Source: Letharia columbiana
Taxonomy: Eukaryota; Ascomycota; Lecanoromycetes; Lecanorales; Parmeliaceae
Direction: 5' to 3'
Length of the DNA stretch: 64,000 nucleotides
Assembly: GCF_014066305.1 (NCBI RefSeq)
Contig: NW_023501091.1
Location: 288,755-352,754, forward strand
The first letter of the stretch is position 1. Each line of letters begins with the position of its first letter. The translations under genes and the position numbers were made by a program. The notes beneath the pieces were generated by a model. The model ran no database searches, was not told the origin of the DNA, and saw nothing but the letters and a program-made list of their open reading frames with translations. Shown one piece after another: positions 1 through 64,000 of this stretch.

Positions 1-1
1 C

Positions 2-193
2 TCAAACAGCTACAAGATCGAATGTGAGAGCACTTCGCGGTCTCGCAGTCTTCAGTCAAAGACACCTTCGAGAGACGCAGAAAAAGGCGCTCCTGATATT
101 GTGGAAAATCGGAGGCGTGCCCAAGAAGACAATAAGAGTGAAGGGCGAGGGCAAGGGACCATCTCGTGGTGGCAAGATATTCGTTCGTCGTGA
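2..193 (+). CDS. Possible 3' end of a truncated gene
   Basis: The frame starting at base 2 is open from the window edge to a TGA at 191-193 (63 residues). The product would be a hydrophilic, Ser/Arg/Glu-rich tail ending in a WWQDI-type stretch, such as the cytosolic tail of a larger protein. The frame starting at base 3 is also open, to about 203, so the correct frame is not certain. No family is recognisable. Most of the gene, if real, lies outside the window. Confidence 0.35.
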   Translation, partial: SNSYKIECESTSRSRSLQSKTPSRDAEKGAPDIVENRRRAQEDNKSEGRGQGTISWWQDIRSS

Positions 194-1029
194 TGAACTG
201 TGAGCTAGACTAGCGATTGGTGTTGGGATGGTCAAGGCGTTGGGATGTTCTGTCTCTGTGACAATCTCTAGAGAGATCGGGTGTTTAGGGCTTATGAAAG
301 GGGTATAGGTGATGCCTCAAGATATGGAGCGAGGGTGCTCTGGTGTCGGTCCGGTGCCCGTAATTGCAATTCTGAAACATGCTCTATGCTGTACCTCAAC
401 AACGAATCTACCTCATACGTTTGAGACAGTATTGATACGTATTACAATGTGAGGGCTTCTCGGACAAACATCCAGTTCCTCCTGTGGGAGTTTCCGAGAA
501 TTTGTATGCATATGCCTGTTCCCTTTCCATGCCTGAGTTTTTAGGTCCCCAAGATCCTCAGTCCTTTGCCTTCTTTTGACGTAACGACCTCTGCTGTCTC
601 GTTTTCTGCTGCATCGTAACCTCCGGTCCTTGACCTTCTCAGCATGCTCAGGTCGAAAGTGTACATCTTTGCCTTGTCTACCAAGTCAATCCTTAGATCA
701 ACAATCAAACCATAAAACTAGATCCCAACTACGTCACAATGTAGGACAGAGGAGATGGGATCAAGCATTGGATCGGGAGCTTCAATTTCCCCTGCGTAGC
801 ATCTTGCGGATACATTTACTGTACGGGAAATACGAAGGGTACAGTCAATGGCATTTAGTGAAGTAACCCTTGATAGCAATCATACAGTAGATGTAGAAGG
901 AAACAGGGCGAATCTCAAGTGGTAGGCCTATGTTATTCTCTGCCACCTCCATAGGAGACACTGAAACCGGTTGCATAGAACCGCAATCCGCAGTCATGCT
1001 GCATGCTGCACTGCAATCATCAATCTAGG
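194..1029. other. Intergenic, nothing recognised
   Basis: Non-coding by appearance. A 78-codon frame at 630-866 has no family resemblance and no splice partners. The interval would hold the 3' flanks of the left-edge gene and of the unknown gene at 1030-2307. Confidence 0.5.
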
Positions 1030-2307
1030 TTACAATTTCTCGATCGCGTCCCTGAGGCTTTGTGAAGATGCGATCAGAGCACGAATGCTTGCCCATGTTT
1101 GAGGCTGCACAGGTGCAACCTCACGCTTCACCAGTACCACCCCTGCATCCTCCGCTCGCGACTCTATTGTCAGCATGGGACTCCCTGGCAACGCATGCGC
1201 TTCTCCATTCTCGTCAATGAACACTATCTCAACTTGCTTCTCACAATCGATGCTCTCCATCGCCAGCCTCATTGCCTTCAGATCCTGGCCGTACATCGTC
1301 TGCTCTTCCCACATCTTCCTCAACTCCTCCTCACAGATCTCATCGTAAGGGCTGGCTCCAACAAATCTTCTTTTCACGGAAAAAACCGCCCTCATGTCCG
1401 GTTGACACCAGATTTTATTGAACACCTTTGCTACCTCTGGCCACTCGATTTTGAATGTAGCCAGTAGGACCAGCAGGTAAGTGAGCTGCTGCCCACGTGT
1501 GTCTTTTTTGGCGACATTTGGAAAGCGTGGAACGTCGCTGCGAGAGGGAACGGGAATGGAATGAAGTTCCTGGCTGTCGACTTCTGGGTCACACCACATT
1601 GCGTCTGTGGTGCCGAGGTGAGTCGACCAGCCCCGAACAGAGAGATTGTGTTGCTTTGCCAGACGCTGCGCTGCGGCTGCGGAAGGAGGGAGGGCGATGA
1701 TAAGCGGCCCGCGGAACGAATGAAGCGACGTCTTGCAAACAGCCATGACGTTGCGAAGGATTTCGAAGGCCCAAGAGTCGGTGGCCCACCCTTCGTCTGC
1801 GTTGAGTTGGGTTATGTACTCCTTTATCACGCGTGGTATGGCTGCTGTTCGTAGGGCTCGAAGCTGCCCTTTGAGATCTTCCGTGTCATTTTGTTGCTGT
1901 TCTAACAGACCGCCTTTGAAAATCGCGACTGTAGGTGCTTTTTTGGCCGCGAGTATAGCTGCCTCCAACTTCGTGACAGTGGCTTCTATTTGTTTGATTG
2001 TTGATACGACAGCACGGATCGCTGCTGCTGCTTCTGAAGATGCAAACCCGCCAGACCGTTCTTTTTCCGCTTCGATAGCTGCAGCCGGGTCTTCGTTCGA
2101 GTGCTTTTCTTCAGTTTCGACGGTCTTGATGTGCTGCCGGAAGTCTTTGCTGGTAATCTTCCAGTCATTGTCAACATTCAGTAGAGCGAGTAGTTTCTTT
2201 TTCCCCATGTCCGGATGAGCATCGCGTAATGATTTGACAGCTGTACGAATCTCTTCATCGGTGGGGTCTGGAGACTGGTTCTGAGTCTCGGTGTATGGTT
2301 GGGCCAT
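1030..2307 (-). CDS. Hypothetical protein, 425 aa, single exon
   Basis: An uninterrupted frame of 425 codons with no intron. I take the ATG at 2307-2305 (MAQPYTET) as start; the frame stays open four codons upstream without another ATG. Residues about 15-60 form a compact charged block (DEEIRTAVKSLRDAHP...) recalling short helical modules found at the N-termini of some fungal proteins. An Ala/Glu-rich, probably coiled stretch follows at about 65-125, then a more globular half rich in Trp and charged residues. No catalytic motif, signal peptide or membrane segment is visible. It is transcribed divergently from YRB1 across about 840 bp. The function is unknown; the length and amino-acid make-up make a real gene likely. 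Confidence 0.75.
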   Translation of the reverse strand: MAQPYTETQNQSPDPTDEEIRTAVKSLRDAHPDMGKKKLLALLNVDNDWKITSKDFRQHIKTVETEEKHSNEDPAAAIEAEKERSGGFASSEAAAAIRAVVSTIKQIEATVTKLEAAILAAKKAPTVAIFKGGLLEQQQNDTEDLKGQLRALRTAAIPRVIKEYITQLNADEGWATDSWAFEILRNVMAVCKTSLHSFRGPLIIALPPSAAAAQRLAKQHNLSVRGWSTHLGTTDAMWCDPEVDSQELHSIPVPSRSDVPRFPNVAKKDTRGQQLTYLLVLLATFKIEWPEVAKVFNKIWCQPDMRAVFSVKRRFVGASPYDEICEEELRKMWEEQTMYGQDLKAMRLAMESIDCEKQVEIVFIDENGEAHALPGSPMLTIESRAEDAGVVLVKREVAPVQPQTWASIRALIASSQSLRDAIEKL

Positions 2308-3149
2308 AATGGTAGACAAGTAGTCTTCGAAGTCGAGTCGAGAGACGCGATTTTGATAGAGAGGTTTCGATTTACAGCTTGCTGGTCTTTAACCCGAAAG
2401 GAGAAACATGACAGTGAGTGAGCAAGAGATCTTCGTCGTAGATGCAGCGTGATTGTGTTTGCTTCTCATCTCAATGTCGGAGGTGCTAGTGGTTGCGGTC
2501 ACGTAGAGATGGTTGCCATATAAGTAGCGGCCAATCAGAAGTAGAGCTTTCCGGAACAGTAATGTAAAGTTGAGATATTCAAGCACGCAAAGAGACCAAG
2601 ACATCTTTTGTATATTTATTGGATAGACTTAGGTGATTAGTGTCTCGGCGAAAGACTTGTAAGACCTGCTATACAAGCAAGAAAAGCGGACAGAGAGCAC
2701 CATTGCTTCTTGAACAGCATAGTAAATGCCTTCCAAATCACCAAATGATATACCTGATTTGAGCCTATTTCAGGGATATCGCCCTGTTGGAGTTGGGAGC
2801 TCTCAATAACCAAAATCCTATAGGTCCACTCGACGACAAATAATGCGAGAGACGGTTGTTTGCTGAAGTGTCTAGAAGCAGGGATATATATATCGGTGAT
2901 GATCCCCTGGCCTTGTGGAGTGATGCAAGGCATTTTCAATATGGACGAAGGACAAGGTAAGCATATTTTGTTGTCGGACGTGACGAGCAGACGGAACAAC
3001 AAAAAGCTTGGCGCTAGCCCGATTATGAACATCTGCACAACAGCTCCCCACATTTCTTTTCTTCACTATACACGACAACTCCTTTCCTCCTCTCCTCCCT
3101 ATCATCCCTACACGAGCTTTCACATATCAGCTATCTCGCTACCACCAAC
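2308..3149. promoter_or_regulatory. Divergent promoter region, hypothetical gene / YRB1
   Basis: 842 bp between two start codons pointing apart. The 70 bp before the YRB1 ATG are rich in C and T, as is common for strongly expressed fungal genes. A 138-codon minus-strand frame at 2637-3053 overlaps this promoter and has no recognisable product, so I do not call it. Confidence 0.5.
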
Positions 3150-4153
3150 ATGTCAGAAATCAACCCGGACCCAAGCTCCACTGAGGCATCCACCACCTCG
3201 CCCGCCAAAACAGAAGAAACCCAAAAAGACTCCGCTCCTGCTGCTACTAGCTACACCGAGATGGCTTCTAACGCCGCTGGATCAGCTACCACTGCTGCCG
3301 CCGGGGTCAAGGACAGCGTATTCAGTATGTTCGGTGGCGGGGCCAAGAAGGAGAAGAAAGAGGAGCCGGACGGCGAGACTGAGGACAGGAGTGGAAGTTC
3401 CAAAGCCAAGAAAGATGCGGAGGCTGCTGAGGCGGATGAGGGTGGGGAGGTAAGCCTGCTCTTACGTTTGCCCTGCCCAAATTCCTATCTTGTCCACTAC
3501 GCAGGAAGCTGATTAGGTGGGTTTGTGTTGTATAGGACGACGCCCCCGACTCCCCAGATGTCCACTTCGAGCCTGTCGTGCACTTGACCGAAAAGGTAGA
3601 GACCAAGACGAATGAGGAGGCTGAGGAGCAGACATTCAAGATGCGCGCCAAGCTGTTCAAGTTCGATCGTGAGAGTCGGGAGTGGAAAGAGCGTGGAACG
3701 GGGGACGTGAGGTTGCTGAAGCATAGGGAGAACAAGAAGACCAGACTGGTTATGAGGCGGGATAAGACTCTGAAAGTCTGTGCGAATCACTACGGTGAGT
3801 GCTACCCTACATTACTGAATAATGGGGAAGTGGGGGTGCGGAGAGCGAGGGGCTTTGTGGGATATGGATTGATTTATGATTGTAGTCGTGCCAGACATGA
3901 AGCTCTCTCCCAACGTGGGCAGTGACCGAAGTTGGGTCTGGAACGCAGCTGCCGATGTCAGTGAGGGGGAGCCTGAGCCCCAGACTCTGGCTATTCGGTT
4001 TGCCAACAGCGAGAGTACGTGCCGCCTTCCCTTTCCCCGGAGTTTTTGGGCGCTACTGACCAGTGCTATCCAGATGCCAACCTCTTCAAGGAAGCATTCA
4101 TCAAGGCCCAACAAGAGAACGAGGCGCTGTTCACCAAGGGCGCCGTGGAGTAG
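3150..4153 (+). CDS. YRB1: Ran-specific GTPase-activating protein 1 / RanBP1
   Basis: Exons 3150-3449, 3536-3794, 3886-4014 and 4074-4153 encode 255 aa. All introns are GT-AG and phases match. Residues about 1-100 are low-complexity and acidic. Residues about 105-245 form one RanBD1 domain, recognisable from VHFEPVVHL, the [22 protein letters not shown] block, RLVMRRD and [11 protein letters not shown]1 binds Ran-GTP, co-activates RanGAP and helps disassemble export complexes at the nuclear pore. The length is close to that of yeast Yrb1 with a longer N-terminus. The start is the first ATG after a pyrimidine-rich leader. Confidence 0.95.
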
Positions 4154-4667
4154 ACAAGACATGGTCTGGGAAATGGAAAAATAGAGGAGCGAAGCATTTG
4201 AGACCATGACCTACACTTGGAACGAAAAATCCTTTCAGAATTTCGTAGAGTCCAAATCATGAACCAAGACTAGGTATACTAAGCTCTCCAACATCAGCAA
4301 CTTTCGTAATTGCGGATTCTGCTACCGGCTTATCACTCATCCCCGCCAAGAAGTCGCAATGCTCATGTATAGTATCGTTGTTGGCTTGACTAATTCTCTT
4401 CTCCGCGCAACATATGTGAAGAGTTACCAACTCTTCGTAGCTTTTGTCTATATGACTATGTAATTGCACAGTCACTTGCTACAGTTCCTCTAAATGTTGC
4501 CTTTACAAAACCTCCGCATATGCAATGCGAAGCGATATCCAAAGGTTTCCCATGATTCAAGAACTACCGCTTTCAACGCCCATATGTCATCATGGTCCAT
4601 GGGTATCCGCTCCATTATATAATGTCCAGGTTCCTCTTCACACTTCCAAAACATTTTCCGATAGCTC
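4154..4667. other. Convergent 3' flank of YRB1 and the flippase gene
   Basis: Tail-to-tail intergenic stretch expected to hold both polyadenylation regions. A 72-codon minus frame at 4257-4475 shows nothing recognisable. Confidence 0.5.
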
Positions 4668-7600
4668 CTAAACATCAGCACTTCTTCTTGGCAGCTTATC
4701 CTTTCCATTAGCATCATCATCACCATCCTCGTCTCTCGCATCTTCTTTCGCCTCCACTGCGAATGAGACCTTGTACTCCTGCGCTTTGACTTCAGGCTCC
4801 GAGTGCTGCCGTCTCCTCCGTGTACGAACAGTCTCAACTTCGGGCTCAGCACCACTTGTATCTCTTGAATGTCTTGGGCGATCCAGCATTTCTTGTACTT
4901 CGCCCTCCCGTTGGCGATCTTCTTCCGCCGTCCTTTGACGTGGGAGACCTCCACTTGCATCTGCATGATGATTACCTCTGGCATGAGTAGACTCCATTGA
5001 AGCAGCTTCTTCAAATCTTTTCTTGATGGCGGGATCTTTCTCCAATTCTCGGAAACAGTCGGCATCACTTGGAAGCCACGAGCACTGCGCTGCCTTTACG
5101 CCAATCTCCAGGACCCAGCATGCTGCCAAGACCAGTATAAGCGTCAGCCACCAAAGCGCGTTTCTGCCGAATCTCTCTAGGAAACCTTCCTTAACATCAT
5201 AGATGATATTGTTGTGGTATGTAGTTGAGAGAATGATCAACCAGAGGAACCAGCCGCCGACACTGATGAACATCGAAATGGCAGAGGTATATGTCTTGTT
5301 ATGCAACTCCCAGAATTGCATCTTGGTTGCAATAACTAAGATACATGCCGTGAAAGTCAGCGCTCCCATAGCGTAAAGCCCGTTGTCAGTCGTGAACATC
5401 GTTTGCCCGAACAGGCCAAGCATGATGAAGAAAACGATGACGGCTTGCGAGGCTGCCATGGCGACCCAGGCGAGGTAGATCTTGATCTTAAACCCACCAT
5501 TATGATGGCCAAGAGAGTGGTAGAGTTCGGGCACCGCCATGAGGGTAGAAGCAGAAAGATCCTGCTCAAAGATTCCCATGAAGATAACGGGGAGTGAAGT
5601 GAAGAGCGTGTTGAACAGTGATAGTGACCAGGACTCATAGAGAGAGGTGCCTGTGTAGCCTGCATAGCGCTGATACAAGGCTTGTGTAAGGTAAAACAGC
5701 ATCTCCTTCCAGAAGGTTCCGAGAGTATACTTGCATGTACGAATGTAATTCCATCGACCGTGAACAAGGAGCAACTTAGTGAGGAATCGGAATTGTGCAA
5801 TAGAGTAGTCAGACGTGCGAGCAGCTTGGAGACCTTCTTTCCCTGTGATGCCGATGCCGACGTGAGCTTCTTGGATCATGGCTATGTCGTTAGCGCCGTC
5901 ACCGATTGCAAGCGTGATGGCGTTGTTGACTTTATGGCGGATGGAGCTGACAAGGGAGGCCTTCTGGGAAGGGGAAGCGCGGCAGCAGATGACCGTGTCG
6001 ACGAGGATAGCCAAGGAAATAAACAATTTGTAGACCGATTCAGAGGAATTGATTTGAGAGAGTGTGTGGCCGTCTATTACCACAACCGAATGGGCGACGT
6101 GGCCATTGCTGATGTCGACAGTTGCAGCTGCAATGCGTTGGCTTACCTCGCCGGTCTCGTGATCAAGGACTGTGATGGACGAGTAGTCTTTGATCAATCT
6201 GCAAGAGTGTCCTATGTTCACAGCAGTCTCGCGCTTGTCTCCAGTCAGCATCCAGAGCTTGATTTTAGCCCGGCGGAGCTTTTCGATAGCTTCAGGTACG
6301 CCTTTTTGTAGTTTATCTTCAATCGCGGTCGCTCCTGCCAGCTCGAGGTCTCTCTCCACCTGGGCTCCTGCCTTTTCGATCATCTCAGGACGGTTGACAA
6401 GACTTGTCGAGGCATCACGATAGATTTTCTTCCAAGATTCGTATTCATCCTCTTCCATATACCTGTAGGCGTATAGCAGAGTCCTAAGACCTTCTGTGGC
6501 GAAGTCGTTGATATGTTGAAAGCACCTTTCCAGTACTGCCCCGTCATCGACGACCAAAGCCTCTTCTACCAGCTCGTCGGCATCATCTCCTCGAAAAGAT
6601 GGTCTACCATCCAGACTTGCGAGACGTTGTGTCGGACCGTAGTGCGCCGAAGGTCGGGGAGAATAGTAGATGCTGCCATTATCGACAGCAGACACGTCCA
6701 CGTCAGTCTCACGATCCTTCAACCAGTCATCAAGTTCATCACGGATTGGCTGAAGACGTTTAGCGGTCATGCTTGGGCGAGTAATGCCACCGAGGCTGGG
6801 ACGATGGATGCTCATGCTCTTTCGGGTCATGCTGTCCTTCCGGCTATTCGCTTCGCTTGCACGTCTGAGAACCTCCTGAGCCTCAAGGCTATGCCTCATG
6901 CTGACACGTTGCTCGATCTCGACCGTCTTTGCAAGAGCGAGCCCAGACAGTCGCAGCAAGCGGATGAGAGTCGAATCCGCTCCCTTGCAGAAAACGCATA
7001 TGCGATGATCGGGCATGCGTACGATAATAGACATTCTCTTTCTGTTGCTGGAGAATTCGATGACATCAAGTATTTGGTATATCTCGAACGTAGGCTCGTC
7101 GCCGGGGCCCTGAGGGAACATTTTGACAGTGATTGTTGAATTTTGTCTTTCAATCATAATGTACCCAAGATCTTGAGCAGCTCGTACCAAAGCTTGCTCA
7201 TCCGGCGAAGCGGCTTGATACTCGATCTCGCCATCCCGCTTCCTCTCGGGATAACAAGTATGGCACAAAGCTATTGAAAGCAGGAAAAAGCGGACCTTCC
7301 AAGCGAATAGAGTATACGGTCGATATTGTATGTACTGCAATAGCTGTGCTGTGCCAAGCTCTGGTTGTGATGTAGGGGTCTTGGCAGACGCCTTCCAGCG
7401 AGGTCTTGTCGAGCTGTTGTGGACAACAGCCGACCCGCAGGAGGTAGGAGACATGCTTTGAGCCGCTGATGTTTCGCCGGAGGTCGATATATTGATACCT
7501 CGTCTGATAGGCTTCTTGCCTTTGCTGTGTCTTTTCTGAAGCGCTGGCTTGCGGGTGCCCTCGTTTACGGCTTCTTCTTGTACGTCTGGATCATGAAGCC

Positions 7601-9822
7601 AAGCTGTACCGGCTATACTCATTTTCCGAAACCGCATCGAATTATTCGTTAAGGTACCCGTTTTATCGGAGAAGATGTAACTGGGGAAACGTGTCAGTAC
7701 TGTTCATAAAGAGTGTCTCTCATGGGCCATATACTTGACTTGACCCAATTCCTCGTTGATCGTGGATGTTCTCGCTTCCATTGGGGTATTGGAGGCTTCA
7801 TCATACATGTCGACGTCGTTCATGAGTAGCGTTTGGAATAGCTTGACAATTTCCAGGCTGACATACAAGGAAAGTGGAATCATCGTGTTGAAGAGAATTA
7901 TGAATGACACTAGAATAGGGAAGAAGCCAACGCCGGCATTCGTGAGGTACCAAGCCTTTTCTTCTGTTGTTTCCTGCCAGATTTGGTACGCCGCCGAATT
8001 GAAAAACGCAAGAACTACCACGAAAACGACAAGCATGACAACAACCTTGTTCACTACAGTTTGAAGAGCAGGCTTAACGACGCATGTCAGCAGGCGCCGC
8101 ATTCAAGGATATATCACGAGAAGTCCTAGTACTCACAGCCTTGATTCGAGGATTCTTCGTGGCATTCATCCTAATCTTACACTCCTCGCCACTGTAAACT
8201 ACGATGGCAATGGCCTCGGATGTGTTTCGTAGAACGCTCCCTCGATAGATGATCTCGTTGTTTGCCAAAGGAAGAGTCTCGCCTCCAACAGTGACTCTGC
8301 CCTCGAAGTTGTAGAGATCTAGATTTGGATCTTCGACGACGATGTGAGCTTCGCAGCTGGCGATGTCTTCTACAGTTCTGCAACACCTAGCTAACTGCGG
8401 CAACGCTTGTTTGCTCTTTAAATTGGTCTCTCCATCCAGCGCCATCGTTTCCACGTAGGCCACCTCCTCGGCCCCGTTCGTATGTAATACGGTGAGATCT
8501 GCCGGAGCTGCTTCGTCTCGCGCTAGTTTGACAACGTCGCCGATCCCTATGTCTTCCCACTTGGTTTCTGCCCAATAAACCCGTTTATCAGGTGTCGCGG
8601 TGCTGCGATCTACGTTGTCTGTACTTGTTGCAGTGACTTTGTGTCCACGCAGAACCATCGCAGTCTTTCTATTCTCCGCCTTGTCCAGCCTATAGCGCCT
8701 CAAATCATCATATCCTTCTTTTGCCATGGAGATAGTAACGAAAAATGCCAGGGGAACGATGGTCGTATATGTTCCTGTGGTGCTTAACCCAGGAATCATT
8801 TGCAGGATCGAAACGCATAGAAAGTAGAAATTCGCCAACTTTGAAAATTGCGCAAACATTTGACGAGGTAAGAAGTTATACAGCGTATATCTGCTCGACG
8901 TGATAGTGTTATTCATGTATCTCCGACCAGTGCGTTCGTCTAGAAGAGGCTCCCTCCGAGTTGGATCGACGTCAATATGTCGTCCATCCTTGGAAGGAGG
9001 AATCTCTTGAATCTTAAGGATCTTCTTGCGAACTCTCCCTTTTATGGCCCGGAGTTTTGACAGCAGCCCGGTATGAGCTGCTTTGCTTTTGATCCATGTT
9101 TCGTAATGTGGTAGATCCAGTGATTCATGGGCCTTTTTGATGGACTGGGGATGCGTCTCCATGTCGTCGCCTGTCTCGAGGTCTGGTAAAATGGTGATCG
9201 TTGCCTCCGGCTTCTTGCCAAAATCACTGCCAGTAGAAGCCTGCTGGACTGCTGATGCAGCCGTTGGTTGTAATTCCATAGCAGATCTGCTACTCTCGGG
9301 CTGTCCATGAATATTGCGCGCCGGAATCGCCCTGCGAAGAGAAAACCCACGGTCCCGGCTCCGAGATAATGAAGGTGACCTCAAAGGGGAAAGCGGCGAA
9401 TGTGGTTGTAGTGGCGTTTCTGGTGAGACAGGACTTAATAGTGACCTTGGCGGCTCTTGGACTATGTCTTGCCTGCTCGTCGCGTGGATGTCTACAGACA
9501 AGTTTGAAGTTGCCGAGAATTTCCGCCGGTGCTTGCTTCCTTCCCCAATTGTCTTCCCTGCGGCGGTTGGTACATCGTCCGTGCCATCAGCGTCGGCCAC
9601 ATTATCTTTCTCCGTGAAGTGGGCAGCGTCGGTAGATGAGATCGTCAGGCAATGTGAGGCACTTGACGGGGAGAGAGTTGAAGTGGTAATCGAGGGAGGA
9701 GCCTGTAGAGATGATTGGCCTGCGAGACTGGGGTGCTGCCCATTTGTTTCTTGTGAAACGGCCAAATCTCCTTCAGAACGATCACCTCCTTCGCCAGCCC
9801 CATCATGCTCATCAGCGACCAT
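4668..9822 (-). CDS. DNF3: P4-type phospholipid-translocating ATPase (flippase), Dnf3-like
   Basis: Exons on the minus strand are 9822-8137, 8072-7735 and 7680-4668, giving 1678 aa. The first roughly 270 residues are Ser/Thr-rich and unstructured. Then come the P4 N-terminal signature (RYTLYNFLPRQMFAQFSKLANFYF), the actuator motif DGETN, the phosphorylation motif DKTGTLT just after exon 3 begins, the TGDKRETAVNI motif and the hinge GDGANDIAMI. About ten membrane segments are expected. The nucleotide-binding domain carries a long hydrophilic insertion (about 150 residues) and the C-terminal tail is charged, both typical of the Dnf3 branch. It flips aminophospholipids in Golgi/endosomal membranes, usually with a Cdc50-family subunit. 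Assignment to Dnf3 rather than Drs2/Dnf1 is by the insertions and so less certain. Confidence 0.93.
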
Positions 9823-10711
9823 GGTCCCTCATTGGCGGCTATCTCGATGGTCTACTGATAGAATCTCTTTTGATTGCCATTCATATAGTCATAGGTGTTC
9901 CCCGCGGGCACCACTGCGTTATTCGCCAAGTCTGCCGAGAGTCGCAAGTCTTTGCAACAAGGTCATTGATACGTTAGTAACTGTAGGCTGCGCCAGATCA
10001 GCTAGGCGAAGCGATTGATCGTGTCTTCGCGAATGGTCGAGAGTGCTGGAAGAAGGATTTGGGCGGAAGGTTGGAAAAACTTTGTCGCCGTCTTCAAAGT
10101 ATGCCTCCACATTCGGCTTCGGTCTTGGCACCTCGGCCGAGCTGTCTAGTGTCTACAGGGACTACTGACTTGGTTTCACCAGCAAGAGGGAAGAGACAGC
10201 CATTACGATTGGATGTCTTTTACGTAGTGCATGTGATGTTTGCCTGTAATCTGGGCTTTCAGGCTCTCAGCGAGCGGTTCCATCGGTCAAATGTGGGTTC
10301 AATAGGGTCATAATTTGCATTGCACATATCCAAACGGAGTGTATCCCTATCTGAGAGGAAGAAAGCTATTTTACATGATAGACAAAATTCAACGACAGTG
10401 CTGCATCTCCGCCGTCCCGCGCCGGACGAAAGAACAGACGACCGTCATAAATGTAAACATTTGACAAGAGCCAGTAGTACCAAGACGCCGGCATAAAGAT
10501 CCAGGTGCAGCTTATTAGGCGCTGACAATCTCTGTAATGAATTTGATATTCCGCCTTCTGTCCGAACAGAATGCTCCCCGCTGCACCCAACCTCTGTATG
10601 TACCCGCCCCTGGTATATCCTCGGAAACTCCCCTAACAGACCATCCATCCGACGCTATCTTTGAAATTCCACACGTAGAAGGCAATCGCTCGGACTTGGG
10701 ATTATGAATGA
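9823..10711. other. Flippase promoter and homeobox-gene 3' flank
   Basis: Upstream of the flippase ATG and downstream of the homeobox stop. Several 65-85-codon frames occur on both strands and none resembles a protein I know. No RNA gene seen. Confidence 0.5.
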
Positions 10712-12594
10712 TCATCCGGTTCTCTCAGGACTCAGACTTGAATGGTCCATGTGACTGAATGAAACCATATTGTGCATGTCAAGCTCCTCACTAGATGACT
10801 CTTCTTGCATTTGCATGCCGAAGTCAGAATCATCCATCTTCGCGCCCGGCGAGTGCATCTGCAAATTCAGATTCTGCTTCGAGTACATCTCACTGAGCGA
10901 ATACCCATCGTCAGACATTGCCGAATGATGATCTTGTGAGATGGACAGAAAATCAGCAGATGTACTTCGGTGCATGTGGGCTAAAGGGGGTGATCCATCG
11001 GCAATGACAGGGTCGCCATGACTGTAGGCTGACAAAGGTGATACCGAAGGATTAATGGTGCTCGGGTGCTCGCTATGCATAGGCGAAAGGAAAGGGAGGC
11101 TGTAGGACGGGTTGAAACTAGAAGCAGGTACGGAGTCCATGTGTGTACTAGATGAGTAGTACGATGGACTTGCATACTCGGACGGCGAGCCGGTTGTAGC
11201 CGCGGACAAAGGGTACTGACGGTAGTCAAGACCATAGCCTGCGGAGGTGTCGATCCGTAGATTTGGCCCAAGAGGACTAAGATCATGCTGGTGTTGAGGG
11301 ATGGGTGCGTAGAGAGTTGCATCAGTCATGTTGGTTGAAGGACGTTGAATATGGAAAGACGGCATCGGGGGCATCATCGAGAAGTCAACAGCAACAGGCA
11401 CAGATCGACTTCGAGTACGCTTGTGACCTCGTGGCCCTGGTGGTGGCATACCGAAACCATTCTCCTGAAACATAGCGAGGTGTGGATGTGCCATTTGAGC
11501 CGTCGGCTGTGATGATGGGCGAGGAGGAGCCATCATAGGTGAAACGGGGGCAGATGCTGCCATCGTATGTAGATCGTATGGACAGTGTCTGTTTTGGAAA
11601 GAGTCCAACGAAACCAATTTGGCCAATTGTCCAGTGAGGACTTTGGGATGGCCACCCAGGTGATGCACCATAATCAACGAAGCTTGCTGCTCTTCCGTAA
11701 AGTCCCCACATTGGTGAAAGCCTCCGGTACCAGCTGAGTCCATGAAAAAGTTAGGAGGCCTATTCAATTCCACCAAGAGTCCGCGAGGTCGGGTTGGCAT
11801 CCCACTTGCCTCTTCTGCGGGGTCACCATATTCAAGACTTATGTTCTTGATGTAAGCAAAGGGGTATTCGATCTTGTAGCCGGCTCCTTCATTGTTGATG
11901 TAATATGTAAGGCAGGCTTTGTCCGGGGCATAGAAGACGACAAGATCCATGGCGTTTTGCCCTACACGACGCCAACTACCTATACTTAAGGATTTGCAGG
12001 TGAAGTGATGGATGACTATCAACGCTATTAGGTGGTCATATAGATATGGAGAGCAGGGCTGGTCTGCGTACCGATTTTACCGGCTTGGGCGGAGTCGGGG
12101 TTCAGAAGCATTCCACCGCTGCCGTAAGCACTCATATGATTTGGGGAGCGGCCGAGAAACTCTCTTGCGAGAGGTTTGCCGGACTCCATGGCTTGGTTGG
12201 CAAGATAGGTGCGCATTGATTCAGGGATTGCATCGCAGTCCTCTCCTGTTTCAATGCTCTTCTTCGCAAGCAACTTTATCTTGGCACGCCTATGCCAGGT
12301 TCATCAGCTGCTGTAAATCTGTGACACCATGCCCGGCACCAACCTATTCTGAAACCATATCTGGACAGACCTCTCGGTCATGCTGATATCTTGCGCGATA
12401 CGTTCCCGGACGGTGGCCGTAGGTGTGGGGTTTCTGATGAATTCGTCTTCGAGTGTCAGGAGTTGCTCTTGTGTCGCTCTTTGCCGTTTCTGGTTTTTTT
12501 GTTGTTGGGTGAGAGTGCTCTTGCGAGGTGGTCGGCGAGATATAGGAGCCCCAGCAGTGGCAGAGACAGTTGGCGAGGGTGTTGACGACGACAT
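10712..12594 (-). CDS. Homeobox transcription factor
   Basis: Minus-strand exons 12594-12344, 12289-12072 and 12015-10712 encode 590 aa. A homeodomain occupies about residues 30-90: basic arm KNQKRQRAT, then helix 3 WFQNRRAKIK. Intron 1 falls inside the WFQNRR codons with a GTTGGT donor; intron 2 is GTACGC...GATAG. About residues 155-250 contain the conserved fungal block beginning [15 protein letters not shown] and running through [22 protein letters not shown]. This is the second domain of the Pho2/Hoy1-type fungal homeobox proteins. The rest is Pro/Ser/His-rich, as expected of an activation region. It should act as a nuclear DNA-binding regulator. The target pathway cannot be read from the sequence. 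Confidence 0.9.
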
Positions 12595-13744
12595 CTTTGA
12601 AGAAGAGGTCGCAGGCGATTCCTTTGCAGGTTCAAATGTTCACAGCGACTTGTAAAATAGCAAAGTACCTTATTACGAGGCCGTTAGAGGGGGCAGTATT
12701 GGAAACGTAGAAGTGAGAAGCGCTGGGCCTTCAAAGTCGCGTTCGACAAGGAGGGATTCGAATGAACGTAAGACTGCGATCAGCAGGACGGGGCGGCAAG
12801 TCGTTCTACCAACGGAGCCAATAAGTAGATGCTGGACCAGAGCAGAGGAGTGAAGACGTTGTGTCGGAATCGGCAGTGGCGGAAAAGGTGGTGGTGTTGG
12901 TTGAACAAGTTGTGCTGTTGAAAGAACGGCAGCTAAAGGAGTGAATAAGCCTGGACCCGAAAGGAGTGGCGATGTCCAATTGGCAGAAACAACAAAGCAA
13001 GACAAGAAAAAGGAATGTTAACGTCGTCAAAGACCGACGACAACAAGGTAGAGGCTCTGACGATATGATGGTGAGGATGTGGTCGAAGGGAAGAGATGGG
13101 AGGTTTACCTTTGCTGAGGGGCGGTAAGATTCGAACCCCTGAAAATCGGAAACGCAGAGCAACACAAGCGAACCTCCGAACCTCACGCCAAGGCTCGATC
13201 AACTTTTCTATGAAGACACTTTATTTGAATGATGGCCTGAAAGAAATGTTCGCCGGAACTTTTCTACCCATTAAACTACTCGTACAATATTTCCTACGTC
13301 TGACTCAAGCCAAGGAGCAACATGTTGTGAATTAGGTATCCTTCTTCACCGTGAAGAGGGTTTCTTAGACCCGTGAGGCTTCCTCGATCATAATTCATAA
13401 CCGCCAGGCCCCCCGCAGTGGAACCTGCAAGTGCCAAAATTCATGCATGATTCTGCGAGATCCCTGCGCCATCGCAATTCTTAGGAGCGTTTTGAGTTGT
13501 CATCATGAAGAAGAAACTGCGCCGTGCCAAGCAGGTATCGTCACACCCCTTACAACTCGTGTAGGGCGATACCTAGATTGGAGGTTGGAATGGAGCATCC
13601 TTGACCATTATTACCACGTTACCGTCGAAGATTATGAGCTCGCCAGCTCTCTTTAAGAGAATCACATTAAGAGGCTCGCCTACCCAACAGCCTGCTATTA
13701 TTAGAGTAACATTTTCTGGAACTGGAAGACGTTGCCGTTCCCTG

Positions 13745-13772
13745 TTCCCAATTCCCAATTCCCAACTCCCAA
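13745..13772. repeat. 7-bp tandem repeat (TTCCCAA)
   Basis: Three consecutive TTCCCAA copies followed by CTCCCAA, read directly from the sequence. No function is implied. Confidence 0.8.
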
Positions 13773-14140
13773 AGACCCGCGCGCATTTTGCCGTCAGCTG
13801 AAGTTTAAAAAAGACCAACGGTTTGGAAATCTTCGTAAGGTAAGTACGGTTAACCTAAACGTGGTAAGTACCTTGATGCGGGGGAGTGGGTGTTGTACCT
13901 GTTTTTGCCGAGGATTATTTTCAGGAACGGGGTTTCAAGGCACTGAATTTAGCCTTTTAGCATAATTTAGGCCGTGTTTCGGAGGTCTAAGAAGCGCCGG
14001 TCGGCCGCAAAGCTGCAGCCTGCAGGAGAGCGAATCGACCTCGAACGACAAAATCATAAAGTATGGTCATGTGCTGCTATACGCATGGTGGCGCATAGCA
14101 GCTGACGCCATTCAACGTTGACGAACAGTCAAGGGAGCCC

Positions 14141-14168
14141 TAAGTCCCTAAGTCCCTGAGTCCCTAAG
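14141..14168. repeat. 8-bp tandem repeat (TAAGTCCC)
   Basis: TAAGTCCC twice, then TGAGTCCC and a partial copy, in intergenic DNA downstream of GEP4. Confidence 0.8.
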
Positions 14169-14623
14169 CAGCGCAGTGGGGGAGAAAGTCTACGACTTAG
14201 AATGCCGTCTGCTGTCTGTGCCAATCATCATCCAATAATGCACCAATAATGGAAACGGTCAAATTTGTAGAGGTTTGCTTCAAGGATAAGTTCTTCGAAC
14301 TTTCCATTACTGCCATATGTTTGCGCTGCAGACTTCGCTCTAGGCACAGGCCTTCAACCGATTGTCAGGCCAGCATTCTATCAGGCCATCTACACATCCA
14401 ACTGGACCATTTGTAGACTTGCCTGAGGTCCAATGTGTAACACCTCTTCGCACCCTGTCAATGCGATCCATGCTCTAGTTGCCCCTTCCCCACCAGGAGA
14501 TGATCCTGAGTTAAGTAGGAATGCTGCTGCCACCACGTCCTAGCCCTAAGATCTTCTATCTGACTGCGGTGCGGCAATGGAATCTCAAGATAGTGACCGA
14601 GATGACTTTCTAAAGCCGATCAA

Positions 14624-15408
14624 TCAATCACTCTTTGGGATTTGAGCCTTGAAGCCGCGTCGGATCAGAAAACCCAGCAACCCTTTCTCTATCCTCGAGA
14701 ACTAGAATATTGTGAGCGCCGGACCTCAAGCCGCTCCAAGGACTTTTTTCACTTACAATCCCATCATTCTTTACAACGCCATCCTCGATCCAAATCGACC
14801 AAGAGCCCATCGTACTTGCCATGATTATGTCTGTGAAGAGCCTATCCCCAACTACAGCAATCTGACCTGGATGTTCCACCCGAATCTTTGGAATATTCTG
14901 TAAGTGCCTAAATACATCAGGGCCACATCCAGGCTTCTTTGTCGAATGCTTAAAAACATTGACCCCCGTGGCCTGTTCCAGGAGTTTGGCTTCTTTCCCC
15001 TCGGGGTCATCTTGTGTGCCGGCCGAGTTGCTGACGATCAACACACGAGCGCCAGGGAACATCTTGCGAAGAGATTCAAAATGTTTCTATTGATCTCAGA
15101 ATGCCATGTCTTGCTTTTCTTTCGGAACGGAATTCAAGAAACGACTGACACTGTGGGAGGAAACGAGCGAAATTGATTAGACGTACTTTGTATGGGCTAT
15201 GGATACTACTTTCTTTGGGTTTGGCAAAACAATTATCTTTGTCAAGTACAATAGCTCTGATATCAGGTCTCTGACCTCCATTGGCGGCGGTTAGAGCTGT
15301 AGCTATAGAAATTGGTACGCGATCAAAGGTAGGAACAGTAGCATGAGGTAGACATAGCGAGGGTTTTCGTAGTAAGCTGAAAACACTGAGCGTCGCCGAG
15401 ACATTCAT
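14624..15408 (-). CDS. GEP4: Mitochondrial phosphatidylglycerophosphate phosphatase
   Basis: Minus-strand exons 15408-15187, 15086-14757 and 14701-14624 give 209 aa. The HAD-type nucleophile motif is VLDKDNCFA, and the second metal site is VGDRLFTDI. The order matches Gep4, which dephosphorylates phosphatidylglycerophosphate to phosphatidylglycerol for cardiolipin synthesis in the mitochondrial inner membrane. The last exon (25 aa, FSRIEKGLLGF...RRGFKAQIPKSD) is easy to miss because exon 2 reads on in frame through the intron. The splice is supported by GTAAGT/TTCTAG and by family similarity of the C-terminus. Intron 1 is unusually long (100 bp; see the introner-like intron entry). Confidence 0.9.
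15087..15186 (-). other. Possible introner-like intron in GEP4
   Basis: A GTACGT...ATAG intron of 100 bp. Its 3' half shares blocks with the other long introns of this window, notably CCCACA-GTC, CTTGAA followed by CCGAAAG/TGAAGG plus AAA, and ATTCTGAGAT against ATTCCGAGAT in the JMJD7-like gene. It is the weakest of the five members. Confidence 0.45.
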
Positions 15409-15624
15409 TCGGGCGACGTGGAGTTCAATGGGAGCGCAGAAGACAGAGTCTCACACTGGAGGCTAAAATCGAGGCTTGGCGGCAAAGGGCGCTAATATCA
15501 GCCTTATCGAAATGGAAATGCCCGAAGTCACATCACTGCTTTATTTCCATTAGCAGGCACCAAAAATTTGTTCCTTTCGCGCAAATCGCAATACAAACAG
15601 TGTCTTTACGCGTAGCCTGTCATC

Positions 15625-16184
15625 ATGACCAGCACAATCGGTATACCAATAAAGCTTCTCAATGAGGCTCAGGTAATTCCTAAGTCCATCCCACTGTAGG
15701 GTGGATACAAGCTAACAGGTCCTTCGCAGAACCATGTCATAACCCTCGAGATCACATCTGGCCAAGTCTACCGGGGCAAGCTCATCGAAGGTACTCAGGT
15801 TCTTGGCGCCAGACAGGCCCGACAAACCTGCTACAGTACCTGGCCTTTTTGCTAACTCACCCGCAGCCGAAGACAACATGAACGTGCAGCTCAAAGACAT
15901 CACCGTTACCGCGCGTGACGGTCGAGTTAGCCATCTAGATCAGGTGTACATACGGGGAAGCCATGTAAGATTTTTTATCGTGCCGGATATGTTGAGGTAG
16001 GGTCTTTCTACGGCGCTATTGCGATGACTTCTGCTCGTCATGAGCGAAGCAGGGAGGCTAATGACATTGCAGGAATGCGCCCATGTTCAGATCGAGAGGG
16101 ACGAGAGGGAGAGGTGTTGGGTTGGCGAGAGGAAGGGCGACTGTCAATAGGGCAAGAGGCCAGAGGGGCCCAAGAGGTGGCTGA
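15625..16184 (+). CDS. SMD3: Small nuclear ribonucleoprotein Sm D3
   Basis: Exons 15625-15672, 15730-15790, 15867-15996 and 16073-16184 encode 116 aa. Sm1 motif residues are [21 protein letters not shown], interrupted by intron 1, and Sm2 is [18 protein letters not shown]. The C-terminus is an RG-rich tail ([11 protein letters not shown]...[12 protein letters not shown]), the methylated tail typical of D3. The protein is part of the heptameric Sm ring on spliceosomal snRNAs. Its length agrees with fungal and animal SmD3. It is divergent from GEP4 with only 216 bp between the start codons. Confidence 0.96.
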
Positions 16185-16386
16185 GAGGGGGTTGCGAGAT
16201 GAGGAAGGAAGGTCATCCGATACCCATGGAGAATGGCATAAAACGTTTGCGATCCGTCATGAAATTGCAGGGTTGGGCATCGACTCCTCTTCCAGGAGGG
16301 GGCGTGGACGCTCAGAAAAGCGCCAAGATGTATCAAGGCGACACTCGATACCCAGGAGCACAAGATCAATCCTGAAAATACGGGAC

Positions 16387-17448
16387 CTAAAGTGCCCTCA
16401 TAACATCTCTCACGGCCTTCGCCGCGAACTTTTTTCTCTCTGATTCGGGCATGTCGGCACCCATGTCTTTGATCGCCTGCATTTTCAGCATCATGTTCTC
16501 CAGCTCCTCTACGCCCTCGTCTGCACCCTCATCGGATCCTTCTGCTCCATTCACGGTCATTTTCAACTCCATCATTTCTCGCTCTACTTCCGCTGCCTCG
16601 GCGCTAAAGCCATTCTCCAATCCCAGGTCGTCAGATATGTTGTCCACATCAACACCCTCCCACTCGCATGCTTCGAGCGCTTCCTTCAGTCGCTCGATAC
16701 CTCTCCTCTCTATTTGGAAAGCGCCAGAATCAGCACAGATGCACCAATTCCTCTTTGTCTGCTGGGTCGAGATCCTAGACTCACCTCCAAACTCGTTTCT
16801 CTCCTTCTTGCCTTCTCCTTTCCATTCCACTTTCCAATCCAGCTCCCCATCAATCCATTCCCAAGATCCACAGTCCATGCAAAGATTCTCCCATTCCTCA
16901 TTAGTAACCTCCAGACCAGGACTTATCGTCTGCTGCGTGCCCACTGCCAGCAGCAGAGGTTCACTTGTAGCATAGCCAGAGCTCGTGTGATTGCTCACCA
17001 CCTCGTGGATTGTGGCTAGTAGATTCCGTGTTGTATCCTACCGAAGGCGCATCGCCATCAGCTCCTTCTACACGGTCTTTGGACGACAGACTTTGGCGTA
17101 CCAGCTCTGCCTTTTCCTTAGGCTTCCTGAAACATACAATCCATGCTCCTACTGCTTGTACCACTTCGCCCGCTTCTTGCCCCAGCCATTCTTCCTTCCA
17201 CGCCTCGAGTTCGGGTGAAGAAGTGGGGAGTTCGTCCCGCCAGATGGGGATGGCGGCATTGTAGTAGGGCGTCCGGATTTCGTAATGGGAGACATCTGGC
17301 GGAGCGTATCGTCAGTGAAGGTAGAGAACACACTTACATGACCAGGATGAGGCGGGAAGGTGGTGTTATTACCTTTGAGAAAGGAAGGAGGTGTTTCCGG
17401 TGTGGAGAGGAGGAGCATGCGGAGCGGAGAGGCGATAGTTGGGGGCAT
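16387..17448 (-). CDS. IRC6: Irc6 / alpha- and gamma-adaptin-binding p34-like protein
   Basis: Minus-strand exons 17448-17373, 17295-17102, 17037-16785 and 16709-16387 give 281 aa. Recognisable parts are YYNAAIPIWRDELP and VGAWIVCFRKP in the GTPase-like N-terminal half, LLLAVGTQ, TNEEWENLC, the NEFGERRGIERLKEALEACEWEG segment spanning intron 3, and a C-terminal acidic region ending in ERKKFAAKAVRDVMRAL. Family members act in clathrin adaptor (AP-1/AP-2) assembly and trafficking. Intron 1 is uncertain: donor GTAATA (17372) is used here, but a weaker GTCATG donor downstream would keep frame and add about ten residues. Confidence 0.85.
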
Positions 17449-17710
17449 GATGGCGGGGTAGAGGATGAAGGTTCTACGAACGGAGTAGCATGATTGTTGA
17501 TGATGGTCAGGTGGTATGTTACAAAGCTGAGAAGCTAACTGTTTGTACCTCCGAAAATAATTATCTGCACAATAATGCTGAGCGCTCAGGGCTAAGGTTG
17601 AATTTTGAAAAGGAAGCAGCCATTCCGAGATGATGGTCCCGTTGAATGCCCTTTTCTGACTCTTGATAACCTGCAAGCCACAGCACAGACCATTGATATC
17701 CTGTCCGATC

Positions 17711-19164
17711 TCAAGCATCTGATGACATGTGGTCCGCTCGTCCTAACAGACCGTTATCCACTCTTCTCCCTGCACTACCATCGAAAACAAAAGGGCCTGC
17801 ATTATTCGTAGGTGTCATAGGTCCATCGTGTATGAGCATTTCTGTCGTTGGCGTTCGTAACGCAGATTCGTTGAAATCCTCGGTTCCTAAAAGGGGCTGA
17901 GTGGGCGTAATGGGCCGTAAAAACTGCACTGCACCCGGGGTAGATTTAGAGGCTGATTGGTCCCCAGCGTAGGAAAAGGGAGGAGAGATTCGGCGAGCGC
18001 CACGACGAGTGAGCAGGCCTGGAGCTGTGTTTGCGCCATTCGTGGGATCCGATGAAGCCGTCACAGAAGGCGTTGAGTGGCTATCATCTCTTACAGTCAG
18101 AAGTCTAGATGCCGTATTGGACAGTCCGTTATCCTCGCCACCCATCGCCATTTCTCTCTGCTCCGCTATCATATCATTGGTGTCATGGGTTGGGCCAATC
18201 TCAGGACTCGACTCCGTACCATTCTCATCTTCCCAATTCCCATCCTCTGGGTCCTCAATATCAGCCTCCAAATCAGTGACCGCTCGGCAGTTTGGGCACA
18301 AGAATTGCGGCCAAGATTTATGATCATTGAGTATTGGCCGAATGCACTTGTAATGCCAGACGTGCGAACATGGTGCAACAAAGAGCGATTGGCATGGCTT
18401 GCAGATTTCAGCACAAACGGCGCCTGCAAAAGAAGGACAGGGTCCGGACTTACGGCTATTGACATTAGGCATATTGAACACTCGGAAGAATGAGAAGATG
18501 TTGTGTCAGAGTCTTTCTTCGTAGCTGTCTTTCCCAAATCACGGAGTTGCTTATGCGTCTTCACACTGTGTAAATGTCAGCCCGCAATTTTTCAGATTTG
18601 GTGCAGCCCAGTCGCTAACTTGTAATTATTGATGGTCTTCTGCCATGCCCGATTGCACTCCACCCGTATCTTCACGCATCTGAATATCATCTCTTCACCA
18701 CCTCTGAAATCAATACCCAGTTGGACTACATCCCCATCGTGGACTGGGAATGGTTTTGACTCGGCACTTGGCTGGCTTAGTCTTATATGATTGAGGAAAG
18801 TTCCAGAAGAACTCTTGACGTCTTTGATGTACCATTGTCCCTGAGAGCACCAAAATTCGCAGTGTCTTCGACTGACCACTTTTGATTTGAACCCCACAGG
18901 AGCAGAAGATGGCGTATGCTGAGGGGGGTTGGGATTGATGTCACGCTCCGAGTATCGACCAACGCGAATCACACAATCTTCATGTGGGAGAGTCCTGGAG
19001 GTAGCTGGAAATGACAGAGATGGTCTATTAGAGCGAGGGTCTTGGTGTGGAAGGAGTCTGATGGTAGGCATTTGATCTTGGGGATGACCTGTTAGGCTAG
19101 AGGAAGCAGACTCAGAAGTCTTGTGCGCGCCGTTGGGTGCACTTCCTGCTCGATTCCTTGCCAT
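17711..19164 (-). CDS. DMA1: FHA-RING E3 ubiquitin ligase, Dma1/Dma2 type
   Basis: Minus-strand exons 19164-18620, 18565-18454 and 18397-17711. The FHA domain includes VGRYSERD, SKVVSRRHCEFW and the SSSGTFLNHIRLS block. The RING finger follows (CSICLMSIAPCQSLFVAPCSHVWHYKCI...CPNC), split by an intron with acceptor AAG at 18398. The tail is Ser/Thr/Pro-rich. Dma proteins ubiquitinate mitotic and septation regulators and recognise phosphopeptides through FHA. I start at the ATG at 19164, but the same frame continues upstream to a TAG at 19375-19377 and then to an ATG at 19524. The true N-terminus is therefore open (see finding). Confidence 0.85.
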
Positions 19165-19524
19165 GCCTTCTGAGTGTTCTCCAGTGGCAAAATCTAAAGG
19201 AGCTGCATGTAGAGCTTGCTCCGGTCCAGGTCTACCTTGGTTCCGCTCAAATTCGCCAGAGGTCGACACTGTGTTTGATAGGGGATTGATGGCACGCGAT
19301 GAAGAGTCAGGCACTGGATCGGCTGGAGAAGTGATGGATCTGATGAGGCGGCTCCTGCGGCTGCGAGAAGGGGTCTATGTAGTGTTTGAGAATGGGAGGG
19401 TGGTGGTGGAGGAGAATTGGGTATGGCTTCGCAAGTATGTGAAACCTCGAATCTTGGAGCGTGGGGTTAAAGTTGATGATGCGGGGTTGTCAGTCGGTGG
19501 TGGTAATGATGATACGGGAGGCAT
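19165..19524 (-). other. In-frame upstream extension of DMA1 with a stop codon
   Basis: From the ATG at 19524-19522 the DMA1 frame reads 49 codons, including a segment RSKIRGFTYLRSHTQ that looks like the N-terminal motif of related fungal FHA-RING proteins. It then meets TAG at 19377-19375 and is open again into the annotated CDS. An intron from GTATCA (19515) to CATAG (19375) would remove the stop in frame, but also most of the motif. Confidence 0.6.
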
Positions 19525-19803
19525 AAACGAACGTAAATAAAGCAGACAATGAGTGTCAAAGTGTTGACTCAGGTGTTGATTCGGTGTCGTTTAACAAGTG
19601 TTAGCACAGCGTCAAATCAGTAGTCTTGTAAGGAGTAGCCGAGCGCTTTTGACATGGACCGTGGATGGACGAGTACCCAGCACTTACATGTACTTTACGT
19701 AGAGCAGGTAATCTTGCACTAATCTTCCACTACAAGTACGATAGCGCTAGTGCTCGATCGCCTCGGCAGCACGAATCGTTGTCATCGTTTTTCCGCGAAG
19801 GTA

Positions 19804-20381
19804 CTACACTTTCGCCAAAACTCGCATGCCTTTTGAATCCAATCTGAGCGATGGGACCATGAACTGAAATGCAGGATCTACATCCTCTCGTGTTGTCTCG
19901 TACAGCTCGAAGTCGAAGCGTCGGAAGATCGTGGCTAGGGTCACGTAATTCTCCGCGTAAGCCCAAATATGTTGCATCCAATCAACTCTATGGTATTGAT
20001 AGGCCAGCAATACGAGTGGAGACACACTTGATTGCAAGACACATACCTGGCCCCTTTCCAAAGGCGACGAGGTACTTTTCCAAATCCCTTCCAGAGTGGA
20101 TCCATCACTCGGATTCGAACGCGAGGTGGTTGGGAAAGACTGCTTCGGTTCGGTAGGCAGCATCCGTGATGACCAAAATTAGACAAGACACCACTACCGC
20201 CCACACTCCAAGCTATTGAAAACATCAAGCAAAGCCATGGAGGAAGGTCACGACTGAGTCGGGCACCGCTATGGCGATCTGGTGGTTGAGCTGATATGGA
20301 ACCGAACCAAGAGGTGGACTTGAATGGAAGTCTTTCCAGCACCGGTGTCGTCAAAGGGTGAAATGTCAGGCGTATTGTCAA
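19804..20381 (-). pseudogene. Cytochrome P450 pseudogene (C-terminal part)
   Basis: P450 segments appear on the minus strand in two frames. They are AVFPNHLAFES followed by an in-frame TGA (20107-20105) where the ERW motif should be, then LEKYLVAFGKGPGMCLA (degenerate haem loop: the Arg and final Gly are lost while the Cys remains), then ENYVTLATIFRRFDFELYETTREDVD and RLDSKGMRV with a normal stop at 19804. The upstream part (SIAWSV...SNFGHH) is in another frame. The I-helix and N-terminal half are not found. The CGA-to-TGA change is a C-to-T transition. This is a decayed gene, not a functional enzyme. Confidence 0.8.
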
Positions 20382-21311
20382 ATTCTGCTGGTCATGATTG
20401 AAGACTGATTCGGACCTGAGAGCGATCTTCGTCAGGTGGCCTCAACAAGCAAAGTGTGACTTGGTAGCTTGTTGGGGCCTGAGAGTAAGTTTTCGCTGGC
20501 TGTTTTGTTGACCAGCAAGATGGATAGCTGATTCAAGAGCAATGTCTGAATGATGCTGAAGCGCGTTGAGTAGTAGAGGTAGGTAGGCTTCGACCGCTCT
20601 TGGAGATCACACTGCAAGTAAGGGAAGGGTGACCCCTCAGCGAGGTGCCCATTTGACATCTCTTTCCAGGAGCATTCATTACTATTTGCAGGGACCCGAA
20701 ATGATAGGAAGAGAAGAAAGCACATGGATCAACCACTGCTCACGCTTTTAAATATCTGACTCTGTTTCTATCTTCCTCTTTCTATCCTATCACAAACAAG
20801 TCGTTGCTCTGAGCAAATGGATATTTTATGTTGGAGGACTTGGAACAAGGCCCATTAACACGAGAGACCCCGGACTCCTGCACAAGCCAAGGCTCTCACT
20901 GTCGTGAGCTGGATGCTCTTGACTTGTATCGGTCTTAGCAACGACCCCAGGACCCTAAAGCACGGCGCCATGCGCCTATGGCCGGTTTGAGTCAACACCG
21001 TAGAACGGTGGGTAAAGCACAACATCCTCAACTATGTCTACGACCGGTACGCAGAGCTTTGTCTTCTACCATTAGGAGGCAGTGACGAATAATCGCACGT
21101 TTCTCAGCGATAGTGGGTGCGAGCTAGTGAATGAATGCGGACGCATGCGATATATGTACCGTTAATTCAAAGAAAGAAAGCAAGCAGCAGGCCTAAAGCA
21201 ACGCCAGAAGAGTGGCTGGGTTCGAAATATGAATTGAAGTTCATTGAAATGCTATAAGCCAAGAATCACCCATGAGGCTTCTCAATCCTCCATGCAGCCT
21301 TTCCGTCCCAG
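20382..21311. other. Intergenic, no intact gene
   Basis: Frames of 67-97 codons on the minus strand (20432-20736) might be further decayed P450 sequence, but I recognise no motif in them. The rest looks non-coding. Confidence 0.5.
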
Positions 21312-23204
21312 TCATCGCTGCACCAATTTCCAGTCTCCATCACTCGTTTGGATCAACTCAATCTCGATGTCTTTTGCCATTTCATTCATCTCGCTCAATC
21401 TGTTTACAGGGACACGATCACTATTGCTCAGCTCCAAATCCTGTCCATGCAAGAGTAGGGCCAAATTCGAAGATTTCCAAATTAGGATATCGCGATTCCT
21501 CGACTCGATTATCGTGCCGAGCAAATATAGCAGCGACAGCGCTAACACCGTAGCTGGATAAAAGAACCATGCCCAACGGACGTGTACATAAGTCTCTGTC
21601 TTGTATGCGACGCCCTCGAACGTACTCGAATCGCTGTCCTTCTGTTGGCGAATATTGTTTGTCATAGAGGTCGCTAGGTTCTCGATGCTCTTCGAGTAAT
21701 TTCGGGTATTGTAAAGGGCATGAATGATGTCCGAGGAGAAGGCAGAGCCCGAGCTTGACGAATTTATCCCACCACTACCAGTGAAAGTCTCGGACATGAA
21801 GCTATTCATTGCGTTTGCTGCGACGCTAGCCACCTTGAAAGTAGAGGCGTTGCCCGTGATGTTGATTATCGACTGTGGAGGATTGTATATCAGATCGGAG
21901 CCCTGGGAATGAGAAGCAGAGTTGTTGCGCCAGGTCTTCTCTATTCTTTGGTCTATGTCTCCATCGGTGACTGACGCGAAGTATGTATTGACGCAGTACA
22001 ATAGCGCACATTCCCACGCCTGGACATCATCTGAATCATTCATCCTCTTGGAGAACAAAGACGAGAATCTGACCACAGATGCCTCGATGTCATCGAGATC
22101 TGTCGAAACCTGGCTAACGCTTGAGTTGATCTGTCCTCCAAAGCCTAAGAGCGAAGGTCCACCGGGCAGGAAGAATTCGTAGCATCCACTATCGTTGCAC
22201 CTCTTCTCGACGGAAGAGGTGACATTGAGACATTTGCTACAAATGGCCAATGAAGAGAAACTGTTCCAAGTGCAGCTATAGAAGTTGAGAGACGCTCTGA
22301 ATGTCGACTGTTTCATTACTTACTTGCCGGTAGAACAGTGATGATCCACCTTCACATCTGCTCGATCGTCAACGTCAAATACTCCACTGTAGATGGCTGC
22401 CTGGTTGGAAAATTAGTATTTTTATGATCAACGTGATCTCGCTTCTGAGATCACCTTCATGGAGATATCGACTATCGAAGGTAAGGGCAGGCCTTCATAA
22501 CTACGAGCTTGATACCTCTGAGCTCTGACAATAGTGGCAACTTTATCGGATGCTACAAGCCTGTCCGGATAGACCACGACTTGCTGCAAAAACGGATCGA
22601 AGAGTAGCATCATGGCAATGATGATTGAGCCAACGAAAGTCAGATGTCTGTAGTTGCGATCAGCTTGTTAATGGAAGCATGATTTATGCACGCCTACCTT
22701 GCTTTGATGTTCATCAATAAGCTCACTGCTCCCCATGGCCCCCGACTGGCATCGTCGAAAAGCTGGAGGTCTTTGAGAGGGCGAGGCTCATCCTGGCGGT
22801 ACCATAACCATTTCGATTGCGAGATCGAGGCTCCAACAGCCGACGTAATGGAAAGCTTCGCTATTGTGGCAAAGAAGGAGATGACTGAGTTTATCTACGC
22901 AAGTCTTCAGCATTATGTTGGAATGCAGGTAGCAGATAGATCGCACAGTAAATACAGAGGGCCAATCGGGAAGAGAACTTTGATCAAAAACGACAAGAAT
23001 AACAATAATCACAATGATTGCTAGAACAGCAGTGATAGCAGATACAATCTCCCACAGCCACCAATTCTGGAAAAGCAAAATCACTTTTTTGGACACAGTA
23101 GCAGACTTATTGAGCGACTTTTTGAGCAGGGGAGTCTGAGAATCGGCATCTTGAGCATGACCATCAACATGGCTGCTGCCAGAAGTAGGCATCGTAGTCA
23201 ACAT
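21312..23204 (-). CDS. DUF3176 family membrane protein
   Basis: Minus-strand exons 23204-22947, 22894-22698, 22647-22455, 22400-22324 and 22275-21312 encode 562 aa. About residues 47-75 are a WWLWEI-led membrane segment; a second follows soon after, then SKWLWY, LQLFDDASRGPWGA and MMLLFDPFLQQVVVYP, the DUF3176 core. A large extracellular or lumenal part is Cys- and Asn-rich (CTWNSFSSLAICSKC). A final membrane segment (FFYPATVLALSLLYLLGTI) precedes a short cytosolic tail. Four GT-AG introns of 48-54 bp keep frame throughout. The family is fungal, multicopy and of unknown function. Confidence 0.9.
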
Positions 23205-24587
23205 TCACCGAGAGAATACCCTACGTCTCTCCAGTGCTTAGGATGAGTATGCTTAAGATATTTCTCGTGCTTGTAATGCCATTTCTGAGCGGTTGTTCAC
23301 TGACTGGGGCTCAGTTAAGGCAGTGTCGCGTGACCAGAAAGGTCCTCGATTTAAGGCGTACTGTTCGGAGGAAGATGCTGCTGGGAGTAATGTTTCACAC
23401 TTTAAAGTGTAAATTTAGCTTTGCGCGCTCGTGGGCGACCTCGTCCTAGAGCAGGAAGCTGTTTCATTAGACCTCAGTATGCAATCAAGTGGAAGTGTGT
23501 ATTGGTATATCGATACCGATATTCCAATCATTACATTAACCCTAACAATTTACCAGCCTGTTGGGGAGAGATTCTGCAAAGTCTTAGGAATTTTTATATT
23601 CTTGTCATTTTCTACTCGCCTTTAAGTACATATCATATAGCATTAGATTTCTACGCAGTACAGTTATTTACTTAGAGAGCACGTATGGTAAAAATAGACA
23701 TCTTATCGATAAGGCAACAGTCTTGGCAGCGCTCTCGAATGGTTCAAAGATTACCGAACAATACCTTAGTTTGAGGTATTGATCGTTTAGCAAGTGTAAA
23801 GGCCTTCGTAATAAAACGGCGTCCAGACCATCTCAAATTGGACGCCTATTCACGTGCACACGAAACAATCACGTCTATTTACTTCGGATTCGAGAAGCAT
23901 TGAAAAGAGAGAGGTTCTTTCTGGTCACCATATTGCATGAGTCTAATACCTGCCATAGACATCGCTCCCATATTTCTTAATTGATATCTGACCTGGGGCA
24001 AAGGTGGGTAGCAGGCTTTGATACTCCCATATAATAGATGGCAAAAAAAGAGATAGTCGTTGAAAAACCTACGCCAGGCTCATCTGGTATCCCGAATGGG
24101 TAGGAGGACATTGGAGAGCATCTTTTTCGGTGCTTTCTCCTTGTAGAGTACAAAACGAAGTTGTTGACTATGAACTTTGACCATCGGTCACTCCTGCTGT
24201 AGTCAATGATCACACAGACATTCGATTTCATGCAATATCCGTGCGAGAACACATAAATATAGTATGAGGTTTTCAATTCGAAGAAATAGGGCGGTTTAAT
24301 TGTAAGAGGATAAACATGGACAGCATAAGCATTCTTTGTAGATAGTATCAACAGTAGGCTCTTCCCATATGTAGACCCCTGGTGTATATTCAGCAACGCC
24401 AAGTAGTTATACAAGTCGATTGGACTCCGCTATGCAGACGAGAAGGAAGCCAAGACATAGTGGTATCATCGCACGATCTCTAAGATTTGCCCTTCCAAAT
24501 ACTCCGAAAAATGCCGCAGGCCTGGAGGACGATAACAATTGACTGTACAGAGACGACGTTCCAAGATATCATAGCAGGACCTTGTGC
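23205..24587. other. Intergenic, AT-leaning, nothing recognised
   Basis: About 1.4 kb. A 145-codon minus frame at 23977-24414 begins without an ATG and has no recognisable motif. I see no RNA gene and no clear repeat. Confidence 0.5.
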
Positions 24588-25518
24588 CTAGTTCGAGATT
24601 AGCAGACATAAGCAGTGAAGAGTATTCGAAGTCTGGACTTGCTCTTGCAGAACCCCCTCTAGGGTCGTAGAGTTGATATCCCGGCCAGCGGGCATTTCAC
24701 TCATTAGCGACACCAGATTCGCAAAGCAATCGCCGCCTTTATATGCAAGGATCCCTGGCGCAGCAATTTCTTCCATCTCGGCATCCAGGAAATGCATCTT
24801 GACGAAGCGTGTGGTCGCATGTCTCCGGGCAATGTCTTTCAAGGCATCTTCCACTTTGCCACTCAGGGACGACTAGAGATGGCAAAAGATTAGCCGTGGC
24901 TCAGTATTCTCATGGCAAAGACCATACCTCATCGTCATAGATGAAAACCACAACGGTGGTGTAAGTGGCCACTTTCTCTATAGCATCAAGGTATCCAATA
25001 GGGTCGACAGTGACCAGTGAGCCGTATCTTCGCTGACTAGGACTTTGCCGTCTTGTCCGGATCCCCTGGTTACCGCTTGCCAGCTCACCCAATCTCTTTT
25101 CCCGCCACGTTCGCATGAAGTCGTCTTCTTCGTCATTTTCGGAGAGGTCAGGACTAGGGCTCTTGCTCTTCTCGTGCGTGAAGTTGATCTTCTTGTTGTT
25201 TACAATATCGCTGGAGAATGCATAGATTGTCTGTCGGAAGCTTCGTTTCTTGGCGGTCTCGAAGGAGCGAGCATCAGCTATGACTCCTTTTGGTCCAGTG
25301 TTGGCGTCGAATTGGGTGGTGGTGGGGAGATAGGTAGCGGCCGCAGGCATTTCGGCAGAGGTATTGGAGGCCAAGGTCTGCTCGTCGTCGTTACCAGAAT
25401 TCAGAGTGGTGCTGTCGTTGTCTGAAGATTCCGATCTATCGTCTGGATGGCCGCTGAGCTTTTGATCCTGATTGTTGTTGTAGAGAGCGTTGAATTCGTC
25501 TTGCGCAGAGGTCGACAT
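24588..25518 (-). CDS. phnA: Phosducin-like protein (G beta-gamma chaperone)
   Basis: Minus-strand exons 25518-24928 and 24872-24588 encode 291 aa; intron GTATGG...CTCTAG. The start is the ATG at 25518 (MSTSAQDEFNALY). The helix-1 motif TGPKGVIADARSF at about residues 75-90 is the Gβγ-binding signature of phosducins. Residues about 170-280 form the thioredoxin-like domain (VVVFIYDDE, RFVKMHFLDAEMEEIAAPGILAYKGGD). Such proteins work with the CCT chaperonin to assemble Gβγ dimers. The next gene on this strand, 2.6 kb upstream, encodes the Gβ subunit. Confidence 0.93.
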
Positions 25519-26213
25519 AACTTGTGAACGGGAACGTGCGCAATGCACCACAACGCACTTGCAAATGGCTCGAAACGAAGTGCGTTGGCTATATGGGGTC
25601 GCGTTTCAGCAGCGTGTTGATCAGGTACGCAGGAGCGTCAAAAGTCTCGGCAAGGTGAGAATTTTGAAGGATTCGGTCGGTGTGTGCGGCAAAGCGATTG
25701 AATTGAATAAATTTCCGGGGGGAGGGGGGGGGAGATGAGGAGGGGAAGAGTGAGACGTTGGTTGTTGTGGGTTGGTTCAAGGCAAGGTCGCATCAAAACT
25801 TGGTGTGTATTAGAGTAGTAGTGCATGTAGCAGAAGAGTAATGATGTGAGAGTAGTGTTTTACGAGTAGCTAGGTATTTGATCATTTGAACAAACAGAGA
25901 GAAGAAGAATAATAATGAGATAAGGAGTCAGAACTGTTATTACTGGAGCGTGTTTGCTGCCTTTATGGTCTCGGTCACTTCGGTGACGGTGAAGGTGAAG
26001 GGTATGAAAGGTGAAATGTGAAAAGGGGAATCCTGGAAGTTTGCAAGGATTACTTACTTACCCTTTACAAGAGACACGAGGAAACAGGGATCAAGTTTGG
26101 GTGCCCGGTGGCTCATTTTGAAAGTACTTAGTACCTTAGGGTGTGATATACTGGTAAAGGTAGTGGTTGGCCCCCTGGCCGCGTCGCCCTACAGGTTTCA
26201 TCAATCATTTTCG

Positions 26214-26241
26214 CTAATAATAATAATAACGATAATAATAC
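26214..26241. repeat. TAA-type microsatellite
   Basis: Imperfect run of TAA units (TAATAATAATAATAACGATAATAATA) in the phosducin/Gβ gap, read directly. Confidence 0.75.
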
Positions 26242-27373
26242 AAGATTACCTACATGTACTAAACTCTAAAGTATGATTTCCTATCACGAGGATCTTCGTT
26301 AATTCTACACTAATGTTTCACTCCATCATCCCACACCCCCATCACCCTGACACGCAGACCTCTTTCGTTAGCCTCATACTACCCGTACCTTACTACTGAT
26401 CCCAAGCTCCCATTATCCCATATACCGTACCCTACTTTTACCCTTCAAAAGCCAAGACTCGTAAGCTTCCCTAATATCAAATCAGACCCCCAGTAGGAAT
26501 AGTACCTTATCATCAAAATAATCATCCCAATCTGAGAATTGAACACTATAGCCAGAGCTGCGCGATGCCTTCAGTGAAGCTACTTCGTCTGCTGATCCCT
26601 GATCGAAAAGAGAAGCGTTTGGCTTCTCTTGGAGCTGCTGTCGGCCATTGACATCAAACCATCTGCGACAGATCCATTGGCTAGCCTTTGAATAAGTGGG
26701 GGAAGGAATGGAAACCACACAGTGGGCGCCTCTTTCTGTTACGAGCAGCTGAAAGACATGGGTCCTGTTTATGGATGAGCATCACCATCTTGGGACGTCT
26801 CTTACGCGCCACTTTTTCCCCATCTTCCCTACTTGGCTTGTATTTTGCCAAAGCGGTCATGCCCAAGAAGCTAGAGAGGCTTGGCAGCCGTACATGTCTC
26901 GGATGGCTCGAGGGTTTCCTGCCTTTTTCTGGAAATCACATCTGATGGTGATACGCCCAGCACACTGGGGGTCCGATGAGCTGGTTCGGAGGGCCGAATT
27001 GTTTAGGCGGGCTGTCAGCGTAAGCACACATACGGCTTCTGTGTATATATGGCTGCGGTAAGAGTCAGCCGCCTCGCTGTCCTGTCAGCAGGATCGTACA
27101 GTGGAGGTAACCAAACGACGTGGTGAATGAACTTGCCGAAATGGTATAAAGGCTTTGGAACCATTCTTGGAACTTTTGTACAACATCGAGGGTTTATGAA
27201 AGATTCGCTATGAGCAGAGGCCGACTGCTCCTTCGTCGACAGGGTAATATGAGCACTAATTGAGGGGGTCTGAACGCAATGACAAACGAAACAATAGTAC
27301 AGGAAGTTGAACGCTCTGAACATCGCTTGTCCCTTGAATGCCGTAGCACCTCTTACGCATTCCCGCCCATCCC

Positions 27374-27892
27374 TCAAAGTTCACCAGCCAGTGGGCGCCT
27401 CAGGAAAGAACGGGGTATGGAGAAAGAAAGAGTATACCTTCGAGGCTGCGCCAAACACCGCTGCTGCTCCTGCGTAAAGCACAAAAGCCTTCTATCATTG
27501 TCCAGATGTCCGGCCAGCTTGGACCCATAGAGCTCGCTGCGAGTCAAGAGAAATTCTGGCCAGGTCCTCATGGAAGTGATGCCCTGCGCAGGCGTAAGGT
27601 ACGACGGGAAGGACAACCGAGGCATCTGGCCCGTCCTGTTGCCGTGCGACAACTTTTGCTGCCGAGAAAGATTGGGACTAGGTGCTGAGGAACTTTGACG
27701 CCTAGTACTTTTGGTAGTGTTCGTTTTGTCGAGTGAGAGAGGGAATATATTTGAAGAATAGTGTGCCCAACATGGCAAAAGAATCGAACGAACGGTATCC
27801 AGCGCTTCGCTTAGGAAGATTGCATCAACTCGAAGCAGTACACCTGCATGCTTCGTTGAATAAGATCCCCCAAGTTTACGTGACGACTCCAT
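27374..27892 (-). CDS. Doubtful 172-codon reading frame
   Basis: The longest unexplained ATG frame in the gap, single exon, Ser/Arg/Leu-rich. It has no signal peptide, membrane segment or known motif, and no matching neighbour. I list it only because nothing else explains the interval; a chance frame is more likely. Confidence 0.15.
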   Translation of the reverse strand: MESSRKLGGSYSTKHAGVLLRVDAIFLSEALDTVRSILLPCWAHYSSNIFPLSLDKTNTTKSTRRQSSSAPSPNLSRQQKLSHGNRTGQMPRLSFPSYLTPAQGITSMRTWPEFLLTRSELYGSKLAGHLDNDRRLLCFTQEQQRCLAQPRRYTLSFSIPRSFLRRPLAGEL

Positions 27893-28099
27893 TGTGTTCC
27901 AAAAAGCTCCATATCTTCATAACACCGTCCACCTGTGTTGTCGCATGGTATCAGAGGATGATCGTAATTACAAATTCTCACCGCTTTAGGCATCGAAATC
28001 GCCTGCCTTATCGCAATGGGGCAGATGATGAGTTGGTAAGCTTTGGTCTCCGAGCGCAAAGTCTAGCATCCACCTCCACCAACAAGGCCGACATTATCA

Positions 28100-29410
28100 T
28101 TACCAAGCCCAAACCTTGAGCTGTTAAAGAAATTCATGGTTAGCCAGAGCCATTTTCTCAGAATGAGTGAACTTACGGTGGAGTCCCAAGATCCAGTACA
28201 CAGGCTCATTCCATCGTTGCTCACACCCAGACAGCTCACTCGGTTTTCATGGCCGTTAAGATTGCCCACACGGTCACCCCGGAGCACATCCCAGACCTGG
28301 CAACAGGCATCAGTATTGTATGCTTCTTGAGCGAATTTTGACCACCAATAATAATCAAACTAACCTTGCATTCAAAATCGTCATAACCTGCGAATAGTAG
28401 ACGCCCAGAGACTGAGAAGGCAACAGACGTGATGCCGCAAAGGATCTGGTCGCTGGCGTACGTGTTGACTTCTCGATCTGCGCGAATATCGAATAGACGG
28501 CAGGTAGCATCGTCGGAACCAGTACCAAAGGCCTGACCGTCAGGGAAGAATTGCACTGCATTGATATCTGACTCGTGGCCTGCGAATGTTTGTACGGCTT
28601 TTCCTGTGCGGATGTCCCAGAGCTTGGCGAAGGCATCGCATGCTCCAGATATGAAGACATGTTGATTTGTGGGGTTTATGCTGATGCTCATGACATCTCC
28701 TAGATGATCGGCAAATTCTGTGACTTTCGAGCCGGTCTCGACGTCCCACAGCATACATGTCATGTCGCCAGAAGAAGTAAGGATTCGACGGTCATTGATG
28801 AATCGGCAGCAGGAAAGGTAGCCAGAGTGGCCTGAGAGCTCGCGGGCAACACGAGTAGGTCCCTCCCGTGAAGAGAGGTTGTAGACTGAGCAGATATTAT
28901 CCAGTCCGCCGCAGGCAACGTAGTTTCCGCTGGGAGCATATGCACATGTCATGACCCACGAGGATCGAAGGGGTATAGCATGAACTTTGTTTGTTGTGTA
29001 AGCATCCCAAATGATAAGTTTACCATCCTGTGAGGCAGAGACTAGATGTCTACGATCTGTAGACCAGTGCATAGCGTAGATTTTGGCCAAGTGACCTTTG
29101 AGGACCTTGCGAGCCTTCATGCCAATCCGCGGCAACGCATCGGTATTGCTTTGTGCTATTCCTCGCACTGTTCGGGTAATAGTCAGTCCATGCCGCCCAT
29201 CATGCGAAAGAAGAATTTTAGGAGTTTAGGAGTTTAGGAGTTCAGTGGAGATATAGAAATGCTGCGCTCGACGCAGGCAGGAGCTTTCGACGCACATGAT
29301 GTATCGGCGAGTTCTTCCTTCTTGCGCTTGATTTTGTCCTTCAGACTTTCCGCATCGCGTCGTGCAGCAGCGATTTTTGCCTGCATCTGCTCCCCAGACA
29401 TTTCGGACAT
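28100..29410 (-). CDS. gpb1: Heterotrimeric G-protein beta subunit
   Basis: Minus-strand exons 29410-29296, 29167-28365, 28296-28177 and 28120-28100 encode 352 aa. The N-terminal coiled coil (residues about 5-40: [22 protein letters not shown]) is followed by seven WD repeats starting at [16 protein letters not shown]. The sequence ends in the tiny exon LKVWAW. Gβ forms the obligate dimer with Gγ and regulates development and virulence signalling in fungi. Two in-frame ATGs occur (29410 and 29401); the upstream one is used. Intron 1 is long (128 bp) and holds three 8-bp tandem units but none of the introner blocks. Confidence 0.96.
29221..29244. repeat. 8-bp tandem repeat in Gβ intron 1
   Basis: GGAGTTTA twice plus GGAGTTCA on the plus strand, inside the 128-bp first intron of the Gβ gene. 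Confidence 0.75.
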
Positions 29411-31904
29411 TGTTGAAAGCGACTATCCTGAGGAAGGAGACGTTTTCGCGATGTGAGGAGACAATGACCGTGATTGGTGGGATGGGAGTCGAGGGGACAG
29501 TAGGGGGTTTGAAAGGCCAACACCAGGTTTACGGCCCCGACGGATTGCGACCCAGAAGACAGGTAGGAAAAGCTGAGGCTAGAAGGAGATTTTCATATAT
29601 GGATATGTCTTTGAAAAAGTGCCGGCAGTGTGACGATGTCTGTTGTCGCTGACAGCTGGTTGCGTGGCCGATGAGTTGGGGTAAGAAGTGGGTTTTGCGA
29701 CTTGCGTCGTTTCCAGGAAGGAGCAGGGCGGGAGTTCCAATTGGGTGTAGAACTAGCGCAGCTAGCCGAGGCTCTAAGACGAGGAACTGCCCACTGCCCA
29801 CTGCCCAGCCTTTCTCCCACCTTTCTTCCGATTATGATGACGATGATGACAACGATTCTTACGACGAAAACCCACCTTGATATACGAGTCTACCAAGCAG
29901 GGGGGAAATCGAATTCATAAAAAGGAACATGTCATTGCCAGGCATATATTGGCGTAGGGAAACTCATTTACGAGTACTACGAGCTGTGCGAGGCGACTCG
30001 GTAGAAAGCCTGGCCTTCGATCATCATCCCACCAAGTGCCTTAGCCGCTTCTCCTGCATGACAATTTGACTGCCAAAATAGAAACTGGGAGGGAGACCAA
30101 TGAAAATAAAAGGGCGGGGCCATGGGTCCGAGCCTCGATGATGGGATCTACTACTTACCGTCTTCCAGTTCCAGCTACTCGGGTTTCGCCTTTCTTTCGT
30201 CAACGGCTTCCAATCTTTGCTTCTTTCAAGACACCTTCCACAACCTCTGACGGCCAAAGGACTGAAAACTTTGACCCTTACTTATCTCCGCTTTAGGTGC
30301 TTCTGTTATGATTTCCAAACAGAGCTCCGTCTAAGTATGACCCTGCCTGGTCTCCGACCGATATTCAAGTGGAATAATATCGCTCACTTGCCAAAGCAAC
30401 ACGAGTCCCAACAAGGAAGACGACTTGCGGTCACAGGCTTGCGGAACGTCTGAGATGGAAAGTCATCTCTGTAAGGGCGAGGGTATGCAGTGTGAATGAC
30501 CGTGTCCACACGTTCCGCAATTCGACCATGACGGATTGCCTTTCGGACTGAAGCCCATTCGGCCATTGGGGGTCGCTCAAGCAGCACGCAGTCCATACAG
30601 TCTCACTGGAGTCTAGCGCGTTCCGTCATAAAGCTGCGCGTCTTCGCAATAGGACTGCACATTGGTGAAAGCCACTATGACATGTTCAAATTTCGGAATG
30701 ATGAGCTAAGTGCAAAGCGGATTTGCATCTGGCGCCGAGTGAAGAGTGAGAGGATGAAAGCGTGGATTGATACGGTGAAGCAGGGGGGCATGGATTGAAA
30801 TTTTGGGGTGTGAAGGACTGCAGCATTTAGACTTGTTCCACTCTTTTCCACCTTTCTTGCTTCTCTTGAGAATGCGGTGGAACAGAACCGGCTCTCTTAG
30901 GGCGACATGGTATTCCCCAGGTTTTTGGTGGTCTTCTCCCAGTCGCTAAGGAGCATCGCGTGCCTCAGCTGGTGGCGGTACAATAAGATGCAACTGTGTG
31001 GGCAGTGGTTGTCCATAGTCTGCAAAGCATATACCATAGACACGTATGCCCAAGACTAAGACGAAAGGCTTTTGAAAAGCTGTACATCTTGCGGCCAAGT
31101 GACACATTGGTTCCCCACGTGAGGAACGGGAAATGGACAGGAGACAAATGCCAGGTATCCGCAGATTAAAGCACTGGCAAAGAATAGAAATCACTGGTAG
31201 ATACAGTAGTATCGCTAATGAGAGGAGACAATCGAGCTAGACATAAGATTGATGATCTGTAAAGGGATTGTCTAGACATCAGGAGGTTGGATACAGCAGG
31301 GTAGATAATAATCCTCACCGAAAGTTCGAGAGGCACATGAGACAAAAAGAGGATGGGGCGTCTGCCTTCGAGAACGTCTGTCGATCGAGACGACTTCGAT
31401 GCGAAGCGGAGCACTCTGAGAGCGCGCTAAAGCAAATCTCCTGCCGCAAACTCTCGACTACCATTCTCCATTATTAAATTCATCCCCCTTCTCCATCAAC
31501 AACATCTTGCTTCGAAAAGCATTCAATCCTCTTTCGCCCCAGCTCTACGACCTATTTGCGTTGCATTCGTTGCTTTGCTCGCGAATCAGCGGAGCAGCGC
31601 GTGCACTCTGCCCGAGCGGTATTGCCTCTTTCTCTGCTTATTGATCAAGATTCTTTTAGTCGACATGGCAGCAGCAAGCTCCGTCTGAACTTCTGCACTT
31701 GATTGAGCCTCTACTTCAAGACTGCACGAAGCATCGCTCAACAACATACATAATTTGTAGCAAGTCGCCAACTCGTGCTCGTTTTCCCGCATTGCTCCCG
31801 ACCCCCTCATTTCCGTCACTTCCATCCATTCTTCTTTATCCCAAGCGCCATACCAACCCAACGAATAGAACAGTCGGCGTGACCAGCCCCTATACTCTGT
31901 CAAG
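29411..31904. other. Long divergent upstream region, Gβ / MUB1
   Basis: 2.5 kb between start codons that point apart. Only short frames occur, with no recognisable product. A small ACTGCCC x3 tandem lies at about 29786-29808. The last 450 bp before MUB1 are C/T-rich and may be a long 5' leader. Long 5' regions are common for fungal signalling and regulator genes. Confidence 0.5.
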
Positions 31905-34017
31905 ATGAGGGAAGTCAACTTCAGTATCCCAAATGTCAATAAAGCGTCGGTAGGCATTACCACTGCCCTATACGACCGTCGAGCTCTCGACTGCACCTCA
32001 ACTCTGCCATTGATCAACTCGCTCAACCATCTTGCATACCTCACGACATCTTCTGCGAGGATAAGAGACATCCTCACCATTGATGGCGGTGTGGAGAGGT
32101 TAGTATGCATTCTGAAGCAGGGCAGGAGCCAGGAAATGATGGAGATGTGGAAATGGAACCTAGCTTTTCAATGCGTTGTCAACATTGGTGTCCGTGGTTC
32201 AGAGAGTGTTCGAACGAGGGTCGTCGAAGCTGACATGGTACCTGTCATCGCAACGATACTTGACAACTATATCAAGGTCATTGACAAGTGTCGGGAAAAG
32301 GCCGAAAACGAAGCAAAAAGGCGGACACCGTTGCAGATCCCACAACCACGAAAGTGCCAGCAGAAATCCATAGCTTCTCCCACAGGCACTTTCGAACGGC
32401 AAACTTTCCAAGAACGGGTCAATGTGTTGCCTGACAACAGACCCTTTCGTCGTCATGAGCCTCCACCAGCAATAGAAATACCACAGCCTCTGTCTCCGCC
32501 CAATTTCGAGCAGCAACACCAACACCACCTGCACCAGGCTCCCGATGCTACGGCTATGGATCTGACTCCAACGCTGCCTCAATTTGCGACAATTACGACC
32601 CCCGAGCGGACTACATTTACGCGACATCACCACCATCATCACCACCATCACCACCATTACCACCATAGGAGCCAAGACGGTCGGCACCATGTTCATGGAG
32701 GGAGTACGAGCGGTAGCAGACACAATTCGATGCAGACAATAGCCGCAGCTGTACCCCCAATGGAACCGGGTGAGGGATTCGGACTTCGCCCCGTGCGCGA
32801 CGTTGACCGACTACCATCTATGTTACCTGCTCTACCTGCTCTCCAGACAGGCATCACTTCGCAGCCAGAATCTCCAACTACTCCAAATGCACCATCAATC
32901 CGTCCACCAATGCGTGGTACCAGGGACAGACGAAGACCATCTGTACGCCAACAGCAGTCCAACTCCGGCGACTCTGATGATGCCAATGGGGATGAAGCTG
33001 TTTCTGAAGCGTCTGGGACCAACGAGAACCTTGATGAACCCATGATAGACATTCAAGCAGCTGTGGATATCCAGGAAGCTGAAGACGAGGATCCAATGCT
33101 CGATGCTGTCACGACAACTTTAGGTCTCACAGCCCCAAATGCTGTATCGGAAGGTCAAGAAGCGCAAACCTTCAACATCACTCATCCGTCTGCCAATGAT
33201 GGAAGCATCATAAACGCCAACGTAACTCCGACTAATAACAATATCGGCTTTCCACAAGCTCCACAGCCAATGGGGGTTGTGAACGTAGCAAACCAAGCTC
33301 TAGCACAGAACACCCATGCACGCTATCTTCTCGATCGATCTGCGCCTCCAGGCATTTTGGCCGCCACCCCCCGGGATGAGGACGTGTTGATGTCGCTACA
33401 GCTTCTTGCCTACGTATCAAAATACTGTAATCTCAGGACGTATTTTCAACAATCTCATCTCGTTCCTAAATTGAAGATTGGCAATAACCTCAATGCCTTG
33501 GATGAGAACAATTCAAGCGATTGCCACGAAAGTGATAACTCTGACGAAGAGGAGTATCTGCTTTCAGACGACTTCAACATATTCCCGCTTGTTGAGAAAT
33601 TCACTGTCCGCCATCACTCGCAAGATATGCAGCATTGGGCTGGCGTCGTGATGCGAAATTTGTGCCGCAAGGACGACGCTCGTGGTGGCATACGCCAATG
33701 TGCTTACTATGAGTGTGGGAGATGGGAGCAATGGACTAGGCAATTTGCCAAGTGCCGTCGCTGCCGCCGCACAAAATATTGCAGCAAAGAGTGCCAGAAA
33801 AATGCTTGGGTATGTACAAATCAAATTTTCAAACTCATCGTCTCCGAGTTGGTGTAGAATCTTGGGCCACAAGACACATAAGAGGAGGGGGGGCCAATCC
33901 CTGCTTAACCCCCACAACACTGTCTCATTACTCAGGTCCCTGCTCCGAAGAGAACATGCTGACTCTGAATTCCCGAAGGTTTATCATCGACATTGGTGCC
34001 AAGTGGCGGCGCAGTGA
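31905..34017 (+). CDS. MUB1: MUB1/SamB-type MYND zinc-finger protein
   Basis: Exons 31905-33809 and 33979-34017 encode 646 aa. The N-terminal armadillo-like part (residues 1-130, LTIDGGVERLVCIL...) and the C-terminal MYND finger (C-X-X-X-X-C...CRRCRRTKYCSKECQ, completed by exon 2 as HRHWC) match Mub1/SamB. In yeast Mub1 is the partner of the Ubr2 ligase in Rpn4 turnover; SamB controls hyphal branching. The middle is low complexity with eleven His in a row at about residue 241. The last exon supplies the final finger ligands, so the 169-bp intron must be removed for a complete finger. Confidence 0.93.
33810..33978 (+). other. Introner-like intron in MUB1
   Basis: GTATGT...CGAAG, 169 bp. Shared blocks are CCCCACAAC, TGTCTCATT (33921-33929, exact in the JMJD7-like intron), TCCCTGCTCC (33937-33946, exact in the 2OG oxygenase intron) and GCTGACTCTGAA (33958-33969, exact in the PUS4 intron), the last containing the branch point. 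Confidence 0.75.
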
Positions 34018-34726
34018 CCCAGTCCTCACTCCTATCGATCTCCTTGCATTCAATTGCGTTCGACCTCCTTCTTGAAGTTAGCGGCATCCAGTATTGCAAG
34101 CGGTATTTCTTGGGCCCCTGGGCGTTAGGTGCGGGTGATCAGGTCATCCACGAGTCTCTCTTTTACGGCACTATCTTCTCATCAGCGACACGCTATACCA
34201 AGCATCATGAATCGACTTCGATATCCCCAACAATCTCACGACCCATGTTACCCGGCAAACTTGTCACGAACTTTTTGTGCTCCTCACTAGCGATCAACGA
34301 CCTGTTGACGGTCTTACGGAAAAGACACGGCGTTTGGACCATTTATTCTTAGCCTTTGCATGTCTACCTTTGTCGGTTGATTATACCCTCCCGCATAATA
34401 CATACCCTACGCTCCGGGATGCATGACCGCTACGAAGTGTGGAAGTCTGCAGAGGGCGTCAATTGTTTAGTAGCGGCCCCAAAGGTCTCTTTCATGTCCG
34501 AATTCTGTATTTACTATAGTATGGGCCCTCATCCTATGCAGCACGCCATAGTTGAGAGAAAAATTATTTCAAACCAGTGGCTCTTTTTCAAGATATTCAG
34601 ATAGGATATGCTGTAATGAGACCTGTTCACAGGAGTACGCAATAAGTCCGAGTCTCAAACTTCTGTCAAAGACCCAAAGACTGGAAATTTGAGTGTGTCC
34701 ATCTAGACATTCGAGTATTCTATTCG
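34018..34726. other. Convergent 3' flank, MUB1 / 2OG oxygenase
   Basis: About 700 bp. Frames at 34356-34604 and nearby resemble nothing known. No RNA gene seen. Confidence 0.5.
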
Positions 34727-36287
34727 CTAATCACGCTCTGGCGACTGCAATTTCCCCCAACCGTACGTCTCCGCGAGCCTTTTTTTCAGATAGCCCTCTG
34801 CGGTCACCGTCTTCACACCTTGCTGCCTCTTTTCCGTTTCTCTGTCACGTATCATGTCACTCGGGACAGCTTCTATCTCGATATGGTCCGAAGGATGGCA
34901 AAAGTATGCTATACTATACCTATCTTCACTCTCCCCTTCTGGGAAGACAACTCGGTGCACGGTACTCTTAAGCAGTCCATTCGTCCAGAAATGCATCAAA
35001 TCCCCAATATTAACGAGGATCGGTGGATAGGAGTCATCTTCTGTGCCAGGTGGTTGTATAGGTACGGGAGACCAGGACGAACTTCGAGTAAGGATCTCGA
35101 GGCCTGGCTGGGAGGCGCGCTGGAAAAGGAGGGTGAGGGAACCTATGCCTTTAGTGAAGTCATTCTTCTCTTTGAATCGTCTGAAACACTGGCGCTTACC
35201 ATAATCGCTGTGAGCTCCGGCTCGGATGTCGACGGTAGTGTCCAAAGATTTATCCATTTCGACTGCGGGATACTGCAGAAATCGCGCACCTTGGTATCAG
35301 CTCTCACCTGTTGCCCATAGGGACGCACACACATGAAGCAACCGAAGTACGCTGCCGGAAGAGCCTTGAGATGGATCATGTCGAGACGAGAACCAATCCT
35401 TGCCACCTTGGTTGGGATCGATCTGGGTCTAGTCAGGCAGGGGCAAATCAAGGAGCCGCACACAGTTTCATACTCTGAGACCAAGAGCAAAGAGGCGCAG
35501 GAGCTTAATGCAGAGCTCATGACAAAGTACTCCGAAATGATATAGCTCGGCTTCATGTGAAGCAAGAGATGGCGGTAAAGGCTGTTGTGCTTTGCCATCG
35601 GTAAATTCGCCAAAGTTCATTGCCCTAGTCAACAATGTCAGTCGTTACGGCACTGAACCCCGGGTTTGGAAGAGAACTCTTTAAAGTCTCCACGCTGTAG
35701 GGGTTAGCGATGTCTTGTACGGTTGAAAAACCCAAGTACCTTCTCTTGATGGTTTCGAAGTCAGCCTTACTCTTTCGAGAGGAATCCTAAGTCGCGAGAC
35801 ATGTCTTAGGAGCAGGGAACTCTTTAGATATGTCTGATGACTTATAGGACAGCGTCAATGGGGAAGAATCGCCTCGGAAAGTATAACGTACGGGTCTTTG
35901 GGTCCAATGTTTCTGAGTGCATTGACGACCAACCGATATTCTGGCAGTATGTGAGAGACGAGCTCAGAGGAAGCTCAACAGCGGAAGGGGTTTACATTGG
36001 CTTGGATAGCACATTCCTGTTTCTCTTCTATGGTTGATGAGAAGAATCTTTGTGACTATCCACATCATTAGAATTGTCTGTACATCTAGTAATTGCTTCG
36101 GTCTGACCAATGCAAAGGCATTATCGAGAGTCTGCTTCGTGAAACCTACTCCTTCACCCCTGACAAACACAAAGCCATATCGAGCAACCGCATCTACTAG
36201 CTGGCCCGCTGTGTCCGCTGCACTGGCTTCGGATATGTCAATGACTGGGATCTGTAGGCTTGAACCATTGCTCCGTCTGGCATCCAT
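34727..36287 (-). CDS. 2-oxoglutarate/Fe(II)-dependent oxygenase, nine exons
   Basis: Minus-strand exons 36287-36108, 36055-35996, 35940-35892, 35744-35740, 35694-35678, 35624-35474, 35428-35333, 35272-35200 and 35142-34727 encode 348 aa. The DIOX_N part begins LQIPVIDIS and includes YGFVFV, FFSSTIEEKQECAIQAN, GWSSMHSETLDPKTQKRGDFKEAMNFGEF. The catalytic domain has the HXD motif GAHSDYGSLTLLFQ, the distal His in TVHRVVFP and the 2OG-binding Arg in EDRYSIAYF. It belongs to the isopenicillin-N-synthase-like superfamily; the substrate is unknown. Exon 4 is only 5 nt. It is accepted because it completes the conserved DPKTQKRGDFKE stretch in frame. Confidence 0.88.
35745..35891 (-). other. Introner-like intron in the 2OG oxygenase
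   Basis: GTACGT...TCAAG, 147 bp, the only long intron among the eight of this gene. It shares TCCCTGCTCC (35809-35818 on the minus strand) and GGCTGACTTCGAAACC near the branch point with the MUB1 and PUS4 introns, plus a CTGTC...TCAG block. Confidence 0.7.
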
Positions 36288-36627
36288 GTTTTCCCTGAGC
36301 CAACTCAGGGCAATGGTCTCAGAGAAATAGAGTGTTCGTCTGGGTATCGTCTACCCTAAGTGATGTCGCATATCCAAATCCGACAGCTGTACGGGAAAGG
36401 GGTTTTCCTGTCCTGTACCTTACTATAGGCTCTATAAGGATCGTAGGGCTTAGCGCCGGGCCCGAATTCAATTCCGCGCGCGAGGCCCAGAGATATTCCG
36501 AGACCTCTAGCAGCTTGTCTCTACTCTACGAACACACCGTGTCCTTGAAGCAGGTGAAGGGCGCTTGGTGGAGGCCGTCCATCTAACTCTTAACACGTTC
36601 CTTTTGTCTTCTTTCCTTATCTTGACG
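36288..36627. promoter_or_regulatory. Divergent promoter, 2OG oxygenase / MKT1
   Basis: 340 bp between opposite start codons. No specific factor site is claimed. Confidence 0.5.
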
Positions 36628-39260
36628 ATGGGGGGTAAGCAAAGCTCTTACACACAAGACAGAATTTCCCGTTAAAGCTAACCTTTCTTTAGTCGTAGCT
36701 TTTGATGTCTGGGCGGCAGAGAAAGGTATCGCCAAGTCCTTCGATCTGAAATTCCTTCAAGATCGTGTCATAGGCATCGATGCTGCCTACTACATACAAA
36801 GTCTGAACAAAGATCCCCTATTGTCCGCGCTGGGAGGGCCTCCCCTGGCTTTCGAGTTGACCGTAATCAACGCCGTGAAGCAATTGCAAGATGCTGGACT
36901 GAAAATACACTTTGTTTTCAACGGCTTGGAATCTGGCGTTGGAAGTGATCCAGTTGCAAGCTCCGCAAGAGCTGCGCACTTGGCCAGTGAGGCTTTCACT
37001 CTCTATGAAACCGAACAAGGCAAACAGGCCAGAGACGTGTTTAAGGCTTCAGGTATGCTCTGATCAATTCTTCCACGTTGGAAATAGTATTTAGCTGATA
37101 ATCAGGTCACTGTTATCCCTCGGCGCTGTCCGAAATCTTGAAAAAGACGCTTCATGAGCAAGGCGTACCTTTCACCGTCGCACCTTATAGCGCACTAGCT
37201 CAGGTACGCTTGGTTGGTCTATGCGTACAAGCAATGCTGACCATCTGTAGCTTGTATACTACGATAATCACCCAAGTCAATTCATCGACGCCGTGTACGG
37301 CCCATCGGAGCTCTTTTGCTTCGGCATCGACAAGCTCATCACTAAATTCGAGATCACCGATGATAGCCAGCATGTGGCCGAGAAGAACAAATCGGAGTCT
37401 CCTGTCCTTGAGCTTGCAAGATTTCAATGGATCGATCGACGAGACTGTCTTGCAGCGCTCGGTAATATATCTGTGAATGTTTTCTCCGATTCTCTCATGT
37501 TGGCTGGTTCCGGCCTTCTCCCCGAATTCCCACCTTTAGAAAACGAAACTGTCTACCGCAAACCATTTAGTATGCGCAACGTTGTCGACATGCTCACATC
37601 GTGTGGAGGTAGTGTTGCGCGCTTGTGTGCACAGTATTCTACCGATCCTGCTGTAAAAGGGGTCTACTTGGACCAGTACAAGAGGGCCTTGACAAGAATC
37701 AGACACCACATCATAATGACCGATGAAGGAGATGTTGAGATCTTAGGCAAGGACCACGCTCCCGATGATGCTCATGAATGCATTAGCCTACGTCTACCCG
37801 AAGAACTCTACATGTATCTCTCTCGTGGTATGCTTCGTCCAAGGGTCCTCAACTGGTTGACCACTGGCAAGATCTCTATCATACAGCCTCTTTCAGGCGG
37901 TGATGGTCGACCTTATCAAAATCTTGTGAAGTTTCAGCTGGACCCATTGAGGAGGCAGGCACTATCGCTTTTGACTGAGCCAATACATCGGTATTATCAT
38001 TCGAGAGATATTACGACAAGCCTTTTGTTTGACCCCACATACGAGGGGAGATTCAACATGAGGGATGTATCCTCTCCTCGGGACTTGCTGTCGAAGTGGA
38101 ACGTCAAGAACAATCTCATAGCGGGGGTACATGAATTTTCACCTGCAGTGATCTTCCAAGCTAAATATTACTCTAGTATTCCACAGAAGACTTGCCAGCA
38201 GGTACTCTCTCATTTGCGATCCTGAGCTTGGAGAATCCCGAGTTTGCTGCGAAGACAGTCACGCAAAAGCCAAAGGCTGGACAAGAGGTGAGAATCGAAT
38301 TATTGAAGTTTGAACGAGGCGCTGATTGTGCCAAGCCCTTGAAGCACCGCGATGAGATACTCGCAAACGCAGTTTGGCGCTTGCTTCAGCTACGAGGTTA
38401 CCTGAACGAGCAGCACCAGCTTACAGAGTGGGGCAAAGTATTGGAAGCTGTTTGGTCGGCGTCAGGCACGAGGAGAGACGAGGAAGAGGCTGCGCTAATT
38501 GCAGTAGAGCTGATGCGTTTTGAGCTCATTAATCCGGACACCATGTTTTTAGGTTATGGTGGTGCACCGGGGAATGGATCAGGTCGGTGCCGATGCTTGA
38601 AGTGGACAGGCTGACTATTGCTAATGATTACACCAGATATTGACAAGCGCAATGCCATGCTGGTGTCCCGCGTTGCTTGTCTCGGCAAGATTCGCCATTC
38701 GGCCAAGGGCTATAGTGGTCCCTTGAGTCGACACATGCTCGCTTACCACTCGATCGTGTCGAATGTGCACACAAGCCTGCGTGATTTGCTAGAGATGATC
38801 GTTGCGGCCATGTTCTTGGAGGGACTCGTTGATAGAGACCGCAACGACTGGGCGGATATCTCTCTCGGGTACGTCTACTGACCTGAGGCATTTATTGTGA
38901 CATCATTTCCTAATGCTCGTACAGCTTGCCATTCTACCAAGAGCAGTCATGCGCTCTCGGGGTCTTGACAATGCACTTTCTGGATGACTTGTGCAACTAC
39001 TCAGACCCTACATCGGAGAGTACTCGGGCCGAAGTGAAAAAGAAAGGACAAGAGTGGATTATGCACGGCGATTTCAGTGGCAGCTTAGACGATGCTTTCC
39101 GCATTTGGGATGCAGTGAGTGAACGAGTCAAGTAGGTATGGATCATGAGTGACGCTTATTTTGTCTCTAGGTTTACCAAGGAGTCAAGGTAGCTGGTAAC
39201 AAGTTGAAAGATACCGACATCTGGGATGAAGTCGATACCTGGCTATCTCAGAGGAAATGA
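36628..39260 (+). CDS. MKT1: Mkt1-like post-transcriptional regulator (XPG-like fold)
   Basis: Exons 36628-36634, 36693-37052, 37106-37203, 37251-38126, 38177-38582, 38637-38868, 38925-39114 and 39171-39260 encode 752 aa. The first exon is just ATGGGGG. The XPG-N/I-like nuclease fold (FDVWAAEKG, IGIDAAYYI, LKIHFVFNGLES) spans about residues 1-250. The Mkt1 C-terminal domains include HRDEILANAVWRLLQLRGYL and the MLVSRVACLGKIRHSAK region. In yeast Mkt1 works with Pbp1 on mRNA 3' UTRs and influences stress and mitochondrial traits. Nuclease activity is thought to be lost in this family. Confidence 0.93.
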
Positions 39261-39883
39261 GGGAGGTGAGATAAGCTTGGCATGTGTGTGCATGTGCTTC
39301 TTACGCAAAGGCCAAAGCATGCAAATGGTAATCCATCACTTGTCACTTTGCCGGTATGTGTGCGTCCAATCAACGGGACGCTGAATTGACAGCTTGAAAG
39401 ACTTCGCTGACAGTGATGGTAAGTATACATGTAGATAAAATGGTATGTCAGGAAAAGGTTGACGTTGTGTGAGAGCAGCCCTACTGGCTTCGATCTGGTC
39501 ATGGTCAAACTCACGCTTGTATTGGATGGTAAATCGAAGAACTCATCACATGTTGCTGTGGCTTAAGACGATGCGCAATATATTCGGCCTTGTAGTATTC
39601 ACTCGTATGTGAGAACAGTCGTCTCCGTATGCGTCGATTGATTGACACAGTACTGAAATCTGATCGGTGGCAAATTTCAGTGGTGCGGTTCTGCCGCGCC
39701 ACTAAAGGTTTCCGCTACTGTGTCCTTACCGGTGGTGCCGGTACTTTACTTTATTACTAAAGATACTACTTCTCGTGATCAACCAGGTTTTACGTATACC
39801 TCCTGTCTCTCTCGATCAACACGCAGTCGAAGAATCAGTTTAACCACCACGCCTAAACAGCATTTATTCATACAACTGCCATC
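39261..39883. other. MKT1 3' flank and PDI promoter
   Basis: 623 bp, tandem orientation. Nothing coding seen; the 100 bp before the PDI ATG are C/T- and A-rich as in many fungal leaders. I could not identify a convincing UPR element by eye. Confidence 0.5.
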
Positions 39884-41039
39884 ATGGTTAGACTGACCTA
39901 CCTCCTCCTATCCGCCTTTGCTCTCCTGGGCGCCAATGCAGCCTCCTCTGTCCTCGACCTCGTCCCAGACAATTTCGATGACATCGTTCTAAAATCAGGC
40001 AAACCAGCACTGGTCGAGTTCTTCGCCCCTTGGTGCGGTCACTGCAAGAAGCTAGCCCCCATATACGAAGAATTGGCTACCAATTTTGAGTTTGCCAAAG
40101 ACAAGGTGTCAATTGCAAAGGTAGACGCCGATGCAGAGAAGGACCTCGGAAGGAAATTTGGTGTACAGGGTTTTCCCACACTGAAGTGGTTCGACGGCAA
40201 GAGTGATACGCCTACAGATTACCAGGGTGGCCGGGACTTGGAGAGTCTTTCCAGCTTTATCTCCGAGAAGACGGGCCTCAAGATCAAGACAAAGAAAGCA
40301 GCTCCAAGCGCCGTAGAGATGCTTACGGACAGATCTTTCAAGGCTGAAATTGGAGGGGATAAGGATGTCTTGGTGGCCTTCACTGCACCATGGTGTGGAC
40401 GTATGTTGAAGTCATTCTCTGGATTATGTTTAGCCCGACGTTGCTGACCTTGTCGCAGACTGCAAGAGCTTAGCGCCAGTTTGGGAACAAGTAGCAACCG
40501 ACTACGCTTCGGAGCCCGATGTCTTGATCGCCAAGGTCGATGCTGAAGCCGAAAACTCGAAAGCTACAGCTCAAGATCAAGGCGTCAAGTCATACCCTAC
40601 TATCAAATACTTCCCCAAGGGTTCTACCACCCCTGAGCCATACGAAGGCGGTCGAACCGAGCAGGATATTCTTTCATTCATGAACGAGAAGGCCGGCGTT
40701 CACCGCACGATTGGCGGCAAGCTGGATGAAATTGCTGGCACGATCCCAAGTCTGGACACCATCGTGAGCAGGCTTACTGGTGGCGAAAGTATTGCCAGTC
40801 TCTCGGAACAGATCACAGCTTCTGCAAAGGCATCGAAGGATAAGTATGCGGAATACTACGTCAAGGTCTCGGAGAAGCTCGGCAAGAACGCTGGATATGC
40901 GGAGAAAGAGCTGGCCAGGTTGCAAGGTCTGATCAAGAAGGGGGGTTTGGCGCCGGAGAAAATCGATGATTTGACTTCTCGGTCGAACATCTTGAGACGA
41001 TTCAAAGGCCAGGAACCGGTTGCCAAAGAAGAGTTGTAA
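39884..41039 (+). CDS. tigA: Protein disulfide isomerase, TigA/ERp38 type
   Basis: Exons 39884-40400 and 40459-41039 encode 365 aa. A signal peptide (MVRLTYLLLSAFALLGANAA) precedes two thioredoxin domains with FFAPWCGHCKK and TAPWCGHCKS active sites; the single intron splits the second CGHC between Gly and His codons. A helical ERp29-like C-terminal domain (about residues 260-355) ends in KEEL, an ER-retrieval-like tetrapeptide. The protein oxidises and isomerises disulfides in the ER lumen. Length and domain order match fungal TigA. Confidence 0.95.
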
Positions 41040-41384
41040 AGATTTCGACACTGTACGATAGAGAATGAAAAGCAGTCTGGGGCACACCTCAACAATGTCC
41101 TTCGAGGAAGCCTTTTTTCCATTATGAGGCCAAGTCCTGAATTCTCTGCTAAAATTCACATTGGGGTGACTATACTTCCACCTAATTCATACTCCAGGGC
41201 TCTTCCTGTTGTACTGCTATTGTAATCCGCGCAGGCGGCAGTCCCACCAATTTTTAGTGAAATGTAAATAGTTTCAAAAACACGCTGCAAAGGCCGACGA
41301 AAGATATCGCCATCCGCCCCGGGTATACGCAAAATATGGTTGTAGGTGCGTGTATATTGTAAGAAATTGCACGCATATACCCTT
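41040..41384. other. Convergent 3' flank, PDI / HSBP1
   Basis: 345 bp of tail-to-tail sequence without coding signal. Confidence 0.5.
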
Positions 41385-41719
41385 TCAACTTTCCCTGCTC
41401 TCTGAGCTGTTCCCCGCTTTGATGGCTGCTTCCATATCGTCGAGCCGTTGTGACATCTCGTCCACTATGAACGATTAGTCGATATTCGAGTCAAAAGGGC
41501 GGTAGCTCTCCGTACTTTTCGCAAACAATTCGGCTGAGACTTTTGAAAATTTGGGACCAAGGTTATTTAGGAGGTTGTCGACGGCCTTAACAAGGTCGTT
41601 CTCGTCTCCTGTGCTCAACGCAGTCTGTAATAATGCCAGTGGGTCAGAAGCCGGTGAAATGAAGGGCAAGAAGACCATACACTTGGCCGAGGGTTCGGAT
41701 CTCGATTGGCTGAAGACAT
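41385..41719 (-). CDS. hsbp1: Heat shock factor-binding protein 1 (HSBP1)
   Basis: Minus-strand exons 41719-41681, 41624-41516 and 41464-41385 encode only 75 aa. The core VKAVDNLLNNLGPKFSKVS, then ELFAKMDEMSQRLDDMEAAI, is the HSBP1 heptad-repeat coiled coil. Introns are 56 and 51 bp with matching phases. A single long frame (41475-41942) hides the gene because both introns read through. HSBP1 forms a small trimeric or hexameric coiled coil that binds the HSF1 oligomerisation domain and assists WASH-complex assembly in other organisms. It is divergent from EBP2, 235 bp apart. Confidence 0.88.
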
Positions 41720-41954
41720 TCAACTGCGGTACGGAGGTATTTTGCCTAGGATCCAGCACGAAATGAATCCAACTTATACAGGCTTGTTGCCCACATAAGG
41801 GTAATAAGTAGAAGGGAGGAATCGCGTCCGTATATCCAAGATTCTCCATATAAGAATGTTGTGTTGCAATATCAACCAACGGGTGGATGGACTGATTTTG
41901 CAAAGAGCTTTGTTGCACAACCACACAATTTTCGGACTCCACTTACACCGTGCC

Positions 41955-43227
41955 ATGGCGAAGAAGGGCAAACTACTGACAGCGCTCGACGCTCACAAGG
42001 GCCGCGATTACAACTTACAAAAGCAAAAGAAACAGCAAAAGCAAGCTGCCAAAAAGAAACGCACGAAAGATCCGGGATCAAATTCGGAGGAAAAGGAAAA
42101 GGAAAAGGAAAATGCCGAGGCGCAGGCCAATGGCATACCATATATGCCTGGAGCCGAGAGCGACGGCTGGGAAAGTGATGAGAGTGAAGCAGCAGAAGCT
42201 ATAGCTGTATGTCGAGCTTCTACGGCTTTAGATATCTACTTGATACTGACTAGACCATAGATTGACACCTCAAGGGTCATCGAAGACGAAAGTGACAGCG
42301 ATAGCAGCTTAGGCGGCGAAGAAGCGGAGGAACCAGACCTCGAAGAAGCAGAAGACGAAGACGACATTCCCCTCTCAGACATTGAATCCCTCGCTCCAGA
42401 AGAAAAAGCCGATATCCTCCCCCACCAACGCCTCACAATCAACAACACGACCGCTCTGACAAAGTCTTTGAAGGACATCGCTTTGCCTTCCAGCCTCCAT
42501 TTCTCCGCCCATCAATCAATCACGACCTCCGAGCCTGTAGCAATCTTAGATGTCAACGACGACCTAACCCGGGAACTGGCCTTCTACAAGCAATGCCTTG
42601 ACGCAGCCAACGAAGCTCGAACAATGCTGAAGAATGAGGGAGTCCCTTTCTCGCGGCCCACCGACTACTTTGCGGAAATGGTGAAAAGCGACGAGCACAT
42701 GGGGAAGATCAAGTATAAGATGGTGGACGAGGCAGCTAACAAGAAGGCGGCCGCAGATGCAAGGAAGCAGAGGGATCTGAAGAAATTTGGGAAGCAGGTA
42801 CAGGTTGCCAAGTTGCAGGAGAGGGATAAGGCGAAGAGGGAGACGTTGGACAGGATCAATTTGCTCAAGCGAAGTATGGTATCCGGCGTCGGGAGCCGTA
42901 TGGTACAGTTGGGCTGATGATTCGTCTACAGAACGGAAGAACACAGATACGGGCGCCGCAAATGAAGAAGATCTCTTCGATGTAGCACTCGAGGATGCTG
43001 CTAAAGAAGAGCGGTCATCGAGATCTGCCAAAGGTGGAGATGGTCGAGGGCGAACGCAGAATAAAAGGCAGAAGAAAGATGATAAGCACGGCTTTGGTGG
43101 CAAGAAGCGGTTTTCGAAAAGTACAGACGCTGCTTCGACTGCAGACCTGCGCGGCTTTTCAGCGAAGAAGATGAAGGGAAAGAAAGGGCCGCAAAGGCTG
43201 GGAAAGAGCCGGAGAGCTAAACTGTGA
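41955..43227 (+). CDS. EBP2: rRNA-processing protein EBP2
   Basis: Exons 41955-42206, 42261-42873 and 42932-43227 encode 386 aa. It has a Lys-rich N-terminus, a long acidic stretch (residues about 60-135), the EBP2 core (LTRELAFYKQCLDAANEAR, RPTDYFAEMVKSDEHMGKIK) and a basic C-terminus rich in KKR and FGGKKRFSK. Ebp2 is a nucleolar 60S assembly factor acting with Brx1 and Rrs1. The second intron interrupts the LLKRKRKNTD basic motif. Confidence 0.94.
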
Positions 43228-43531
43228 CGGGAAGGGGCCGATAAAAGCACAGGAAATGATTGTCATCATATCCATATTTCCGGTATCGGCTGTGGAGTTT
43301 CGCAAGATACCCAATGAAATCGCAAGATCCCCAATGGAATACTGAGACACAGATCGCGTTCTCTGAAATGATTTTTCATAGGAGGGGCTGACATATCTCA
43401 TCGTCACACACAGCGTCCACGTCGTAGCGTTAGCTTCAGATGACCTTTCATCCGTCGTACATCCTCCGCGTTCAAATCACTGTGGGTATCATCCAAAAGA
43501 CTCCGAGATCTACACACGGTCTCTTCTCTTC
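43228..43531. other. Convergent 3' flank, EBP2 / RFTS gene
   Basis: 304 bp. A near-repeated segment occurs around 43297-43337 (AGATACCCAATG-like followed by AGATCCCCAATG). Otherwise nothing seen. Confidence 0.5.
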
Positions 43532-45234
43532 CTAGTATCTCCGCCTGATCGGAGGCTGCCACTTGCGCTGAAGGGTGTCCGGAGCAAGCTCAGTCCCAGG
43601 GTCAGGGGCAAATGCTTGCAATCGGCGTACAAGATTGCTTCGCGATATTAGTACCTTAGCTCAATGTCTGTAGGAGCTTCGACACTTACTTGACGGGCAA
43701 ATACGGCCGACTCTCGTTGAGAGCCAAGTCGATCTTCTCTTGAGCTTGAGTAGCGTGCGTCTTGAAATGTTCCATAATCCTCGCCTTGCCGGCCGGTTTC
43801 GAGGCTTCATGTACTCGATGGAAACAACCTTCGAGGGTGCAAGTCCATAAATCTCCAGGACCTTGAGGCTCCATGGACGGCAGGTCATACTCGACTACCC
43901 TCAACTCCAGGTACTTTCGTGGAAGATATTTCAGGCCGTGAGCATCTTCCGGAGAGCTTTCTCTTGGAGGGTTCGTTAAGAGCTCCAAGTCTTCGGCCGT
44001 ATGTATCGTTGTGATGGGAGATCCTTCGAAGAATTGTGAGTCCTCGTCATTTTGCTCCTCTCCGTGAGGACCTTCACTCAGGTCGTCCACCGCGAAAAGA
44101 CTCTTTCGACGACCTGCAGCTTTTCGCGCAGTCTTGCCTCCGCTTGGTTGCAAAATTGACTTGTGCTTGCGGGTGAGAACATTGCGAACGCCGTCTTCGT
44201 CCGAAGAGGCTGAATCTAGGACTTGTTTTGAGGGAGGTGTTCCGGGCAATTGACTGTCCACTTGGGCTGCTGCTCTGCCTTTACGCGTCTTCTTATCTTT
44301 AGGTTCTTCTGTGTGTGGCGATTGTGACTTTCTCTTCTTTGAATTGTCTCTATTTTCTAACGAGGCGGCTTTTAAAGCATTGTTGGTTCCAAAGACCCTC
44401 GCTTCAATTTTACTATACTCGTCCTGTAGCAAAGTCAGATGGTGAACCATTTATGTACGTTTCTGACCTACAGAAAACTTCGACTCATAATAATTCAGCA
44501 TCGGCGTTTGGGCCCAGTCCAATCCCTCTTGACATTCGAGCATCGAGGTGATCAGAAATCCCCGATGCTCGTGGAAAGCTTCTCGAACGTCGTCCGCGTC
44601 AGAAAGGCGCAATGATTTTCCCGACGCGAGGTACTGTATACTTTTAGCAATTGCGCATGGGAGAGACGGGTATTGGCAAAGGTTCAGTACCTCTTTGAAC
44701 AACGCTCTAGTGTACTTGTCCAATTCTTTTGCATTAAGCTTTGGACGCTTCCTGATCGCTCTCCTCAACTTGTCTGCGAGCATGTAGAACATGGATGCCG
44801 CCTCGTTCATCAAAGAATATGTCTCCTTGTATGAGGATGCTGGACTTTGAATCTCAAACCAGCCTGCCTTTCCTGCCGCCCAGAAACCGTAGGATCCATC
44901 TTCATATTCGGCGAACGCGTACGTTGTGACGTTCTTGAGCTCAATAGCTTTCTCGTGGTATCGCCTGTCTCGTACTAATTTGACGCGTTCAGTCGTTCTC
45001 CTTTAGATTCATGACCGGTTTCATCATACCAAGTGGAAGTAAGTCACTGTCGATCTCGTCGAGTTTCCCCGATACTGTGACGGGATGGCCTTTGTGTGCT
45101 GACAATAAACTCGCCTGCTCTCCGGTCTTGGAAGAGGTGACATTGATCTTCTTGAAATTAAAAGTTGGCCACTCATCTGAATTGCGGAGAGAGGGGTCTT
45201 TCGGCTTGAGTACGTCCTCCTCTAGGATGGCCAT
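43532..45234 (-). CDS. RFTS (DNMT1 replication-foci) domain protein
   Basis: Minus-strand exons 45234-45030, 44974-44472, 44423-43690 and 43637-43532 encode 515 aa. The N-terminal half contains an RFTS-like domain: VTTYAFAEYEDGSYGFWAAGKAGWFEI, then YKETYSLMNEAASMFYMLAD. The middle is basic and Ser-rich. The C-terminus carries a Cys/His cluster (WTCTLEGCFHRVH...HFKTH) consistent with a zinc finger, and ends RRLQAFAPDPGTEL...RRRY. No methyltransferase domain is present. The combination of RFTS with a zinc finger recalls Raf2 of the fission-yeast CLRC heterochromatin complex. That link is inference; an RFTS protein of unknown role is the safe call. Confidence 0.8.
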
Positions 45235-45707
45235 AGGTTTTAGAGCACGTTTTCGGTCTGGTGACGGTGGTGACGGAGCGCATAAGTCAATGATTCAAAC
45301 GCGGAAGACGCGTGCCCTGGGGTGGCTAGGTATATCAAAGCGGCAGCTTGTCTTTGAACGTCAATCTCGCTTATGATAGGTATCCGTGATCGACAATCAA
45401 TGATCGCTTAAGCAAAGTAGTTGATGCAGCTGCCCCTGCACGCCCTGTTTGACAGTGAAGTCGTGAAGTAAGGTACTTTAGTGAAGGACTGGCATTATAC
45501 TCGAGTCCATTTCATTCTATATTGCTGCACTTTCTATTCATTCTATTTTGTACTAATTATTCAATTGTGTGTATCATATATCATTTCACCTATTTATTTC
45601 ATCAAAAGTCAACACCAGATGTGGGAACTTGGTCATTTTCCCCAATCCTAATTGCAGTCTCTCGAGCGACTTGGATGCCCGGTCCGACCTCGCTCGTCAA
45701 GAATATC
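45235..45707. promoter_or_regulatory. Divergent promoter, RFTS gene / PUS4
   Basis: 473 bp between opposite starts; the PUS4-proximal half is AT-rich (TATATATCATTT-like). Confidence 0.5.
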
Positions 45708-47198
45708 ATGTCCAAACCAAAGGGTAAGGTGGTCGAAGGTGTCTTTGGTAAGACGTTCCATCTTTGACTTTCGCTTTTCTTATCTCTTCCTTCTTACTCA
45801 TCCATTGACCGTTTAGCGATAAACAAGCCCGCTGCCATCTCCTCCGCCCAGACAATCCGCAACCTGCAGCATCGTTTTAACCCTTCCGCCCTCTTTGCCC
45901 CTTGGCTTGCTGCTGAGCGCTCCAATCGCGAAATCGAGGTACGTACATTCCCGCGTAATTCCTTCCTGTCTGGTATAAAATTTGGGGTCACATGCCATCT
46001 TTCAGGAGTAGAAAGCCCCTTTACTCACTCCCCACAACTGTCTTGTTGTTCAGGTGAAACCCTATGTTCCGGCACCGAAAGGAAATCTTTACTCTCTGAA
46101 GTGACGCTGACTCTGAAATCTGCGTAGGAGCGCACTCACCGCAATCGCCGGAAGGATAAACGAGTTCAAGTCAAGATTGGCCATGGCGGCACTCTCGACC
46201 CTATGGCCACCGGCGTGCTCATCATGGGTGTAGGTAAGGGTACGAAGCGGCTACAAGGATTCCTCGAATGTACCAAGACTTATGAGGCTACGATACTCTT
46301 TGGGGCGGCTACAGACACATACGATACCCTAGGTAAGGTTCTTCGGAGGGCAGAGTATGGCCACGTAAGCAGAGAAAATGTGGAGAAGGCGTTGGGCAAG
46401 TTCAGGGGAAAGATCATGCAGAGACCGCCCATTTATTCGGCGTTGAGAGTGCAAGGGAAGAGACTCTATGAGTATGCCAGAGAAGGCAAAGAGGTTCCGA
46501 AAGAAATCGAAGGGCGGCCGGTAGAAGTGAAGGAACTCGAGATCGTGAACTGGATGGAGGGAGGGAGCCACAACCACGGTCTTCCCAAAGAAGACGCGGA
46601 GGATGAGGCAAAGGATCTTGCCGAGAAGGTATTGCATCTCGGAGAGGCTGTTGCGACGTCTGAAAACGCTAGTGAAGTTCAGTTCATGAACGGAACTGCA
46701 GGCACAGGGACCAAGAGGAAGCGTTCACTGGATGACGGTGATAGCGTGGTACCCAATAAAAACCCGGAGCTAGGACCTGAAGGGGAGTCTCAATGGCTCA
46801 TGTCAGGAGGCCTCCAAAACCCTGACCATAGCACAAAGCAGATCGATACTCATGCACAACAGAGCTCGCCACCACCAATAGAAGGCCCACCAGCAGTCAA
46901 ATTGCGCATGACAGTGACATCGGGGTTTTACGTTCGTTCACTCAGTCATGACCTCGGTGAAGTGGTGGGCTCACTAGCTTGCATGTGCGAACTAGTGCGT
47001 ACCAGGCAGGGCGACTTCGAGCTAGGCAAGAACGTGCTAGAATATGAAGACTTGGAGAAGGGAGAAGACGTGTGGGGACCAAAGGTAGAGCAGCTGCTTT
47101 CGGATTGGGAGAGTAGCAATGAAGACATGAATGGTGGGGCAGACAGAAGCGACGGGGGAAGAAAGAGACGAAGAAGAAATAGTAGTAGTGATGCATAA
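45708..47198 (+). CDS. PUS4: tRNA pseudouridine-55 synthase, TruB/Pus4 family
   Basis: Exons 45708-45747, 45817-45938 and 46128-47198 encode 410 aa. The TruB motif is GGTLDPMATGVLIMGVG with the catalytic Asp; further conserved parts are TKTYEATILFGAATDTYD, PPIYSALRVQGKRLYEYAREGKE and MTVTSGFYVRSLSHDLG. A hydrophilic insertion of about 90 residues separates the last two, as in other fungal Pus4. The enzyme makes Ψ55 in the T-loop of tRNAs. I prefer the ATG at 45708 (A at -3) to an in-frame ATG at 45675 with poor context. Intron 2 is 189 bp and belongs to the introner-like set. Confidence 0.94.
45939..46127 (+). other. Introner-like intron in PUS4
   Basis: GTACGT...GCGTAG, 189 bp, longest of the set. 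It has CCCCACAAC-CTGTCT and GCTGACTCTGAA (46106-46117, exact in MUB1). Its upstream part aligns over about 59 bp with the JMJD7-like intron (TTCCTGT...GAG-GAAAG-CCCCTT) without length change. Confidence 0.75.
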
Positions 47199-47405
47199 CA
47201 ACTTGGAGTACCCAGAGCATTTGAAAATCAATGGCCTGCTTATATGGATGGATGCTCGACGGGCATGCCTAGCGCCTGGAAATCTAAGATTAATGATACC
47301 CAAAATCTAGCGTAAGCTGCTCAACTCTTGCCCAGATTACCCGTCGCTATGCCATGTTGCGCGTGTACCAGGCGTTTGCTCATAAATCGTATCAGAAGAC
47401 TCAAT

Positions 47406-49087
47406 TCACTGCATTTGCGGCCTCACTCTACCCCACATTCTCTGTAGAAGTGAACTTGGCTTTCCAAGCGAGTCTTCTTCCTCTGGCTTTCCCATTTCTT
47501 CATTTTGAGTGCTTTCGTGATTAACGAAGACGAAGGATAAGAGGACGATACAGGCCCCAATCCAGTAAGATACGCTTGATGTCTGTGAGTATTCGATCAT
47601 CTGTCCAATCAAGGACAGTGGTATGGTCAGACTGAGGCCAACTGTGACTACCAAAGGTGACGTGAGCAACATTGAATATGCCCAACAGAGGTCCGAAACT
47701 AGAGAAGTCGCTGAGTTGATCTGATCTATTGTCTCAGCCATTTCCTAAACAGTGCTAGGGGTCACTTACCAATACGATAGCCAGGATACGCCTTGTAGGT
47801 GGCAATTCAAATGTCTCGATGCCGGTAAAATGAAGGATGAAGAAGCCCGGTAACAGTGTGATGAAGTTGAACAATCCAACGAAGCCGAAAAACAATGGCA
47901 TGTCCACTCTTGACTCGTCCCCTATCCTTTTCTTCATGAGAGTAGTGTAGATCCCATACATGACAGCGCTAGTGAAAGCAAGGACGTCACCAATGGCGAT
48001 TTCTTTGTGGGACTTGTGGGGGAAAGATCCCCGGTTCTTGTCTTGGTTACCAGTTATGTCGATGCTAGAGATCAATATGATGCCGGCCAGAGAAGCGAGT
48101 ACGCCAACAAGTTTCTTTATGGTGAACTTCTCTACGCTGAGCAGTGCACCAAAAATCAGAGTCCAGACACCTATTGCAACGTGAGCATGTGCACAAGGAT
48201 TGCGAGCGAGAGAGAGAGAGAGAGAGAGAGGCGCTATCTTACTGCTCGTTGATGTCAATATGGTTGAGCTAGCGACGGTAGTATATTCGAGACATGCTGC
48301 CACGAAGTAATTGGCCTGATTTTTCTGTTAGGATCAACCAGGATTGATTTGAATGTTATACACGTACTAGGAACTACGAAAGATCAGCCGTGTTTCGTTT
48401 CGATTGAGATGATTCCTACCCATAATATGCAAAATTCAAAGCTCAACTTCAGAGTTTCTCGAACGTTCAGACGCCTTTCTGAAGGACTTCCTTCCACTCC
48501 GGAGCTCTTCGATGGCTCTTCGATCAGTAACCGGCTACGCGGTGACCGGCTTGCTTCTTGAATGCCTCCGTCATCGTCAGGCTTGATAAAGGCTTGCTCC
48601 TCCTCTTCAACGATAGGCAAATAGTGGGTGGACCGATCATGTCCACGAAGAGCGCCCTTTATAGATCCGCCGGTTGCCCACAGCCTCTTTGCAGCAACCA
48701 GTAGCAGCAAGAGAGAGAAGAAGGATGAATTGACATAAGTGACAAAGTATGGTTTGGAGTAGCTATCATCTGCAAAAATTGTCTGCAGGTGAAGTTGTAA
48801 GTGTATGCTACCAGCTATTCGATCTCGACGAAACCTACACTTGCTAGAAAATTTGACGCTGTCCATAAAACTACAGTGGCCAGGAGCAGGATGATCCCAA
48901 TTGTATGCCGCCAAACGCCACGAAGTGGTTTCTGGTGCGGCGGAGGTGTTTTGTGAGACGACATTCGAGACCTCTGTGACCATGAGGAATCCGTAGATCT
49001 TCTACCTGCCTGCGAGTCTTCCGAGCGCGAATTTGGTACAGGCAAGACAAAATCGTCTGCTGGGACCGGAGCGAGAGGTTGACTCAT
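47406..49087 (-). CDS. EamA/SLC35F-type membrane transporter
   Basis: Minus-strand exons 49087-48839, 48782-48420, 48324-48243, 48170-47770 and 47720-47406 encode about 469 aa. Start is MSQPLAPVP at 49087. About ten membrane segments are visible, including IGIILLLATVVLWTASNFLAS, YFVTYVNSSFFSLLLLL, VWTLIFGALLSVEKF, LVSDLCWAYSMLLTSPLVVTVGLSLTIPLSLIGQM and SYWIGACIVLLSFVFV. These match the fungal YML018C/Thi74-type SLC35F group of vacuolar or endomembrane carriers; the substrate is unknown. The acceptor of intron 2 may lie 9 nt further on (AATCAG), removing three residues. Intron 3 contains a (GA)n run. Confidence 0.9.
48208..48230. repeat. (GA)n microsatellite in a transporter intron
   Basis: About eleven GA units (plus strand) inside intron 3 of the EamA/SLC35F gene; on the sense strand it is a CT run about 12 nt after the donor. 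Confidence 0.9.
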
Positions 49088-50066
49088 AGCTACTACCGGC
49101 TTCTCCAAGATGATTGTTGCCTGCTGCGGGTATGCATCGGGGTCCTTAAGCCTTCCACCTGATTTCCACGGCTTTTGTCTGGTCCCTGGTCATGGGAAAA
49201 ACAAAGACCGTAACGTCACAAGCTCGACTGTCACTTGCGGTCCCAGTAAGGTACCTCTGGATTGGGTCAGGTTCCTTTCGAAGGGAGAACCTGGAGCCAG
49301 TAACTAATTCCCGAAGATCCCAGACGCCGTGTAGTTATTGTCTATTGATGAGTCAAAGGAGACAATAAAGTAATGTTGTGACTACTGGAAGCAATCAGGG
49401 AAGATCGGGGTGGAAGCCTGGGAGCTTGAGGGATTAGCGTGTGCAGAAAAGTCCGCATGTTTTGGCGCGCGCTGAAAGAAACCCCACGGTCCCACCTCTG
49501 TCTTCAATCTCGTGATTGCTACTTAGACCTTCGAACAATATCAGTTGAAATCAATATCATTCAGATTGTTTGCTTCACACAAAACTCAGTCTAACACATC
49601 TCTGCAATTTAGATGACGTGAATCGATGGTCTTTAAATCATCTTGACATCTCTTTGAGACTGTAATGTCAAAAGCTCAATATATAGACGTCTATAAGAAC
49701 GTTGGCAACTCATTACCAATCCTAGGATCTCGAACTTTACTTGATCTCATGAGCCTTGAACAGAGCTGGTATGCAATCTTATATAACTCTTTACAATACT
49801 TCAGGCGGCGTGCAACAGGTGACCGAGAGGTTTGGGAGTTCTCAGTGCCAAGATTTGCAGACCTTTCTGCATATGCTAAGATCGGCGAAACTCACGGGCC
49901 GAATTTTTGCGAATCTACTGAATGGCTGTGCAACTCTTCTTGTCAGCACCACCTTTCTCTATTCACACTCTATCATTTAGACTTGTTGGCTTTTTGCATT
50001 CGCTACCAAAACCACACTCATTTTCAGTCAATGCATTATTGATACCCAAAGTATAGCTTGGCGACC
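49088..50066. promoter_or_regulatory. Divergent upstream region, transporter / DOT1
   Basis: 979 bp between opposite starts. A 125-codon plus frame at 49665-50042 begins with ATG and ends just before DOT1. It has no known motif and is more likely leader sequence or chance. Confidence 0.5.
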
Positions 50067-51604
50067 ATGGGCTTCTTTGACAGCATTCAGAAGCCCGGCT
50101 TCACAGCGGCCAAGGGCAAAAATGTTCACATCAAGCAGGAAGTTGTGAAGACGGCTTTGAACCCCAAAAAGACATTCGTTCCATTTCCACAGCATCTCAA
50201 AAAACGCTCTTTACCAGATAAAAAGGCTACGGTGTTGGATAACCAGACTGCCAAACTATCTCCCAAGTCTCGAGCCCAAAATCCCCGGAAACGCCCAGCT
50301 TCGACCCCGCAGCGTCTTGAATCTGATAGTGACGATGACGTATCTGATCATGATCTTGGGGATGCAAGAAAACGAGCACGGAGAACTAGTGACGTGGAGC
50401 CCGATCTAAAACGGCGGATCCGTAGCAGAAAGGCCTTCTCGGAGGAGGATGGTGGGGTGTTTCCCATGGTCCATGCAGTAGATGTTGCTTCTCTGGGCAA
50501 GCCCACGAAATACAAAGCCGCCTTCCCGAATAACCCGCAGGCTATCGAGATTCATTTGCAGTACCCGTCTGCTTCTCAGAGCGAGAAGTATGCCTTTCAT
50601 CGACATGTCCAAAAGAGGATATAGCTAATGATCGCAGATACGAGTTGGTTGTGCCAATCCTTAATGATGATTTCAAGGCTTTGGAAGACATTAGAGAAGT
50701 CATGGAGACCATCATCAGCAACTACCTTCCAAGCGCTGAAGCAGCGAAAATGCAAAATGACAGCACGGGACTGATTAGGCGACTCAAGCGAGCCACGGAG
50801 AGGCGTGCCGGGAACGAATACACGGTCTTTGTGCAGGAATGGAATGACACCTTGGTTGATCTCAGGAAAAACGGGACTATTTCTAAGACCATCGACGAAT
50901 GGAAAGTTGTCGACCTAAAATTGCTCGAGCGAATCCTGACACAAACCTACTCACGAACAGTTTCACCTAGGGTACACACGTTACGCCACTACCAGAACGG
51001 GACGGATAATGTGTACGGCGAGCTACTTCCCAAATTCATCTCCCTAATTCTCAAACAGGACGTCAAGATGATGTCCGATCAGATCTTTGTTGATCTCGGG
51101 TCCGGAGTCGGGAATTGCGTACTTCAAGCCGCTCTGGAGGTTGGATGCGAGAGCTGGGGCTGTGAGATGATGGACAATGCTTGTGATCTTGCCGAGCTTC
51201 AGGAGAAGGAATTCAACGCTCGGTGCCGGCTATGGGGTCTTTCCGCGGGTGACATTCATCTTGAACGAGGCGATTTTCTCAAGAATCCTGCGATCCTGAA
51301 GATTCTCCAGAAAGCAGATGTAGTCCTTGTCAACAACCAGGCATTCACTCCGAACCTGAACGAAGACTTGACAAATCTGTTCCTAGACCTTAAAGAGGGA
51401 GCCAAGATCGTGTCACTCAAATCCTTCGTTCCCCATGGGCATAAGATCACTTCCAAAAATTTGTCGGCTGCATGCAATAGACTCGAAGTCGTCCAGAAGA
51501 CTTATTTCTCGGCCTGCGTGAGCTGGACTGAAACTGCAGGCACTTACTATGTTTCGACAAAGGACAGCTCTAAGGTCCAGGCCTTTGCTGAAAAGAACAT
51601 GTGA
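50067..51604 (+). CDS. DOT1: Histone H3 lysine-79 methyltransferase
   Basis: Exons 50067-50587 and 50638-51604 encode 495 aa. The start ATG has ideal context (GCGACCATGG). The N-terminal 170 residues are basic and Ser-rich with RKRP and KRARR clusters, fitting a nucleosome-binding and nuclear-targeting region. The DOT1 domain covers about 175-490: YGELLPKFIS, motif I VDLGSGVGNCVLQAAL, CEMMDN, GDFL and the active-site NNQAF, then VSLKSFVP. It methylates H3K79 without a SET domain and takes part in silencing and DNA-damage checkpoints. Confidence 0.96.
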
Positions 51605-51815
51605 GCGACTTTCCAGGATGGGGCACGGAAAGCCTATCACAAGCACAAACAGAGAGTATGGTCAGTATTATCTAAGGTCTAGTAGCGAAGCTTTTGGTAC
51701 TGCATAAACTTGGAGTTTAGCGGCTCGAGAGATACCCAGGAGCATTCGAAGAGCATTGGATGGCGGCATTTTCTCCGAAGGCACGATTGAGGTTTTTCAT
51801 AGACGCGTGCATTGG

Positions 51816-52535
51816 TCAGGAAAATTTGGATCCATCGTTCATAGCATCAGCTTCCTGTCCCATTCGTGCCATCCACCGATCGACCAACTCCTTATTCTCA
51901 TGTCGCAACTTCTGAGAATGCTCTTCGGCCATGTTCAGCTGGAGCGTTAACGATACGGTCTCGTCATGCACGTCCTGCTGATCAATCAAACACGTCTCTC
52001 AACAAGAACAGAGCGCATTGACTCAAACCTCTAGCAATTTCGCCTTCCCCCTGAGTTCCTCATCTCTGTCCCTCATCCCCGTAGTCAACATCGCTTTCTC
52101 CTTCGAAAGCTCGCCAATACGTTTGCTGTCCAATGACGATTGTATTCTCAGCTTCTGCAACTCCTCTGTGACGCTCTGGAGCTTGGCCTCCGTCAAACCC
52201 CTGCTACGCTGAGCCTCACTCAAGTCCTGGCGCACTTTGGTGATTGTTTCTCCAGTGGTGGGACTACCGAGTACCGCTTTCTCTCGGCTTATCTTGCGGT
52301 CTTTGGGATTGGGTGACGATCTTGGCTCTTCTTGTAACCTAGTAACTTCTGCTGACCGAGCGGCTTGGAGGGTAGCTGTTCGATCAGCCAATTTGGCGTC
52401 TGATGCACTTTGTCAATTTCCGACATGGACTTCTAGACGGAAAAACAAACAGCGATTATATACAGCTTCATTTGCCTTCTCCTTCTTGTCCCTCTCATGC
52501 AGCGCACTCAGGTAGTCATCCCGCCAGGATGGCAT
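51816..52535 (-). CDS. ATG16: Autophagy protein Atg16
   Basis: Minus-strand exons 52535-52451, 52399-52029 and 51974-51816 encode 204 aa. The N-terminal [26 protein letters not shown] is the Atg5-binding helix. The rest is a coiled coil ([12 protein letters not shown] ... [25 protein letters not shown]). Intron 1 uses a GTTTGT donor and CATCAG acceptor, giving the family-like [11 protein letters not shown] junction. Atg16 dimers bring Atg12-Atg5 to the phagophore for Atg8 lipidation. The gene shares its upstream region with YPT7. Confidence 0.92.
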
Positions 52536-53029
52536 ATTCAGATGTACATGATGTTTTGAGAGTTGATCTGTTGCATGTTGGTAGACTTCTGTCTCCGTGA
52601 TGGATTCTGAACGCTCGATACAAGTTTCCTATTTGCTTTGAAGCTCCATTGTGCTGATACATTAGATGACCGATCGAACGCACAAATGGCTGTGGGCGCG
52701 ATTTCGATAGGGCTGAAGGATGATCGACATTTAAGTCGGTTTGGCTACCGTGACATGGCCGAGCAGGCGCAGCTCTTTGGCGTCAACTTCTCCGGAAACA
52801 GCCCAAATCGTCACCCTTCGGCTTTACTGAGGAACACGAGTACACCGCACTTAACGACTGCTGTTGATAACCTCCGTCTCAGCCAGTTGTGAGAACTCTT
52901 AGACAATAAAAGCAAAGCCCAGCTCTACTTTTGCTCAGCAGGAGGAGGCTTCAGCAAGAACTTCTAGCTTGGCGGGCGTGTTTAACCGTTGTTTTCATTC
53001 ATCTTATCGTCTGAGAGTATTCGATCAAC
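52536..53029. promoter_or_regulatory. Shared divergent promoter, ATG16 / YPT7
   Basis: 494 bp between opposite start codons. It drives an early autophagy gene one way and the late autophagosome-vacuole fusion Rab the other. No defined motif is claimed. Frames within it have no recognisable product. Confidence 0.55.
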
Positions 53030-53933
53030 ATGGCCTCGAGGAAGAAAGTCCTGCTTAAGGTACCTCTACCGCTCAGTACAAAGGTAATGGTCAATCACTA
53101 ACATCCAGCCACAACTAGGTGATTATCCTTGGCGATAGTGGAGTTGGGAAGACTAGTTTGATGAACCAATATGTATGTACAGCAGGACGCATGGCCTTCC
53201 TGCGCAGCTTTGGCGGCTAAGATTCATCTTCAAATCAGGTCAACAAGAAATTCAGCGCGAGCTACAAGGCAACAATTGGGGCGGACTTCCTGACGAAAGA
53301 GGTCTTGGTGGACGATCGATTAGTCACAATGCAGGTGTGGGCACAAGCTGCTTGACGCTGTATCAAGGGCTAACTGTTGTCTAGCTTTGGGATACCGCTG
53401 GTCAAGAGCGGTTCCAGTCGCTAGGCGTGGCATTTTACAGAGGGGCCGATTGCTGCGTCCTGGTGTATGACGTCAACAACTCAAAGAGTTTCGATACTCT
53501 GGACAGTTGGAGAGACGAATTTCTGATCCAGGCCAGCCCTCGAGATCCCGAGAACTTCCCTTTTGTTGGTCAACCTCGAGCAGTCCTGCGTTTTGCTGCC
53601 TAACAAGACACAGGTTGTCCTTGGAAATAAAATTGATGTAGAAGAAAATAAGCGAATGATATCTTCGAAACGAGCCATGACGTTCTGCCAGTCGAAAGGC
53701 GGAATTCCATACTTTGAGACCAGTGCTAAAGAGGCTGTCAACGTTGAGCAGGCATTCGAAGGCATGGTGCACCCAAACTTTTCGTTTATGTCTATATCTT
53801 CGTGCTGACATAGGTACTTTCAGTAATCGCCAGGAACGCCTTGGCACAAGAAGAATCGGAGGAGTTCAGTGGTGACTTCTCGGATCCTATCGACATCCAC
53901 TTGGACAGGGAGAGCGATGGTTGTGCGTGCTAG
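53030..53933 (+). CDS. YPT7: Rab7-type small GTPase Ypt7
   Basis: Exons 53030-53059, 53119-53172, 53239-53334, 53385-53564, 53614-53761 and 53824-53933 encode 205 aa. G1 is GDSGVGKTS, effector loop KATIGADF, G3 [10 protein letters not shown]4 GNKIDV, G5 ETSAKEA. The C-terminus ends CAC, a geranylgeranylation site. Ypt7 directs homotypic vacuole and autophagosome-vacuole fusion with HOPS. The last intron must begin with GC (53762) to keep the conserved [14 protein letters not shown]; a GT alternative inserts five residues there. Confidence 0.95.
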
Positions 53934-54532
53934 TCGCGCTTAGTCTCATGTGTCCTGGTTTCTGATCGAAATGATAGCCATGCATTTTCCATGAAGAGCA
54001 TGGGCGGCAGAAGGTGCAGGTCTTTCACGCAGCAGGGATAAAGTATCTCTAATTGTGCACCAAATTGGAGGACTTAATGGCAGACCCATTCTGATACGAG
54101 ACATCCCGTATTGAACAGATCCCGCATGTACATACACACCGAGGTCCTATATCATATACCCGGTTTATGACTCATACTATGAATTAGCAACCACGCACAG
54201 TGCTTGCCTTTCTTGGTTCGATGCTTGCAGACTATAATCTCGTAATTGCGCTGGCCAAGAGACTTGAGACAGAGCAGGTAACGTAAGCAAATCATAAAGA
54301 ACGATAGCTCGTCTATTTGGAGCGTGCTTGGATCGAGTTTGAATGAGGAGAAGAAGTCGAAGAGTTTGTTCGATAGTGCCATCATCTTTGGATTCGTCCA
54401 ACGCAGCATTTATACATGTGAATGCCGTAACCATGCACACCTTCAGTGCAAGTATGATACCAAATCCATGCAATAGAAACCTCTACGCCCTGGGCCTTGA
54501 GACAGAACCCCGTCCCTTTTGGATTCTCGTAT
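53934..54532. other. Convergent 3' flank, YPT7 / hydrolase-like gene
   Basis: 599 bp. Minus frames at 54152-54473 show no recognisable motif and no splice route into the neighbour. Treated as non-coding. Confidence 0.5.
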
Positions 54533-57291
54533 CTATAACTTCGACCTTACGCCTTCCAACCGAAATTTGACATCTTTGAGCGCCTTAGTAGATGGTTTCC
54601 ACTCGTCAAACTGTTTGATCAACTCCGTAATCTCTCCATACAGCTCTGTCCGCACGTAGTCCTCTTCCAATACACCCCGCATAGCAAACGGCAAAATGTA
54701 CGGATTTTGTGACGTGGTTGCACCGTCGCGGTGGAATTGTGGAGAGATCTCACCGAGGGAAGTTGTTTCAAGAGCATGCTCGACAGCCAGATAATAACCA
54801 GCTTCGTCGTCATAAATTCTGGAATGTCCCTCACCGCCGTAGAGACTACCGGCAAGTGGGCTGCTCAGCTCTCGGATCACGCCATGATCTGATATGCCAA
54901 GATTACGAAGTTTCAACGCGAAGCCCACTAAGTGGGTAAGGAAGTCAGGGGCGTGGAGTCGGCCGTCTACGAAGACAGCCCGAAAGATATGTGGGTGGCT
55001 CACGCAGCCGAATGTAGAGGACTAAACGAATATGTTAGCTGGACTCCAAATACTCCACACACAAGCCCACCTCTAGTGAAACGAGCTGATCGTCTATACT
55101 GCCAACATAGACAACTTTTACCCCAAACCTCAAGGCAACGTCCAGGGCTGCTTCATAGTCCTTTGACACTTGACTATTGGGAAGTGCAAAATCGAAAAGC
55201 TCTCCAGCCGAGCCACTTATCCATCGAGACTTGTAGTCAGCGAAAGGGCCAAGATTGACTCCTGCCATAGCACAGACGCCAATCTTTGCGGAATTAACGC
55301 ATCCGAATGCTATCAGTTTTGCAACCAGCATCATGGCTACAGGCACTCCTTGGCTGTGACATGCAATCATGACAAAGTCGGCTCTTCGTATTTTTTCGAT
55401 CCAATTGAGCATGAGCTTCCACAATAGGTCAATGCGTTCTGCGATTTTGCCTTCTCCCTCTAGAGCTACCTTTTCGATCTCACATGAAAAGCCCTGATTT
55501 TGGGTCCATCTCTGAATGGCGCTGGCTGCACTATTGGCAAAACGAATAGACGTGCCTGTTGGTTGACCAAGGACGGAGCGAATCAACGGTGCCGGGAAAT
55601 AGCCATGAACACCCTAAAGAAAGAAGATTAGCCACGTGAATGAGACCCACGCTCAACGAACGAGCCAAGCTTACAATGGCTAAAGCTCTCCTAACCCGTG
55701 GTGGGTTTTGAACAATGTCGACGTGCTTTGGTTCCAAAGTCGATCTCAATTGCAACAACCTGCTGATCTGCTGGATCAGACTTGGTCTTCCCACTGTACT
55801 GTATGTAGTTTTAAATGAAGGAAGAAGTAAATTCTCGGGCATGCCCTTTGATTTGGAACCGGCATCGACCTTGGGCTTTGTTTTCGAATCCAAAGGGATA
55901 GCGTCGGGGTTTGAATCTGATTTGGCATTATCTCCAGAGCCCCGAGGCTTCTTGGTATCCGCAGCTACTTCTAGTGATTGCGGCCTCTGTCTTTTGCTGA
56001 CCTTATTTGGAACGCCTCCCGCTTCGTCTACTACTGCATTCTCCGGCTTGGATTGCAATGAAGACCCAGCAAGAGCCAATTCCCCAATTTCACTTCCAGG
56101 ACGTGTCTTTTCGACATCACTCTTCGGCTGATCTCTGGACCAAAACGCCCAGCCATACGATGGTTTTGCACCATCTGTGGGTTGCTGAGGAGTTTGAGGG
56201 GTGGACATAGGACAAGATCCCGCATCGCTCACCTTTCCAGTTTGCGGTTCTGTTCCGAAGGAGTCGCGTTGTGGATTGGAAGCTACGCCAATTGCGCTTG
56301 CCGATGAGCTGCTTTTTGTCTGTGTGGATGCATTACTCCATAAGCTGAGCCAAGAGCGTGGGGCTTCTTCTTGCTGTGCAGATGGAGAAACAGGACTCGG
56401 CTCTGAATTTCGACGTGGTTTGGGGGATGCTGAACCATCTTGAAGAACATCTGAGATAAAACTTTGGGGGGTATTCTTACCCGCGCTACTGGCATCGTCA
56501 TCACGCCGAGCAGTACTTGTTCCATTCTCTGTTACGGTTTCAGACTTCGAGAACCAATTCAACCAGCTCGTGGATTCGTTGGCAGCTTTAGGTACCTCTG
56601 ACACATGACTCTTGGATTCTGGTCGAGTGTCGCAGTTTTTGGCAGTATTTTCCGGGGTACCGTCATCAGACTTTTCACCTTCTGGAGCCGTACTGGAGCC
56701 GTTTCGTGATTCATACTCTGTGAACTGATCTCTTTCATTCTTGGATGAACTCCTGTCCTTGGCAGCGCCGTTCGCAGGACCTATAGCGTTCGATGTGATG
56801 TGAAGTTTAGTAGTAGTGGCGGCTAGAGGCAAAGACCTGCTGGAGCTTCCTATACTTTTTGATAGGTAGAGTGCTGGGGATTTGAGAGGAGTTGTGGAAA
56901 GCTCTGGGGTGTGAGCCCGCGCTGACGCTAGAGCCTCAGATGCGGCCCCGCCTGCAGCTGAAATACTCTCTTTTGCTACTTGGGTGACTGGGCTGGACTT
57001 TTTCCCGCGTGGCCACGTTCCGCCGTACCATGTCTTGCTCGACTGAGGCTATAGAAGATTAGTCTCATTCCGGACAAGCTGACCATCCTATGCGCTTACA
57101 GAATTCGCTCCATTGACGGAGGAGTGGATGGGCTCGACACCTTCAGGCTTAATTGATGGTTTTGATTGTTCAACAGCAGCTTTGGGCGAAATTCTACTTT
57201 GTAATTCGGGCCCTTGGGGTAAGGGCGCTTCTGCTGATGCAGGTTCGGGTTCTGCCTTGGGGTTTGGCTTTGACCGTTTTCGAGGTCCCAT
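54533..57291 (-). CDS. Large alpha/beta-hydrolase-like protein of unknown role
   Basis: Minus-strand exons 57291-57100, 57048-55675, 55613-55071 and 55021-54533 encode 865 aa. Residues 1-500 are mostly low complexity, Ser/Pro-rich with scattered Trp motifs (KTWYGGTWPR, SWLNWFSKSE, YGWAFWSRDQ). The C-terminal 350 residues are conserved and fold-like: GVHGYFPAPLIRSVLG, ACHSQGVPVAMML (a nucleophile-elbow-like SxG context), GVNLGPFADYKSRW, SHPHIFRAVFVDGR and LKDVKFRLEGVRSKL. It resembles fungal proteins of the YML020W kind, recalled from memory. Lipase-like activity is possible but unproven. It is divergent from SPB1, 284 bp apart. Confidence 0.85.
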
Positions 57292-57575
57292 AAAGCAAAG
57301 GTGGGTGCGGAGGATGAGGAGTCAGAATCTCTCGATCTCTGACATCCTCTCTCAGCCTTTGTAGACGAAAGATTCCTGCGTATTCAGGTGTGACTTTTGT
57401 ATGTACAGGATATGACACTGGAGTGGATGCGGTCAATCATGCGGCTCTGCCTGATCCCTGCTCTAATAGCCGCGGCCCCCACGTCTTTTAGCGTGATGAT
57501 CATCCCACGTCAAAAATTTGGCGAAGGCAAGAGACTGATTGTCCAAATTCCTCAGCAATACCCAACTTCAGCGCC

Positions 57576-60186
57576 ATGGGGATTCAGAAAAAGGTGAGGT
57601 CGGTCGTTCATTGAGGATCCATTCTCTAACTATTAACAGCATGGCAAAGGCCGCCTTGACAAATGGTACAAGCTCGCAAAAGAAAAAGGATACAGAGCCA
57701 GAGCTGCGTTCAAGCTCATACAACTCAATCGAAAGTATGGCTTCCTTGAGAAGAGCAAGGTCTTACTGGATCTTTGTGCAGCGCCCGGATCCTGGTGTCA
57801 AGTCGCTGCAGAAACCATGCCAGCGAACAGCATGATAGTGGGGGTAGATCTCGCACCCATCAAACCATTACCAAGGACAATAACCTTTCAGAGTGACATT
57901 ACTACGGACAAGTGCCGAGCTACAATCAGACAGCATTTCAAGACCTGGAAAGCGGACACCGTCTTACACGATGGAGCCCCTAATGTTGGCACGGCATGGG
58001 TCCAAGATGCATTCTCGCAAGCGGAGTTGACTTTACAGGCTCTAAAGCTCGCCACAGAGTTCTTAATCGAGGGTGGAACTTTTGTCACAAAAGTTTTCCG
58101 ATCCAAAGACTACAATGCTTTGCTCTGGGTTTTCAATCAACTGTTCACAAAAGTCGAGGCGACGAAGCCTCCATCATCCAGGATTGTATCCGCGGAAATC
58201 TTCGTTGTGTGTAGGGGTTTCAAGGCGCCAAAACGAATAGATTCAAAGTTCCTCGATCCTCGGTCTGTCTTTGCGGAACTCTCGGATCCGACACCAAACA
58301 ATGAAGCCAAAGTATTCAACCCGGAGAAGAAGAAGCGAAAGCGAGAGGGATATGAAGATGGAGATTATACACAGTTCAAGGAAGCTCCTGCGAGCGAGTT
58401 CATCCAATCGACAGATCCCATTGCGATGCTTGGATCCCTGAATAAATTGACCTTTGAGCAGCAGAAGACTAGAGACATCGCACTTGCTGCACTGGACAAG
58501 CTGCCGGAAACCACAGATGAGATTAGGCAATCCTGTATGGATCTGAAGGTTCTTGGGCGCAAAGAGTTTCGAATGCTACTAAGGTGGAGGCTAAAGGCTC
58601 GCGATACATTTGGCTTTCCATCGAAGAAGTCCGGCAAGGACCTTGCAGGTGAGGAAGTCGCGGAGGTCGAACCCATGGATGAGGAGCTTCAAATTCAAGA
58701 GGAGCTGCAGAGGCTCAAGGAGAACGAAGGTTCACGGAAGAAGAGAGAAAGGAGGCGGGAGAATGAAAGGAAGCAAAAAGAGATTGTGCGCATGCAGATG
58801 CACATGACCACGCCGACGGAAATTGGTCTGGAGCAAAGGGGTCCGAATGGCGAGGACTCGATGTTTGCGCTAGCGGCTGTGGACAAGGCTGGAGCGATCG
58901 AGAAGGTTGCACGTGGCAAGATGGCACTCCAGCTCCAAGCTAAACAAGCCTCGGACAATGATAGTGGTTCCGAAGCTGAAAGCGACGAAGAGGAGGATAT
59001 ATTAGACGAAGAGTTGGATGCCTTGTACTCCCAGTATCAAGAACGGAAGTCCGAGTCAGACGCAAAGTATCGTGCCAAGAAAGCAAGAAAAGAACACGAA
59101 GATCGCGATTGGGAAGGCTTTTCGGATCATGAAAAGAGCAGCGACGAGGACTTTGAACGAGACCAAAGCAGTAACGAATCTTCGGCAGAGGAAGACGAAC
59201 GTCAAGATTCTCAAAGGCTCATCTACCCGCAGAACGGCTTCGCCCAAGGACAGGCTGGTCTTACACGTCGAGCCGCTTTGTTTTTCGAGCAGGATATATT
59301 CAAAGATATTGGCAATCTTGGTGCGGAAGAGGAGAATGACAGTGCCGTTCATCTTGAGGACGACGAGACGGACGACGGCCCCATCACTCAGGCTGTAAAG
59401 GCTCCCGCCATCGAGAAAGAATCCATGAGATTGAGCCAATTACCAACCGCAGAAGCAACTCTTCCTGGTGCGACAGATGGGCAAGACTCTGAGGAAAGCG
59501 AGGCGAGCGAAGACGAAGCGGAGAACAGACGAAAAGACGATGAAAATGAGACCGAAGGCGGCTTCGAAGTGGTGAAAGCAGGAGAAACTGATTGGGAAAC
59601 AGAAGGCGAGCCACGAAAGGACGGGCGTCTCGACATTGACATTATAACGGCTGAGGCCATGACTTTGGCACAACAAGTCGCCTCGGGACAGAAGTCCACG
59701 CAGGACTTGGTGGACGATGGGTTCAACAAATACACCTTCCGGGACACTGATGGTCTTCCGGAATGGTTCTTAGATGATGAGGGTAAGCACAGTAAACCGC
59801 ATCGTCCCATAAGCGCAGCGGGTGCGGCAGCCATCAAAGAAAAGCTTCGAGCTCTTAACGCTCGCCCAATCAAAAAAGTCAGAGAGGCTAAAGACCGTAA
59901 GAAGTTCAAGGCTGCCCAGAGACTGGAGAAGCTGCGCAAAAAGTCGGCCCTGGTGGCAGACGATGAGGGTATTTCGGAGAAAGATAAAGCTCAGAATATT
60001 GCGAAGATGATGAATAAGGCTGCGAAAAAGAAGCCCCAACAACAGGTGAAGCTTGTTGTTGCCAAAGGCGGTAATAAGGGCATATCAGGACGGCCACGAG
60101 GTGTAAAAGGCAAGTACAAGATTGTTGACGCCCGACTGAAAAAGGATGTTAGGGCAGAGAAGAGACTCGCGAAGAAAAAGCGTTAG
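57576..60186 (+). CDS. SPB1: 27S pre-rRNA 2'-O-ribose methyltransferase Spb1
   Basis: Exons 57576-57593 and 57640-60186 encode 854 aa. Exon 1 holds only MGIQKK. The RrmJ/FtsJ domain (about residues 7-215) has [29 protein letters not shown] (SAM site), [19 protein letters not shown] and SAEIFVV, giving the K-D-K-E tetrad. The DUF3381 region follows, then long acidic and Lys-rich stretches, and the Spb1 C-terminal domain ([43 protein letters not shown]). It methylates G2922 in the 25S A-loop and is needed for 60S maturation, like EBP2 in this window. Confidence 0.96.
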
Positions 60187-60249
60187 CCTTGGCTACTGCG
60201 ATGGGAGATCAGTTCTATAATAGTGGTCTGACACAAGGCTTGGTGCACT

Positions 60250-61579
60250 CTATGGTGCTTTTTTGAGCTCTGTTGAAGCCCAAGCCATATGTCGAAGAAA
60301 AGAATTCGAAGCAAAGAATGTGCCTTCGAAGTCCATATCGTACCCTGCGGAACTGTGAGCACTAGCGAAGCAATCTTGCCTCGAATCTTTGACCTACAAT
60401 AATTGACACTGCAACATATGCCCTCGTCCGAGCTATCCTGTGAGACCTTATGATACCTTTCTTCTTGATCAGTCTCAAAATTTCGCCAATTCTAAGCACG
60501 AAGATCTCACCAGCATGCAGGGAGATACAACATATCGCCTGGATCAAGCCTTATGCGAAGTGGTTTGCTTAGAGATGAGAATCTGGTTGCATTCTCTTCT
60601 GGCTTGTCTGGATCCCATACAGCACAGGGCACTTGAGCAGGAGGATCGTCAGGATCGAGGGACATGTCTGCAGCATAGGCGGCAGATGGCATAAATTTCT
60701 CGTTGATGCAAGCCGTCTCCACTGGGGCCAATAGCACAAAATCTTTTGATCCAACTATTTGACAATAGATGTTTTCATAATTGTCTCTGTGCAAAGCTGT
60801 GGTGCTATGCTTGTTACCTATCCACAGATTGATCGCGTCGGGCTCCTTTTGTAGGGCTATTGACGCCCAGCGAATGTCTGCTTCTACATCACGGTACAGA
60901 TGTGAGTATTCGCCGCGAAGATTGTCATTTTCTAAGAGAAATAAGTCAGTGGCCGTAGCCTTAGATTGAAGACATGGCCATACGGGCTTGCGAATACTTG
61001 ACCAACTCGACCGTCGTCTGAGCGTTTGAACTTTGTAAGTAGCTGAGAAAGGTAGAAAACGGTTCGTCCTACGGCAATCTCGGAATCAGGATTTTCCTTC
61101 AAAGCAAGAGTTCAAGCAATGAGACAATCTGAAGGGGTCTTTCGCTCCCAGAGCACGCTGTAAAATTCAAGACTTATTCTAAAACAGGAACAAGTTTCTT
61201 CGAAAATGTAAATACCAATTCAAAAGGCTTTACGAAGTATGTCGAGCCGTCCTCGGGCCTTTTCTGGACCGAGTCCGCATTACTTTATCGACTTTTAGTG
61301 TCCATTCGACTGTCTAGAATGGCCTCGTACTGACCCGTGAGGTGTGATGGCTACTCCAACAGGAATGTCTTTCATAATATCCTGAAGGTAATGAGCATTC
61401 CATGTACGCACAGCAAGCCATTTCGAACAGCCTCGGCGCACAACTAATGGTCGATTTTTGGCCACGTATCTCATGAATTCGAGAGGACTAGGCTCTTCAT
61501 ACAAGACATCTATGTCGCCGTTGAGCTCGTGATATGTCGTCAGCATATCGGTCGTAGCCTCAGCTATTATACTTGACAT
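60250..61579 (-). CDS. JmjC-domain protein, JMJD7-like
   Basis: Minus-strand exons 61579-61335, 61282-61216, 61068-60984, 60931-60511, 60456-60398 and 60344-60250 encode 323 aa. N-terminal: PLEFMRYVAKNRPLVVRRG, then TPHGNADSV, KPFELDEPFSTFLSYL and YSQAQNDNLRGEYS. The Fe(II) site is TTALHRDNYENIYCQ (H..D) with the second His in LYLPACWYHKVS. The C-terminal part is GICCSVNYWYDMDFEG, ending in a short helix. This is the JMJD7 type, a 2OG-dependent lysyl hydroxylase of TRAFAC GTPases in animals; the fungal role is unclear. Intron 2 (147 bp) is introner-like. The start lies about 100 bp from the RIP-like block. Confidence 0.9.
61069..61215 (-). other. Introner-like intron in the JMJD7-like gene
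   Basis: GTATTT...CCGTAG, 147 bp; the other four introns of the gene are 52-54 bp. Its 3' 70 bp align with the MUB1 intron almost end to end, with TGTCTCATT exact and most differences C/T or A/G transitions. Confidence 0.75.
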
Positions 61580-61909
61580 TCTTTGTTAATGCCTCCTGAA
61601 GGGCTAGAGAGTGCGAGAATCGCTTCGCCATTAGGGAGGTTTATGTTGGTTTTGACGGCTTACCCCTATATTCTTAATCATTGGAAAATAGAAAAGTTCC
61701 CACAAGCACCCCCCCTCTAAAACCAAAAATTGAAATTTCTTAAATATCTTTACAACTACTACTCTTTATAATCTATAATTTTTATAATCTTTTCTTATAA
61801 TATTAAATAACTAATTTTAAAATAATTAAAAGGTTTTAATTTAAATATCGTAAGATATAGTATAAATTAAGAATATATACTTTATATTAAAAAGTTATCT
61901 CGACTATTC

Positions 61910-61969
61910 TATAATCGCTAAGACTATTAATATTCGAATTATATAACTCTTAGCGTCTTAGCGATTATA
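61910..61969. repeat. 15-bp perfect inverted repeat
   Basis: TATAATCGCTAAGAC at 61910-61924 pairs exactly with its complement at 61955-61969, with a 30-bp loop, within the AT-rich block. Confidence 0.75.
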
Positions 61970-62360
61970 TAATACGTCTTAGCGCGTTTATATTAAGTCG
62001 CTTTTTTCTTCTATAGAACTCTATAGTTAATATAACTAAGTATTCTATCTTTATATTTTAATAGATTATAAATTTAAATTATATTTAATAATTATTTTAA
62101 TAATAATATAATCTATCGCTATAATTATAATTATTTTTAAATATTTATATCTATTATAATAAAGATAATTATAATTATAAAAAGCTTTATTAATCTTTTT
62201 AATATAGAAAATTCTTACTTTAAAATAATTATTTTAAATTTAAATAATTATAATTTATTTATAATTTAAAAGTTAAAGACTATCGCTTAAACGCTTTTAC
62301 TTTCTATTTAAAATAAATTAAATTAAAATAAAATATATCGTATTTAATTAAAACTATCGA

Positions 62361-63832
62361 AGTGTTAGAAAAGGGGCTTAAGGATTCTAAGTGAGAGAAC
62401 TCTAGATTACTTAGCTTATATACGTCTAATATACACTTAACGAAGTCTTAGCGAAGTCTTAGCGAATAAGCTTAAGCAAGCGATCTCCCTCGAGTTTTCT
62501 TTACTTTCTTAAAAATTAATTTTATTACTAAATTAATATATAAATATATTTATTTTTCTAATTTTATATTACTATATAACTCTAAAACTCTTTAAATCTA
62601 ATAATTCTAATTCCTTAATTCTTTTAAAAAATAGCGATTTAAAATTAATATAATAATTACTATTAGAATATAGTCTTAATATTTATAAAATAGATTATTA
62701 TCGATTAATATAATATTAAATTAAAATATTATTATAATATAATTAAAGATATTAGAGCGTATTATAAACTCTAATAAAGAGATCTTTTTATTAGTTATAA
62801 TTAATAATTTAATAGAGAAATCGAGTAGTAGTAATAATAACGATGTTATTATTAATAGTTAAGAGAGTATTTTTAATAATAAGCGAGATATTAATAAATA
62901 GATTAATAAATTTATTTATACTCTAATTAATAGAGTAGAGTATATTACTCGTTATCGAGACGTGTTTATATAAGAATATCGCCTTTAATCTTTAAAAGTG
63001 GAAATTATTTTACTTAAATAAGATAAAATATTTATAAGTTATAGTTATAATAGCGATAATAATATATTAAAATTATTAGCGACTTTAGAAAAAAAGAGAA
63101 TTATAAATAATATTAATTTCGAATATAATAATATCGTCTAGCGACTTCGAAAAATAATTTAATTAGAGAAATTATTAATTTATTATAGAAAGAGTATTTA
63201 AAAGTATCGAGTTTTAATATAAAAGATAAACGAGGCGTTTCGTCTAATCTCGAAAAACTTTTTTATTAAAAAGAATAAGATTCTTTAAACTCGTTAATCT
63301 CTTAATAATAATTAGAAAAAACTATAAATTAATAAGAAGAATAGATTTTCGAATTATAACTATATATAATAGAAGTTTATTAACTTTCTATTAAATTAAA
63401 TCGAAGATTTAATAAATCGCGGATTTAATATTATCTAAGTATATACGAATATTAATTAAAGATAAAATTAAACTATACGCTAATTTAATAATTATCTTCG
63501 ATTACTAAAAGTGTTATAGTAAGCTATCGTAGTTACATGAGTATATGATTTTATCTACCTTCGTACCTGCTAAGAAGGTACCTTAATAAGAACCTTAGCT
63601 TAGTATTATAAGTAGTTACTTCTCAGTAGAAGAATAATCATCTTTACTATATATTACTTATTATACTTATATTTTTATATTACTCTTATAATATAATAGT
63701 AATATCATTATTCGATATTAATTAACTATCGAATAATTTAGAAGCTTTTCCACTATTATCTATTTATTTAATAATACTTTATTTACTTAATTCTTTATAG
63801 CTATTCTACTATTTAAGCCTTTCGCTAACACT
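62361..63832. mobile_element. Candidate RIP-degraded DNA transposon
   Basis: AGTGTTAGAAAAGGGGCTTAA at 62361-62381 is matched, inverted, by the sequence ending at 63832 (AGTGTTAGCGAAAGGCTTAA on the minus strand), so about 1472 bp are bounded by imperfect terminal inverted repeats. Size and ends would suit a Tc1/mariner or pogo-type element. No open transposase frame and no clear target-site duplication remain. Confidence 0.45.
62441..62462. repeat. 11-bp tandem duplication
   Basis: CGAAGTCTTAG occurs twice in direct succession just inside the left end of the candidate transposon. Confidence 0.8.
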
Positions 63833-64000
63833 CTTTAATTTTAAAACCTCTACTATCTTACTAATCTAATAAGCAATTTTAATCTAATAAAATATCTTCT
63901 TAACGTCGACGTTATTTATATTTATATCAATTAAAGAGTAATTATACTAGCCTTTCGAATCGACGACTTTATTAAAATAGCACACTTATATCTTAATCTA

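What the first reader, a model, noticed from the sequence alone, without database searches (positions are those of the whole stretch)
33810..33978. A family of related long introns (introner-like elements) in unrelated genes
Of about 70 introns reconstructed here, most are 45-95 bp. Five are longer (100, 147, 147, 169, 189 bp), in GEP4, the JMJD7-like gene, a 2OG oxygenase, MUB1 and PUS4, and these five resemble one another. The MUB1 copy is the hub. It shares TGTCTCATT with the JMJD7-like intron, TCCCTGCTCC with the 2OG oxygenase intron, and GCTGACTCTGAA (containing the branch point) with PUS4, all in the same order and close to the acceptor. The genes are not homologous and both strands are involved, so spread of an intron sequence is the simplest reading. 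Introner-like elements are known from some Dothideomycete fungi; whether this family has been described I cannot tell.
Basis: partly seen in the sequence, partly recalled or inferred. Interest (0 to 1): 0.9.

Follow-up and report, generated by a model that had tools for sequence, protein, structure and literature searches.

The report
Self-copying intron family in lichen fungus
Four introns in this stretch of a lichen-forming fungus's DNA are copies, most of them badly worn, of a spreading intron found at close to two hundred places in the genome, a kind of element known from other fungi that shows how new introns can arise.

Summary
An iterated profile trained without the window or its allelic contigs finds the 2OG-oxygenase, PUS4, MUB1 and JMJD7-like introns and nothing else in the window. 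GEP4 is not found.

The best-kept copy is the 2OG intron, not MUB1: 40 scored genomic matches including itself, 34 of them full-length. End patterns find 190 places in three subfamilies (A 62, B 94, C 34), some of them alleles; reversed-pattern controls give 0. Flanks of 39 A loci share almost nothing else. Splice junctions agree with homologues for aconitase (120 of 120) and 2OG (109 of 120).

Each subfamily consensus folds into a long hairpin from which copies have decayed, with little compensation. No target-site duplication is seen in 42 A copies. The MUB1 intron is most simply a gain: 7 of 120 homologues carry it clearly, 105 do not.

RNA-mediated copying is inferred; splicing in RNA is untested.

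The parts
35745..35891 (-). Introner-like element, subfamily A (147 nt), intron of the 2OG-Fe(II) oxygenase gene, phase 1; donor GTACGT 35891-35886, branch site GCTGAC 35765-35760, acceptor CAAG
   Evidence: 40 scored genomic matches including itself at 78-100% identity, 34 of 40 covering query base 1 to 145 or further; 127.6 bits in the 33-copy model, of which it is a member; spliced gene in frame; junction crossed without gap in 109 of 120 listed homologues, 117 of which span it
35740..35744 (-). 5-nt microexon AGAAG between the element and a 45-nt ordinary intron (residues QK of HSETLDPKTQKRGDFKEA, with the last base of the exon before)
   Evidence: This splicing gives an open frame and the TQKRGDFKEA-like stretch of homologues
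33810..33978 (+). Decayed element in the MUB1-like gene, phase 0; nearest to the PUS4 intron in pairwise alignment, unplaced in clustering
   Evidence: Held-out profile E 3.6e-11 after iteration, 0.004 before; z 10 against the PUS4 intron; singleton; 7 of 120 listed homologues, those 89-96% identical, read into a donor-like sequence here
45939..46127 (+). Element of a long B-like subgroup (189 nt), intron of the PUS4/TruB-like gene, phase 0
   Evidence: Held-out profile E 1.7e-12 after iteration, 0.06 before; matches at C25:90355 (72%) and C3:761567 (74%), and allele on C53 (96%); clusters with L046, L033 and L004 copies
61069..61215 (-). Decayed element in the JMJD7-like gene, phase 0
   Evidence: Held-out profile E 8.3e-8 after iteration, no hit before; singleton; alleles on C53 (99%) and C73 (98%) and no other match
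15087..15186 (-).
   Evidence: No hit in the profile searches; weak single alignments only

Best explanation
The four introns are members of a superfamily of fungal introner-like elements: spliceosomal introns that have multiplied into unrelated genes. An active copy was a full intron, GT to AG, that folds as RNA into a long hairpin bringing donor and branch site (in subfamily B also the acceptor) together. Copies were inserted into exons in the sense direction, with no target-site duplication, and were spliced out at once, so the protein was kept. After insertion the splice signals changed least; the hairpin and the rest decayed about neutrally. Most likely route of copying: the excised, structured intron RNA is placed in another transcript or in broken or open DNA of a transcribed gene (reverse splicing or RNA-templated repair) and becomes DNA by reverse transcription. 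Shown: the family, unrelated hosts, splice boundaries that fit frames and homologues, hairpin consensus sequences, near-neutral decay, no target-site duplication in subfamily A, same-strand clustering, and a phylogenetic pattern for MUB1 most simply read as a gain. Inferred: splicing in RNA, the RNA intermediate and the enzyme that copies it. The confidence given is for the family, its spread and its decay; the RNA route has about 0.8, shared between reverse splicing and RNA-assisted repair.
For: Copies: 40 scored matches of the 2OG intron including itself, 34 full-length; 62 A, 94 B and 34 C places by end patterns with up to 3 mismatches, controls 0. Nhmmer on 53 sequences (226.5 kb, most of them picked because they hold an A copy): 78 merged hits at E <= 0.01, 98 after iteration, against 0 in reversed sequence. 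Unrelated hosts: flank-to-flank DNA matches between 39 masked A loci number 11, 10 of them other members of the superfamily; Pfam hits in 10 of 10 spliced proteins tested out of 40 loci, different families except two MFS. Splicing fits: aconitase junction gapless in 120 of 120 listed homologues; 2OG in 109 of 120. Gain: MUB1 intron clear in 7 of 120 listed homologues, all 89-96% identical; 105 run on without it. Hairpins: consensus A -47.8 kcal/mol, z -6.3; B -56.1, z -6.3; C -53.6, z -7.1. Decay: substitution rate 0.109 in stems, 0.099 in loops, 0.051 in splice signals; 229 pair-breaking single changes against 10 kept double changes. No target-site duplication above shuffled flanks in 42 A copies. 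Copies within 1 kb of each other: 22 pairs against 0.7 expected for a uniform spread, 20 on the same strand.
Against: No RNA-seq: splicing is inferred from frames and homologues. B ends form inverted repeats, which a DNA transposon would also have. Some A copies (for example L036, L043, L016, L035) have no clear coding signal in the 90 nt on each side, so a minority could lie outside genes. Ten random 5-kb pieces held no copy, so the spread is patchy. The PUS4-type consensus (5 sequences, two of them overlapping parts of one copy) folds less strikingly, z -2.9 against mononucleotide shuffles, and the window copies do not fold better than shuffles to any clear degree. In MUB1, P0011, P0074 and P0081 (68-82% identical) also depart right after the same tryptophan, so introns at this place may exist in more distant species: parallel gains, or an older intron lost many times. 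I saw no site filled in one haplotype and empty in another, but did not look for one genome-wide.
Confidence: 0.9

Rival explanations
1. A non-autonomous DNA transposon (MITE-like) whose terminal inverted repeats happen to contain splice sites, moved by a transposase elsewhere in the genome, as proposed for most introners outside ascomycetes.
For: Subfamily B ends are inverted repeats: 14 of the first 17 bases match the reverse complement of the last 17 in the 8-copy consensus, my count from the two ends printed; all three subfamily consensus sequences are foldback structures.
Against: No repeat of 3, 4, 5, 6 or 8 bp at any tested offset exceeds the 95th percentile of label-shuffled flanks in 42 A copies (the 3-bp best, 5 copies, equals it); element ends coincide with the splice sites; neighbours are on the same strand (20 of 22 pairs under 1 kb). 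B and C were checked for duplications only by eye on the copies printed.
Confidence: 0.15
2. Copies inserted by repair of double-strand breaks using excised double-stranded intron RNA (the model proposed for Hypoxylon stwintrons), not by reverse splicing. This is one of the two RNA routes covered by the best explanation.
For: Seamless insertion, symmetrical hairpin, no target-site duplication: the features used for that model (PMC8469720, passages). Nothing here separates it from reverse splicing.
Against: Clustering in the same gene and strand, two copies abutting exactly at a splice boundary (L068) and one 5 nt from an existing donor point to transcripts and splice sites rather than random breaks, but these are only a few cases.
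Confidence: 0.35
3. Ordinary introns that look alike because splice signals, branch site and base composition are constrained.
For: The best-matching words contain the branch site; GEP4 shows that weak likeness can arise.
Against: 78-88% identity in 39 other places, 33 of them over the whole length, reversed controls empty, and a held-out profile that picks only these introns in 64 kb.
Confidence: 0.01

Closest known systems
Introner-like elements of Dothideomycetes (Fulvia fulva, Dothistroma septosporum, Zymoseptoria tritici and relatives)
   Same: Spliceosomal introns multiplied in unrelated genes, several families per species, decay into ordinary introns (PMC4457414, part 1 of 4 of the text read; a term search of the rest); symmetrical or stable structure and seamless insertion as reported second-hand in PMC8469720 (passages).
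   Different: Other class (Lecanoromycetes, lichen-forming). I compared no Dothideomycete sequences, so sequence kinship is untested. Copies here are older (median 14 differences in 147 nt from consensus) than the 98-99% identical ones quoted for F. fulva and Z. tritici; D. septosporum is said there to have less similar ones too.
Sister stwintrons and cropped sister introns of Hypoxylaceae and Xylariaceae
   Same: Terminal inverted repeats, hairpin or double-stranded RNA potential, no target-site duplication, seamless insertion (PMC8469720 and PMC12403724, passages).
   Different: The copies examined here are single GT-AG introns with one branch site, not an intron inside a split donor; one pair of abutting copies (L068) leaves the frame open if removed as one block.
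Introners spread as DNA transposons (algae, dinoflagellates and others)
   Same: Intron families in unrelated genes; inverted ends in subfamily B.
   Different: No target-site duplication found in subfamily A, and splice sites are not taken from one. PMC9860276 (passages) calls ascomycete families outliers with neither inverted repeats nor duplications; B here does have inverted repeats.

Membership tests
Fungal introner-like elements | Many highly similar introns in unrelated genes of one genome | tested here: met
   190 places in three subfamilies by end patterns, some of them alleles, e.g. C145 and C9; flanks of 39 A loci unrelated
Fungal introner-like elements | Element equals intron: GT to AG with branch site, removal restores the frame | tested here: met
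   of 40 A loci two (L046, L048) lack the usual donor end and three (L025, L043, L045) the usual acceptor end
Fungal introner-like elements | Stable symmetrical secondary structure, lost as copies decay | tested here: met
   Consensus z -6.3, -6.3, -7.1, PUS4-type -2.9; window copies z -1.6, -0.1, -0.3, +0.9; divergence against folding energy rho 0.45, p 0.003
Fungal introner-like elements | Seamless insertion without target-site duplication | tested here: met
   42 A copies; aconitase site crossed without gap in 120 of 120 listed relatives. B and C by eye only
Fungal introner-like elements | Introns are gains, absent from orthologues | tested here: met
   MUB1: of 120 listed homologues 7 read into the intron, 105 run on, 8 end otherwise, three of these at the same residue. 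Aconitase: all 120 listed run on, though carriers would rank lower in that list. Proteins from intron-aware annotation are silent; not done for PUS4 or JMJD7
Fungal introner-like elements | Still multiplying (98-99% identical copies) | tested here: inconclusive
   Closest pair in unrelated genes 97.3%, next closest 91.1%, among 42 A copies
Fungal introner-like elements | Spliced in RNA | not testable with these tools
   No transcripts at hand
DNA-transposon introners | Target-site duplication | tested here: not met
   (subfamily A only)
DNA-transposon introners | Terminal inverted repeats | tested here: met
   Subfamily B consensus ends; in A the pairing runs from base 4 to 127, the start of the branch site, and in C from base 9 to 136 of 144
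Stwintrons | Internal intron splits donor, branch site or acceptor of an outer intron | not tested
   Not searched for; the L068 pair abuts rather than nests

The most novel reading that the evidence does not exclude
Lichen-forming Lecanoromycetes carry their own large introner system in which the active form is a hairpin intron RNA that inserts into transcripts at or beside existing splice sites. Evidence of this kind: copies of different subfamilies pile up in the same gene and strand, two copies abut exactly at a splice boundary in a gene that looks like a DNA polymerase X (recalled motifs), and one sits 5 nt from an existing donor, creating a microexon. Many of the longer introns of these fungi would then be decayed introners.
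Probability: 0.35. Interest if true: 0.8.

Novelty: new member of a known kind. Interest (0 to 1): 0.62.

Why it matters
How new introns arise is an old open question. In fungi, the papers I saw describe introner-like elements from Dothideomycetes and, as repeated stwintrons, from Xylariales. A system with three subfamilies, hairpin consensus sequences and a closely related sequenced species (Letharia lupina) makes gain, empty sites and insertion rules directly testable in a third class, in symbiotic fungi. It also bears on annotation: the deposited L. lupina 2OG protein lacks residues at the element and its microexon.

Tried and rejected
Rejected: GEP4 as a member. Rejected: MUB1 as source copy; its intron has no other genomic match at E <= 0.001 and it scores 13 bits in the A model. 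Rejected: repeat-induced mutation as the cause of decay; C-to-T is lowest before A, 18 of 417. Rejected: maintained RNA structure; RNAalifold finds 7 pairs and 0 compensated ones, and stem and loop rates are alike; against that, 121 single changes keep a pair and 10 double changes do. Rejected: tandem duplication as the cause of clustering; 18 of 22 pairs under 1 kb join different subfamilies, counted from the list (four copies in one gene on C49 give five of these pairs, so pairs are not independent).

Weak or empty: a codon-usage test gave sense > 0 in 32 of 48 loci, against 31% at random positions, and sense > antisense in 34 of 48; too weak to call single loci. Rfam on four sources: 0 matches. 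ARAGORN on L010 and L041: none. My 2OG gene model probably starts one exon (35428) 6 nt early: homologues lack its residues TQ there.

Literature, judged from listings only: introner with lichen (2 papers; PMC11889510, on Pleosporales, was not opened), spliceosomal introns or intron gain with lichen-forming (20 of 283 listed), introners with ascomycete since 2021, introner-like with Lecanoromycetes or inverted repeats, Letharia with introns (15 of 16 listed), Parmeliaceae and related terms (10 of 226 listed). None of the listed titles reports such elements in lichen fungi; most subscription papers are not in this library. The supplement of PMC9860276, which lists its species, could not be read; it used GenBank annotations of April 2020. 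Torriani 2011 and van der Burgt 2012 were not read; I know them through PMC4457414, PMC8469720 and memory.

Full report
What was claimed. Five longer introns in unrelated genes of the window resemble one another and may be introner-like elements.

Check of the observation. Coordinates and lengths are right and the shared words exist. Interior alignments against 1000 dinucleotide shuffles give z 10.0 for MUB1-PUS4, 7.8 for MUB1-2OG and 7.7 for MUB1-JMJD7; PUS4-2OG is marginal (2.0), and PUS4-JMJD7 (1.3) and JMJD7-2OG (-0.3) are not significant. The word TCCCTGCTCC shared by MUB1 and 2OG is, however, out of register in the alignment.

Further copies in the genome. The window lies on contig C56 of a 52,243,142-base assembly in 161 contigs. 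MUB1 has no other match at E <= 0.001. JMJD7 has only its alleles on C53 and C73. PUS4 has an allele on C53 and two diverged matches, 72% and 74%. The 2OG intron has 40 scored matches including itself, the others at 78-88% identity, 34 of the 40 running from its first base to base 145 or further; 49 candidates existed and only 40 were scored. Aligned, these 40 mostly have a GT donor and an ATCAAG-like acceptor; L046 and L048 lack the usual donor end, and L025, L043 and L045 the usual acceptor end. A 27-base pattern of the 3' end found 55 places and a 29-base pattern of the 5' end 34, each with up to 3 mismatches and 0 for the reversed control; their union is 62. Some places are alleles: L012 and L013 agree at 99.8% over 3.1 kb.

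They are introns in unrelated genes. Of the 40 loci, I printed 26 spliced proteins and sent 10 with clear frames to Pfam. All 10 had a family match: MFS (twice), alpha/beta hydrolase, aldehyde dehydrogenase, short-chain dehydrogenase, GNAT, Kelch/DUF4110, aconitase, IMS polymerase and a D-serine dehydratase domain. Five matches above the curated cut-off span the junction, two more span it below the cut-off, three do not span it. For the aconitase copy all 120 listed homologues (of 7997 that passed) cross the junction without a gap. For the window's 2OG gene the nine-exon model gives one open frame (348 aa); of 120 listed homologues 117 span its junction and 109 do so without a gap. The closest named relatives are among the exceptions: Letharia lupina lacks KRGD, Alectoria fallacina one residue, and the A. 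sarmentosa model skips the stretch, which may be mis-splicing in their annotation. The model includes a 5-nt microexon between the element and a 45-nt intron. With the copies masked, flanks of 39 A loci share 11 DNA matches at E <= 1e-5, 10 of which are other members of the superfamily; L010 and L011 share only the intron, at 97.3% over 146 nt. Intron phases, by an open-frame rule, were 1 in 24, 2 in 9 and 0 in 7 of 40.

A superfamily. A profile of 42 full-length A copies, run on 53 sequences of 226.5 kb (most picked because they hold an A copy), gave 78 merged hits at E <= 0.01 and 98 after iteration; reversed sequence gave 0. The iteration took in the window introns, so I repeated it with the window, L003, L004, L005, L007, L008 and L009 left out of training: the four window introns were found at E 5e-37, 1.7e-12, 3.6e-11 and 8e-8 in the last round, and nothing else in the window under 0.5. 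Before iteration MUB1 stood at 0.004, PUS4 at 0.06 and JMJD7 was not seen, so the link rests on intermediate copies. GEP4 was not found. Of 48 further sequences clustered, 8 form B, 7 C, 5 a PUS4-type group, 5 are A variants, 4 form two pairs and 19 stand alone, MUB1 and JMJD7 among them. Pattern searches gave 94 B places and 34 C places, controls 0. Badly decayed copies are missed by these patterns, and alleles are counted separately. Ten random 5-kb pieces, three of them 15-25% GC, had none.

Structure and decay. The majority consensus of A (the same for 33 and 42 copies, apart from one undecided base) folds to -47.8 kcal/mol against -26.9 for shuffles (z -6.3), a 42-pair hairpin from base 4 to base 127, the start of the branch site. 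B (8 copies) folds to -56.1 (z -6.3), pairing base 2 with base 154 of 155; C (7 copies) to -53.6 (z -7.1), base 9 to 136 of 144. The PUS4-type consensus is weaker, z -2.9 against mononucleotide shuffles. The window copies do not stand out (2OG z -1.6, JMJD7 -0.1, PUS4 -0.3, MUB1 +0.9). Substitution rates are 382 of 3505 in stems, 165 of 1665 in loops and 49 of 966 in splice signals; single changes break a pair 229 times and keep one 121 times, double changes keep one 10 times and break one 6 times. RNAalifold finds 0 compensated pairs. So the hairpin fits the mobile ancestor, and mainly the splice signals are kept afterwards. Copies lie 8-33 differences from the A consensus, mean pairwise distance 17.4% against 19.3% for a star. 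No repeat-induced mutation signature is seen.

Insertion. In 42 A copies no short repeat at any tested offset exceeds the 95th percentile of shuffled flanks. In B the first 17 bases match 14 of 17 bases of the reverse complement of the last 17 (my count). Copies cluster: 22 pairs lie under 1 kb against 0.7 expected for a uniform spread over the whole assembly (a generous null, as genes fill only part of it), 20 on the same strand, while of the 11 pairs at 2-5 kb 2 share the strand. Pairs are not independent, since one gene on C49 holds four copies. Eighteen of the 22 join different subfamilies, so tandem duplication does not explain it. In L068 two copies abut exactly, and removing both as one block joins frames of 133 and 128 codons in what looks to me, by recalled motifs, like a DNA polymerase X gene.

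Gain. The MUB1 exon was searched against 5.8 billion proteins; 1393 passed and 120 were listed. After the motif before the intron, seven listed proteins (89-96% identical) read into a donor-like sequence, 105 run on into the HRHWC tail that the window gives after splicing, and 8 end otherwise. Of these 8, P0011, P0074 and P0081 depart right after the same tryptophan, so other lichens may have an intron at or near this place. Entries from annotated genomes are spliced models and do not speak to the intron. Many entries have no named source, and the read-through tails show intron-blind calling for at least some, so I take the intron as most simply gained in the window's close relatives.

Organism. 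Best named homologues are Letharia lupina (97%), Alectoria and Stereocaulon for 2OG and Lepraria finkii for MUB1; Letharia belongs to Parmeliaceae, Lecanoromycetes. From memory, 52.2 Mb in 161 contigs fits the published L. columbiana assembly; no call confirmed this (searched for it). Three contigs carry the JMJD7 locus at 99.4% identity over 2.1-2.3 kb, in line with the three genotypes reported for Letharia thalli (PMC10512270, passages).

Reading. These are introner-like elements by the features I could test, except proof of splicing and of current activity. RNA-mediated copying is the most likely mechanism, mainly because insertion is seamless, in sense, gene-clustered and tied to a hairpin ancestor; reverse splicing and RNA-assisted break repair cannot be separated here. 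A DNA transposon is less likely because duplications are missing in A, but B's inverted ends keep it open. The PMC9860276 statement that ascomycete families have no inverted repeats does not hold for B, as it does not for Hypoxylaceae (PMC12403724, passages).

Noticed in passing
window 62001-64000; L080, L082, L085: GC falls to 0.188 at the window's end, and three of ten random 5-kb pieces are 15-25% GC: large AT-rich compartments, perhaps repeat-induced mutation.
   Followed up: no
window 45939-61215 against C53 and C73 (L003, L007, L008): The right part of the window has near-identical counterparts on two other contigs (96.6-99.4% over 2.1-3.2 kb), probably alternative haplotypes; the introns are shared.
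   Followed up: partly
L068:403-703: Two elements abut with no exon between them inside one gene; removing both as one block gives a long frame.
   Followed up: partly
P0241 (Letharia lupina), P0242 and P0243 (Alectoria): The deposited 2OG proteins of the closest named relatives miss residues at the element and microexon site (KRGD in L. lupina), so their annotation may mis-splice there.
   Followed up: partly
P0011, P0018, P0019, P0021, P0027, P0074, P0081, P0097: Other MUB1 proteins end abnormally within a few codons of the same place, suggesting separate introns near one position (parallel gains) or an older intron.
   Followed up: no
L017:518-1646, minus strand: Five members of the superfamily lie in a row in about 1.1 kb of one locus whose spliced protein looks like a secreted glucanase (recalled likeness).
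   Followed up: partly
L010:2515-2570 and L041:2504-2559: 56-nt match at 91% that looks like part of a tRNA, not called by ARAGORN.
   Followed up: partly
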